Origin: Lathyrus oleraceus
Lineage: Eukaryota > Streptophyta > Magnoliopsida > Fabales > Fabaceae
NCBI RefSeq assembly: GCF_024323335.1
Contig: NC_066581.1
Coordinates: forward strand, 458,697,197 to 458,761,196
Direction of reading: 5' to 3'
DNA: 64,000 nt
Below the pieces are notes generated by a model. That model was not told the origin of the DNA and ran no database searches. It was given only the letters and a program-made list of their open reading frames with translations. The stretch's first letter is position 1, and every line of letters begins with the position of its first letter. This document shows, in pieces, positions 1-64,000 of the stretch. Made by a program: the position numbers and the translations under genes.

Positions 1-3000
1 TATGTCATTTTGTCTGAACCCTAGTTAGGAGGTCAACTTCCCAAGACCATAACTGGCTCAACTTTTATGATATGAAATCCATTAAAATTCCATGATAAAA
101 TTAAATATGTCTAATCCAACTTTTATGTTTTGAGGAAGTTCAAATTCAACTGGAAAATGAATGTGCCAAGAGGAAACATTATAGGTCGTTTTGGGCCACT
201 ACCATTGAACAAGTGATTTTCCTCAACATCTAAAATCCATAACTCCTTCATGCCAAATCCAAATGTGGTCAAATTGTTGACCAAAATGAATAGGTTTGAA
301 ATAGCTACAACTTTAATGAAGGAACTTTTTCCATTTGAAGTCCATAACAAAAGTTATTCAAGATGGAAGAAGTGAACATTTGACTTGGTACTTAGAAATT
401 TTTTAAATATGTTTGATTTTCCAAACTTCCACCTCAAAATTCATCACGATCCAAGCTTCAAATGGAAAAGTGTTCAACATGAAATTTGTTCCCCTTGATC
501 TTACCTTTCTAAAAGGTCCTAAATCATCTTATTTGGAAAAATATTGAAGGACTTGCGCATGGGTGCAATGTATGGTACCATTTGGAAGAATTTCATGATC
601 CAACTTAATTCAACATTGCATGGCTTAATGCAACACTTTCAGCATGACCTATGCACGATTTTGGACCTTTGCAAATGATTATTTGGGATTTACACACGCC
701 CATGCTAGCTCATGAAGGAACTTGCTATTTTTGAACATTTAAATAGAAGTGTGTGAAAATCAATTGCCAAGGCTATAAATAGAAGTGCATTATGATCAGA
801 ACTCCATCAATACCTTGCCCAAGCTTTGCCAGACCAATCCAAACCCTCAATTCCATAGAATTTTTGAAAATTTCTTTTGAAATCGAGCTTGAACTTCATC
901 TTCTGTTTGGAAGTTCAAACTCCAAAAATTCATTCCCCTTTTTCATCTCAATTGGTTTCTACAAGCAAAAGGAAGAGGAAGCAAGCAAATCCAGATCAAG
1001 ATCAAGTGAATTTGAAGCAACTCGAAGGTGATTTTTCATAAACTTCATCTCTTAGATTCTCTCTCAATTCTTCACCATTCTTTGTGATTTTTGGTTGGCT
1101 GAAGTCCTACCTATGTAGGCAACAAGATTGAGTTGCTTTGAGGTTAAATCGAAGCAACTTAGTTCATGATCCTCAAAATTCAAATCCCTGTATCTTTTCA
1201 TATACTTGGAATTGGAGAAAATTGAGGTCAGATTCGTGCTTCTAAGCATTTTTCCTTCAAATTAGTGTATTTACTTTTCATTTTTCATAAAGTTTTGGTT
1301 GAACCATTCTGGTGGCCTTCACCGGAGAAGATGACCGGAGATAGGGCTCCGATGATGTGTTGGCTTGACCTGAGCCATTTGATCCTTGTCCAGCGTTTTA
1401 ATCTCGTCCATTCAATCTGATTACCACATGTACACACGCGCTGAGTTTGAAACACCATGGACATGATGCACGTGGCCATCAGATCTGCCACCTCAATTAA
1501 TGAGGGTGATCTGATGACCCTTGTTTTTTCATATTTTCTGATTTTCCATTTAATCCATTTATTTTGATTAATTAATATTAATTTCATTTTTAATCCAAAA
1601 AATATGGGACTTTCACCAAAAATCTTTAAATATTTTCCTATTTCATTTTCTGAATTAAAATTATTTTTTGGATTAATTTTGATATTTTTTATGAATTAAT
1701 TGTTTTTGTGCATATTTTTAATTATTTAAAAATACTTCTGACTTTCCAAAAATCATGAATTTTTTTGGATAAGGTCCTTTGACCTTCATTGACATAGGAT
1801 AAATCTCTTGGCCATTGATTTTGTGTTTTGAAGAGGATTTAGGTTTTGGCTAAATTAAATTGAATTTAAATGCATTTTTAATTTGATTTTTAATTGATTA
1901 ATTGTGTAAAAATTATGTTGAGCTATTTTTATTGACTTGTGATGTTTGACTATTTGTTTGGACCTTGGTCAAGGTTGATTTTACTTTTGTTGAGTTAAAA
2001 TCATTGGATTTAGGGGATTGATGAAATGTACATTTCATCTCCCAAAATGAATGAATGATTTTAATTTGATAAAATTCCTCCCATGACCAATTTGTGTTTC
2101 TCTCATCTCCCCTCCCTCTTCATCTTCAATCCCATTCTTTCCCATCCCTTTCATTGACCAATGAAATCTCAAGATCCTAAGGTTAATTGGTTCATCAATA
2201 ACCTTGTGTTAGATTAACCAATACAAGTATGGATGAGATAGGTCCCTCCTTTGGTCTTTTTCTTTTAGTGTGTGGTATGTTTTAGGAGTTTGGTTCATTA
2301 TACCAAATCTCTAACATGCATTAGCACCTAAATTTTTATTTCCCGGTCTTAGATAGTTGTGACTTCTACATAAGTCCAATTATGATTGTTTAACATAGAG
2401 CTAAATTTGACCCTAAAGGCATAGCATTCTAGTAAGTGATATTGTAAGTCTCCCATATTTCATGGTATTATGTGGAAACTTGGCCTTTTTTTCCTTCCTT
2501 TGGAATATTTCTTGGTTCAAGGATTCATCCTTGTAAATAGATGGTTGAGTGTTCTCCAAAGAATGGCTTAATCAATTGAAAAGCAAAACTCCATTAACAT
2601 CTAATTAACTTTGACTAACACTAACTACTATTAACTTTGATTTACCTTCAAGTCATTTACTTTATGCAATTTAGTTTCAAGTCATTTACCATTCATTGTC
2701 ATTTTCATATCATTTAACTTGTTTACGTTTATGCCATTTTCACTTTGCTCATTTGAGCCATATACTGTGATTGTATATATTTGTTTGTGTATCTTGTTTG
2801 TGGTCTTAGGACCTTAAAATACCTAATAAACAACAAAAAAACCCTAAAAAATGTTTGGTGGACTGTTGAGCTAGATCTGAACTTTTGGACTTAGGATTAG
2901 GCAACATTCCATATGTAAAAGGACTTGGCCAATGCCAACATTTCTGAGACCAAGTATTATGATTTGAGCTTTCATCTGATGCAAGTATTGGAATCCACTT

Positions 3001-4004
3001 GAATTCATCTACTACATGGTCTTGATACAACTGTTAGTTTGATCATGTGTCTAATGCTTTATTCTGAGTTAATCAAGGAGTATTTCATCTAATACATAAG
3101 AAGAGTGCTAACTATGGAATTGCTTGCTTGGATGTGGCTATCTTTATTTGATGCCTTGATCTTCATATTGCTAATTTCTTGTGGATATTTTCGTGATTCA
3201 AAGTCCAAAGGGAAAATGGGTTTTCTATATGACATTCTTGTCCGTTGGATTGCATCCCATTGGTCAAATCTTTTCAACTTTTAACTTTTAATTTTATGCT
3301 TAGGATTAGTCTCTTCATCTTCTCCCACTTCTTAAATTTCAAAATATCTCCCCTTTTTTTCAAAAACTTTCTTTGCTTGTGATTTCAAAACTTAGACCTT
3401 ATTTCAAATTAGAAACTTTGGCCTTATGCCATTGCATTTTTAAACTCTTTTCTTAATCAAATTTGTAAATGAACTAAACAATGTTGACTTAAAATTTCAA
3501 AAGACAAAAAAAAACTAACACTAATTCAAACTCTTAGGCCCTTTGTGCCTCTTTTTAATTTAAATTTTGATTAAAAGCAATCCACTCATTTTGAAATTGT
3601 TACCATGAACTACGAGGTTTTGATCCGTCATTTTTATGTTGGCACGTAGGCACAAGTCCGAAGGTCTTGTCAAACACAAAAATATAATCAATGAATTCTT
3701 TTCTCATCCCCACACTCTATTTTTCTCAAACATCTTTTATACCCAAAAAACACATACACACATAAAAAAGGGCTCCCTAGGAGTACCTAGGACACTTTGG
3801 GTGCTAACACCTTCCCTCTGTGTAACCAACCCCCTTACCTGTAATCTCTGGCATTTTATTAGTTTTGATTTGAAAACTTTTTATCTTTGGGTTTTGTTCG
3901 TACTTTTCCCTTTTCCTTTGTAAACAATAAAAGCGCGGTGGCGAATTTGGTTTTATTGACGTTAAGTTTATTCATAGCTTAATGGTCATGAAAATACCGC
4001 TACA
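1..4004 (+). repeat. Ogre/Tat-like Ty3-gypsy LTR, 3' part
   Basis: Non-coding LTR whose first part lies outside the window. Base 1 aligns by eye with about 39865 inside the complete copy starting at 39119, so roughly 750 bp are missing. It has a TATA box near 774, a long AT-rich body, and ends in ACCGCTACA at 4004, the same end as the complete LTR at 59193. The block from about 3610 to 4004 (cctaggacactttgggtgct, then an aaagcgcggtggcga motif) recurs at 58800-59193 and, inverted, at 60134-60540 and 38694-39118. No internal region or primer site follows, so this is a solo or truncated LTR. Assignment to Ogre rests on the LTR start, its length of about 4.5 kb and the primer site seen at 59203. 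No coding sequence is supported in it. Confidence 0.75.
774..781 (+). promoter_or_regulatory. TATA box of the Ogre-like LTR
   Basis: TATAAATA in the context aggctataaatagaagtg. It lies about 1.5 kb into the LTR, and a TATAAAT is found at the equivalent place in the inverted LTR at 63302-63308. It probably sets the U3/R boundary. Confidence 0.5.
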
Positions 4005-5816
4005 AACATGTATCGATCGGTCACACCCACTTAAGTCAAAAAAGAAAAAAAAACACGCCAGCCAATCAAACCACGCCAAACATCATCTTCAACCTTGGAT
4101 CATAAACCATGCACGATAAACCCTAAATTCATGCATCTAACACATCAACTTCTCACATGCATAACTTCATCCACAATCCATAATATTAAATGAAATCAAA
4201 AGCAAAAATGCATATCTCATAGAATAGAACACAACCATGTCAAGCAAATCTCAAAAAGATGGATTAATCATGGAGAAAATTAGCACGAAAGTCAAGCAAA
4301 ACAAACTTTTCAAAAGTTTCAGCAACTTCATACATCCAACATCCAAACAATCAAGCAAAAAAATCATGTTAAACCAATCATATACAATGTATACAAGTTA
4401 TTCATGGCATGTGTAGATCCAGGATAAGAGAGATGAAGAGAGGAGAAACTTATCTAGTGGATAAGGTCCACTGCCTCTTGTCCTTGTTTGAGCTTCAGAA
4501 ACCCCACCAACAATGCTTTGTGGTCTTCAAATGAGAGGAAGGGAGCAAGAGAAATGAAGAGAGAAGAACTTCAAATGAGGAAAATGCTTGCAAGCTTCAA
4601 TGTGCATATCCTATTTCTCTATCTTCAATGGCATGTGTGTGAAACCAGCGCATAAGGGTCTTATATAGAGTGTATGGAGTGAAATGCAATGCTGCTCAAG
4701 GTTGGAAATCCGTTGAGGGGCATGTTTGGAAATTTGAGTGCAAAATGAGAGTGAGGTGGTAAGTTGCGTTTCATGCTAGTTCAATGGCATGTTTGGTGCG
4801 TTTTGGCCATGAGAAATAAGGTATAAAACACAAGTTTAATTTGGCATGTGAGGGAGAGCATAATCAGCAAGTTTGCTCATTTAAACATTCCTTTTTTCCA
4901 AATGCGTGGTAACATGGTCATGCATGAAAAAATGTTGTTTGGGCCATTTAGGGAAAGAAAAAGGGTGGTCTGTGTGATGAAAATGCAACATGCTTGGCCA
5001 TTTGGAGTAGTCTGCACAAAATTTGGTTAATGCATATTATCAATTCAAGCTTAATACATGGCCATGAAATCAACTTGGCACGACTATAACTTGATGTGTG
5101 CTCAACCAAAACTCAAAAACTTGGTATCAATAGAAAGATGGAGAATCAAGGAACATATTTATTGTTGAAAGCACTTTTAAATGAAGCATATAATACACCT
5201 TAAAATTTCCATGAACTTGCTTGCAAATTCTGACTTTAAACACTTAGAAAATTTTCTAACTGTTGAGCTTTTGATGAATTTGAAACTACCATCTTCAAAT
5301 GATCATAACTTGCACCATGATGCTCCAAATGCTACAAACTTGGTATCTCCTTAAAGCTTGAAGAAAGTAGAAAAAATTTCATGTTAAGGACAACTTGATT
5401 TGGATTATTGATAATAGTGAAAAATATCCATGAAAACAGCTGATCAATCACACCAAATTTGCCAAAAATAATAAGTTTTCATAAAACCCTAATTCCCAAA
5501 TTAGGCAATTTTGACAAATCTCTTGATTTTCTTTATTCTTATGATTCCACTTGGACAAATCTCAATCATTAGCCATATTTGACTCATGAGACACAAGTTT
5601 GACGTTAAAAAGTCAAGAGTTGACTTTTTGGTAGCATAGTTAACTTTTGTTATACATAGTCAATTCCTCTTCCCTATTGATCAATTGAGCTTCATCTGAT
5701 TACATCAAATGATCAATACTTCACACATGAATGTTTTGAGATATATATAGGACCATGGAAACAAGTTTTGCTCAAAAATTCAGTCACAAACTGACTTTGA
5801 CCAAAACCCTAGTTGA
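4005..5816. other. Non-coding stretch, probably U3 of a second Ogre/Tat-family LTR
   Basis: No convincing ORF. The sequence has the low-complexity style of plant gypsy U3 regions. A strong TATATAA is present only on the minus strand (around 4652-4661, ctctatataag), so part may be an older LTR in the opposite orientation. Its last bases, accaaaaccctagttga, recur at 27136-27152 on the far side of the Sirevirus array, where the sequence continues as gataggcgcttaagg. This suggests that 4005-5816 and 27130-31606 belong to the same or sister LTRs split by the array. Confidence 0.4.
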
Positions 5817-5864
5817 ATTCGTCGTGAATTAGGGATCTTAGATCTTTCTCATTTGATGTCTTAA
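5817..5864 (+). pseudogene. pol: Last 15 codons of a Sirevirus pol (truncated copy)
   Basis: The sequence from attcgtcgtg to the TAA at 5862-5864 matches the final codons of pol at 14550-14597 (ending LDLSHLMS). Everything upstream is missing and is replaced by Ogre-like LTR sequence ending ccctagttga. This marks the broken left edge of the array. Confidence 0.8.
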
Positions 5865-6525
5865 GCATGTTGCCTCTTAATTATATTATGCCTCATCATA
5901 GTTGATAAGACTTGTTGTAGATGTCAATTATCCATCACAAGATTACGCTAACAAAGGTAATATCAATCCTTTCTACAATTCTCTTATCGCTAAGTGATTG
6001 TGTATGTTAGAACAAATGTTCTTACTCTAGTTGATATAAATTTGATTGCATATATTCCTTGCCTATATTGTGTGCACATTAACAATCTAACTTCTGAATC
6101 TTTCTTGGGCATAACCATCATGACATAGTGCATAATGCATATCCATACTGCATCAAAATTCACTAAAAGCTGGTTCAGCATCAGTATGCATCGACACAAA
6201 AGAAGTATGCATCGATCCATACATTCTGGAATTCAATTTTTTAAAAACTGGTTCAGGATGCATCGATGCACCCATCGCATGTATCGATACACAGGCCAAA
6301 TGTGAATAATAGGCATCGATGCATGACCATTTGCATCGACACATACTGATGCTATTTGAATTAAATGCATTTTTTTTCTCTCTCATGCATCGACACATCA
6401 GCCAATCCTATCACTTCCTATCTCAAGACTTCATATCATCTGTCCTCAAAAACCCCAAAACCAGTGGCTAACCCTAATCTTCCTCATCTTCACTCTCTCT
6501 CAAAAACCCTAAATCTCACATCACC
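5865..6525 (+). other. Sirevirus spacer between pol and ORF2 (copy 1)
   Basis: About 660 bp of non-coding leader for ORF2. It holds the palindrome pairs described separately and a pyrimidine-rich tract with caaaaaccctaaatctcac just before the ORF2 ATG. No TATA box stands out. Short ORFs on either strand are translations of the palindromes. Confidence 0.7.
6186..6394. repeat. ATCGAT palindrome pairs upstream of ORF2 (copy 1)
   Basis: Cores start at 6190/6211, 6262/6283 and 6315/6335 (spacings 21, 21 and 20 bp). A weaker fourth pair of ATGCAT cores lies at 6365/6385. Each core sits in a larger imperfect palindrome such as tatgcatcgatccata. The same type of array recurs in the LTR U3 of this element. 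Confidence 0.85.
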
Positions 6526-7596
6526 ATGCCTCCACGCACTATTCCAGCCAGAGCAAAAGGAAAAGGAAAGGGAAAGGAAACAGCCGGTACTTCTCAGCAA
6601 CCACCAGATGTTCCTTCAAATGCCTTAGACCTACTTCATCCTGCTATTGCTGCTGAATTTGAGGAATCCTTCAAGATAAGGTTAGTCATGAAACCCCATG
6701 TCTTTGATAAAACAGGTGCTATTCACCTACACCTAAATGAGGTGGTTGAACTCCTACATGCACAAAGACTTGGGTCACTTCTGTCCACAAAGGATGATTA
6801 TCATGAGGATTTCATCCGGGCCTTTTATGCTGGCTTACAAACTGGTAGAGGCTATATGTTCCGGTGTTCTATCGGTGTCAGAACATATACCTTTGAAGCC
6901 TCTGATTGGGAAACGGTATTTCAAATTCCGCATCCGTCGATGACTGTCAAGTCCTGGCATGACCTGCATTTTGATCCTGAATTTGACATGAAGGACTTTA
7001 CTCCATCTATCCTAAAGATAGACAGACCGTTGAGTGAGGATGAAGAAATGCAGGATGCGCCTGAAACAGATGTGCCTCAAGCTGAGGCCAATGCTGGTTG
7101 GGGAGATTGGGTGCCACGGAGGTGGTCTCCCACCAACTACGTACCTGAACCTACAGCCCCTCCATTCTCAGGTGGTACTTCATCCTCAATACCTACTGCG
7201 GACATCACTCATATGCTTCAACAGATGGAAATTGCTAACAAAGAACGCCATGAAGAAGCACGGTATTGGAATGTACAACAATCTGAGTGGCACAAGGAGC
7301 ATCGTGACTGGCATGATGAGCATACACGGATGTATCAGAATCAACACGCTTGGCACCAAGACTTGGTTAAATGGCATCAAGTTTTCTACAACGAAATGTC
7401 TGGCTTTATGGACGACTGCCGTGAAAATCCTGGTATCATGGACAGCTTTAGAAGCATTGAAGTTCAAAACCGATTTAGGCAATACTCCTTCATGGGCCAA
7501 AATCCAGACACAATGCCTCCTCTTCCGCCTCCACCAAGCTACAGAGATCCTACCAGAGATGATGAAGAGTCCTGTGGTGGCAACCATCCAAATTAA
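6526..7596 (+). CDS. Sirevirus ORF2 (env-like position), internally deleted, copy 1
   Basis: A 356-residue ORF between pol and the 3' LTR. It starts at an ATG after a pyrimidine-rich leader. The N-terminus is basic (KGKGKGKE). Residues about 40-170 resemble the putative plant transposon protein domain found in such ORFs (FIRAFYAGL, then a segment like VRTYTFEASDWETVFQIP). At about residue 172 an in-frame loss of 151 codons is seen against the minus-strand copy at 47927-49450. Residues about 230-290 form a Trp/His-rich heptad segment with Trp at 248, 255, 262, 276 and 283. The C-terminus is Pro-rich (PPPPSY) and acidic. No signal peptide or membrane helix is evident. The function is unknown; 'env-like' refers only to position. 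Confidence 0.75.
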   Translation: MPPRTIPARAKGKGKGKETAGTSQQPPDVPSNALDLLHPAIAAEFEESFKIRLVMKPHVFDKTGAIHLHLNEVVELLHAQRLGSLLSTKDDYHEDFIRAFYAGLQTGRGYMFRCSIGVRTYTFEASDWETVFQIPHPSMTVKSWHDLHFDPEFDMKDFTPSILKIDRPLSEDEEMQDAPETDVPQAEANAGWGDWVPRRWSPTNYVPEPTAPPFSGGTSSSIPTADITHMLQQMEIANKERHEEARYWNVQQSEWHKEHRDWHDEHTRMYQNQHAWHQDLVKWHQVFYNEMSGFMDDCRENPGIMDSFRSIEVQNRFRQYSFMGQNPDTMPPLPPPPSYRDPTRDDEESCGGNHPN

Positions 7597-7959
7597 CCCA
7601 CCATCATTTCATATCACTGCATTTCATCTCATACTGCTCAAGTTTCTAATTTTGTTGCACAATATATGGTTTAGCTTATGTAATTCTTAAACTCGTTTGA
7701 ATACTTAAATGCTTTTCACTTTATGTTTATCTCTATGGTTATTGCCCTTATTCGTCATTCTTTGTGAATGATTCTTTACTTTGTGAATGATAGTTTTTTA
7801 TCAATTTCTGCCATGCCCTGCTGCAACATGCTACCTTGTTTACCCTGTTCCTTCCTCTTTTTGATGTTGACAAAGGGGGAGAAAATGCAGATATGCACAA
7901 ACTCAGGGGGAGCATCACACATCTTGCCAAGAATTTGCCATCATCAAAAAGGGGGAGTT
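7597..7959 (+). promoter_or_regulatory. Repeated polypurine tracts before LTR1
   Basis: Non-coding. Three GGGGGAG tracts lie at 7873-7883 (aaagggggaga, preceded by ttgatgttgac), 7904-7912 (cagggggag) and 7946-7957 (aaaaagggggag). The last one directly abuts the LTR and would prime plus-strand DNA synthesis. Multiple tracts of this form are typical of Sireviruses. Confidence 0.8.
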
Positions 7960-8163
7960 TGTGAGAAAATTCTTTACTTTGAATTAATTTTGAATGATAG
8001 CAAATTGTGTGATCATCATCCATACGTTAGCTGTGCATTACATTACATGATACATTTGTGTTTTTATTGTGGTTTTATCCCATTTTATTGTTGCATAACT
8101 TTACATAAAGACCTACATTGACACATCTCTTAAAATAACACATAAAATCCATTTTGTGTCAGT

Positions 8164-8478
8164 ATGCATCAACACATAAGCCTATGCATCGATACATACT
8201 GCATGTGGTATATCACAAAACTCCTTTTGTTCAGTATGCATCGATGCATACGAGTCATGCATCAATACATGAAAGGCAAAAGGCTTTATGCATCGATACA
8301 TGACCAATTGAAACAGCCTGTGTATCAATGCATACGCATTAGGCATCGATACATGCTAGTGGAAAAATCACATGCATCAATACATACGAATTATGCATCG
8401 ATACATGATTAATCAATTTCACCAAAAATTCACTTATCTTACAGTATGCATCGATGCATACTCTCATGTATCAATGCA
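8164..8478. repeat. Paired ATCGAT palindromes in U3 of LTR1
   Basis: Core starts: 8168/8188, 8240/8261, 8292 (partner lost), 8324/8345, 8376/8397 and 8450/8470. Within-pair spacing is 20 or 21 bp. Cores are ATCGAT or one-base variants (ATCAAT, ATCAAC) inside arms such as tatgcatcgatgcata. The array ends about 45 bp before the TATA box. Confidence 0.88.
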
Positions 8479-8520
8479 TAAAGCTGTTTTTGCTCTCTAA
8501 TAGTTTCTGTTGTTGCTGCA

Positions 8521-8528
8521 TATATAAG
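8521..8528 (+). promoter_or_regulatory. TATA box of LTR1
   Basis: TATATAAG in the context gctgcatatataagacatg, just downstream of the palindrome array. The same box is present in the other two LTRs of the array. Confidence 0.6.
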
Positions 8529-9635
8529 ACATGTTATGACAGCAGTGAAATGAGACGAATTCTTAGAGGGAAAACAATTGAACACAAGATCAAAAGCAGT
8601 GTTGGAGCAATTGTTTGAGAGCACATAGAAACCTGAAAGAGACTTCATCTTCTTCATATTCTCAATCACTTTTCTTCAAGAACATCAACACATAATAATT
8701 CTTGTTCTTTGGATTAAAGGATTATCGAGATAACGTTCAGTGGTACGATCAAGGATCTAGCTGTGGTTTTCAGCGGAACGATCGAGGATCTAGCTGAGTT
8801 GAAGATTGAAGGGGGTTTCTAGGAAAAACCTACTGGTTTATCCTTCAAGAACTGGAGTGTTCTTGAGGGTTTGGGAGTCACGTTTGCAGAACAGATTCAG
8901 CCGCAGCGTTGCGTTTGGAGATCGGGGGATTTCGCAATCAGGTCGTGGAACCGGTGAATTGTTTGCAATTTCGTGCAGGAAATTCTTGATCGTGCTCAGA
9001 TCAAGTGAAGGTTCATACAAGAAGAAGTTCTTGGAATTTAGAATTCTGTCTTTGTATCATAACCTTGTATCAACGGATTCGGCAATAATTGATAATCAAA
9101 GTTCTCAATTTCATTTGAAATTGAGAGGGAGACGTACCCACACGCGAGGACGACGTGGGGAACTTCCTTACCAAATCTCTGCGTATCGTATTCTTACCTT
9201 ACTCCTTTTTACGTTTAAAACAGTTTTCGCAATTTCAGTTAGTGTGTGTTGTGATTGTTCCTTTTGCAAGACAGCAGTGGCAAGAAAACAATTTCAATTA
9301 AACACCACTGCTGTTCATCATTGATCACATACACACCAACTGTTTGACAAAATTGTTAGCTAGGTTTTATTCATTGGAAATAGACTTTAATGATAAGTGC
9401 ATTCAATTAGCTAAAATTCTGGTGTGGATTGTTCCTATCATTCTTATTCAAATCCAGCATTAAGCTCGTGTGTCCGGTTTTCTAGTAGCGGTTCAGAATA
9501 GACGGAAGTCGATTCGGGACTAAATTTTTCCGCCAATTTTAAAAACTCTGATAAAACTTTAAATCCGTTAAATTTCAAAGAGGTGATCTATTCACCCCCC
9601 CCCCCTCTCGATCACTAGCCACACCGTCTAACAAG

Positions 9636-9647
9636 CTGTATCAGAGC
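9636..9647 (+). promoter_or_regulatory. Primer-binding site, copy 1 (initiator tRNA-Met type)
   Basis: CTGTATCAGAGC two bases after the LTR. The canonical site complementary to initiator tRNA-Met, TGGTATCAGAGC, is intact in the minus-strand Sireviruses at 45907 and 55073. Here it has two changes in its first three bases. Confidence 0.8.
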
Positions 9648-9684
9648 GCCGGTTCGCTGGTGCTCTGTGGCTGCCTGTAACAGT

Positions 9685-11463
9685 ATGGATTCTGAACCAA
9701 AGGGGGCGTATAATAGAGCGCCTATTTTCAACGGTGAAAATTACGGCTACTGGAAAGACTGCATGCGAGTTCATATAAATTCTGTGGATAGGTTAGTATG
9801 GGCTGCCATTGAAAATGGTCCGTTTCAAATTACTATGACAAATGCGGCTGGCGCCATAGTACCTAAACCAGAAGACGATTGGAATGAGAAAGATGAGAAA
9901 AAGTGGTCGTGTGATTGGAAAGCTCGAAACATGCTAATCTCAGCACTTGGTGTTGATGAGTATTATCGAGTATCTCATTGCACGACAGCTAAAGAAATGT
10001 GGGATGCTTTAGAAGTTGCCCATGAGGGTACTACTGAAGTAAAACAGTCCCGCATTAACACACTCAATCAAGAATTTGAGCTCTTTCGCATGAAACAAGG
10101 AGAATCTATCTCCGACATGCAAAAGAGATTCACTCATCTAACTAACCGATTGAATGCGCTTGGAAAACCTATTTCCAATGAAATTGCTACTAATAAAATT
10201 CTCAGGTGTCTTAGCAGGGAGTGGCAACCTAAAGTAACAGCAATTAAGGAAGCCAACGATCTTACAAGACTTACGATTACAACTCTGTTTGGAAAGCTGG
10301 AAGAACATCAGCAAGCTTTGGAAAGTCTTGAAAAATATGAGAATAAAAGTAAGAAGGAAAAGGAGAATAAAAGAGACAAAGAGGGAGAGAAGAAGCCAAT
10401 AGCTCTTGTGGCCTCTAGCTCTAAGTCCTCACGAAAAGAGCAAAGCGACAATGATTCAAGTAGTGACAAAGACTCGGATGATGAGGAAATGGGACTGTTT
10501 GTAAGGAGATATAATAGATTCATTCGAAAGAATGGAGTCAAGCATTCTGACAAAAATCTCATGAAGTTTCGAAGACAATCTATAAACTCGAAACAAGAAG
10601 AGAACAAGAAGAGTAGAGGAAGAGGATCCTGCTTTAATTGTGGAAAATCTGGACATTATAAAACGGACTGCCCTATGAAGTATAAGGATCAAAGAAAAGA
10701 TTCACCAAAAGGGTACATCAAACAAAGAAGAGCGTACATTGCATGGGAAAGTGATAGTGATTCATCAAGCACACAAAGCTCAAGTGATGGTGATGAAGCT
10801 GCAAATCTGTGCCTTATGGCTCACACAAAAAATCTGTCCTACCACAAGAAGAAAAACAATGACAAAAAGGTAAAACAAGCCTATTACAATAATTTCTCCT
10901 CTATGTCTTTTTCGGAACTAAAAATAGCTTTTGAAAAACTGCATAACGAAGCTGTAGATGCTTTTAAAAGACTATCTTCCGACAAACATATTTTCTCATT
11001 TTTGGAAGGTAAAGTAAACAAAGCTGAAATTGATTTAGAAGCGTTGAAAGCTAGTATTGCAGAAAATTCAAAAACTATTGACATTGATGGATGTAGTAGA
11101 GTTAGGTATTGTGACGCTTGTTATATTTGGCAAAAAGAGGTAAACACTCTTAAGGTCAAATTAAAGAAAGCGCTACAACCTAAAGTTACTTATGCCGTTG
11201 ACTCTAGGTTGTTTAATAAGTCATTAAATCCTCCATATGCAAAATACTCGTTTATTCTAAAGGATTCAATGAACAAGAAACAACAAACACATCATCATGG
11301 TTTATGTCATTATTGTTGTCATGCTGGCCATACCATTGAGAAATGCAAATTTAGGAGATTTCTTGTCCCTAAAGGTATTTATCAATGGAAGCCAAAAGGC
11401 AACCATGTTAGCACTTACCCACTTGGACCCAATGAAAATTGGGTACCAACTTCTCTCTTTTGA
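9685..11463 (+). CDS. gag: Sirevirus Gag, copy 1
   Basis: 592 residues from the first ATG (MDSEPKG); the frame is open further upstream but only from a GTG. The N-terminal half is the copia-type capsid region (FNGENYGYWKDCM near residue 20, then a UBN2-like segment to about 200). A highly charged Lys/Glu/Ser region follows. A CX2CX4HX4C zinc knuckle lies at 10630-10672, then a coiled-coil-rich segment, and a second knuckle (CHYC...H...C) at 11305-11346. It packages element RNA into virus-like particles. It ends with TGA; pol starts eight bases downstream in the -1 frame. No disabling mutation is visible. Confidence 0.92.
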   Translation: MDSEPKGAYNRAPIFNGENYGYWKDCMRVHINSVDRLVWAAIENGPFQITMTNAAGAIVPKPEDDWNEKDEKKWSCDWKARNMLISALGVDEYYRVSHCTTAKEMWDALEVAHEGTTEVKQSRINTLNQEFELFRMKQGESISDMQKRFTHLTNRLNALGKPISNEIATNKILRCLSREWQPKVTAIKEANDLTRLTITTLFGKLEEHQQALESLEKYENKSKKEKENKRDKEGEKKPIALVASSSKSSRKEQSDNDSSSDKDSDDEEMGLFVRRYNRFIRKNGVKHSDKNLMKFRRQSINSKQEENKKSRGRGSCFNCGKSGHYKTDCPMKYKDQRKDSPKGYIKQRRAYIAWESDSDSSSTQSSSDGDEAANLCLMAHTKNLSYHKKKNNDKKVKQAYYNNFSSMSFSELKIAFEKLHNEAVDAFKRLSSDKHIFSFLEGKVNKAEIDLEALKASIAENSKTIDIDGCSRVRYCDACYIWQKEVNTLKVKLKKALQPKVTYAVDSRLFNKSLNPPYAKYSFILKDSMNKKQQTHHHGLCHYCCHAGHTIEKCKFRRFLVPKGIYQWKPKGNHVSTYPLGPNENWVPTSLF

Positions 11464-11471
11464 TATTGTAG

Positions 11472-14400
11472 GATGAGTGCCTTGCCTCCGCAGATAGAAG
11501 GTGGTTTCTTGACAGCGGCTGCTCGAGGCACATGACCGGTGACATATCGCTTTTCATAGACTTCAAGGCAAAGAAGAAGGGATATGTTACTTATGGAGAC
11601 AATAACAAAGGAGCTATACTCGGCAAAGGTACTGTAGGTAATCCCTCCACCACTACTATTTCAAATGTCCACCTAGTAGAGGGACTTAAACACAATTTGT
11701 TAAGCATAAGTCAACTATGCGACATGGGCTATAAAGTTTCGTTCACAAAAACTTGCTGCATAATTGAACATGCTGAACAGAACATTGTGTTTAAGGGTGT
11801 AAGAGTAAACAATATCTATATGCTTGACCTGTTTGATGTACCTTTAACAAGTACTAAATGTCTAGTCACCTTGAATGATGATTCTTGGCTTTGGCATAGA
11901 CGTTTAGCGCATGTTAATTTCGATTTGCTTAATAAGGTTGTATCTAAGGATCTAGTAGTCGGTCTACCAAAAATAAAATTTTCAAAAGACCACCTATGTG
12001 ATGCGTGCCAAATGGGAAAGCAAACGAGGGTCTCTTTTAAATCTAAAAACGTAATTTCAACTTCACGACCCCTTGAGCTTCTCCATATGGATCTCTTTGG
12101 ACCTTCTAGGACAAAGAGCCTAGGTGGAAATTACTATGGCTTTGTAATAGTTGATGACTACTCTAGATTTTCTTGGACTATATTCCTTCATAGCAAAGAT
12201 GAAACTTTTTCTGCTTTTAAAAACTTTGCAAATCTGTCCCAAAACAAAATGAATTCCAAAATAGTTACAATTCGTAGCGATCATGGTGGTGAGTTTCAAA
12301 ATTATCACTTTGAGAAGTTCTGTGACAAGTATGGCATTGAGCATAATTTTTCAGCTCCTCGAACTCCACAACAAAATGGCGCTGTGGAGCGTAAAAATCG
12401 TGTTTTAGAGGAGTTGGCAAGAACAATGCTTAATGAGGGCGGATTACCAAAATACTTTTGGGCTGATGCTGTAAGCACAGCCTGTTATGTTTTAAATAGA
12501 ATCTTAATTCGCCCTATTTTAAATAAAACTCCTTATGAACTTTTGAAAGGAAGAAAACCAAACTTGTCACATCTTCACGTATTCGGTTGTAAATGTTTTG
12601 TTTTGAATAACGGTAAGGAAAATATTGGGAAGTTTGATGCAAAAGCGGATGAAGGTATCTTTCTTGGTTACTCACTGTCAAGTAAAGCATATAGAGTGTA
12701 TAATAAGCGTTTACTTACTGTTGAAGAATCTGTTCATGTTTCTTTTGATGAGTCTTATCCGAAAAATGTCGGAAAAGGTATTTCTTTTGATGACGCAGGT
12801 GTATCTACAGCAGACATACTCAAGGAAGCTGTTGAGGAAACTGATCAGTCCAAAACAGCTGCCCATGAGAAGGAGGAAGATACTAGTCACGAAGAAAATG
12901 AGGAAGAAAAGACAGCTGAAGTGAAGAATCTTCCAACAGCTTGGAAATCCTCAAAAGACCATCCCATTGACAACATCTTGGGAGACATTTCAAAGGGAGT
13001 AATGACCCGGTCTAAGATAAGTAATTTTTGTTCTCACTTCGCGTTTGTTTCACAAGTAGAACCTAAAAATGCCAAAGAGGCCTTGATTGATGAATTTTGG
13101 CTAATGGCCATGCAAGAAGAGCTTAATCAATTTAAAAGAAATGACGTTTGGGAACTTGTCCCTCGTCCGCGAGATCATCATATCATAGGCACTAAGTGGG
13201 TTTTTAGAAATATGCTTGATGAAAACGGAGTGATTACTAGGAACAAGGCACGTTTAGTAGCACAAGGGTATAACCAAGAGGAGGGCATAGACTATGAGGA
13301 AACTTATGCTCCAGTTGCTCGCCTTGAAGCTATACGTCTTTTGCTTGCCTATGCGTGTTCTAAGGATTTTAAGCTTTACCAAATGGACGTAAAGAGTGCT
13401 TTTCTTAATGGTGTCATAAATGAAGAAGTATATGTTTCACAACCTCCTGGTTTTGAAAATGCTGAAAATCCAGATCATGTTTACAAATTAAAACGAGCTT
13501 TGTATGGTCTTAAACAAGCCCCTCGGGTTTGGTATGAAAGGCTTAGCAAATTCCTAATTGATCATGGATATTCAAGAGGCAATGTGGACAATACTCTCTT
13601 TATTAAACACAAAGGGAAACACATTCTTTTAGTTCAAGTTTATGTCGACGATATAATATTTGGTTCAACTAACATACACTTGGTCGAAGAATTTTCTAAG
13701 GTTATGCAGGGTGAATTTGAGATGAGTCTAATGGGGGAGCTGAACTACTTCCTAGGACTGCAAATAAAGCAACTTGATGAGGGTACAGCAGTATGTCAAA
13801 CAAAATACTGCAGAGAACTACTCAAGCGCTTTGGAATGAATGACTCAAAATCAATTGACACCCCAATGCCTACTAACAGAAATCTAGATAAGGATGAGCA
13901 TGGTAAGTGTGTAGATGTCAAAAAGTTCAGAGGTATGATTGGATCTCTCTTGTATCTTTCTGCTTCTAGACCTGACATCATGTTTAGTGTTTGTATGTGT
14001 GCACGCTATCAATCAAATCCTAAGGAGTCGCACCTAAAAGCGGTGAAGCGCATATTTAGATATCTTCACGGAACACCTAAATATGGGCTTTGGTATTCCA
14101 AAGGAAGTGATTGTAGTTTAGTAGGGTACTCTGATTCTGATTTTGCTGGCTGCAAATCAGATAGGAAAAGCACAAGTGGTACATGTCACCTGTTTTCAAA
14201 TTCCTTGGTAAGTTGGCATAGCAAAAAGCAAGTTTCTGTGGCTTTGTCAACTGCAGAGGCAGAATACGTTGCAGCCGGTAGTTGTTGCGCTCAGATTTTA
14301 TGGCTGAAGCAGCAACTACAAGACTTCAACATTCAACTCAAATGTATTCCTATAAAATGTGACAACACTAGTGCCATAAACCTTACTAAAAACCCCGTTT

Positions 14401-14597
14401 TACACTCACGCACTAAACACATAGAGATTAGACATCACTTTCTTCGCGACCATGTTGAAAAAGAAGACGTTGTATTTGAGCACGTTGACTCCAAAAATCA
14501 GCTTGCTGATATTTTCACTAAACCTTTGGCAACGGAACCTTTCTTCAATATTCGTCGTGAATTAGGGATCTTAGATCTTTCTCATTTGATGTCTTAA
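11472..14597 (+). CDS. pol: Sirevirus Pol polyprotein, copy 1
   Basis: About 1,041 codons open from just after TAG 11469-11471; the first ATG is 11532. Domains in order: aspartic protease active site DSG at 11511-11519 (upstream of that ATG); HHCC zinc-binding motif 11894-12010; integrase core with Asp 12090, Asp 12279 and Glu 12387; a charged linker; copia-type reverse transcriptase with YVDD at 13641-13652; RNase H from about 14100 (SDSDFAG, AEAEY) to the end. All expected catalytic residues are present and there is no internal stop, so the frame looks intact. Because the protease motif precedes the first ATG, Pol is presumably made by some recoding from gag. Compared with copy 2 it has a few amino-acid differences (for example Asn at about 13583 where copy 2 has Lys). 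Confidence 0.92.
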
Positions 14598-15257
14598 GCA
14601 TGTTGCCTCTTAATTATATTATGCCTCATCATAGTTGATAAGACTTGTTGGAGATGTCAATTATCCATCACAAGATTACGCTAACAGAGGTAATATCAAT
14701 CCTTTCTACAATTCTCTTATCGCTAAGTGATTGTGTATGTTAGAACAAATGTTCTTACTCTAGTTGATATAAATTTGATTGCATATATTCCTTGCCTATA
14801 TTGTGTGCACATTAACAATCTAACTTCTGAATCTTTCTTGGGCATAACCATCATGACATAGTGCATAATGCATATCCATACTGCATCAAAATTCACTAAA
14901 AGCTGGTTCAGCATCAGTATGCATCGACACAAAAGAAGTATGCATCGATCCATACATTCTGGAATTCAATTTTTTAAAAACTGGTTCAGGATGCATCGAT
15001 GCACCCATCGCATGTATCGATACACAGGCCAAATGTGAATAATAGGCATCGATGCATGACCATTTGCATCGACACATACTGATGCTATTTGAATTAAATG
15101 CATTTTTTTCTCTCTCATGCATCGACACATCAGCCAATCCTATCACTTCCTATCTCAAGACTTCATATCATCTGTCCTCAAAAACCCCAAAACCAGTGGC
15201 TAACCCTAATCTTCCTCATCTTCACTCTCTCTCAAAAACCCTAAATCTCACATCACC
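14598..15257 (+). other. Spacer between pol and ORF2 (copy 2) with palindrome pairs
   Basis: Same as 5865-6525 apart from scattered SNPs and one T fewer in the T-run near 15104. The ATCGAT palindrome pairs lie at about 14918-15126 with the same 20-21 bp spacing. Confidence 0.7.
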
Positions 15258-16328
15258 ATGCCTCCACGCACTATTCCAGCCAGAGCAAAAGGAAAAGGAA
15301 AGGGAAAGGAAACAGCCGGTACTTCTCAGCAACCACCAGATGTTCCTTCAAATGCCTTAGACCTACTTCATCCTGCTATTGCTGCTGAATTTGAGGAATC
15401 CTTCAAGATAAGGTTAGTCATGAAACCCCATGTCTTTGATAAAACAGGTGCTTTTCACCTACACCTAAATGAGGTGGTTGAACTCCTACATGCACAAAGA
15501 CTTGGGTCATTTCTGTCCACAAAGGATGATTATCATGAGGATTTCATCCGGGCCTTTTATGCTGGCTTACAAACTGGTAGAGGCTATATGTTCCGGTGTT
15601 CTATCGGTGTCAGAACATATACCTTTGAAGCCTCTGATTGGGAAACGGTATTTCAAATTCCGCATCCGTCGATGACTGTCAAGTCCTGGCATGACCTGCA
15701 TTTTGATCCTGAATTTGACATGAAGGACTTTACTCCATCTATCCTAAAGATAGACAGACCGTTGAGTGAGGATGAAGAAATGCAGGATGCGCCTGAAACA
15801 GATGTGCCTCAAGCTGAGGCCAATGCTGGTTGGGGAGATTGGGTGCCACGGAGGTGGTCTCCCACCAACTACGTACCTGAACCTACAGCCCCTCCATTCT
15901 CAGGTGGTACTTCATCCTCAATACCTACTGCGGACATCACTCATATGCTTCAACAGATGGAAATTGCTAACAAAGAACGCCATGAAGAAGCACGGTATTG
16001 GAATGTACAACAATCTGAGTGGCACAAGGAGCATCGTGACTGGCATGATGAGCATACACGGATGTATCAGAATCAACACGCTTGGCACCAAGACTTGGTT
16101 AAATGGCATCAAGTTTTCTACAACGAAATGTCTGGCTTTATGGACGACTGCCGTGAAAATCCTGGTATCATGGACAGCTTTAGAAGCATTGAAGTTCAAA
16201 ACCGATTTAGGCAATACTCCTTCATGGGCCAAAATCCAGACACAATGCCTCCTCTTCCGCCTCCACCAAGCTACAGAGATCCTACCAGAGATGATGAAGA
16301 GTCCTGTGGTGGCAACCATCCAAATTAA
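15258..16328 (+). CDS. Sirevirus ORF2, internally deleted, copy 2
   Basis: 356 residues, nearly identical to the ORF at 6526-7596 (two residue changes seen: Phe for Ile near residue 66 and Phe for Leu near residue 85). It carries the same 151-codon deletion, so that deletion predates the tandem amplification. Trp heptads and Pro-rich tail are retained. Function unknown. Confidence 0.75.
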   Translation: MPPRTIPARAKGKGKGKETAGTSQQPPDVPSNALDLLHPAIAAEFEESFKIRLVMKPHVFDKTGAFHLHLNEVVELLHAQRLGSFLSTKDDYHEDFIRAFYAGLQTGRGYMFRCSIGVRTYTFEASDWETVFQIPHPSMTVKSWHDLHFDPEFDMKDFTPSILKIDRPLSEDEEMQDAPETDVPQAEANAGWGDWVPRRWSPTNYVPEPTAPPFSGGTSSSIPTADITHMLQQMEIANKERHEEARYWNVQQSEWHKEHRDWHDEHTRMYQNQHAWHQDLVKWHQVFYNEMSGFMDDCRENPGIMDSFRSIEVQNRFRQYSFMGQNPDTMPPLPPPPSYRDPTRDDEESCGGNHPN

Positions 16329-16691
16329 CCCACCATCATTTCATATCACTGCATTTCATCTCATACTGCTCAAGTTTCTAATTTTGTTGCACAATATATG
16401 GTTTAGCTTATGTAATTCTTAAACTCGTTTGAATACTTAAATGCTTTTCACTTTATGTTTATCTCTATGGTTATTGCCCTTATTCGTCATTCTTTGTGAA
16501 TGATTCTTTACTTTGTGAATGATAGTTTTTTATCAATTTCTGCCATGCCCTGCTACAACATGCTACCTTGTTTACCCTGTTCCTTCCTCTTTTTGATGTT
16601 GACAAAGGGGGAGAAAATGCAGATATGCACAAACTCAGGGGGAGCATCACACATCTTGCCAAGAATTTGCCATCATCAAAAAGGGGGAGTT
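16329..16691 (+). promoter_or_regulatory. Repeated polypurine tracts before LTR2
   Basis: Three GGGGGAG tracts at the positions equivalent to copy 1 (about 16605, 16636 and 16678-16689), the last abutting LTR2. Confidence 0.8.
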
Positions 16692-18365
16692 TGTGAGAAA
16701 ATTCTTTACTTTGAATTAATTTTGAATGATAGCAAATTGTGTGATCATCATCCATACGTTAGCTGTGCATTACATTACATGATACATTTGTGTTTTTATT
16801 GTGGTTTTATCCCATTTTATTGTTGCATAACTTTACATAAAGACCTACATTGACACATCTCTTAAAATAACACATAAAATCCATTTTGTGTCAGTATGCA
16901 TCAACACATAAGCCTATGCATCGATACATACTGCATGTGGTATATCACAAAACTCCTTTTGTTCAGTATGCATCGATGCATACGAGTCATGCATCAATAC
17001 ATGAAAGGCAAAAGGCTTTATGCATCGATACATGACCAATTGAAACAGCCTGTGTATCAATGCATACGCATTAGGCATCGATACATGCTAGTGGAAAAAT
17101 CACATGCATCAATACATACGAATTATGCATCGATACATGATTAATCAATTTCACCAAAAATTCACTTATCTTACAGTATGCATCGATGCATACTCTCATG
17201 TATCAATGCATAAAGCTGTTTTTGCTCTCTAATAGTTTCTGTTGTTGCTGCATATATAAGACATGTTATGACAGCAGTGAAATGAGACGAATTCTTAGAG
17301 GGAAAACAATTGAACACAAGATCAAAAGCAGTGTTGGAGCAATTGTTTGAGAGCACATAGAAACCTGAAAGAGACTTCATCTTCTTCATATTCTCAATCA
17401 CTTTTCTTCAAGAACATCAACACATAATAATTCTTGTTCTTTGGATTAAAGGATTATCGAGATAACGTTCAGTGGTACGATCAAGGATCTAGCTGTGGTT
17501 TTCAGCGGAACGATCGAGGATCTAGCTGAGTTGAAGATTGAAGGGGGTTTCTAGGAAAAACCTACTGGTTTATCCTTCAAGAACTGGAGTGTTCTTGAGG
17601 GTTTGGGAGTCACGTTTGCAGAACAGATTCAGCCGCAGCGTTGCGTTTGGAGATCGGGGGATTTCGCAATCAGGTCGTGGAACCGGTGAATTGTTTGCAA
17701 TTTCGTGCAGGAAATTCTTGATCGTGCTCAGATCAAGTGAAGGTTCATACAAGAAGAAGTTCTTGGAATTTAGAATTCTGTCTTTGTATCATAACCTTGT
17801 ATCAACGGATTCGGCAATAATTGATAATCAAAGTTCTCAATTTCATTTGAAATTGAGAGGGAGACGTACCCACACGCGAGGACGACGTGGGGAACTTCCT
17901 TACCAAATCTCTGCGTATCGTATTCTTACCTTACTCCTTTTTACGTTTAAAACAGTTTTCGCAATTTCAGTTAGTGTGTGTTGTGATTGTTCCTTTTGCA
18001 AGACAGCAGTGGCAAGAAAACAATTTCAATTAAACACCACTGCTGTTCATCATTGATCACATACACACCAACTGTTTGACAAAATTGTTAGCTAGGTTTT
18101 ATTCATTGGAAATAGACTTTAATGATAAGTGCATTCAATTAGCTAAAATTCTGGTGTGGATTGTTCCTATCATTCTTATTCAAATCCAGCATTAAGCTCG
18201 TGTGTCCGGTTTTCTAGTAGCGGTTCAGAATAGACGGAAGTCGATTCGGGACTAAATTTTTCCGCCAATTTTAAAAACTCTGATAAAACTTTAAATCCGT
18301 TAAATTTCAAAGAGGTGATCTATTCACCCCCCCCCCCTCTCGATCACTAGCCACACCGTCTAACA
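16692..18365 (+). repeat. Sirevirus LTR2
   Basis: 1,674 bp, the same length as LTR1 and almost identical, shared between the two complete internal regions. Palindrome pairs 16896-17210, TATATAAG 17253-17260, and an 11-C run before the end. Confidence 0.92.
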
Positions 18366-18367
18366 AG

Positions 18368-18379
18368 CTGTATCAGAGT
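18368..18379 (+). promoter_or_regulatory. Primer-binding site, copy 2
   Basis: CTGTATCAGAGT: the copy 1 site with an extra C-to-T at its last base (18379), so it is further from the canonical initiator tRNA-Met complement. Confidence 0.75.
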
Positions 18380-18416
18380 GCCGGTTCGCTGGTGCTCTGT
18401 GGCTGCCTGTAACAGT

Positions 18417-20195
18417 ATGGATTCTGAACCAAAGGGGGCGTATAATAGAGCGCCTATTTTCAACGGTGAAAATTACGGCTACTGGAAAGACTGCATGCGA
18501 GTTCATATAAATTCTGTGGATAGGTTAGTATGGGCTGCCATTGAAAATGGTCCGTTTCAAATTACTATGACAAATGCGGCTGGCGCCATAGTACCTAAAC
18601 CAGAAGACGATTGGAATGAGAAAGATGAGAAAAAGTGGTCGTGTGATTGGAAAGCTCGAAACATGCTAATCTCAGCACTTGGTGTTGATGAGTATTATCG
18701 AGTATCTCATTGCACGACAGCTAAAGAAATGTGGGATGCTTTAGAAGTTGCCCATGAGGGTACTACTGAAGTAAAACAGTCCCGCATTAACACACTCAAT
18801 CAAGAATTTGAGCTCTTTCGCATGAAACAAGGAGAATCTATCTCCGACATGCAAAAGAGATTCACTCATCTAACTAACCGATTGAATGCGCTTGGAAAAC
18901 CTATTTCCAATGAAATTGCTACTAATAAAATTCTCAGGTGTCTTAGCAGGGAGTGGCAACCTAAAGTAACAGCAATTAAGGAAGCCAACGATCTTACAAG
19001 ACTTACGATTACAACTCTGTTTGGAAAGCTGGAAGAACATCAGCAAGCTTTGGAAAGTCTTGAAAAATATGAGAATAAAAGTAAGAAGGAAAAGGAGAAT
19101 AAAAGAGACAAAGAGGGAGAGAAGAAGCCAATAGCTCTTGTGGCCTCTAGCTCTAAGTCCTCACGAAAAGAGCAAAGCGACAATGATTCAAGTAGTGACA
19201 AAGACTCGGATGATGAGGAAATGGGACTGTTTGTAAGGAGATATAATAGATTCATTCGAAAGAATGGAGTCAAGCATTCTGACAAAAATCTCATGAAGTT
19301 TCGAAGACAATCTATAAACTCGAAACAAGAAGAGAACAAGAAGAGTAGAGGAAGAGGATCCTGCTTTAATTGTGGAAAATCTGGACATTATAAAACGGAC
19401 TGCCCTATGAAGTATAAGGATCAAAGAAAAGATTCACCAAAAGGGTACATCAAACAAAGAAGAGCGTACATTGCATGGGAAAGTGATAGTGATTCATCAA
19501 GCACACAAAGCTCAAGTGATGGTGATGAAGCTGCAAATCTGTGCCTTATGGCTCACACAAAAAATCTGTCCTACCACAAGAAGAAAAACAATGACAAAAA
19601 GGTAAAACAAGCCTATTACAATAATTTCTCCTCTATGTCTTTTTCGGAACTAAAAATAGCTTTTGAAAAACTGCATAACGAAGCTGTAGATGCTTTTAAA
19701 AGACTATCTTCCGACAAACATATTTTCTCATTTTTGGAAGGTAAAGTAAACAAAGCTGAAATTGATTTAGAAGCGTTGAAAGCTAGTATTGCAGAAAATT
19801 CAAAAACTATTGACATTGATGGATGTAGTAGAGTTAGGTATTGTGACGCTTGTTATATTTGGCAAAAAGAGGTAAACACTCTTAAGGTCAAATTAAAGAA
19901 AGCGCTACAACCTAAAGTTACTTATGCCGTTGACTCTAGGTTGTTTAATAAGTCATTAAATCCTCCATATGCAAAATACTCGTTTATTCTAAAGGATTCA
20001 ATGAACAAGAAACAACAAACACATCATCATGGTTTATGTCATTATTGTTGTCATGCTGGCCATACCATTGAGAAATGCAAATTTAGGAGATTTCTTGTCC
20101 CTAAAGGTATTTATCAATGGAAGCCAAAAGGCAACCATGTTAGCACTTACCCACTTGGACCCAATGAAAATTGGGTACCAACTTCTCTCTTTTGA
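18417..20195 (+). CDS. gag: Sirevirus Gag, copy 2
   Basis: 592 residues from ATG (MDSEPKG), with no amino-acid difference from copy 1 noticed. Both zinc knuckles are present (first at 19362-19404, second at 20037-20078). It is followed by the same TGA, 8-base gap and -1 frame pol. A neighbouring upstream GTG extends the open frame but is not needed as a start. Confidence 0.92.
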   Translation: MDSEPKGAYNRAPIFNGENYGYWKDCMRVHINSVDRLVWAAIENGPFQITMTNAAGAIVPKPEDDWNEKDEKKWSCDWKARNMLISALGVDEYYRVSHCTTAKEMWDALEVAHEGTTEVKQSRINTLNQEFELFRMKQGESISDMQKRFTHLTNRLNALGKPISNEIATNKILRCLSREWQPKVTAIKEANDLTRLTITTLFGKLEEHQQALESLEKYENKSKKEKENKRDKEGEKKPIALVASSSKSSRKEQSDNDSSSDKDSDDEEMGLFVRRYNRFIRKNGVKHSDKNLMKFRRQSINSKQEENKKSRGRGSCFNCGKSGHYKTDCPMKYKDQRKDSPKGYIKQRRAYIAWESDSDSSSTQSSSDGDEAANLCLMAHTKNLSYHKKKNNDKKVKQAYYNNFSSMSFSELKIAFEKLHNEAVDAFKRLSSDKHIFSFLEGKVNKAEIDLEALKASIAENSKTIDIDGCSRVRYCDACYIWQKEVNTLKVKLKKALQPKVTYAVDSRLFNKSLNPPYAKYSFILKDSMNKKQQTHHHGLCHYCCHAGHTIEKCKFRRFLVPKGIYQWKPKGNHVSTYPLGPNENWVPTSLF

Positions 20196-20203
20196 TATTG
20201 TAG

Positions 20204-23200
20204 GATGAGTGCCTTGCCTCCGCAGATAGAAGGTGGTTTCTTGACAGCGGCTGCTCGATGCACATGACCGGTGACATATCGCTTTTCATAGACTTCAAGG
20301 CAAAGAAGAAGGGATATGTTACTTATGGAGACAATAACAAAGGAGCTATACTCGGCAAAGGTACTGTAGGTAATCCCTCCACCACTACTATTTCAAATGT
20401 CCACCTAGTAGAGGGACTTAAACACAATTTGTTAAGCATAAGTCAACTATGCGACATGGGCTATAAAGTTTCGTTCACAAAAACTTGCTGCATAATTGAA
20501 CATGCTGAACAGAACATTGTGTTTAAGGGTGTAAGAGTAAACAATATCTATATGCTTGACCTGTTTGATGTACCTTTAACAAGTACTAAATGTCTAGTCA
20601 CCTTGAATGATGATTCTTGGCTTTGGCATAGACGTTTAGCGCATGTTAATTTCGATTTGCTTAATAAGGTTGTATCTAAGGATCTAGTAGTCGGTCTACC
20701 AAAAATAAAATTTTCAAAAGACCACCTATGTGATGCGTGCCAAATGGGAAAGCAAACGAGGGTCTCTTTTAAATCTAAAAACGTAATTTCAACTTCACGA
20801 CCCCTTGAGCTTCTCCATATGGATCTCTTTGGACCTTCTAGGACAAAGAGCCTAGGTGGAAATTACTATGGCTTTGTAATAGTTGATGACTACTCTAGAT
20901 TTTCTTGGACTATATTCCTTCATAGCAAAGATGAAACTTTTTCTGCTTTTAAAAACTTTGCAAATCTGTCCCAAAACAAAATGAATTCCAAAATAGTTAC
21001 AATTCGTAGCGATCATGGTGGTGAGTTTCAAAATTATCACTTTGAGAAGTTCTGTGACAAGTATGGCATTGAGCATAATTTTTCAGCTCCTCGAACTCCA
21101 CAACAAAATGGCGCTGTGGAGCGTAAAAATCGTGTTTTAGAGGAGTTGGCAAGAACAATGCTTAATGAGGGCGGATTACCAAAATACTTTTGGGCTGATG
21201 CTGTAAGCACAGCCTGTTATGTTTTAAATAGAATCTTAATTCGCCCTATTTTAAATAAAACTCCTTATGAACTTTTGAAAGGAAGAAAACCAAACTTGTC
21301 ACATCTTCACGTATTCGGTTGTAAATGTTTTGTTTTGAATAACGGTAAGGAAAATATTGGGAAGTTTGATGCAAAAGCGGATGAAGGTATCTTTCTTGGT
21401 TACTCACTGTCAAGTAAAGCATATAGAGTGTATAATAAGCGTTTACTTACTGTTGAAGAATCTGTTCATGTTTCTTTTGATGAGTCTTATCCGAAAAATG
21501 TCGGAAAAGGTATTTCTTTTGATGACGCAGGTGTATCTACAGCAGACATACTCAAGGAAGCTGTTGAGGAAACTGATCAGTCCAAAACAGCTGCCCATGA
21601 GAAGGAGGAAGATACTAGTCACGAAGAAAATGAGGAAGAAAAGACAGCTGAAGTGAAGAATCTTCCAACAGCTTGGAAATCCTCAAAAGACCATCCCATT
21701 GACAACATCTTGGGAGACATTTCAAAGGGAGTAATGACCCGGTCTAAGATAAGTAATTTTTGTTCTCACTTCGCGTTTGTTTCACAAGTAGAACCTAAAA
21801 ATGCCAAAGAGGCCTTGATTGATGAATTTTGGCTAATGGCCATGCAAGAAGAGCTTAATCAATTTAAAAGAAATGACGTTTGGGAACTTGTCCCTCGTCC
21901 GCGAGATCATCATATCATAGGCACTAAGTGGGTTTTTAGAAATATGCTTGATGAAAACGGAGTGATTACTAGGAACAAGGCACGTTTAGTAGCACAAGGG
22001 TATAACCAAGAGGAGGGCATAGACTATGAGGAAACTTATGCTCCAGTTGCTCGCCTTGAAGCTATACGTCTTTTGCTTGCCTATGCGTGTTCTAAGGATT
22101 TTAAGCTTTACCAAATGGACGTAAAGAGTGCTTTTCTTAATGGTGTCATAAATGAAGAAGTATATGTTTCACAACCTCCTGGTTTTGAAAATGCTGAAAA
22201 TCCAGATCATGTTTACAAATTAAAACGAGCTTTGTATGGTCTTAAACAAGCCCCTCGGGTTTGGTATGAAAGGCTTAGCAAATTCCTAATTGATCATGGA
22301 TATTCAAGAGGCAAAGTGGACAATACTCTCTTTATTAAACACAAAGGGAAACACATTCTTTTAGTTCAAGTTTATGTCGACGATATAATATTTGGTTCAA
22401 CTAACATACACTTGGTCGAAGAATTTTCTAAGGTTATGCAGGGTGAATTTGAGATGAGTCTAATGGGGGAGCTGAACTACTTCCTAGGACTGCAAATAAA
22501 GCAACTTGATGAGGGTACAGCAGTATGTCAAACAAAATACTGCAGAGAACTACTCAAGCGCTTTGGAATGAATGACTCAAAATCAATTGACACCCCAATG
22601 CCTACTAACAGAAATCTAGATAAGGATGAGCATGGTAAGTGTGTAGATGTCAAAAAGTTCAGAGGTATGATTGGATCTCTCTTGTATCTTTCTGCTTCTA
22701 GACCTGACATCATGTTTAGTGTTTGTATGTGTGCACGCTATCAATCAAATCCTAAGGAATCGCACCTAAAAGCGGTGAAGCGCATATTTAGATATCTTCA
22801 CGGAACACCTAAATATGGGCTTTGGTATTCCAAAGGAAGTGATTGTAGTTTAGTAGGGTACTCTGATTCTGATTTTGCTGGCTGCAAATCAGATAGGAAA
22901 AGCACAAGTGGTATATGTCACCTGTTTTCAAATTCCTTGGTAAGTTGGCATAGCAAAAAGCAAGTTTCTGTGGCTTTGTCAACTGCAGAGGCAGAATACG
23001 TTGCAGCCGGTAGTTGTTGCGCTCAGATTTTATGGCTGAAGCAGCAACTACAAGACTTCAACATTCAACTCAAATGTATTCCTATAAAATGTGACAACAC
23101 TAGTGCCATAAACCTTACTAAAAACCCCGTTTTACACTCACGCACTAAACACATAGAGCTTAGACATCACTTTCTTCGCGACCATGTTGAAAAAGAAGAC

Positions 23201-23329
23201 GTTGTATTTGAGCACGTTGACTCCAAAAATCAGCTTGCTGATATTTTCACTAAACCTTTGGCAACGGAACCTTTCTTCAATATTCGTCGTGAATTAGGGA
23301 TCTTAGATCTTTCTCATTTGATGTCTTAA
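20204..23329 (+). CDS. pol: Sirevirus Pol polyprotein, copy 2
   Basis: Same domain order as copy 1 and open throughout: protease DSG at 20243-20251, integrase Asp 20822, Asp 21011 and Glu 21119, reverse transcriptase YVDD at 22373-22384, then RNase H. A G-to-T change at 20259 makes a new in-frame ATG two codons before the first ATG of copy 1, still downstream of the protease active site. Residue differences from copy 1 include Lys for Asn near 22315, Ile for Thr near 22914 and Leu for Ile near 23159. It appears intact. Confidence 0.92.
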
Positions 23330-23989
23330 GCATGTTGCCTCTTAATTATATTATGCCTCATCATAGTTGATAAGACTTGTTGTAGATGTCAATTATCCAT
23401 CACAAGATTACGCTAACAGAGGTAATATCAATCCTTTCTACAATTCTCTTATCGCTAAGTGATTGTGTATGTTAGAACAAATGTTCTTACTCTAGTTGAT
23501 ATAAATTTGATTGCATATATTCCTTGCCTATATTGTGTGCACATTAACAATCTAACTTCTGAATCTTTCTTGGGCATAACCATCATGACATAGTGCATAA
23601 TGCATATCCATACTGCATCAAAATTCACTAAAAGCTGGTTCAGCATCAGTAGGCATCGACACAAAAGAAGTATGCATCGATCCATACATTCTGGAATTCA
23701 ATTTTTAAAAACTGGTTCAGGATGCATCGATGCACCCATCGCATGTATCGATACACAGGCCAAATGTGAATAATAGGCATCGATGCATGACCATTTGCAT
23801 CGACACATACTGATGCTATTTGAATTAAATGCATTTTTTTTCTCTCTCATGCATCGACACATCAGCCAATCCTATCACTTCCTATCTCAAGACTTCATAT
23901 CATCTGTCCTCAAAAACCCCAAAACCAGTGGCTAACCCTAATCTTCCTCATCTTCACTCTCTCTCAAAAACCCTAAATCTCACATCACC
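23330..23989 (+). other. Spacer between pol and ORF2 (copy 3) with palindrome pairs
   Basis: Same layout as the previous spacers. Palindrome pairs at about 23650-23858. One arm base differs (aggcatcgac near 23651), and the T-run near 23706 is one base shorter than in the other copies. Confidence 0.7.
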
Positions 23990-25060
23990 ATGCCTCCACG
24001 CACTATTCCAGCCAGAGCAAAAGGAAAAGGAAAGGGAAAGGAAACAGCCGGTACTTCTCAGCAACCACCAGATGTTCCTTCAAATGCCTTAGACCTACTT
24101 CATCCTGCTATTGCTGCTGAATTTGAGGAATCCTTCAAGATAAGGTTAGTCATGAAACCCCATGTCTTTGATAAAACAGATGCTATTCACCTACACCTAA
24201 ATGAGGTGGTTGAACTCCTACATGCACAAAGACTTGGGTCATTTCTGTCCACAAAGGATGATTATCATGAGGATTTCATCCGGGCCTTTTATGCTGGCTT
24301 ACAAACTGGTAGAGGCTATATGTTCCGGTGTTCTATCGGTGTCAGAACATATACCTTTGAAGCCTCTGATTGGGAAACGGTATTTCAAATTCCGCATCCG
24401 TCGATGACTGTCAAGTCATGGCATGACCTGCATTTTGATCCTGAATTTGACATGAAGGACTTTACTCCATCTATCCTAAAGATAGACAGACCGTTGAGTG
24501 AGGATGAAGAAATGCAGGATGCGCCTGAAACAGATGTGCCTCAAGCTGAGGCCAATGCTGGTTGGGGAGATTGGGTGCCACGGAGGTGGTCTCCCACCAA
24601 CTACGTACCTGAACCTACAGCCCCTCCATTCTCAGGTGGTACTTCATCCTCAATACCTACTGCGGACATCACTCATATGCTTCAACAGATGGAAATTGCT
24701 AACAAAGAACGCCATGAAGAAGCACGGTATTGGAATGTACAACAATCTGAGTGGCACAAGGAGCATCGTGACTGGCATGATGAGCATACACGGATGTATC
24801 AGAATCAACACGCTTGGCACCAAGACTTGGTTAAATGGCATCAAGTTTTCTACAACGAAATGTCTGGCTTTATGGACGACTGCCGTGAAAATCCTGGTAT
24901 CATGGACAGCTTTAGAAGCATTGAAGTTCAAAACCGATTTAGGCAATACTCCTTCATGGGCCAAAATCCAGACACAATGCCTCCTCTTCCGCCTCCACCA
25001 AGCTACAGAGATCCTACCAGAGATGATGAAGAGTCCTGTGGTGGCAACCATCCAAATTAA
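23990..25060 (+). CDS. Sirevirus ORF2, internally deleted, copy 3
   Basis: 356 residues with the same in-frame deletion, Trp heptads and Pro-rich tail as the other two plus-strand copies. It has Asp for Gly near residue 64. Function unknown. Confidence 0.75.
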   Translation: MPPRTIPARAKGKGKGKETAGTSQQPPDVPSNALDLLHPAIAAEFEESFKIRLVMKPHVFDKTDAIHLHLNEVVELLHAQRLGSFLSTKDDYHEDFIRAFYAGLQTGRGYMFRCSIGVRTYTFEASDWETVFQIPHPSMTVKSWHDLHFDPEFDMKDFTPSILKIDRPLSEDEEMQDAPETDVPQAEANAGWGDWVPRRWSPTNYVPEPTAPPFSGGTSSSIPTADITHMLQQMEIANKERHEEARYWNVQQSEWHKEHRDWHDEHTRMYQNQHAWHQDLVKWHQVFYNEMSGFMDDCRENPGIMDSFRSIEVQNRFRQYSFMGQNPDTMPPLPPPPSYRDPTRDDEESCGGNHPN

Positions 25061-25422
25061 CCCACCATCATTTCATATCACTGCATTTCATCTCATACTG
25101 CTCAAGTTTCTAATTTTGTTGCACAATATATGGTTTAGCTTATGTAATTCTTAAACTCGTTTGAATACTTAAATGCTTTTCACTTTATGTTTATCTCTAT
25201 GGTTATTGCCCTTATTCGTCATTCTTTGTGAATGATTCTTTACTTTGTGAATGATAGTTTTTTATCAATTTCTGCCATGCCCTGCTGCAACATGCTACCT
25301 TGTTTACCCTGTTCCTTCCTCTTTTTGATGTTGACAAAGGGGGAGAAAATGCAGATATGCACAAACTCAGGGGGAGCATCACACATCTTGCCAAGAATTT
25401 GCCATCATCAAAAAGGGGAGTT
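25061..25422 (+). promoter_or_regulatory. Repeated polypurine tracts before LTR3
   Basis: Three purine tracts as in the other copies, but the terminal one at 25411-25420 has lost one G (aaaaggggag), which makes this interval one base shorter. Confidence 0.75.
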
Positions 25423-27129
25423 TGTGAGAAAATTCTTTACTTTGAATTAATTTTGAATGATAGCAAATTGTGTGATCATCATCCATACGTTAGCTGTGCA
25501 TTACATTACATGATACATTTGTGTTTTTATTGTGGTTTTATCCCATTTTATTGTTGCATAACTTTACATAAAGACCTACATTGACACATCTCTTAAAATA
25601 ACACATAAAATCCATTTTGTGTCAGTATGCATCAACACATAAGCCTATGCATCGATACATACTGCATGTGGTATATCACAAAACTCCTTTTGTTCAGTAT
25701 GCATCGATGCATACGAGTCATGCATCAATACATGAAAGGCAAAAGGCTTTATGCATCGATCCATACGATCCCTGCATCGATACATGACCAATTGAAACAG
25801 CCTGTGTATCAATGCATACGCATTAGGCATCGATACATGCTAGTGGAAAAATCACATGCATCAATACATACGAATTATGCATCGATACATGATTAATCAA
25901 TTTCACCAAAAATTCACTTATCTTACAGTATGCATCGATGCATACTCTCATGTATCAATGCATAAAGCTGTTTTTGCTCTCTAACAGTTTCTGTTGTTGC
26001 TGCATATATAAGACATGTTATGACAGCAGTGAAATGAGACGAATTCTTAGAGGGAAAACAATTGAACACAAGATCAAAAGCAGTGTTGGAGCAATTGTTT
26101 GAGAGCACATAGAAACCTGAAAGAGACTTCATCTTCTTCATATTCTCAATCACTTTTCTTCAAGAACATCAACACATAATAATTCTTGTTCTTTGGATTA
26201 AAGGATTATCGAGATAACGTTCAGTGGTACGATCAAGGATCTAGCTGTGGTTTTCAGCGGAACGATCGAGGATCTAGCTGAGTTGAAGATTGAAGGGGGT
26301 TTCTAGGAAAAACCTACTGGTTTATCCTTCAAGAACTGGAGTGTTCTTGAGGGTTTGGGAGTCACGTTTGCAGAACAGATTCAGCCGCAGCGTTGCGTTT
26401 GGAGATCGGGGGATTTCGCAATCAGGTCGTGGAACCGGTGAATTGTTTGCAATTTCGTGCAGGAAATTCTTGATCGTGCTCAGATCAAGTGAAGGTTCAT
26501 ACAAGAAGAAGTTCTTGGAATTTAGAATTCTGTCTTTGTATCATAACCTTGTATCAACGGATTCGGCAATAATTGATAATCAAAGTTCTCAATTTCATTT
26601 GAAATTGTGAGGGAGACGTACCCACACGCGAGGACGACGTGGGGAACTTCCTTACCAAATCTCTGCGTATCGTATTCTTACCTTACTCCTTTTTACGTTT
26701 AAAACAGTTTTCGCAATTTCAGTTAGTGTGTGTTGTGATTGTTCCTTTTGCAAGACAGCAGTGGCAAGAAAACAATTTCAATTAAACACCACTGCTGTTC
26801 ATCATTGATCACATACACACCAACTGTTTGACAAAATTGTTAGCTAGGTTTTATTCATTGGAAATAGACTTTAATGATAAGTGCATTCAATTAGCTAAAA
26901 TTCTGGTGTGGATTGTTCCTGTCATTCTTATTCAAATCCAGCATTAAGCTCGTGTGTCCGGTTTTCTAGTAGCGGTTCAGAATAGACGGAAGTCGATTCG
27001 GGACTAAATTTTTCCGCCAATTTTAAAAACTCTGATAAAACTTTAAATCCGTTAAATTTCAAAGAGGTGATCTATTCACCCCCCCCCCCCCCCCCCCCCC
27101 CTCTCGATCACTAGCCACACCGTCTAACA
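25423..27129 (+). repeat. Sirevirus LTR3, right end of the array
   Basis: About 1,707 bp, longer than LTR1 and LTR2. It retains an extra 21-bp palindrome unit near 25757-25777 and has a 23-C run (27079-27101) where the others have 11. TATATAAG at 26005-26012. It ends CTAACA at 27129 and is followed by aggttcaccaaaaccctag. No matching 5-bp target duplication can be found because the left end of the array is truncated. Confidence 0.9.
25627..25965. repeat. Paired ATCGAT palindromes in U3 of LTR3 (fullest plus-strand version)
   Basis: As in LTR1, but the pair that is single at 8292 is complete here: two ATCGAT cores 21 bp apart around 25755 and 25776. This gives six full pairs upstream of the TATA box. 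Confidence 0.85.
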
Positions 27130-29619
27130 AGGTTCACCAAAACCCTAGTTGATAGGCGCTTAAGGTCTTGGAGGTGGCATCTTGGGGCCCATTTCACACC
27201 AAGCCTTAACCCTTAATTTGGAGGTTTGTAAGTCTTATGGCTTGCAGTAAGGTGTCAAAAACCCTGGTTGTGGTTGATGATATTGGTGCATTACTTGTGT
27301 GGACTTCTCACTTGGCTTGAGATGTTTGGTTGATACATAACTTTGAACTTTAACCTAGTCAACCCTAATTCGTTAGGGGGAAGTTGTTAATCATCATGCC
27401 ATGCATCATGCCATCATTGAACTTGCTTAGGGTATTCGAATCATCCATTTAATTTACATGTCCATATGTTCGGGATTTCATTTGGGGAAAGCTTTTGTTC
27501 AAACACTTATACTTATGCATTCCATTTTGGTCTCTCTTAGTCCATTAGGTCTAAGCCCATGATATTTTCAATTTCCCGTGTCTTTGATCTGTTAAGTTCA
27601 TGCTTACATTGGGGACATTGATCTTTGATCCATCACTTGTCTTTGATCCACTATGGTTCATAGGGGTATTCACCATTACTCCATCCATATAGCTTGGCCC
27701 ATTTGATTCATATAGCATCATGATCATGTTTCAATTAGTTAAGGTACTGGATTCGTGCCTAAGGCAATTTGGTTTCTGATAGGAAATCATTCAAAAGTCA
27801 AGTTTCTAATCCGCATGCATTCATAATCATTTCATTCAAACATTGGTTTTTCATTCATTTATCAAGGAATACTTTGTTTGGTTACAAAAAGAAATAAAAA
27901 AATTACATTTTGCAAATGTTGACGTTAGGGTCAACTGTTGACTTTTTGGTCAACCAGTTGACCAAAGTCAACCAACCTATTTTTACATGACATAAAACCC
28001 TAATACTACATTACAACTTTATTCTTTCATTTCCATGTGATTCTACCACCATTTTTCTTCATGAACAAGTTACACCATTATTTGCACAAGTTTGCTCACT
28101 TGTCATTTGCCAAGTCTTAAAACCTTGCCTTGAAACCATGACATAACAAGCAGACCTACATTCACAACACTACATTCATGATTCTAAGTATATACACCAT
28201 ATAATCAGAATGCATTGGAAAACAAGAAACATGAAGCAAACAAGCATATAGGCAATTCATGACAACAACCTAACAGCAGCAACCAAGACATATTTTTGCA
28301 ATTAACATTTTACCATCATATATTGCATATCCATTGACCACAAACCAACCGGTCTCAGTACAATTATTAACAGTCTGTTTTCATAGGGCATCAATTAAAT
28401 CAATTTGCACCACACAGTCGCTAGCATTGTCATTCGAATAAACCAAATTAAGCTGGTTTCCATTTAACCAAAATCTACTTAGCAAAATCACGCCACTAGC
28501 AGAAAATCTATATCAATTCCCAGAATTCAACTTGTCCAACCATCTAACAGCCCATAACACTTAATAACTTAAATCAATTAACCTTCAGTAACCACTAACA
28601 CAGTTAACATTTTCAAAACCTAAAAATTGGGATACCAAGCAATTCACCACAGGGAAACCAGAACAAGACACGACACATCCTACTGAAACATTCCATTCAT
28701 AGACAGAGTCCATACAACCGATTCTGAATCATGTACAAACAGACCTCATGAATTGCACGATGGCACACACCATTCCAAAACAGGCCATCATGTATAATAA
28801 AGCCTCATGTGTTCATCAAAGTGCAGCACCATAAATCAACAAGCTGTTTAAATTGAACCCAAACACAACATATACAATCTGGGTTTAGCATTGGAGGCAT
28901 TTCACTAACATTTTCTTTTTCACTAACATTCAAAGAACTAACAACTCATAAGCGGAAACTAATTAAACTCTTATCCAACATAATTTTTCAGTTTTGTTAT
29001 CAGATATACTAATTAACTCTCATTCAATAATCCAACAACAAGTGAGCCATAGTAAAATCAACTTTGCTTACAGCGCTGCCAAGTCGGATTCAGATCAGTC
29101 TACAAGAAACTAGACACCTAGAGACGTTGAGATCACCACGGATCCTTGCCGCACGGTTAGCCTACCACACTTTATAGCATGTTGCATTGACACCGCACAT
29201 CCAACACCATTTGTTGACAGTAGAAGCGTCGTAGCAACCATCCTGTCCAAGCCTTCAATACGATAGGTGATGCGTTTCAGTCCACTTAGCAAGGCCCTAT
29301 TAATCTATCCACCTGCAGAACTTGAAGAAAGAACAGGTAGCATATCAATAACCAAAAGAAAAACTAACAGAATTTTTGTTTCCAATTACAACAGTTGTTT
29401 CCTAGTTGATAATATAGCAGGAGGGTGTTTGGCAGGGGAGTCATTTGGAAGACGCTAACAGATCATTCATAATTTCATTTCAATAATAATTTCACTAAAT
29501 TCATTTTCATTTCATTTTAAATTCCACTCCAACTAACTTCTGAATTTCTAACTAACTAAACTTTCAATCTGAATTTCCATTAAATTTCATCTGAATTTCA
29601 TAACAGAATCTTAAAAAGC

Positions 29620-29628
29620 TATAAAAAT
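29620..29628 (+). promoter_or_regulatory. Putative TATA box of the second-family LTR
   Basis: TATAAAAAT followed about 60 bp later by a pyrimidine-rich region, a usual layout for the U3/R boundary of plant LTRs. Confidence 0.4.
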
Positions 29629-31269
29629 GACTCATTGAGATTGAAATGAGAGTTTTTTTTCATCATTTCTTCCCACACAAACAGAAACCTTCTCCACTGC
29701 AGTTTTGATCTTCCCTGAGATCGAATAAACCAGAGAAATTCCCTCTCACGCGATTATCTCTCTGCATTCACCAGAACTCAATAAGAAAACAAGGAGGAAG
29801 AGGATCGAGAAATAAAAACGGCACAGTGGAGGATCGAGGGAAGAAGAGAGAAAGACTTTACCTACTGTCACCGGTAGCCCCCGCATCGGAGCTCTGTTTT
29901 GGTAGGTCTATTCTTCTCCTGCTTGTTCATTATTTATGCACGTTAACAAGAAATCGAAGTGAGGCTTCGTTTGCGAAAGAGATGGCGAATATTGAGATGA
30001 GAATGAGGGGTCGACGTGTGAATCTGATTCCTTTTCGTTCGTTCTCGATCTGCTTCGAAGCTTTTGAATGAGAGGAAGATGGCGGAATGGGAGCGTTCAT
30101 TTGTTTCGTATGCTGACGCATTCAATGTTGCTGAACAGCCCGCATTTGAATGGAACATCGACCTGGATTTTGTACATGGATCTGGTTCGCTTGGCATTGG
30201 ATTTGACTTCGTCATCCTCGTTTCCGTGCGCACCAGACTGGGATGAACGTCTAATCTGGATTTTCAGCATGAAATTTGAAGGTTTTTTAAGCTCCCTCGA
30301 AGGTGTGAAAACGAAATTTGGAAGTAAAAGATCGAACACTGTTGAAACCTTGTGAGCGTCTTGCAAGGACTTGGTGCCGTTTCGGATGGATCTGTTCCCC
30401 TTGTCTGCAAGAAGTATGGATCTTATTTGGGCTTGAGGCCCAAACACGTTCTTGTTCATACCCCTATTCAACTCTGCACCATTCGCTTCACAAACCCAGG
30501 TTTTTCTAATTCCAATTAATCAATTATATTTTTAGCTTAATTAGAATTAGTGCTTGTTAATTAGGTTAATTAATTTCTATTAGAATTTTAACTAGACTTT
30601 TAGAAATAGAATTTAGGATCAAATTAGATTTTAGTATAGAACTTTAATTAAAATTAATCAAGATTTATTAGATTTTAGTTGATTTTAGAATTTAGTAAAT
30701 TTCTAAATAATTAGGTTAAAATCCGACTTTAGGACTTAATCAATTTTAAGATATAGTTATATTTTAACTAAAATTTAGTTTGTGGTCATAATCGGATACC
30801 CTTGTGAAACAACCATTTTACCCTTTTGGGGTTTTACTATTTTAGCCATATAACTTGACATGCGCCCTTAGGAATTTTGACTAAGAACTTTTAGTCGAAT
30901 TTTCAAAGTATGATCCCTTAGGCTTAGAATGTTAATCAAACCATGACTAATCATTACATGTGCCCTTAGTTTAGTTTGACCAAACTCTCACCATTAGATT
31001 AAATTTTAATCTTAATTTCAATTGTTTCAAACCCTCCAATTCAAATTGATCAAAAGTAATTTTGATCCGTTAAATCCTTTGAACTTGTATAATCCCACAG
31101 TTTGAATTTAGTGACCTAAAGACCCTTGGTCACTTAATAAGACTTTTTCTTCTAAGCTGTGGAGCTCAAGGCCTCAATTCAGATTCTTAATCAAGGCATC
31201 CCCAGTCATATCAAGTAGTGGATAATACAAGCATATCAAAGGTGACATCCTCAAGAGCTTGTCAAATCA

Positions 31270-31606
31270 AAGCTAGACTTGTGTGGCATGAGCCTTAAGA
31301 AATAGAGAAGGAATGAGACTGGAGAATTCATACCCCCATTCTGAATATGTTTGGGTATGGGACTAATGACCCAGTGCTCATCGTATTCACCTTTATTCAT
31401 AGACTTTAGCATAATTCTAATCATATAATTGACAAGTCTCTCTCTTCATAAAGCAAGGCAATAAGCGAGGACTTCACCAACAACTTACCAATTATGATTC
31501 AAGTTGTACGACATGAGCCTTAAGCAATGGAGAAGGAATGAGACTGGAGAATTCCTACCCCATTATGAATATCTTTGGGTACAGGATGAATGACCCAGTT
31601 GCTCAT
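31270..31606. repeat. 225-bp-offset direct duplication in the second-family LTR
   Basis: A segment of about 100 bp starting catgagccttaag (31287) and running to ccagtgctcatc is repeated at 31512-31606 with small changes. The second copy ends exactly where the Tekay-like LTR begins. Confidence 0.75.
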
Positions 31607-32659
31607 TGTAACAACCCAATTTTAGTATTTATTTATTATACTAATACTATTATATTTTATTTTAATTATGTGGAGTGTTAATTAATTAATTGGTTGTTAG
31701 GTAGTATAATAATTGATTATATTAATTAATTTTGGTGTGTTAATTAATTATTTAGTTGATATGAAATATAATTAAATAATTGTATTAATTAACTTAGTGT
31801 GTATGTGGGGTTAGTTTAATTTAATTGAACTAATTAGAGATATTTAAATATTAGGTCTTATTGGGCTTATTAATTAAATTAGAAGTATCATGCTTTAAGC
31901 CCAAATAGAATACTAGTATATAAGAGGGGAGGAGAGTGAGAATTAGGATTCATTTGATCATTTGAAGGCAATAGAGAAAGAGGAGAGGAAAAGTAAAGAG
32001 AAGAGCTAGGGTTTCCAAAAAATTGAAGAGGTAAGGGGGGAATCCTTATTATTATGGGTTAATATGATTGGGTCAATGGGTAGATGTATGTTTAAGTTAA
32101 AATCCCTAATTTTGTATGGTTGTTTGGAATTATTAGGTTTTGATGAGTATGCTCGATTGTGGTGATTGGTTGTGTTAAAACTGCAAATTAACGTTATATA
32201 TTTAGAGTATTGTGTGAGTTATAATTTTCTGAATATGTGGCTTTTTACGGAATCGAAATCGGAGGTCCGGAAGTCCTCCAACGATGAAAACCGCAGAAAA
32301 TTCTGCATGTTGTCCGTCACAATCGCGACCCTTTTTTATGTTTTATTGTCAAAATCGTTTTGGTCATAACTTTTGATCCGTAAGTCCAAATTGAGTGCTG
32401 TTTGAAGCGTTGGATAGCTGAAACAGAAGGCTATAACTTTGTTTCAGGAATAAAATAATTTTGAAGATTATTTAATGGACGTTTTTGGGGTTGAAGAAGA
32501 TGAAAATTATGTTGGAAAATTTAGAAAACAACAACTTTTTAATAACGCCTTCGTGCACAGTTTTATTAATAACTTTCAACTCGTGAATCATTTTGGGTTG
32601 GGGTTTAAAGCATTAGAAAGGTGACTCTAATAGATATTATGTGAATGGTGTATTTGTTG

Positions 32660-32874
32660 TGAATGTGTATATGTACCATTGGTGGATTGTGAGTGATATA
32701 TTGTTATGAATGTGTTTATGTACCATTGGTGGATTGTGAATGATATATTGTTATGAATGTGTTTATGTACCATTGGTGGATTGTGAATGATATATTGTTA
32801 TGAATATGTATATGTACCATTGGTGGATTGTGAATGATATATTGTTATGAATGTGTATATGTACCATTGGTGGA
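32660..32874. repeat. 47-bp tandem repeat in the Tekay-like LTR
   Basis: The marker taccattggtgga occurs at 32674, 32721, 32768, 32815 and 32862, an exact 47-bp period, with units reading like tgtaccattggtggattgtg and then aatgatatattgttatga. Confidence 0.93.
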
Positions 32875-33029
32875 TAATTCATAGAGTTGAATTATGGTGA
32901 TATATGGAATGTTAAGATGGTAGAGATGATCTTAATTGCATATGTATTGGTAGTTGTACATTCATTCATGGCATGCATGGTCGGCTTCATAGTGGAAGCG
33001 GTGAAACTGTGGGTTCACATGGTAGCACA

Positions 33030-33417
33030 CATTGATCCTTAATTGGAAATAGGCGTGGTAGATAGACGTTGATCCTTAATTGGAAATAGGCGTAGCAGAC
33101 GTTGATCCTTAATTGGAAATAGACGTGGTGGCTTGGATTCTAGATGTTGAATCGGAAAGCGGTGGAACGTTGGGTCCATATAGACGTTGATCCTTAATTG
33201 GAAATAGGCGTAGCAGACGTTGATCCTTAATTGGAAATAAGCGTGATAAATAGACGTTGATCCTTAATTGGAAATAAGCGTGATAAATAGACGTTGATCC
33301 TTAATTGGAAATAGGCGTAGCAGACGTTGATCCTTAATTGGAAATAGGCGTGGTAAATAGACGTTGATCCTTAATTGGAAATAGGCGTAGCAGACGTTGA
33401 TCCTTAATTGGAAATAG
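33030..33417. repeat. Alternating 33/37-bp tandem repeat in the Tekay-like LTR
   Basis: ttgatccttaattggaaata starts at 33032, 33069, 33102, 33187, 33220, 33257, 33294, 33327, 33364 and 33397. Spacings are 33 or 37 bp apart from one 85-bp step, where a longer spacer (ending cggtggaacgttgggtccat) interrupts. The 4-bp difference comes from gcgtagcagac against gcgtggtaaatagac spacers. Confidence 0.93.
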
Positions 33418-34366
33418 ACATGGTGGCTTGGGTTCTAGATATTGAATCGGAAAGCGGTGAAACGTTGGGTTCATATTATGGTACCACATGCATAGAGTCA
33501 CATGTCTTGTATTGAGTCACATTAGAGTCATGTGATAGTTGAATGTTTGCATTGTTGTGATTGTGATGTGTGTATGAGATATGGTAATTGAATTTGGTGA
33601 TGTTTGGATACATAACTTGGCAAATTATGTGATTATGTGATAATTGTCGTTATGTGTATTTTTGGGAATATACTATTGGATTTGAATATTATACTCCTTG
33701 AGTTTTTATGTATGCTTGAAACATGTGAAATAAATGTTGTTTAATATTATTTACATGGTTATATGAAGTGTGACGAATTCCTTTAATTGTTGATTTAATC
33801 ATTGTGCTTGATTAATACTTCTTCATAATGATTTGAATTCTCGCCCTTTCTGTTTGAATGTTACCTTTACATGGGTATCGCGCAGATACTCAGGAGTAGT
33901 ATCGCTGAAGTAAGTGGACGATAGCTGACTCGAGATTAGCTGGAGAACTGCGGTACTTCGTTTAGAGACTAAGTAGTGAGTCAATGCTCTGGTCATGTAA
34001 CACTGGGTAGATTGGTAGTATGGAACTCATATCTGATTTGGATACGTTTTATGTTATTAATTGTGAACATGTTTAATTAAAGAGATTATTGAGAGATGAT
34101 CATGGTATGGGACATGGATCATTTGATGAAATGCATGGATATTCGTTATTTTCCGCTGCGAACGCATATGCTTGAATATTCATGATAATTGAAATGTGTT
34201 ATTTTAAATGACCAGGTGTATTGTATATTGATGATGAATGATGTTGGTTTTTGAAAGCTCTTAGTTTTTGAAAACATTGATGTGACGCCCTTTTGTTTAT
34301 ATGCGTGCTTATTTACTCTGATTATATGTTAAGTATTTTGGGGTAGAAAGAGGGGTGTTACATTAG

Positions 34367-34378
34367 TGGTATCAGAGC
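34367..34378 (+). promoter_or_regulatory. Primer-binding site of the Tekay-like element
   Basis: TGGTATCAGAGC, an exact complement type for initiator tRNA-Met, four bases after the LTR. Confidence 0.9.
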
Positions 34379-34524
34379 AGGTCGGTCCGTCCGGCCAGGT
34401 TGTTTAATTAGGTTTGTTCCCTAGTATGCGACATGTGTGTGAGAACACTGTCGATGCTTGTTTTATTTTCCATTTGCAGGCTGGGAATGAAGTAAGTGGG
34501 GGAGAAACGTCTGCTTCTCTTGGA

Positions 34525-34566
34525 TGTTCCAATTGTATCGAGCTTGGACATTATGTTGTTGCATGC
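34525..34566 (+). pseudogene. gag: Gag zinc-knuckle remnant
   Basis: A short segment encodes CSNCIELGHYVVAC, a CX2CX4HX4C knuckle. It is all that is left of gag. Its frame differs from that of the downstream polymerase, and the protease that should lie between them is absent, so a deletion joined these parts. Confidence 0.7.
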
Positions 34567-34607
34567 AGGAGTGCAGTGTTGGCTAGTTAACCTGTTTTGA
34601 GAATGTT

Positions 34608-36790
34608 GTGCTTTTCCTGAACCCGAAGAGAGGTCGGATTCGAGGATGGTGTTGGTTAGAAGTTAATCGGGTGTATATCAATTGTTTCGAGAAGACGGTT
34701 ATCTTTCCTGAGGTTGGTGCGAAGGAAGATTGGTTTGTGTCTGCTAAGCAAGTTGATGAATCGGTGCAAGATGGTGCCGAGTTGTTCATGTTGTTGGCAA
34801 CTTGGGATATTCGTGAGAAGAGGACGATCGAAGAATTGCCAATAGTTTGTGAGTTTGCGGAGGTATTTCCGGAAGATATAAGTGATTTACCGCCGGAACG
34901 TGAGGTTGAGTTTTCGATTGATTTAGTTCCTGGAACTAGTCCTGTATCGATGGCTCCCTATCGAATGTCTGCTTCTGAGTTGAAAGAGTTGAAGAGTCAA
35001 CTTGAAGACTTGCTCGAGAAGAAGTTTATTCGTCCTAGTGTGTCGCCGTGGGGTGCAGCTGTTCTGTTGGTCAAGAAGAAAGAAGGTTCTATGAGGTTAT
35101 GTGTTGATTATAGACAACTAAATGAAGTGACGATTAAGAACAAGTATCCACTTCCGAGGATTGACGATCTGATGGATCAGCTGGTTGGAGCTTGTGTGTT
35201 TAGCAAGATTGATTTAAGGTCTGGGTATCATCAGATTCGTGTAAAGGCTGAGGATATTCAAAAGACTGCTTTTCGGACAAGGTACGGTCACTACGAGTAC
35301 TCCGTGATGCCTTTTGGTGTGACCAATGCACCTGGTGTATTTATGGAGTATATGAATAGGATTTTTCATGATTATCTGGATAAGTTTGTTGTTGTGTTCA
35401 TCGACGATATATTGATTTATTCTAAGAGTGAAGAGGATCATGCCGAGCATTTGAAGGTTGTGTTATCGGTGTTGAAAGAGAGGAAGTTGTTTGCTAAACT
35501 CTCTAAATGTGAGTTTTGGTTGAGTGAAGTAAGTTTTCTTGGACATGTGATTTCGAGTGGTGGTATTTTTGTGGATCCTACGAAGATTGAAGCTGTATCT
35601 CAGTGGGAAGCTCCTAAGTCTGTGGCTGAGATTAGAAGTTTTCTTGGTTTGGCTGGTTATTATAGGTAGTTCATCGAAGGATTTTCTAAGTTATCGTTAC
35701 CATTGACGCAGTTGACTAGGAAAGGTCAAGCTTTCATTTGGACTTCGCAGTGTGAAGCGAATTTTCAAGAGCTTAAGAGAAGATTGACTACGGCTCCTAT
35801 TTTGATTTTACCGGATCCGTTAGAAACTTTCGTTGTGTATTGTGATGCTTCTTTGTTGGGTTTGGGAGGTGTTCTGATGCAAAAAGGGCAAGTGGTATCT
35901 TATGCTTCAAAGCAACTTAAAGTTCATGAGAAGAATTATCCGACGCATGATTTAGAGTTGGCCGCCGTTGTGTTTGCGTTGAAGCTTTGGAGACATTATT
36001 TGTTTGGGTCGAGGTTTGATGTGTTTAGTGATCACAAGAGTTTGAAGTACTTGTTCGATCAGAAAGAATTGAATATGAGGCAAAGGAGATGGTTAGAATT
36101 CTTGAAAGATTATGATTTTGGTTTGAATTATCATCCTGGAAAGGCGAATGTTGTAGCCGATGCATTGAGTAGGAAGTCATTGCACATGTCTATGTTGATG
36201 ATTCAAGAGTTTGAATTGTTTGAGCAATTTAGAGATTTGAGTTTGGTTTGTGAAGCGACGTCTTCGTGTGTTAAGCTTGGGATGTTAAAGCTTACGTGTG
36301 GCATTCTTGACGAGATTAGAGAAGGTCAGAAGTCAAATTTGAAATTAGTCGATGTTATGACATTGATTAATCAAGACAAAGGTGGTGACTTTCGGATTGA
36401 TGAGAATGGTATCATGAGGTGTCGTGATCGAGTTTGTGCTCCGGATGTTGCGGATTTGAGAAAGAGGATTCTTGAGGAAGGGCATAGAAGTGGTCTGAGT
36501 ATTCATCCTGGTGCTACTAAAATGTATCAAGACTTGAGAAAGATGTTTTGGTGGCAAGGTATGAAGAAGGATGTAGCGAAATTTGTGTATGCATGTCTGA
36601 CTTGTCAAAAGTCAAAGATTGAACATCAAAAGCCGTCTGGTTTGATGCAACCGTTATCTATTCCCGAGTGGAAGTGGGATAGTATCTCTATGGATTTTGT
36701 TTCGGGCTTGCCGAGAACATCGAGTAATTATGAGGCGATTTGGGTCGTTGTGGACAGGTTGACGAAGTGTGCTCATTTTATACGGAGCTC
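34608..36790 (+). pseudogene. pol: Tekay-like Pol: RT-RNase H-partial integrase, with one nonsense codon
   Basis: One continuous frame broken by a single TAG at 35667-35669, immediately after the motif FLGLAGYYR. Upstream are the reverse transcriptase motifs ([26 protein letters not shown] around 35400). Downstream are RNase H ([19 protein letters not shown]), the integrase HHCC zinc region (IHPG, then CLTC near 36595-36607) and the first catalytic Asp of the core (SMDFV). The frame runs into foreign LTR sequence shortly after TKCAHF. Nothing marks a real start: the open frame before the RT begins in spacer or deleted protease sequence. Non-functional as it stands. Confidence 0.9.
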
Positions 36791-37132
36791 TGAATTCCTT
36801 ATTGCACTATAAGGATATGTAGGCATGAGGGGCCCAATCCTCACCGAGCACTTTATCTATTTCTTTTCCTTTTCCCCTTCTTTTGCGAGTAATCTTTAGA
36901 TATCAAACCTATTTGAGCGAGAACAATCAAAATGGTTCCCATGGAATACCATGGATGTTAGGGGTGCTAATACCTTTCCCTTGCATAACCGACTTCCTTA
37001 CCCATTATATCTCTTTCCCCCAGGTTTTATCGATGTTTTCCCTTTCCTTCGGGAATAATTAAAGTTCGATGGCGACTCTGTTGCATGTTCGAGCATGCGA
37101 TACGTTCGAGTATATTTCCGCTAGCTTCAACA
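36791..37132 (+). repeat. End of the second-family LTR (R/U5)
   Basis: Begins ttccttattgcactataaggatatgtagg and contains a pyrimidine-rich stretch, gggaataattaaagttc and the primer-site-like TGGCGACTCTG at 37070-37080. It ends about ccgctagcttcaaca. It probably rejoins 27130-31606 once the Tekay-like insertion is removed. Exact limits are uncertain by tens of bases. Confidence 0.5.
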
Positions 37133-37479
37133 CCTATGAGTCATTGTGGATGGTATCTTGATGATTGGAGGTTAATCAAAGTTTGAAAGTGAGGATTGTA
37201 TCTTAGTTTTGATTTTTGACTGATCAATCTCTTTTTGTCTTTGATCATTGCTTTGATCCATTATTTTTGGGTGAAATCCATGTCTTGCATTGTGAACCAT
37301 TCAAGGTCAATATCCAAGCTTTTAAGTCAAGTTTCTATTAAATTCAAGATCTTTTATTTTATATTCAAACGAAGTTTCGTTCATTGTTTTCTTGAGGAAG
37401 GTGTTTGAATAAAGTCAATTAAGTCATGTTTTACTTAACTGAGTTTTTTCATGTCAAGTTTACCAATGCTGATCCTTGA
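37133..37479. other. Non-coding remnant, no feature recognised
   Basis: About 350 bp between the second-family LTR and a decayed ORF. An Ogre-type primer site is not found where expected, so the 5' end of the internal region is probably deleted. Confidence 0.4.
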
Positions 37480-38190
37480 TCTAACATTGGTAAACTTACT
37501 TTGGATAAGGAAAACATGAAGCTCAACCTTAATCAGAAGAGGGAACGAGCACTTAAGGCGGTTAATGAGCTTCAAGAAGAACAGTACAAGAGGATGAAAG
37601 TAGGTGAAACTTTGAAGGGAACTTATGATCGCCTTTCTGCCAAGAAGAAGCAACTTTCCGAAGCTCAGTAAAAAGCCAATAAGACGGAGATCAATTGCAA
37701 AGACCAGCTCAAAAAACTTTAAGACCAGTTGGAAAGTTGCAAGAAGGAGTTGAAGGAAGAACATGGTCGTGCTAAGCAGCTAGAAGTTTATCTCTCTCAA
37801 TGCTAGAGTGAACTTGAGAAGAGGTTTGAACAAATTCGAAAGCTGAAGAGTCAAGCGCACAAGAACCTTGAAGATGCCAACCTGCTTAACCAAGACGTCA
37901 CTTATTGGGAGATACACAACCGTCATCTTCAAGTTCTCTTGGATCAGAAGGAATCCTTCCTGCAGGACCTGTTTAATGGGCTTAATCATACATTGTTGCA
38001 CAACCTTCTCATGGATGCACAATACTGGAATGACAGACATGCATGTCTAGCTTAGTCTGTTGCTCACGCACTTGAGGATATGCTCGAAATGTTGAATGAG
38101 GCTTATGATGTTAAGATTTCGTTCAACACTCCATGGGATGTATTTCATTTTATATCTGTCTGTACAATTATTTTTGAGAGGTTAGGCTGA
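37480..38190 (+). pseudogene. Decayed coiled-coil ORF upstream of gag (Ogre/Tat ORF1-like)
   Basis: A single frame of about 236 codons, interrupted by four stops (37669, 37720, 37804, 38053) and ending at TGA 38188. The reading is rich in Lys, Glu, Gln and Leu (KLNLNQKRERALKAVNELQ, then ELEKRFEQIRKLKSQAHKNL), clearly coiled-coil. It ends in a short helical tail (WDVFHFISVCTIIFERL). Legume Ogre/Tat elements carry an ORF of this character before gag, and the next recognisable segment is a gag start, which fits. The N-terminal half is missing. Family identity is an inference. Confidence 0.6.
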
Positions 38191-38545
38191 TCATGTTGTA
38201 GCTCGTTAAGCAAATTGCTGAATTATATTTCTTCCATATGAATAAAATGAGTATTTCCCTTTATTGGCACTATCTTATGTCTTTCTTCTATGCTCTATGA
38301 TTTCTCGTAACAGTAGAAAATTATCACGATTCCCTGGAAATCATAATAAAATAAAAAACCTTTTGAATGCATGCATCATTCCACAACATATTGCATTTCA
38401 TAAAGACAATACCAACGAAACTCACTATTACTTGGCCTTTTGTTAGAAAAACTGCAACCAGCTAGCTGATTATCCAAAATCCGTTTTAAAATGGAATCAT
38501 GTCTCACCATATCACCATGGAAGAGCTTCATAGAGGTAAAGAGTC
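38191..38545. other. Non-coding spacer between ORF1-like and gag remnants
   Basis: AT-rich sequence with nothing recognised; probably the intergenic or intron-like part of the same Ogre/Tat element. Confidence 0.4.
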
Positions 38546-38693
38546 ATTGAGGGTGAAGTCAACGAACTGAAGACTTAGATGAGCGGGATCATGGAAATCC
38601 TGGAAGCAATGTTGAGGAAGGAAGGCAATCCCACACCAGCTGCCGTAACAGAAATGGTCACTCTTATGCACCTGCCTGACTCCACCTCATATT
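38546..38693 (+). pseudogene. gag: Gag N-terminal remnant (Ogre/Tat-like)
   Basis: A short frame reads VNELKT, a stop, then MSGIMEILEAMLRKEGNPTP and AAVTEMVT. This resembles the coiled N-terminus of plant Tat/Ogre Gag. It is cut at 38694 by an inverted LTR. Too short for certainty. Confidence 0.4.
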
Positions 38694-39118
38694 TGTAGCG
38701 GTGCATTTGTCACCATCGAGCTATGGATAAAACCCGTTGTCGTTGAAAAATCATAGTCGCTACCACACTTTTGTTGTTTCTAAAGGAAAGGGGAAAATAC
38801 AAACAAAACCAAAAGATAAGAAGTTTTCAAATCAAAACTAATAAGATGTCAGAGATTACAGGTAAGGGGGTTGGTTAGACAGAGGGAAGTTATTAGCACC
38901 CAAAGTGTCCTAGGTACTCCTAGGGAGCCCTTTTTTTGTGTGCAAGTGTATTTGTTGAAAAAATGTTTGATAAAAATGGAATGGGGGGGGGGGGATGATA
39001 AAAGAATTCGTCTATTATATTTTTGTGTTTGACAAGATCTTAGGTCTTATGCCTACGTACCAACATATAAATGAAGGATCAAAACCCCGTAGTTTGTGGT
39101 AAAAATTTCAAAGAAGTT
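38694..39118 (-). repeat. Ogre-like LTR fragment (terminal part, inverted)
   Basis: Begins TGTAGCGGTG, the reverse complement of the LTR end, and mirrors the last 420 bp or so of the plus LTRs (tcctaggtactcctagggag near 38910; tttgtgtttgacaagatctt near 39021). It stops at 39118, where the plus LTR starts. The rest was presumably displaced to beyond the inserted element. Confidence 0.8.
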
Positions 39119-41135
39119 TGTAAGACCCCAATTTTGACCCTAAGATCCCTCATGTTATCTCATCATATGCATTAGCATTGAGATCACACCTTGGCATTCT
39201 CCTTACCCCTCATTCATTGGGTTTGCATTGGGAGAGATCACCAAGCATATTTGATTGTATCATAATCCATTTTTCTTTGTTTACTAACCAAAATACCGAA
39301 AATATGTCAATACATAGTTTGTTTCTTTTGTAGGTTGTGTGCATGCTCACCTATGCTCTATTAAGCTCATATCTAGGGTTTAATACCCTCAATGCAAGGA
39401 GCTCAATCAAGAAATGATCCACATTGGCTCTAAGTGTCATATATGGATCCCTATGATCTTCACATGTTATTTTGATCAAGAAATCATCAAGAGTTTAGAG
39501 TTGGTTTGCCTTGGAAACCCTAATTCATTTGGGTATCTTGTGTAACTTCTTCAACAATTTTCCTCAATAATTGATCAAATATTTCAAGGGACACTTCACA
39601 TTTCATCATCTTATGCATATAATATCCTCCATGAGTCCCAAAAGTCAAGAGAATGTCAAGCTTGCAAGATGGTTCATGGTGATTGACCAGAGGAAGTCAA
39701 CTAGTCAAAAATGGGGTTACCTAGACCCTATCTCCTACACTTTTTATCATATGAAAATGATTACAAGGGAAGGGTTACTCTAAATAACACTCCAAACAAC
39801 TTTTATGTTGAGGTCAAGAGCTAGTTTTGCTTGGAAAGTAATTTTATATAGTGAAAGAGTATAGGCCATTTTGTCTAAACCCTAGTTTAGAGGTCAACTT
39901 CCCAAGACCATAACTTGCTAATTTGCTATGATATGAAATAGATTCAAATTGCATGATCAATTTCAAGATGTATAATTCAACTTTTATGTTTGTAGGAAGT
40001 GAAAATTCAACTTTCAAATGCATGTTCCAAGAGGAAACATTATAGGTCATTTTGGACCATTACCATTGAACAAGTGATTTTCCTCAACTTCTAAAATGCA
40101 CGACTCCTTCATGACAAACCCAAATGAGGTCAAATTGGTGATAAACTTTAAGAGGTTTTAAATATCTAAAACTTTGATGAAGGAACTTTTCTCATTTGAA
40201 GTCCATAGAAAAAGTTATTCAAGGTGGAAGAAGTGAACATTTGACTTGGGACTTAGAAAATTTTCAAATATGTTTGATTTCCCAAACTTCCACCTCAAAA
40301 GTCATCATGATCCAAGTTTCAAATGAAAAAGTGTACAACATGAAAGTTGTTCCCCTTGATCTCACCTTTCCAAAACATCCAAGATCATCCCATTTGGACC
40401 AAATTTGAAGTACTTGCGTATGGTTTCATTATGGGAAGTGTTTTGGTAAGATTGAACTTCACATGATCATTTCCATTTGCATGCTTGAACATGATGGTTT
40501 CAGCAGACTTTGTACATGATTTGGAGTTGGATTTCATCACTCTTGAGGCCCAAATGATTTCCCAAGAACTCCATAAATTCACTTCCATTTTTAGTTCATT
40601 TGGTTTCTACAAGCAAGAAGAGGAGAAAGCAATCAAATCCAGATCAAGATTAAGTCAAATTGGATCAGCTCGAAGGTAAATTTTCAGAAACTTCCACTCT
40701 TCGATTCTCTCTTATTTCTCCACTACTATTCTTGTTGATTTTTGGTTGTCTGAAGTTCTACCAATGTAGGCAACAAGATTGAGTTACTTTGAGGTTAAAT
40801 CAAAGCAACTCAGTTCATGATCCTCAAAATTCAACTCCCTGTATCTTCTCATATACATGTAGTTAGAAAAATTGAGGCCAGATTCGAGCTCCTGAGCATT
40901 TTTTCTTTAAATCCACGTCTTGCTTTTTAATTTTGGTGATGGTTTAAGGTGGACCAGTCCGGTGAGGTCCACCGGAGAAGAAGACCAGAGCTCTGCCTCC
41001 GGCGATGTGTTGGCAAGCTTCTCAACCACATGATCCATTTGAGTTGTTTTAATCTTGGGCGTTGAACGTGATTACCACGCGTGCTTCTCAATTGACTAAA
41101 GACCACATGGAATGCGCGCTTTGGACAATCTGATC
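39119..41135 (+). repeat. Ogre-like 5' LTR, first segment
   Basis: Starts TGTAAGACCCCAATTTTGACC at 39119. From about 39865 it parallels 1-1480. The stretch holding the TATA box in the first copy (around 774) is partly missing near 40440-40600. It is broken at 41135 by the Sirevirus cluster, with target bases TGATC at 41131-41135. The LTR resumes at 56695, giving a total of about 4.5 kb without the insertion. Confidence 0.85.
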
Positions 41136-41380
41136 TATTAGACGGTGTGGCTAGTGATCGAGAGGGGGGGGGGTGTGAATAGATCACCTCTTTTAAATAA
41201 ACGGATTTAAAAAATCTTATCAGAGTTATTGAAACTTAGCGGAAAATTACAGTCCCGAATTGACTTTCCGTCTAATCTGAACTGCTACTAGAAAACCGAA
41301 CACGCGAATTTATTGCTGGATTTGAATAGGAATGATAGAGATTATTAACACCAGAATATTATCAAATCAAATGCCCTTAT

Positions 41381-43497
41381 TGTAACACCCTTCTAAAATA
41401 CCCCAAGTATTTAATTAAAATAATAAAATATCAATCAGAGTAATTATGCCCTGAAGGGTGTCACACAATCATTTCACACCAATCATCAATATATCCTGTC
41501 ATGCTCATTTATTCAATCAAAATAGGACACTTTTGCATAATTCGCAGCGGATACAAAATAACAACATTCAAATCATGTACTACATTACATGTAAAGTTGT
41601 TCAACAACCAAAAGAAAACATAGTAAAACATCCCATCCCGATGTTACATCTACCAGAGCATGACCCACTAAGGACTACACTAGACTCCCAGGACTAGCTT
41701 CTATTCAATCACTGCTCGTTACCTGAAAACATAGTTGTAAGGGTGAGTCCTTCAATCGATATAATAAGCATTATAAAATATCATGTAATGCTAAGTAATA
41801 TAACACATATCATTACCCTAATCAGATTACACATATTCAGCAATGGCAATATCAACTCATAATCATCACCATCATCATACTCAAACTCAAAACAACCATA
41901 AAACACACGTATAATATTGGAATACATCCATTCATATTATACGCCATACATACATATATTATGCAATGAGACTCCATGCATGCGGTACCGACTATTCGTG
42001 AACATATAGTTCAACCTCACCGACCAAATCCAGGTACGGCTACCAAGCTCACTAGTCCCACTCAATTGAGACCTAGTGACTCACATCACTAATTCCTCAT
42101 CATGGGAATTAGCTACCACCCCAAGGGCTATGCTATGCACGCTAAATCACCTAGCATGCAAACATCAACAACAATCCACAATAACTCATCACTAATTCCT
42201 CACCATGGGAATTAGCTACCACTATAAAGGCCACAACATGCATGCTAATCACCTAGCAATGCTACATCATCAACAACAATTCAAGAATAGATATATGCTC
42301 ACACTCTAAGCCATAAAACAGTCTATTCACCAATGCACACATAACTGATACATTCACAGCATCACGCATACTATCACACATCAGCAGTACTTTATCACAT
42401 AAGCATATCATATCATGCCAAATAACAACCACAGTATTAGCACACTCTACTAATACCTATACTACTCAAAAAAACGGGAAATGATCCCTAATATATCATA
42501 CATCATCTGCATTACGTTACTCAGCTGAACAGTTAAAAACTGCACAACAACAGCTCAGGAAAATCACAATCCTGCCCATACGCGTATTGCCTAACCCCAT
42601 ACGCGTATGGCCCATCTCCTGACAAAATCCCATACGCGTAACACCATCTCATACGCGTATGCTACGCGTACCACTTCTCCATACGCGTACCAACAGAGAC
42701 CAATCTACGTTCAAAACATCATCTTCCTCATCCATACGCGTATTGCCTAGTGCCATACGCGTACCATGCCATCTCATACGCGTATTGCCTAGTGCCATAC
42801 GCGTACCATGCCATCTCATACGCGTATTGCCTAGTGCCATACGCGTACCATGCCATCTCATACGCGTATTGCCTAGTGCCATACGCGTATGACCAGAAAC
42901 CAGACTTCCAGATCTGCTATGGCTTTCTCTGCTACGAGATCTATCCAATTCAACATTCCACAGTCCAATTTTTCACAATAATTGTTCATATCATCTAACA
43001 CGAATCATACCCTATTCGATTTCACAAAAATCTAACATTTTTACATCTAATTCCTACGAATTCCTCTCAATCATAACCCAATTTCGTTCATCCAATATTT
43101 CACAATTTCATCATAATCATCCAATTCAGAGATCAATCAATGGTTTATCACTACCCATGACATATTATCCCATAATACCCATTAAACGATGATAAACCCC
43201 CCTTACCTGAGTTAATCCGGCAAATCTCTGAGCTTCAAGCTTTTTCCCTCTTCAACCCTTGTTCTCTGGCTCTCTTTGCCCTTTTCCACTTTTCTGTCTC
43301 CTTTTTCCTTTTCACGTGAAAATAACCCTTTTACCAAATGGGACCTTTTCTAAATTCCAACTTTTATATTTTCCAATAATTATAATAACCCAATAATAGT
43401 AATTCCAATAATATAAAAATTCCAATTATTTAATTAAATTAATAAATATATTATTAACTCAATTTAAATAATTATCTTATTTTATCGGGGTGTTACA
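41381..43497 (-). repeat. Solo Tekay-like LTR nested in LTR-a
   Basis: 2,117 bp, TGTAACACCC...GGGGTGTTACA, flanked by a perfect 5-bp target duplication CTTAT (41376-41380 and 43498-43502). Removing it restores the continuity seen in LTR-b. The terminal 60 bp are the reverse complement of a sequence close to the end of the LTR at 31607-34362 (taccccaagtattt, tcagagtaatt), hence minus orientation and the same broad family. It contains a duplicated block tcactaattcctcaycatgg near 42090 and 42190, and the palindrome array at 42577-42890. Confidence 0.93.
42577..42890. repeat. Fourteen ACGCGTA motifs, eight at exact 21-bp period
   Basis: ATACGCGTAT or ATACGCGTAC palindromes start at 42734, 42755, 42776, 42797, 42818, 42839, 42860 and 42881, a strict 21-bp step. 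Two alternating spacers (tgcctagtgcc and catgccatctc) make a 42-bp higher-order unit. Six more motifs lie irregularly from 42577 to 42690. Open frames over this block on both strands are only translations of the repeat. Confidence 0.95.
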
Positions 43498-44410
43498 CTT
43501 ATCACTAAATTCTAATTCCAATGAATAAAACTCAGCTGACAGTTTTGTCAAACATTTGGTGTGTATGTGATCAATGATGAACAATGGTGGAGTTTAGATA
43601 AAGAAGTTTTCTTGCCACTATTGTATCACGAAATGTACAGTCACAATACACCAACTGAAATCACAAAATTGTTGAAAACGTAAAGATAGATAAGGAAAGA
43701 ATACGATACGCAAAGATTTGGTAAGGAAGTTCCCCACTGTCGTCCTCGCGTGTGGGTACGTCTCCCTCTCAATTTCAAATGAAATTGAGAACTGTTGTTA
43801 TCAATAATGCCGAATTCGTGGATACAAGGTTACAATACAAAGACAGAAATCTAAATCCCAAGATCTTCTCCTTGTATAAAACCTCCACTTGATCTGAGCT
43901 CGATCAAGAATTTCCTGCAAGAAATTGCAAACAATTCACCGGTTCCACGACCTGTTTGCGAAATTACCCAATTTCCAAACCCTACGCTACGGCTGAATCT
44001 GTTCTGCAAACGTGACTAACAAACCCGCAAGAACACTCCAGTTCTTGAAGGACAAACCATTTGGTTTTTCCTCGAAACCCCCTTCAACCTTTAACTCAGC
44101 TAGATCCTCGATCGTTCCACTGAACACCTCAGCTAGATCCTTGATCGTTCCACTGAACGTTATCTCGTTGATCCTTTAATCCAAAGAACAAGAATGATTA
44201 TGTGTTGATGTTCTTGAAGAAAAAAGATTGAGAAGATGAAGAAGATGAAGTCTCTTTCAGGTTTCTAACTGCTCAAAACAATTGCTGCTACACACTCCTT
44301 TGATTTGTGTTACAACTGTTTTTCTCTTCTGAATTCGTACTATTTAACTGAGTTGTCAAAATACTTCTTATATGTGAAAGACAGAAGCTGTTAGTAGATA
44401 AAACAGAATT

Positions 44411-44765
44411 ATGTATTGATACAAAAGATTATGCATCGATACATACTGTAGCTTTGATTAATTTTAGAGAATTAATACAAGCATGTATCGATACAAAGCT
44501 CGTATGTATCGATACATAGAACATTTTAACTAAGCATGTATCGATACAAAGCTCGTATGTATCGATACATAGAACATTTTAACTAAGCATGTATCGATAC
44601 AAAGCTCGTATGTATCGATACATACTGAAGCAAAAACGTTTTGTGATTTAAAACAAATTTATGTATCGATGCAGATGAACATGTATCGATACATACTGAC
44701 ACAAAACAGTTTTTATGAGTTCTTTTAAGAAATGTATCAATGTGGATCTTTATGTATAGACACGA
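44411..44765. repeat. Paired ATCGAT palindromes in U3 of LTR-a
   Basis: Core starts 44415/44435, 44487/44508, 44540/44561, 44593/44614, 44665/44685 and 44736/44756, with within-pair spacings 20, 21, 21, 21, 20 and 20. Three consecutive pairs are inside a 53-bp tandem repeat. The typical arm is gtatgtatcgatacatac. Confidence 0.9.
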
Positions 44766-44887
44766 AACAATAGTATAGGCTAAAAACACAAATGAAACAT
44801 GTAAAATAATGCACAACCAACAATTAGACAATGATCAAACAATTTGCTATCATTCAAAACTTATTCAAAGTAAAGAATTTGCTCACA

Positions 44888-45654
44888 TGATCTGCCACCT
44901 CAATTAATGAGGGAGATCAGATGGTCCACGTATTTTTGAATTTTTGAATTTTCATTTTAATTGCTTTTTTTTCATTAATTCATATTAATTTCATTATTGA
45001 TCCAAAAAATATGGGCCTTTCACCAAAAAATTTCAAATATTCTCCTCTTTCATTTTCTAAATTAAAATTATTGTTTGGATCAATATTGATATTTTTCATG
45101 ATTTAATTATTTTTTGTTCATATTTTAAATTGTTTAAAAATACTTCTGACTTTTTAAAAATAGTGATTTTTTTCTCCAAGGTCCTTTGACCTTGTTTGAC
45201 CTATGATAAATATCTTGGCCATTTATTTGATATTTTGAAGAGGTTTTGGGTTTTTGATAAAACATAATTTAATTAAATGCATTTTTAATTGATTTTTAAT
45301 TTGTTTAATTGAAATAATTTGTGTTGAGCCATTTTTATTGACTTGTGGAGTTTGACCATTGTGTTTAGGCCTTGGTCAAGGTTGATTTGACTTTTGTTGG
45401 ATTAAAATCATTGGATTTAGGGCAATGATAAAATGTACATTTACTTTCCCAAAATGAATGAATTCTTTTAATTTGATGAAATTCCTCCCATGACCAATTT
45501 GTGTTTGTCTCCTTTCCCCTCCCTCTTCATCTTCAATCCCTTTTTATCCCACTCCTCTCTTTGGCCAATGAAATCTCAATATCCTAAGGCTAATTGGTTC
45601 ATGAACCAATACAAGTATGAATGGTATTAGATCCATCCTTTGATCATTTTCTTT
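44888..45654 (+). repeat. Duplicated Ogre-LTR segment
   Basis: 767 bp starting TGATCTGCCACC, matching 56695-57461 with only a handful of single-base differences. At ctttttctcat it switches to Sirevirus gag sequence, at a T-run shared by both parents (cattttctttttgtg and ccactttttctcatc). It is therefore a duplicated flank, not part of a second independent insertion. Confidence 0.88.
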
Positions 45655-45869
45655 TTCTCATCTTTCTCATTCCAATCACCTTCTGGTTTAGGAACTATGG
45701 CGCCAACCGCATTTGTCATAGTAATTTGAAAAGGACCATTTTCAATGGCAGCCCATACTAGCCTATCAACAGAATTTATATGAACTCGCATGCAGTCTTT
45801 CCAGTAGCCGTAATTTTCACCGTTGAAAATCGGCGCTCTATTATACGCCCCCTTTGGTTCAGAATCCAT
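45650..45869 (-). pseudogene. gag: Sirevirus gag 5' fragment
   Basis: The first 70 or so codons of gag (ATG at 45869 on the minus strand; MDSEPKG to WNEKDEKK), then joined to Ogre-LTR sequence. The sequence matches the corresponding part of the gag at 55035. A primer site (45907-45918) and LTR-b lie immediately upstream in element orientation. Confidence 0.88.
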
Positions 45870-45906
45870 ATCGTTACAGGAAGCCACAGAACACCAGCGA
45901 ACCGGC

Positions 45907-45918
45907 GCTCTGATACCA
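45907..45918 (-). promoter_or_regulatory. Primer-binding site next to LTR-b
   Basis: Minus-strand TGGTATCAGAGC, canonical for initiator tRNA-Met, two bases from the LTR. Confidence 0.88.
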
Positions 45919-45920
45919 CT

Positions 45921-47530
45921 TGTTAGACGGTGTGGCTAGTGATCGAGAGGGGGGGGGGGGGGTGAATAGATCACCTCTTTTAAATAAACGGATTTAAAAA
46001 ATCTTATCAGAGTTATTGAAACTTAGCGGAAAATTACAGTCCCGAATCGACTTCCGTCTAATCTGAACCGCTACTAGAAAACCGGACACGCGAATTTATT
46101 GCTGGATTTGAATAGGAATGATAGAGATTATTAACACCAGAATATTATCAAATCAAATGCACTTATCACTAAATTCTAATTCCAATGAATAAAACTCAGC
46201 TGACAGTTTTGTCAAACATTTGGTGTGTATGTGATCAATGATGAACAATGGTGGAGTTTAGATAAAGAAGTTTTCTTGCCACTATTGTATCACGAAATGT
46301 ACAGTCACAATACACCAACTGAAATCACAAAATTGTTGAAAACGTAAAGATAGATAAGGAAAGAATACGATACGCAAAGATTTGGTAAGGAAGTTCCCCA
46401 CTGTCGTCCTCGCGTGTGGGTACGTCTCCCTCTCAATTTCAAATGAAATTGAGAACTGTTGTTATCAATAATGCCGAATTCGTGGATACAAGGTTACAAT
46501 ACAAAGACAGAAATCTAAATCCCAAGATCTTCTCCTTGTATAAAACCTCCACTTGATCTGAGCTCGATCAAGAATTTCCTGCAAGAAATTGCAAACAATT
46601 CACCGGTTCCACGACCTGTTTGCGAAATTACCCAATTTCCAAACCCTACGCTACGGCTGAATCTGTTCTGCAAACGTGACTAACAAACCCGCAAGAACAC
46701 TCCAGTTCTTGAAGGACAAACCATTTGGTTTTTCCTCGAAACCCCCTTCAACCTTCAACTCAGCTAGATCCTCGATCGTTCCACTGAACACCTCAGCTAG
46801 ATCCTTGATCGTTCCACTGAACGTTATCTCGTTGATCCTTTAATCCAAAGAACAAGAATGATTATGTGTTGATGTTCTTGAAGAAAAAAGATTGAGAAGA
46901 AGAAGAAGATGAAGTCTCTTTCAGGTTTCTAACTGCTCAAAACAATTGATGCTACACACTCCTTTGATTTGTGTTATAACTGTTTTTCTCTTCTGAATTC
47001 GTACTATTTAACTGAGCTGTCAAAATACTTCTTATATGTGAAAGACAGAAGCTGTTAGTAGACAAAACAGAATTATGTATTGATACAAAATATTATGCAT
47101 CGATACATACTGTAGCTTTGATTAATTTTAGAGAATTAATACAAGCATGTATCGATACAAAACTCGTATGTATCGATACATAAAACATTTTAACTAAGCA
47201 TGTATCGATACATAGAACATTTTAACTAAGCATGTATCGATACAAAGCTCGTATGTATCGATACATACTGAAGCAAAAACGTTTTGTGATTTAAAACAAA
47301 TTTATGTATCGATGCAGATGAACATGTATCGATACATACTGACACAAAACAGTTTTTATGAGTTCTTTTAAGAAATGTATCAATGTGGATCTTTATGTAT
47401 AGACACGAAACAATAATATAGGCTAAAAACACAAATGAAACATGTAAAATAATGCACAACCAACAATTAGACAATGATCACACAATTTGCTATCATTCAA
47501 AACTTATTCAAAGTAAAGAATTTGCTCACA
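45921..47530 (-). repeat. Sirevirus LTR-b
   Basis: 1,610 bp, TGTTAGACGG...TTTGCTCACA on the plus strand. It is bounded on the low side by a primer site and gag fragment (as a 5' LTR) and on the high side by a polypurine tract (as a 3' LTR), so it serves two internal regions. It has a 14-G run near its start. Palindromes at about 47079-47405. Diagnostic bases at its U3 end (acaataatatagg; gatcacacaatt) differ from LTR-a and LTR-c. Confidence 0.9.
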
Positions 47531-47926
47531 AACTCCCCCTTTTTTATGATGGCAAATTTTTAGCAAGATGTGTGATTCTCCCCCTGAGTTTGTGCATATC
47601 TGTCAACATCTGCATTTCTCCCCCTTTGTCAACATCAAAAAGAAGAAAAAACAGTTTTATCAAGGCAACATGTTGTAGCAGGACACAACAAAAAGGATAA
47701 AGAAGCTAACAATCTCAAAGAAGGAAGCTTAAAAAGTAAAGAATCACTCACAAAGAATGACAAATAAGGGCAATAACACCAGAAGTAAGCAGAAGGAAAT
47801 AAGCCTTTAACTAGTAGAAAGTATTTAAAAATTACATAAGCCAAGACATATAAGGTGCAACTAATCTGAAAAGAAAAAAACTCAAGCAACATGCAATGAA
47901 ATGCAGTGAAATGAAATGATGATGGT
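47531..47926 (-). promoter_or_regulatory. Repeated polypurine tracts of the minus Sirevirus
   Basis: On the plus strand as pyrimidine tracts: aactccccctttttt (47531-47545, abutting LTR-b), tctccccctgag (about 47577-47588) and tttctccccctttgtcaaca (about 47613-47632), the last being the Sirevirus motif in reverse. The rest up to ORF2 is non-coding. Confidence 0.8.
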
Positions 47927-49450
47927 TTAATGTGGATTATAGCCACCACATGACTCCTCGTCATCTCTATCAGGATCTCTGAAGCTTGGCGGAGGCGGAG
48001 GAGGAGGCATTGCATCTGGATAGTGGCCCATGAAGGTGTAGTGCCTGAACCGGTCCTGAACTTCAACACTTCTGAATCTGTCCATAATACCAGGATTGGC
48101 ACGACAGTCGTCCATAAAACCAGACATTTCATTGTAGAAGACTTGGTGCCACTTAACCAAGTCCGTGTGCCAAGAGTGTTGATTATGGTACATCCGTGTA
48201 TGATCGTCATGCCACTCACGATGCTCCTTATGCCACTCACTTTGTTGTACATGCCAAGACCGTGCCTCTTCACGACGTTCTTGGTTGGCAAGCTCCATTT
48301 GTTGAAGCATTTGAGTTAGGTGCGCAGTAGGTGTTAAAGATGAAGCACCGCCAGAGAACGGAGGAACCGTTGGTTCAGGTACATAGTTGGTTGGAGACCA
48401 CCTTTGTGGCACCCAATCACCCCAACCAGCATTGTCATCAGCTGCAAGCACATCTGCTTCGTTCACATCATGCATTTCTTCATCAGGTTGGTCTTCAACT
48501 ACATGAATTCGTTCAGAAGGCACATCAAAATTATAGATCCTTGTTTTGGATTTCCTTTTAAAGAAATAGAAACATTGATGTTCCTTGTCCCACCGATATC
48601 CCATATGAGATAAAGTGGAAGAGTCAAACTCTTGAGCAGCAGATGGTGATATGAGAGGAACTAAAGGGATTGCAACATTCCAGAACGTAAGAATTTTCAT
48701 GATTTGAGACGCATAACCAAGAGCAACATTCTTGGAACTGTTACGCACGAAAAAGAGACGCTTCACAAAGTAATTTGCCCAATTCAAGGGAACCTTATTT
48801 TGAAGAGTATACAAGAGATGAATGCCTGCCCTGTCTAACCTAGAATGTCCACTGTTTGCTGGACGCAGAATGTGCGAGATAATCCACTGAAGTATACGAG
48901 GAATTTTCTTAATCATACCAGACGTAACCTGTTCATCCTCACCCAGCGGTCTGTCCAATTTCAAGATAGATAGAGTAAACTCCTTCAGGTTAAAGTCAGT
49001 ATCAAACTTCAAGTCATGCCAAGTCTTGAAATTATGCGACGGAAGCAGAATTTGAAACACTGTTTCCCAATCAGCAGCCTCAAAAGTATAGGTTCTGACA
49101 CCAATAGAACACTTAAACATATATCCTTTACCATATTGTAAGCCATCATAAAATGCACGGATAAAATCCTCATGGTAATCATCCTTTGTAGTCAAAAATG
49201 AACCAAGTTTTTGTGCATTAAGGAGTTTAACCACATCATTGAGATGTAGATGAATAGCATCATGTTTATCGAAGACATGGGGTTTCATAACTAACCTTGT
49301 CTTGAAAGAATCCTCAAACTCAGTAGCAATTGCAGGATGAAGCAAATCTAAGGCATTAGGAGGAATTTCTGGTAACTGCTGAGAGGTGCCAACCGGTTCC
49401 TTTCCTTTTCCTTTTCCCCCTACTCTAGCCGGAATGATTCTTGGAGGCAT
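47927..49450 (-). CDS. Sirevirus ORF2 (env-like position), full-length form
   Basis: 507 residues, open from an ATG on the minus strand at 49450. The N-terminus is basic (GKGKGKE). It then has a plant-transposon-protein-like domain (FIRAFYDGL, YTFEAADWETVFQI) that here continues through a further 151 residues (for example LQWIISHILRPANSGHSRLD and VPLNWANYFVKRLFFVRN) absent from the plus-strand copies. The Trp/His heptads (WHKEHREWHDDH) and a Pro-rich C-terminal stretch ending PPSF follow. No clear membrane span or signal peptide. It is the only long ORF of this element that is still open. Function unknown. Confidence 0.82.
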   Translation of the reverse strand: MPPRIIPARVGGKGKGKEPVGTSQQLPEIPPNALDLLHPAIATEFEDSFKTRLVMKPHVFDKHDAIHLHLNDVVKLLNAQKLGSFLTTKDDYHEDFIRAFYDGLQYGKGYMFKCSIGVRTYTFEAADWETVFQILLPSHNFKTWHDLKFDTDFNLKEFTLSILKLDRPLGEDEQVTSGMIKKIPRILQWIISHILRPANSGHSRLDRAGIHLLYTLQNKVPLNWANYFVKRLFFVRNSSKNVALGYASQIMKILTFWNVAIPLVPLISPSAAQEFDSSTLSHMGYRWDKEHQCFYFFKRKSKTRIYNFDVPSERIHVVEDQPDEEMHDVNEADVLAADDNAGWGDWVPQRWSPTNYVPEPTVPPFSGGASSLTPTAHLTQMLQQMELANQERREEARSWHVQQSEWHKEHREWHDDHTRMYHNQHSWHTDLVKWHQVFYNEMSGFMDDCRANPGIMDRFRSVEVQDRFRHYTFMGHYPDAMPPPPPPPSFRDPDRDDEESCGGYNPH

Positions 49451-50122
49451 GGTGATGAAAAATTGAAGAAAAGTGAGATGAATTTAGGGTTTTAGAGAGA
49501 ATGATGATGAAGGAGATTAGGTTTAGCCGCATGTTTTGAGAGGTAGGGGAACTGCTGATACCAAGTTTGTGAAAAGATGTGATAAGAATTGCTGATGTGT
49601 CGATCCATGAGTGAAATAAAATGCATTTAATCCAAATAACAATCAGTATGTGTCGATGCATATGGGAATGGATCGATCCATGTCACGTATTTTTGTTTTT
49701 AAAGGGTCTATGTATCGATACAAACGACGAATGAATCGATACATACTGAACCAATTTTGTAAGATGTGAAATGAAGAAGACATGAATCGATACATACATC
49801 TTTGAATCGATACATACTGATACCAAACCAAATTTTAATTAATTTTTATGCAGTATGGTTATGCATTATGAAGTATGTCATGATAATGATGCCCAAGTAT
49901 AATTCACAAATCAGATATTAATGTTCAAACAATATATGCAAAGAAATTCACATAAACGAAAATAAGGATTTTTGTTCTAACATACACAATCACATAGTTC
50001 TAAAAGAGATATAGAAATGAGTGATATTACCTCTGTTGATGTAACCTTGTGAGGTATAAATGAAATCTAAAACAAATCTCATCAACCAAGGTGAGGCATA
50101 ATATAAATAAGAACGAACATGC
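49451..50122 (-). other. Spacer between pol and ORF2 with palindrome pairs (minus Sirevirus)
   Basis: Non-coding. Palindrome pairs have cores at 49652/49672 (20 bp), 49714/49735 (21 bp) and 49786/49806 (20 bp), plus a single cgatcc-type core near 49590. The sequence has diverged from the plus-strand spacers, but pair number and spacing are kept. Confidence 0.8.
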
Positions 50123-53100
50123 TTAAGACAACAATGGAGAGAGATCTAAGATCCCTAACTCACGACGAATGTTGAAGAACGGTTCCGTTGCCAAAGGTTT
50201 AGTGAAAATGTCAGCAAGCTGGTTTTTAGTATCAACATGCTCAAATACAACGTCTTCTTTTTCAACATGATCGTGAGGAAAGTGATGTCTAATCTCTATG
50301 TGTTTAGTGCGTGAGTGTAAAACAGGATTTTTAGTAAGGTTTATGGCACTAGTGTTATCACATTTTATTGGAATACGTTTGAGTTGAATGTTAAAGTCTT
50401 GTAGTTGTTACTTTAGCCACAAAATCTGAGCGCAACAACTACCGGCTGCAACGTACTCAGCCTTTGCAGTTGACAAAGCCACATATACCTGCTTTTTGCT
50501 ATGCCAACTTACCAAGGAGTTTGAAAACAAGTGACATGTACCACTCGTGCTTTTCCTATCTGATTTACAGCCAGCAAAATCAGAATCAGAGTAACCTACT
50601 AAGCTACAATCACTTCCTTTGGAATACCAAAGCCCATATTTAGATGTTCCATGAAGATATCTAAATATACGCTTAACAGCTTTCAGGTGTGATTCCTTAG
50701 GACTTGATTGATATCGTGCACACATACAAACACTAAACATGATGTCAGGTCTAGAAGCAGAAAGATACAGAAGAGACCCAATCATACCTCTAAACGTTTT
50801 GACATCTACACTCTTACCATGCTCATCTTTATCTAGATTTCCGTTGATAGGCATAGGGGTGTCAATTGATTTTGAGTCGTTCATTCCAAAGCGCTTGAGT
50901 AGTTCTCTGCAGTACTTTGTTTGACATACTGCAATACCCTCATCAAGTTGCTTTATCTGAAGACCTAGGAAGTAATTCAGCTCCCCCATAAGACTCATCT
51001 CAAATTCACCCTGCATAACCTTAGAAAATTCTTCGACCAAGTGTGTGTTAGTTGAACCAAAAATTATATCGTCTACATAAACTTGAACTAAAAGAATGTG
51101 CTTTCCCTTGTGTTTAATAAAGAGAGTATTATCCACTTTACCTCTTGAATATCCATGATCAATTAGAAATTTGCTAAGCCTTTCATACCAAACCCGAGGG
51201 GCTTGTTTAAGACCATACAAAGCTCGTTTTAATTTGTAAACATAATCTAGATTTTCAGCATTCTCAAAACCAGGAGATTGTGAGACATATACCTCTTCAT
51301 TTATGACACCATTTAGAAACGCACTCTTTACGTCCATTTGGTAAAGCTTAAACATATTAGAACACACATAGGCAAGCAAGAGACGTATAGCTTCAAGGCG
51401 AGCAACTGGAGCATAAGTTTCCTCATAGTTTATGCCCTCCTCTTGGTTATACCCTTGTGCTACTAAACGTGCCTTGTTCCTAGTTATCACTCCGTTTTCA
51501 TCAAGCTTATTTCTAAAAACCCATTTAGTACCTATGATATGATGATCTCGCGGACGAGGGACAAGTTCCCAAACGTCATTTCTTTTAAATTGATTAAGCT
51601 CTTCTTGCATGGCCATTAGCCAAAATTCATCAATCAAGGCCTCTTTGGCATTTTTAGGTTCTACTTGTGAAACAAAAGCGAAGTGAGAACAAAAATTACT
51701 TATCTTAGAACGAGTCATTACTCCCTTTGAAATATCTCTCAAGATGTTGTCAATAGGATGGTCTTTTGAAGATTTCCAAGCTGGTGGAAGGTCATTCACT
51801 TCAGCTGTCCTTTCTTCCTCATCTTCTTCATGACTAGTATCTTCCTCCTTCTCATGGGCAACTGTTCTGGACTGATCAGTTTCCGTAACAGCTTCCTTGA
51901 GTATGTCTTATGTAGATACACCTGCGTCATCAAAAGAAATACCTTTTCCGACACTTTTCGGATAAGACTCATCAAAAGAAACATGGACAGATTCTTCAAC
52001 AGTAAGTGAATGCTTATTATATACTCTATATGCTTTACTTGATTGTGAGTATCCAAGAAAGATACCTTCATCCGCTTTTGCATCAAACTTCCCAATATTT
52101 TCCTTACCATTATTCAAAACAAAACACTTACAACCGAATACGTGAAGATGTGACAAGTTTGGCTTTCTTCCTTTTAAAAGCTCATAAGGAGTTTTATTTA
52201 AAATAGGACGAATTAAGATCCTGTTTAAAACATAACAAGCTGTGCTAACTGCATCAACCCAAAAATATTTTGGTAATCCACCCTCATTTAGCATTGTTCT
52301 TGCCAACTCCTCTAAAACACGATTTTTACGCTCCACAACGCCATTTTGTTGTGGAGTTCGAGGAGCTGAAAAGTTATGCTCAATACCATACTTGTCACAG
52401 TACTTATCAAAGTGATAGTTTTGAAATTCACCACCATGATCGCTACGAATTGTAACTATTTTGGAATTCATTTTGTTTTGGGACAGATTTGCAAAATTCT
52501 TAAAAGCAGAAAAAGTTTCATCTTTGCTATGAAGGAATATAGTCCAAGTAAATCTAGAATAGTCATCAACGATTACAAAACCATAATAATTTCCACCTAA
52601 GCTCTTTGTCCTAGAAGGTCCAAAGAGATCCATATGGAGAAGCTCAAGGGGTTGTGAAGTTGAAATTACATTTTTAGATTTAAAAGAGACCCTCGTTTGT
52701 TTTCCCATTTGGCACGCGTCACATAGGTGGTCTTTTGAAAATTTTATTTTTGGAAGACCGACTACTAGATCCTTAGATACAACCTTATTAAGCAAATCGA
52801 AATTAACATGCGCTAAACGTCTATGCCAAAGCCAAGAATCATCATTCAAGGTAACTAGACATTTAGTACTTGTTAAAGATACATCAAAAAGGTCAAGCAT
52901 ATAGATATTGTTTACTCTTACACCCTTAAACACAACATTCTGTTCAGCATGTTCAATTATGCAGCAAGTTTTTGTGAAAGAAACTTTATAACCCTTGTCA
53001 CACAATTGACTTATGCTTAACAAATTGTGTTTAAGCCCCTTTACTAAATGGACATCAGAAATAGTAGTGGTAGAGGGATTACCTACACTACCTTTGCCAA

Positions 53101-53248
53101 GTATAGCTCCTTTGTTATTGTCTCCATAAGTAACATATCCCTTCTTCTTTGCTTTGAAGTCTATAAAAAGCGATATGTCACCGGTCATGTGCCTTGAGCA
53201 ACCGCTGTCAAGAAACCATCTCCTATCTACGGAAGCAAGGCACTCATC
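50123..53248 (-). pseudogene. pol: Sirevirus Pol, two nonsense codons
   Basis: Same frame layout and domains as the plus-strand pol: protease DSG near 53207, HHCC zinc region, integrase core, reverse transcriptase with YVDD near 51070, RNase H. The frame is interrupted by TAA at about 51908-51910, in the linker after integrase, and by another TAA at about 50408-50410, within RNase H, where the plus copies have CAG. Otherwise the frame is continuous to the natural stop at 50123-50125. It is closely related to the plus copies but with many substitutions, so a separate subfamily. Unlikely to give a complete polyprotein. Confidence 0.9.
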
Positions 53249-53256
53249 CTACAATA

Positions 53257-55035
53257 TCAAAAGAGAGAAGTTGGTACCCAATTTTCATTGGGTCCAAGTG
53301 GGTAAGTGCTAACATGGCTGCCTTTTGGCTTCCATTGATAAATACCTTTAGGAACAAGAAATCTCCTAAACTTGCATTTCTCAATGGTATGGCCAGCACG
53401 ACAACAATAATGACATAAACCATGATGATGTGTTTGTTTATTCTTGTTCATTAAATCCTTTGGAATAAAAGAGTATTTTGCATATGGTGGATTTAATGAC
53501 TTCTTAAACAACCTAGAGTCAACGGAATAAGTAACCTTAGGTTTTAAAGCTTTTTCCAATTTGACCTTGAGAGTGTTTACCTCTTGTTGCCAAATATGAC
53601 AAGCTTCACAATACCCAACTTTACTACATCCATCAATGTCAATATTTTTTGAATTTTCTGCAATACTAGCTTTTAACCATTCTAAATCTTTTTCAGCTTT
53701 GTATACTTTACCTTCCAGAAATGAAAAAATTTGTTTATCGGAAGATAATCTTTTAAAAGCATCTACAACTTCGTTATGTAGTTTTTCAAAAGCTATTTTC
53801 AGTTCAGAAAAAGACATAGAAGAGAAATTATTATAATAGGCTTGTTTTACCTTTTTATCATTGATTTTCTTCTTGTGGTAGGACAGATTTTTGGTGTGAG
53901 CCATAAGGCACAGATTTGCGGTTTCATCACTATCACTTGAACTTTGTGTGCTTGATGAATCACTATCACTTTCCCATGCAATGTAAGCTCTTCTTTGTTT
54001 GCTGTACCCTTTTGGTGGAGCTTTTCCTTGATCCTTATACTTCATAGGACAATCTGTTTTATAATGTCTAGATTTACCACAATTAAAACAAGATCCTTTT
54101 CCTCTACTCTTCTTATTCTCTTCCTGTTTTGAATTTGTAGATTGTCTTTGAAACTTCATGAGGTTTTTGTCGGAATGCTTGACTCCATTCTTTCGAATGA
54201 ATCTATTATATCTCCTTACAAAAAGTCCCATTTCCTCATCATCCGAATCTTTGTCACTACTAGAATCATTGTCATTTTGCTCTTTTCGTGAGGACTTAGA
54301 GCTAGAGGCCACAAGAACTATTGGCTTCTTCTCTCCCTCTTTGTCTCTCTTCTTCTCCTTTTCCTTCTTACTTTTGTTCTCAAACTTTTCAAGACTTTCT
54401 AATGCTTACTGATGTTCTTCCAGCTTTCCAAACAGAGTTGTAATCGTAAGTGTCGTTAGATCGTTGGCTTCCTTAATAGCTGTTACTTTAGGTTGCCATT
54501 CCCTGCTAAGACATCTCAGAATTTTATTAGTAGTTATTTCATTGGAAACAGGTTTTCCAAGTGCATTCAAACGATTAGTGAGATGAGTAAATCTCTTTTG
54601 CATGTCGGAGATAGATTCTCCTTGTTTCATGCGAAAGAGCTCAAACTCTTGATTGAGTGTGTTAATGCGGGACTGTTTTACTTCAGTAGTACCCTCATAG
54701 GCAACTTCTAAAGCATCCCACATTTCTTTAGCTGTCGTGCAATGGGATACCCGATAATACTCATCAACACCAAGTGCTAAAATTAGCATATTTCGAGCTC
54801 TCCAATCACTTGACCACTTTTTCTCATCTTTCTCATTCCAATCACCTTCTGGTTTAGGAACTATGGCGCCAACCGCATTTGTCATAGTAATTTGAAAAGG
54901 ACCATTTTCAATGGCAGCCCATACTAGCCTATCAACAGAATTTATATGAACTCGCATGCAGTCTTTCCAGTAGCCGTAATTTTCACCGTTGAAAATCGGC
55001 GCTCTATTATACGCCCCCTTTGGTTCAGAATCCAT
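53257..55035 (-). pseudogene. gag: Sirevirus Gag, one nonsense codon
   Basis: Reads from ATG 55035 (MDSEPKG) through the capsid-like region to TAA at 54406-54408, where the plus-strand copies have CAA. It then continues in the same frame through the charged segment, the first zinc knuckle (CFNCGKSRHYKTDC, near 54050-54093) and the second (CHYC...H...C), to its TGA. The TGA, short gap and -1 frame pol arrangement is the same as in the plus copies. Confidence 0.9.
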
Positions 55036-55072
55036 ATCGTTACAGGAAGCCACAGAACACCAGCGAACCGGC

Positions 55073-55084
55073 GCTCTGATACCA
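55073..55084 (-). promoter_or_regulatory. Primer-binding site of the minus Sirevirus
   Basis: Minus-strand TGGTATCAGAGC, canonical for initiator tRNA-Met, two bases from LTR-c. Confidence 0.88.
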
Positions 55085-55086
55085 CT

Positions 55087-56694
55087 TGTTAGACGGTGTG
55101 GCTAGTGATCGAGAGGGGGGGGGGCGTGAATAGATCACCTCTTTTAAATAAACAGATTTAAAAAATCTTATCAGAGTTATTGAAACTTAGCGGAAAATTA
55201 CAGTCCCGAATCGACTTCCGTCTAATCTGAACCGCTACTAGAAAACCGGACACGCGAATTTATTGCTGGATTTGAATAGGAATGATAGAGATTATTAACA
55301 CCAGAATATTATCAAATCAAATGCACTTATCACTAAATTCTAATTCCAATGAATAAAACTCAGCTGACAATTTTGTCAAACATTTGGTGTGTATGTGATC
55401 AATGATGAACAATGGTGGAGTTTAGATAAAGAAGTTTTCTTGCCACTATTGTATCACGAAATGTACAGTCACAATACACCAACTGAAATCACAAAACTGT
55501 TGAAAATGTAAAGATAGATAAGGAAAGAATACGATACGCAAAGATTTGGTAAGGAAGTTCCCCACTGTCGTCCTCGCGTGTGGGTACGTCTCCCTCTCAA
55601 TTTCAAATGAAATTGAGAACTGTTGTTATCAATAATGCCGAATTCGTGGATACAAGGTTACAATACAAAGACAGAAATCTAAATCCCAAGATCTTCCCCT
55701 TGTATAAAACCTCCACTTGATCTGAGCTCGATCAAGAATTTCCTGCAAGAAATTGCAAACAATTCACCGGTTCCACGACCTGTTTGCGAAATTACCCAAT
55801 TTCCAAACCCTACGCTACGGCTGAATCTGTTCTGCAGACGTGACTAACAAACCCGCAAGAACACTCCAGTTCTTGAAGGACAAACCATTTGGTTTTTCCT
55901 CGAAACCCCCTTCAACCTTCAACTCAGCTAGATCCTCGATCGTTCCACTGAACACCTCAGCTAGATCCTTGATCGTTCCACTGAACGTTATCTCGTTGAT
56001 CCTTTAATCCAAAGAACAAGAATGATTATGTGTTGATGTTCTTGAAGAAAAAAGATTGAGAAGATGAAGAAGATGAAGTCTCTTTCAGGTTTCTAACTGC
56101 TCAAAACAATTGATGCTACACACTCCTTTGATTTGTGTTACAACTGTTTTTCTCTTCTGAATTCGTACTATTTAACTGAGCTGTCAAAATACTTCTTATA
56201 TGTGAAAGACAGAAGCTGTTAGTAGACAAAACAGAATTATGTATTGATACAAAATATTATGCATCGATACATACTGTAGCTTTGATTAATTTTAGAGAAT
56301 TAATACAAGCATGTATCGATACAAAACTCGTATGTATTGATACATAAAACATTTTAACTAAGCATGTATCGATACATAGAACATTTTAACTAAGCATGTA
56401 TCGATACAAAGCTCGTATGTATCGATACATACTGAAGCAAAAACGTTTTGTGATTTAAAACAAATTTATGTATCGATGCAGATGAACATGTATCGATACA
56501 TACTGACACAAAACAGTTTTTATGAGTTCTTTTAAGAAATGTATCAATGTGGATCTTTATGTATAGACACGAAACAATAGTATAGGCTAAAAACACAAAT
56601 GAAACATGTAAAATAATGCACAACCAACAATTAGACAATGATCAAACAATTTGCTATCATTCAAAACTTATTCAAAGCAAAGAATTTGCTCACA
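55087..56694 (-). repeat. Sirevirus LTR-c (5' LTR)
   Basis: 1,608 bp, with TGTTAGACGG and GCTCACA ends, followed by the target duplication TGATC at 56695-56699. Its palindrome array (about 56239-56570) shares a partial-unit loss with LTR-b. Its U3 end matches LTR-a at two diagnostic sites. Confidence 0.9.
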
Positions 56695-59193
56695 TGATCT
56701 GCCACCTCAATTAATGAGGGAGATCAGATGGTCCACGTATTTTTGAATTTTTGAATTTTCATTTTAATTGCTTTTTTTTCATTAATTCATATTAATTTCA
56801 TTATTGATCCAAAAAATATGGGCCTTTCACCAAAAAATTTCAAATATTCTCCTCTTTCATTTTCTAAATTAAAATTATTGTTTGGATCAATATTGATATT
56901 TTTCATGATTTAATTATTTTTTGTTCATATTTTAAATTGTTTAAAAATACTTCTGACTTTTTAAAAATAATGATTTTTTTCTCCAAGGTCCTTTGACCTT
57001 GTTTGACCTATGATAAATATCTTGGCCATTTATTTGATATTTTGAAGAGGTTTTGGGTTTTTGATAAAACATAATTTAATTTAATGCATTTTTAATTGAT
57101 TTTTAATTTGTTTAATTGAAATAATTTGTGTTGAGCCATTTTTATTGACTTGTGGAGTTTGACCATTGTGTTTAGGCCTTGGTCAAGGTTGATTTGACTT
57201 TTGTTGGATTAAAATCATTGGATTTAGGACAATGATAAAATGTACATTTACTTTCCCAAAATGAATGAATTCTTTTAATTTGATGAAATTCCTCCCATGA
57301 CCAATTTGTGTTTGTCTCCTTTCCCCTCCCTCTTCATCTTCAATCCCTTTTTATCCCACTCCTCTCTTTGGCCAATGAAATCTCAATATCCTAAGGCTAA
57401 TTGGTTCATGAACCAATACAAGTATGAATGGTATTAGATCCATCCTTTGATCATTTTCTTTTTGTGCGTGGTATGTTTTAGGAGTATGATTCATTATACC
57501 ATATCTCTAACATGCATTAATATCAAAAAGTTTATTGCCCGACCTCAAATAGTTGTGACTTCTACATAAGTCCAATTATGATTGCTTAACATAACGCTAA
57601 ATTTTGACACAAAAGGCATAACATTATAGTAAGTGAGATTGTAAGTCTCCCTCCTTTCATGGTATTGTGTGGAAACTTGGCCTTTTTTCCTTTCTTTGGA
57701 AGATGTCTTGGTTCAAAGATCCATGCTTGTGAATAGAGGGTTGAGTGTTCTCCAAAGAATGACTTAAAAAGTTGAAAAACAAAACTTCACTAACATCTAA
57801 TCAACTAACATTTGACTAACTTTTAATTTCAAGCCATTTAGTTTTGTGCACTTTAAATTCAAGTCTTTTATCATATGCCATTATACATATCATTTGACTT
57901 GTTTATGTTTATGTCATTTTTACTTTGCTCACTTGAGTCATATATTGTGATTGTATATACTTGTTTGTGTATTTTGTTTGTGTTTGTGGTCCTATGACCT
58001 TAAAGTACATAATAAACAACAAAAACCCTAAAAAATGTTTGTGTGGACTGTTGGATTGTGATTTGAGCTTTGGACTTAGAATTAGGCAACATTCACTATG
58101 CAAATGGACTTGGCCAATGCCAACATTTCTGAAACCAAGTTATTGTGATGTTGAGCTTTCATCTGATACAAGTATTGGGATCCACATGAGTTCATTTGCT
58201 ACATGGTCTTGATGCAAATGTTACTTTGAAGCTGTGTCAAATGCCTTATTCTGAGTCATTCAAGGAGTATGTCATATGATACATGGGGAAGATTATGAAG
58301 AATATTATGAAGTTGCTAGCTTGGATGTGGCTATCTTTATTTGATGTCTTTCTCTTCATCTTGATATTTGTGTATTGATATTGCTTGATCCTAAAGTCCA
58401 AGGGAAAAGTGGGTTTTTATATGACATTCTTGTCTATTGGATTGCATCCCATTGGTCAGATTTTTTCAACTCTTAACTTTTAAATTTTTGCTTAAGATTA
58501 GTCTCTTCATCTCCTCCCACTTCTTAAATTTCAAATCTCTCCCTCCTTTTCAAAAACATTCTTTGCTTGTGATTTCTAAACTTAGACTTTATTGCAAATT
58601 AGAAACTTTGGCCTTATGCCATTGCATTTTTAAACTCTTTTCTTAAATCAAACTTGTGAATAAATCTAATCATATTGACTTAAAGTTTCAGAAGACAAAA
58701 AGAACTAACACTCATTCAAACTCTTTTAGGCCATGTGTGCCTCCTTTAAAGTTAAACTTTTGTTAAAAGCAATTCACTCACTTTGAAATTAATTCCACGA
58801 ACTACGAGGTTTTGATCCCTCATTTTTATGTTGGTGCGTAGGCACAAGTTCGAAGGTCTTGTCAAACACAAAATATAATTAATGAATTCTTTTCTCATCC
58901 CCACACTCTATTTATTGCAAACATCATTTTATACCAAAACACATACACACATAAAAAAGGGCGCCATAGGAGTACCTAGGACACTTTGGGTGCTAACACC
59001 TTCCCTCTGTGTAACCAACCCCCTTACCTGTAATCTCTAGCATTTTATTAGTTTTGATTTGAAAACTTCCTATCTTTGGGTTTTGTTCGTACTTTTACCT
59101 TTTCCCTTGGAAACAATAAAAGCGCGGTGGCGACTCTGATTTATTTGACGATAAGTTCATCCATAGCTTAATGGTCATGAATTTACCGCTACA
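56695..59193 (+). repeat. Ogre-like 5' LTR, second segment
   Basis: Resumes with TGATCTGCCACC and runs parallel to 1480-4004 of the first LTR, ending ttaccgctaca at 59193. Near its end it carries TGGCGACTCTG (59128-59138), a copy of the start of the adjoining primer site. No coding sequence is supported. Confidence 0.88.
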
Positions 59194-59202
59194 GAAATTA
59201 AG

Positions 59203-59220
59203 TGGCGACTCTACTGGGGA
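59203..59220 (+). promoter_or_regulatory. Ogre-like primer-binding site (tRNA-Arg type)
   Basis: TGGCGACTCTACTGGGGA, nine bases after the LTR end. It resembles the complement of the 3' end of a plant tRNA-Arg, the primer reported for Ogre elements, with one or two mismatches from memory. Confidence 0.75.
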
Positions 59221-60068
59221 GTAGTCCTCAGTGGGTTTAGCCTACTTTTTTATGTGTATATAATTGTATATTTGATGTTTGTATATTTGTTTGTATGATA
59301 TAATCTGCTTGTTGTGCTTGGTGATCTCTGAATGGTGAGATAAGTTTAAACCCGGACTTGAGTGAAAATTAAGATAGGAGGATGGTATAGTCATGTTCGA
59401 CTTGTGTGGAGTAGTCCTTAACAAGTTGGCTTGAGACCCATCTACTCAGTGGAGACCCTTTTTGAGTTCTGAATGTCACACAAGTTATTTGTGGTTAGGC
59501 ATTACTTTCTCTGATTTGGGGTCCGAGAAGCTGAGAACCGTAGAAAATTTAACCCAACTTGGCCTATTTAGGACGTAGTGCGGAGACTGTTCAGGTGTAG
59601 ACCTAATAACAGTTGTTACACGATACTACACTCAGACGAGTTTCTCTTGAGAATATTATGGGTTGATGAGTCATACATCCTAACCTATAATACCCGATAG
59701 ATGGAATTAAGACTCTGGGAACTTTTTAGAACATGATCTATAGGTTTTTATCCTTAGTGCACTCCTTTGGGATGGTTCTTAACCTGACTCCATGCTCGTG
59801 ACTTACAACAAATCCTTGATTCTTGGTTGATCCAATCAAATCTTGTCAATATCAATGGAACTTGGGTGTTGATAAGGTGAAAACCATAATCCACCAAAAT
59901 ATATGATTGATCTTGACAATGACTTGATTCATCCCTTGACCTTTGTTTTCCTTGTGTGTGATTCCTTATTTGTGATTGTTGCATTCAGGCGTTCATGCGC
60001 CTCATAACATCCATCACAGAAAATAAATTTCAAGGAACTAAGGTTTTATTTGCAAATATTTTCAGACC
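59221..60068 (+). other. Ogre-like 5' untranslated leader
   Basis: About 850 bp without a convincing ORF, between the primer site and the first ATG of an ORF1-like frame. Nothing else recognised. Confidence 0.5.
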
Positions 60069-60133
60069 ATGGATTGTGGACGAAGGAACACTAAGAAGTA
60101 CAGTTTCAGATTTCCCGATTTGAAAGAGCTAAG
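60069..60133 (+). pseudogene. Start of Ogre ORF1-like frame, truncated
   Basis: ATG followed by MDCGRRNTKKYSFRFPDLK and then ELS, cut by the inverted LTR at 60134. The basic start and position after the leader suggest the N-terminus of the ORF that precedes gag in Ogre elements. Only 22 codons remain. Confidence 0.45.
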
Positions 60134-63100
60134 TGTAGCGGGAAATTCATGATCATTAAGCTATTGACAAGCTAGAGATCAATTAATAAGAGTCGCCACC
60201 GCGCTTTTATTGTTTCCAAAGGAAAAGGGAAAAAGTACGAACAAAATCCAAATAGTAAGAAGTTTTCAAATAAAAACTAATAAAAGTCAGAGATCACTGG
60301 TAAGGGGGTTGGTTACATAGAGGGAATGTGTTAGCACCCAAAGTGTCCTAGGTACTCATAGGGAGCCCTTTTTGTGTGCATATGTATTTTATACAAAGTG
60401 ATGTTTACAAACAAATAGAATGGGGGGATGAGAAAAGAATTCATTAATTATATTTTTCTGTTTGACAAGACCTTCGGTCTCGTGCCTATGTACCAACATA
60501 AAAATGAGGGATCAAAACCTCGTAGTTCGTGCTACACATTTCAAAATAAGTGTGTTGATTTTAATAAAATTTAAGTTTGAAAGGCACAAAGGCCTAAAAT
60601 GATTTGAATGGGTTAGTTCTTTTTGGCTTTTTGAAAGTTTAAGTCAAGTATAGTTAAGTTTATTTACAAGTTTGAGTTAAGAAAATAAGTTTGAAAATGC
60701 AATGGCATAAGGCCGAAGTTTCTTTCTTTTTGCAAAAAATGGTCAAAGTTCAGAACAAATGTAGTTCACACAAAGAAGATTTTGAAAATGGAGGGAGAGA
60801 TTTTGAAATTAAAGAAATGGGGAGAAGATGAAGAGACTATCCTAGGAACAAAATTAAAATTTTAGAGTTGAAAAGATCTGACCAAATGGGTAGCAATCTA
60901 ATAGGCAAGTATGTCAATAGAAACCCAGAATTCCCTTTGGACTTTTAGAGTCAAACAACACACAAATGCACAATTATATCAATCTTGAAGAGAAAAGGCA
61001 TCAAATAAAGATGGCCTCATCCAAGCTTATCCACTTCATGATCTTCTTCAAAATAGCCCACAAGTCACAGGTTCAACATAACAGCTTAACAATGATCAAT
61101 GTTGCAGATGAACTGGAGAGGTCTTGAATGATGTATCAGATGAATTTCACATTGCCATCATTTGGTTCTTAAACAAGTTGGCATTGGCCAAGTCCATTAG
61201 CAGAGGAATGTTGCCTAAGTTCTAAGTCCAATTGGTCCACAGATCAAGCCAACAGTCCACACAATTTTTTTTAAAGGATTTTTATGATTATTAGGTGCAT
61301 TAATGGTCAAAGACCACACAAACAAGCAAAGTAACACAAAAACAAAATATTTCACACAATATGGTCCAAATGGACAAAGTGAAAATTACATTAACATAAA
61401 CAATTAGAATGATATGTATAATGGCAAATGATAATAGAATGCTAAAAGTAAATTGCATTAAAGTAAAATCTTGAAGTTAAAAGTTAATGGTTAGTAAGTT
61501 AGTAGTTAGTTTTATTTTGCTTTTGATTTCAAGACATTCTTTGGAGAACACTCAACCCACTTGCCACATACATGGATCCTTGAACCAAAACATCTTCCAA
61601 AGGAAGGAAAGAAGGCCAAGTTTCCACACAATACCATGGAAGAGGGGAGACTGACAATCTCACTAACTAGAATGCTTATGCCTTTTATGTCACAAGTTTA
61701 GCGCTATGTTAATCAATCGTAATTGGACTTATGTAGAAGTCACAACTATTTGAGGTCGGGCAATATACTTTTGGTGTTAATGCATGTTAGAGACATAGTA
61801 TTATGAACTATGCTCATTAAACATACCACACACAAAAAATATGCAAAAGGTGTGGCCTAATCTCATCCATACTCATGTTAATCTTTCAATCAACTAGCAT
61901 TAGAACTTTGAGATGTCATTGGCCAAATAGAAATGAATGAATGAAGAAGGGGAATTAGATGAAGGGGAAATGGATGAATGAGATCACAAATTGGTCAAAG
62001 GAGGACTTTTACCAAATTAATATCATTCATTCATTTTGGGAGATGGAATGTACATTCCACCAATCCCCTAAATCCAATGATATTAACTTAACAAAGTCAA
62101 ATCAACCTTGACCAAGGCCCAACAACAAACAATCAAACTCAATTAAGTCAATACAAATGGTCAACACAATTTAAATGACATTAATTCAATTAAAAATAAT
62201 AAAAGAATGCATTAAATTCAAATATGTTTTGTCCAATTCCTAAAATCTCATCAAAACACCAAAGAAATGACCATGAGATTTATCATAGGTCAAACAAGGT
62301 CAAAGGACTTTGGAGAAAAAATTTCATAATTTTTGGATATTTAAAAATATTTTTAAACAATTAAAAACAAATGCAAAATCAATTAATTTATGAAAAATAT
62401 TAATAATGATCCAAAAAATAATTTTAATTCAGAATATGAAAAAGAAAAATATTTGAATTTTTTTGGTGAAAGTCTCATATTTTTTGGATCAATATTGAAT
62501 TTAATATGAATTATTGAAGAAAATGCAATTAAAACAAAATATCAGAAATTCAAAAATATGTGGACCATCAGATTTCCCTCATTAATTGAGGTGGCAGATT
62601 TGATGATCCAAAATGCGCATTCCGTGTGTTCTTGAGTCAACCGCGTGACACAGATGGTAATAAAAACAAACGCTCCAGATTAAAACGTGAAACATGGATC
62701 ATGTGGTTCAGACACAAGACACCTCATCACCGGAGCCAGAGCTACAATTGTCTTCTCCGGTGAGCTTCACCGGACTGGTCAACATGAACCATCACCAAAA
62801 AAAGAAACAGGGATATGATCTTGAAGAGAAAATGGCACTGAGCTCGAATCTAACCTCCAATTGTTCCAATTCCAAATATATTAAGAGATATGTGGAATTG
62901 AAAAATGAGGTACATGATCTGAGTTGCTTCAATTTGACCTCAAAGCAACTCAATCTTCTTGCCTACATTGGTAGGACTTCAGACAACCAAAGAATCAATG
63001 GAATTGAGCAACAATTTAAGAGAATCGAAGAGTTTAAAATTTCTGCAAATTACCTTCAATGGTGGTCTGAACACGATGGATCTTGATCTGAATTGTGCTT

Positions 63101-64000
63101 GGCTTCACTTCAATTGCTTACAGGAAGGGAATGGAAAGGTTTAAAAGCAATGGACTCCTGGAGAATTGAATTCCAAAACAGTGGAGATTCAAGCTCAAAT
63201 TCAAATGAATTTATCAGGTTTATCCTATAAGAGTGAAGGGTTTTCAATGGGGGATCAAAGCTGGCGTAATGTGTGTGAAATTTTTGAGCAAATGGAGCTT
63301 AATTTATAGATGAATCCATGTGATATTTGCACACTCTCTTCACTTTCCAAAATTGGCAAATGATGATGGAATGGTGCATGGGCGCGCATAAGCCCATGAA
63401 ATGATGGTTTGAAGGTCCAAATTGAAGATCAGATGCTTTGAAGGTTGATTGGAATGCAAAGCAACTGAACATTGGTGCTTGAAGTTGGATCCATGCCAAA
63501 TGATATCAGCCTGTTTAAGCCATGCGCAGCCTATGCATTTCTCATCCAAAATAAATAAATTTGAGCTCTTTAGAAAGGTGAGATCAAGAGGAACAAGTTT
63601 TATGTTGAACAATTTTTCATTTGGAGCTTGGAACTTGGAGAAATTTGTGATGGAAGTTTGGAAAATTTGACATATCAAAAATTTTCTAAGTGTCAAGCCA
63701 TATGTCTCAATATTCTACCTTGCTTAACTTTTTATGGGAACTTCAAATGAGAAAAGTGTATTCATAAAAGTTGTAGCTCTCTCAAAGACCTTCAAAATTA
63801 TCACCAATTTCATGCCATTTGGATTTGAAATGATAGAGTTATGCATTTTTGAAGTTTGGAAAAATCACTTGATCAATGGTATAGGTCAAAAGTGACCTAT
63901 AATGTAGCCTCATATCACATGCTCAAAAAAGTTGAATTAGCTCCCACTCCAAAAATTAAAGTTGAAGTAGACATATTGAATTTGATTGTGAAACTTGGAA
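60134..64000 (-). repeat. Ogre-like LTR in reverse orientation, runs off the window
   Basis: Starts TGTAGCGGGAAATTCATGATC, the reverse complement of the LTR end, with the U5 motif agagtcgcca at 60189-60198. It mirrors the plus LTRs for about 3.87 kb. The reverse-strand TATA (TATAAAT) is at 63302-63308. The five bases before it are ctaag, a candidate target duplication whose partner lies beyond 64000. The ORF at 62694-63086 is antisense to the LTR and not considered a gene. Confidence 0.82.

Follow-up and report, generated by a model that had tools for sequence, protein, structure and literature searches.

Palindromes set at near-whole helical turns in the U3 region of pea Sireviruses, and a homologous array in a Ty3/Ogre-like element

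When palindromes are found lined up at regular distances upstream of a retrotransposon promoter, the question arises as to what keeps the distances regular: selection for helical phase or duplication of an inherited unit? This question is raised by a stretch of pea (Lathyrus oleraceus) DNA of 64,000 nucleotides (NC_066581.1, positions 458,697,197 to 458,761,196; hereafter, the window). Its preliminary description held that the U3 region of a Sirevirus is built from pairs of ATCGAT palindromes 20-21 bp apart, and that this layout reflects selection for two helical turns rather than simple tandem duplication. The array is real; the observation is borne out in part, and so is the interpretation.

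The carrier of the array is a plus-strand, head-to-tail tandem (LTR-internal-LTR-internal-LTR) that occupies positions 5817-27131 with a period of 8,731-8,732 bases. The compared stretches of LTR1 and LTR2 show 1 difference in 1741 aligned sites, and the third LTR stretch shows 34 differences in 1734 sites, a number inflated by unrelated sequence past the LTR end. The main features of the element are as follows:

7950..7957, plus strand: polypurine tract (PPT) AGGGGGAG, starting 10 bp before the LTR
7960..9633, plus strand: LTR1, TGTGAG...CTAACA, about 1.67 kb, with a poly-C tract near the 3' end
8521..8527, plus strand: TATA box TATATAA, following the U3 array
9667..14597, plus strand: gag (Retrotran_gag_2, zf-CCHC) and pol (rve before RVT_2), two ORFs in Copia order

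The rules by which Sireviruses are recognized from the PPT, the junction with the PBS, and the poly-C signal are taken here from the relevant passages of Bousios et al. 2010 (PMC2829016). In the ORF at 11532-14597, rve (residues 178-279) precedes RVT_2 (residues 537-779), which is the Copia order. The PPT AGGGGGAG, located 10 bp upstream of the 3' LTR, is accompanied by several copies in the linker: GGGGGAG tracts are found at 7951, 7906 and 7875, the terminal one preceded by A and standing before TGTGAG. The junction rule (CA / A(T or G)TGG / PBS TATCAGAGC) is followed by two minus-strand copies, B and C (CTAACA-AGTGG-TATCAGAGC); plus copies 1 and 2 read CTAACA-AGCTG-TATCAGAGC, with intervening letters that depart from the rule. 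Near the end of the LTR, a run of C ahead of TCTCGATCAC represents the poly-C integrase signal. Thus, domain order, PPT, PBS and poly-C support the assignment of the element to Sireviruses by its traits, in agreement with the preliminary description. The same window contains, at 34608-36812, ORFs for a Ty3-type RT, RNase H and integrase zinc domain that belong to another element, with a TGGTATCAGAGC motif at 34367.

A 14-mer search shows that the U3 region of this Copia element holds 11-12 dyad-symmetric 14-mers resembling ATGNATCRAYNCAT. The array begins 204 bp into the LTR and stops, as had been claimed, before the TATA box. The U3 arrays of the window are:

8164..8479, plus strand: U3 array of LTR1, 11 units of 14 bp, spacings 20, 52, 21, 31, 32, 21, 31, 21, 53, 20
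16896..17211, plus strand: U3 array of LTR2, same layout as LTR1
25627..25963, plus strand: U3 array of LTR3, 12 units, with one additional 21-bp unit
44411..44694, minus strand: U3 array of diverged subfamily copy A, 10 units (4 mismatches allowed in the count), spacings 20, 51, 21, 32, 21, 32, 21, 52, 20
47075..47337, minus strand: U3 array of diverged subfamily copy B, 9 units
56239..56501, minus strand: U3 array of diverged subfamily copy C, 9 units

All cores named earlier (8168, 8188, 8240, 8261, 8292, 8324, 8345, 8376, 8397, 8450 and 8470) were recovered by this search, the within-pair distance is indeed 20-21 bp, and the single core at 8292 does have a partner 21 bp away in LTR3; another, weaker unit precedes the first LTR1 pair by 51 bp. 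The pairs exist, but they are not pairs of ATCGAT: this exact core is found in 6 of the 11 LTR1 units, the remaining cores being ATCAAT or ATCAAC, so that each of the five LTR1 pairs combines one ATCGAT with one ATCAA(T/C). Nor does the minus-strand subfamily show six pairs; five were found (20, 21, 21, 21, 20; ten units) at 44411-44694. At a GC content of 0.369, the window contains 64 copies of ATCGAT against 12.66 expected (sd 3.62; maximum of 100 shuffles, 23), and ATGYATCGATRCAT occurs 28 times against 0.00 expected from shuffles. Across the 36 units of four window arrays, positions 2, 4, 5, 6, 8, 11 and 12 are invariant and positions 3 and 10 vary most, in a profile where the search template itself favours conserved positions. 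An apparent asymmetry of the unit in the same 36 units (C6 kept, G7 often A) was set aside, as C6 also varies in the Ogre-like arrays described below. Within the window, the stretches 43496-45656 and 55324-57463 are duplicates of one another with 98% identity; the duplicated part takes in the beginning of a minus-strand Sirevirus LTR together with the flanking sequence.

Palindromes of the same kind recur inside the element, a second set that the preliminary description leaves unmentioned:

6186..6398, plus strand: internal (linker) array, 7 units, spacings 21, 51, 21, 32, 20, 54, preceding the env-like ORF
14919..15130, plus strand: internal array of the second tandem copy, spacings 21, 51, 21, 32, 20, 53
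23651..23862, plus strand: internal array of the third tandem copy, spacings 21, 50, 21, 32, 20, 54
49595..49815, minus strand: internal array of the diverged subfamily, 7 units, spacings 20, 51, 21, 42, 20, 53 (the first 20 read by eye; the script gave 8+12)
6526..7596, plus strand: ORF in ENV-like position, 356 aa

The mid spacer of the minus-strand internal array is 10 bp longer than that of the plus copies. The 356-aa ORF, which we call env-like from its position, had no match in Pfam; a homologue is a Lathyrus oleraceus protein with 84% identity over 37% of the query.

How does this array relate to those already known? According to the passages of PMC2829016 that deal with them, the RM repeats of Sireviruses are palindromic, come in 8-32 copies, and sit before the TATA box and in the linker before ENV; a regulatory role was proposed for them without experiment, and they were called Sirevirus-specific in comparison with other Ty1/copia elements, Ty3 elements being outside that comparison. 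The pea array resembles the RMs, as these passages depict them, in its palindromic, multi-copy nature and linker copies, and in the accompanying multiple PPTs and poly-C. An RM cluster comprises at least 8 palindromes, starts 200-400 bp into the LTR upstream of the TATA box, and has linker copies before ENV; the pea array has 11-12 units, starts at position 204, and is matched by the array at 6186-6398 ahead of the ORF at 6526-7596. The core is different: 12 of 13 RMs in the same passages carry CGG-CCG, whereas the pea core is ATCGAT, a departure shared by Tnd-1, which the authors nevertheless kept in their set. Since the CGG-CCG signature is lacking, we name the pea array an RM-like cluster of a Sirevirus and not a typical RM. 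The RM of tobacco Tnd-1, ACAATCGATTGT, listed in Table 3 of the same paper with 8 LTR copies, is similar to the pea unit in its central ATCGAT, its dyad symmetry and its repetition in the LTR, but, as far as these passages go, its outer half-sites are different (ACA..TGT versus ATG..CAT) and it has no linker copies. The LTR of maize Sireviruses, as rendered in passages citing a 2016 study that discusses small RNAs and rapid evolution, likewise has a palindrome-rich regulatory part, the likeness being one of description. Sirevirus arrays as such are, hence, a known feature, and the present data go further in two respects, the quantised spacing and the Ogre-like carrier: the RM passages of PMC2829016 yielded no rule of spacing or phase, and titles and abstract openings among the papers listed yielded neither phased spacing nor an array common to Copia and Ty3 elements, although prior mention is possible. 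Among the matches listed for the letters ATGCATCGAT, none looked relevant by title.

The spacing is quantised. The six distinct window layouts have a best period of 10.35-10.45 bp (8-14 bp scanned) with a vector strength of 0.92-0.97, and a jitter null, in which each spacing is shifted by up to 5 bp, gives p values from 5e-5 to 2e-3. Given that units are duplicated, a fair test should let every spacing class count once, as one event; with class lengths that are our own averages, p is then 0.025 when two classes are used, 0.0025 with three (those of two, three and five turns) and 1.5e-4 with four. The earlier statement that distances between pairs vary misleads: within the U3 arrays of the window, these distances take the values 31/32 or 51-53 bp, on a lattice of about 10.45 bp, and the paired two-turn layout, while present, is only part of a lattice of two, three and five turns.

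The same lattice is seen across the genome. An exact two-site pattern with spacings of 14-44 bp has 7,043 matches in 3.80 Gb (3,527 + 3,516; exact matches only, and one site may count on both strands), compared to 0 for the reversed control; there are 0 matches at 22-28 bp, 7 at 29, 5 at 33 and 0 at 34-41 bp, followed by 14 at 42, 4 at 43 and 10 at 44 bp (counted from the listed matches). A sample of 61 arrays (49 Sirevirus U3, 5 internal and 7 other; neighbours up to 90 bp) was assembled from five window U3 arrays, the window internal arrays and LTR2 being left out, and 56 genome arrays. Twenty of the latter were fetched from 42 similarity matches to the window U3 (L009 and L010, with 9.2 kb between them, probably represent both LTRs of a single element), and 36 were taken, one per element, from 100 listed of the 7,043 matches, with second LTRs and one duplicate place dropped. 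The 61 arrays (32 distinct layouts) are related copies rather than independent trials, and 20 of them came in through their similarity to the window U3. Of their 655 neighbour spacings, 650 fall within 1.5 bp of n x 10.45 bp; the exceptions are 28 bp (L027), 34 bp (L021) and 44 bp three times (L019, L026, L038). A period was fitted in 60 arrays, in all but L039, which has two units only yet contributes to the 655 spacings; the median of the best period is 10.45 for the 48 Sirevirus U3 arrays and the 5 internal ones. Thus, the predicted excess at 20/21 bp is there, both genome-wide (14-44 bp) and in the 61 arrays (up to 90 bp), but the spacings also pile up at 30-32 and, in the 61 arrays, 51-53 bp, and the ranges between are empty. 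Thirteen further loci, picked for odd spacing, were kept out of all statistics; among them is L080, with a gap of 59 bp. Four loci (L076, L077, L078, L079) hold distant degenerate arrays of like palindromes (for example, 52, 20, 52, 21, 43, 20, 41), the flanks of three of the four matching neither the window nor the Ogre-like references, and L074, L076 and L081 show plain 21-bp steps (21, 21 or 21, 21, 21). The 21-bp-step layout may be ancestral, with some wider gaps arising from unit decay. Viral and genome contig collections, searched for wider relatives, gave no usable match, as expected for plant DNA.

Not all carriers of the array are Sireviruses. Seven of the 36 arrays of the C1 sample, at loci in the first 78.6 Mb of C1, have no similarity to Sirevirus flanks, and six of these seven occur in pairs 12.6-19 kb apart. 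The element that we checked, C1:32996190-33019231 (L067, L069-L072), is 23,042 bp long, with LTRs of about 4,896 bp that are 99.6-99.8% identical in two compared stretches, a TSD of ATTCC on both sides, and the domains Retrotrans_gag, RVT_1, RT_RNaseH and RVT_3, followed by the integrase (rve), which is the Ty3 order. We take it to be Ogre/Tat-like by its traits (long LTR, second RNase H domain); the features that mark this group, namely Ty3 order, a second RNase H, a very long LTR and a 5-bp TSD, are all present in this one element. Its array is located about 679-1021 bp into the LTR, in the same orientation and before TATAAGAG near 1186. This U3 palindrome array distinguishes it from Ogre/Tat elements of Ty3, for whose LTRs titles and abstract openings among the papers listed gave no description of such an array. 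L048 belongs to the LTR of the checked element; the remaining six array loci resemble that LTR at 90-93%, and its internal region is matched at 66-90% by a fragment of another Ogre-like element. All seven arrays align best with minus-subfamily copy A, on the same strand and at 70-80% identity, and at L048 and L066 the match to copy A stops about 11 bp past the last palindrome. The Ogre-like spacings are mostly 20/21 and 30-32 bp, with some of 52/53; their best period is 10.25 bp, and at 10.45 bp they are poorly in phase (R 0.39). A homologous array is, then, common to the U3 of a Copia Sirevirus and that of a Ty3/Ogre-like element, a carrier at odds with a restriction of such repeats to Sireviruses, which had been drawn from a comparison within Ty1/copia. 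Transfer from Sireviruses to the Ogre-like elements seems more likely than the reverse, given that the Sirevirus arrays show the greater diversity and stand in two places.

What, then, maintains the spacing? Unit duplication clearly spreads the array and accounts for much of its regularity: two identical 53-bp units adjoin within 44411-44694, and a 21-bp unit was gained or lost between LTR1 and LTR3. Because gains and losses involve whole units, phase is kept automatically. To set phase selection in place of duplication, as the preliminary description did, was therefore too strong, with 21- and 53-bp unit duplication at work, and selection for helical phase is suggested but not proven. It is conceivable, although we incline against it, that inheritance is the whole explanation: an ancestral tandem unit (21 bp, or 21 + 31/32 bp) would have been duplicated and the spacing would be its relic, free of selection for phase, while the palindromes may still be binding sites. 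Besides the identical adjoining units and the 21-bp gains and losses between close copies, this explanation draws on the mid spacers of Ogre-like elements and Sireviruses, which look homologous despite a 2-bp change in length, and on wide gaps that are sums of units with a decayed palindrome, such as 73/74 bp at L046, 52 = 21+31 in Ogre-like arrays, and 42 = 21+21 with a degenerate middle unit at L074, L076 and L081, three loci that, for this reason, are not counted for phase selection. In the Sirevirus 51-53-bp gaps, the palindrome fits slightly above average at +21 and +31 (6.4 versus an average of 7.5 mismatches), but these are only the fifth and sixth best offsets, and a decayed unit is not evident. 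Inheritance also has to contend with 42-43-bp spacers that are not 21+21 and differ in sequence (internal arrays L073 and L080, a U3 deletion at L075, U3 array L028 and distant arrays L077-L079), alongside a genome scan that is empty at 34-41 bp. One inherited tandem unit thus explains part of the spacing and not all of it, because the 51-53-bp gaps are not plainly a repeat unit and the varied 42-43-bp spacers fit the lattice.

The comparison of LTR1 with minus copy C bears on both explanations. In seven hand-aligned palindromes, 13 of 98 positions differ, versus 38 of 91 in the spacers (Fisher 1.5e-5); the rest of the LTR differs at 189 of 1336 positions, so that whole palindromes are no better kept than their surroundings (Fisher p 1.0), which led us to lower our estimate for the phase model and to raise that for inheritance alone. 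With positions 3, 7 and 10 left out, a choice made after seeing the profile, 4 of 77 positions differ (p 2e-8 versus spacers, 0.025 versus LTR). The spacers, 42% diverged between the subfamilies, still agree in length within 1 bp, which speaks against mere inheritance; a neutral inheritance simulation of mid-spacer length was not rejected (P 0.06-0.30), which makes such stability not improbable without selection. The evidence is, hence, divided: in favour of selection are the 51-53-bp gaps, the 10-bp longer minus mid spacer and the varied 42-43-bp spacers, and against it are the spacers of 44, 34 and 28 bp, the 10.25-bp period of the Ogre-like arrays, the neutral length simulation and the TATA distance. 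The centre of the last palindrome lies 52.5 bp from the TATA centre in LTR1 versus 47.5 bp in the minus subfamily, and phase with the TATA box was rejected on these grounds. Changes in spacer length are about -8 to -11 and +10, with a few of 2-3, versus control indels in the LTR flanks with sizes (at least 3) of 3, 3, 3, 3, 4, 5, 6, 8, 9, 12 and 61; too few for a test, they suggest that half-turn changes are avoided. Grouping the spacers by sequence was given up, because almost all of them became linked in one chain.

With this division in mind, we lean, by a little, towards a cis-regulatory model with helical phase. The array would be a regulatory module of the LTR, in which a host protein acting as a dimer recognizes each of about 9-15 sites of 14 bp with dyad symmetry; dyad symmetry and the position upstream of the TATA box make a dimeric DNA-binding protein the candidate reader. 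Neighbours close to whole turns (2, 3, 4 or 5) apart would place the bound proteins on the same DNA face upstream of the LTR promoter, where they might cooperate and affect transcription. Recombination between palindromes would multiply or remove units with the spacing kept, and selection would keep the fixed palindrome letters and, less certainly, the phase. A like module would act before the Sirevirus env-like ORF, and the homologous one in the Ty3/Ogre-like U3 would most likely be Sirevirus-derived. A bolder version, in which a portable, enhancer-like module read by one host protein on one helix face has moved between Copia and Ty3 elements, brings them under a shared regulator and has its phase under selection, strikes us as rather doubtful when taken as a whole.

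As for the identity of the protein, EIN3/EIL factors were considered and rejected: their site AYGWAYCT (given in passages of PMC5220190, PMC4283510 and PMC9573389) has a single occurrence on the two strands of 26,461 bp of array; the half-site ATGTATC, which has 7 of its 8 letters, is kept only as a lead. The array could, alternatively, act as RNA, with the transcribed 3' U3 folding into hairpins between neighbouring palindromes that would serve retrotransposition or as a source of small RNAs. The predicted RNA folds are strong (z -6.15 and -13.60), and Sirevirus LTR palindromes are small-RNA hotspots in maize, as passages of PMC5311732 report; yet any palindrome array folds well, and hairpins have no need of quantised three- and five-turn distances. 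In 101 distinct Sirevirus pairs 20-21 bp apart, 1123 of 1414 base pairs are formed, compared to 1125.5 (sd 4.3) after shuffling, so that partners show no covariation. Selection for RNA hairpins was rejected on this ground, and an RNA module seems to us improbable.

The phased cis-regulatory model can be approached experimentally: one genome holds two-site matches by the thousand on a lattice of about 10.45 bp, with rare off-phase copies among them, and this lends itself to a direct test of cooperative binding platforms. The homologous array of the Ogre-like element implies that regulatory modules are able to pass from one retrotransposon superfamily to another, a point relevant to the question of how elements without common descent might share a regulator within a large legume genome.
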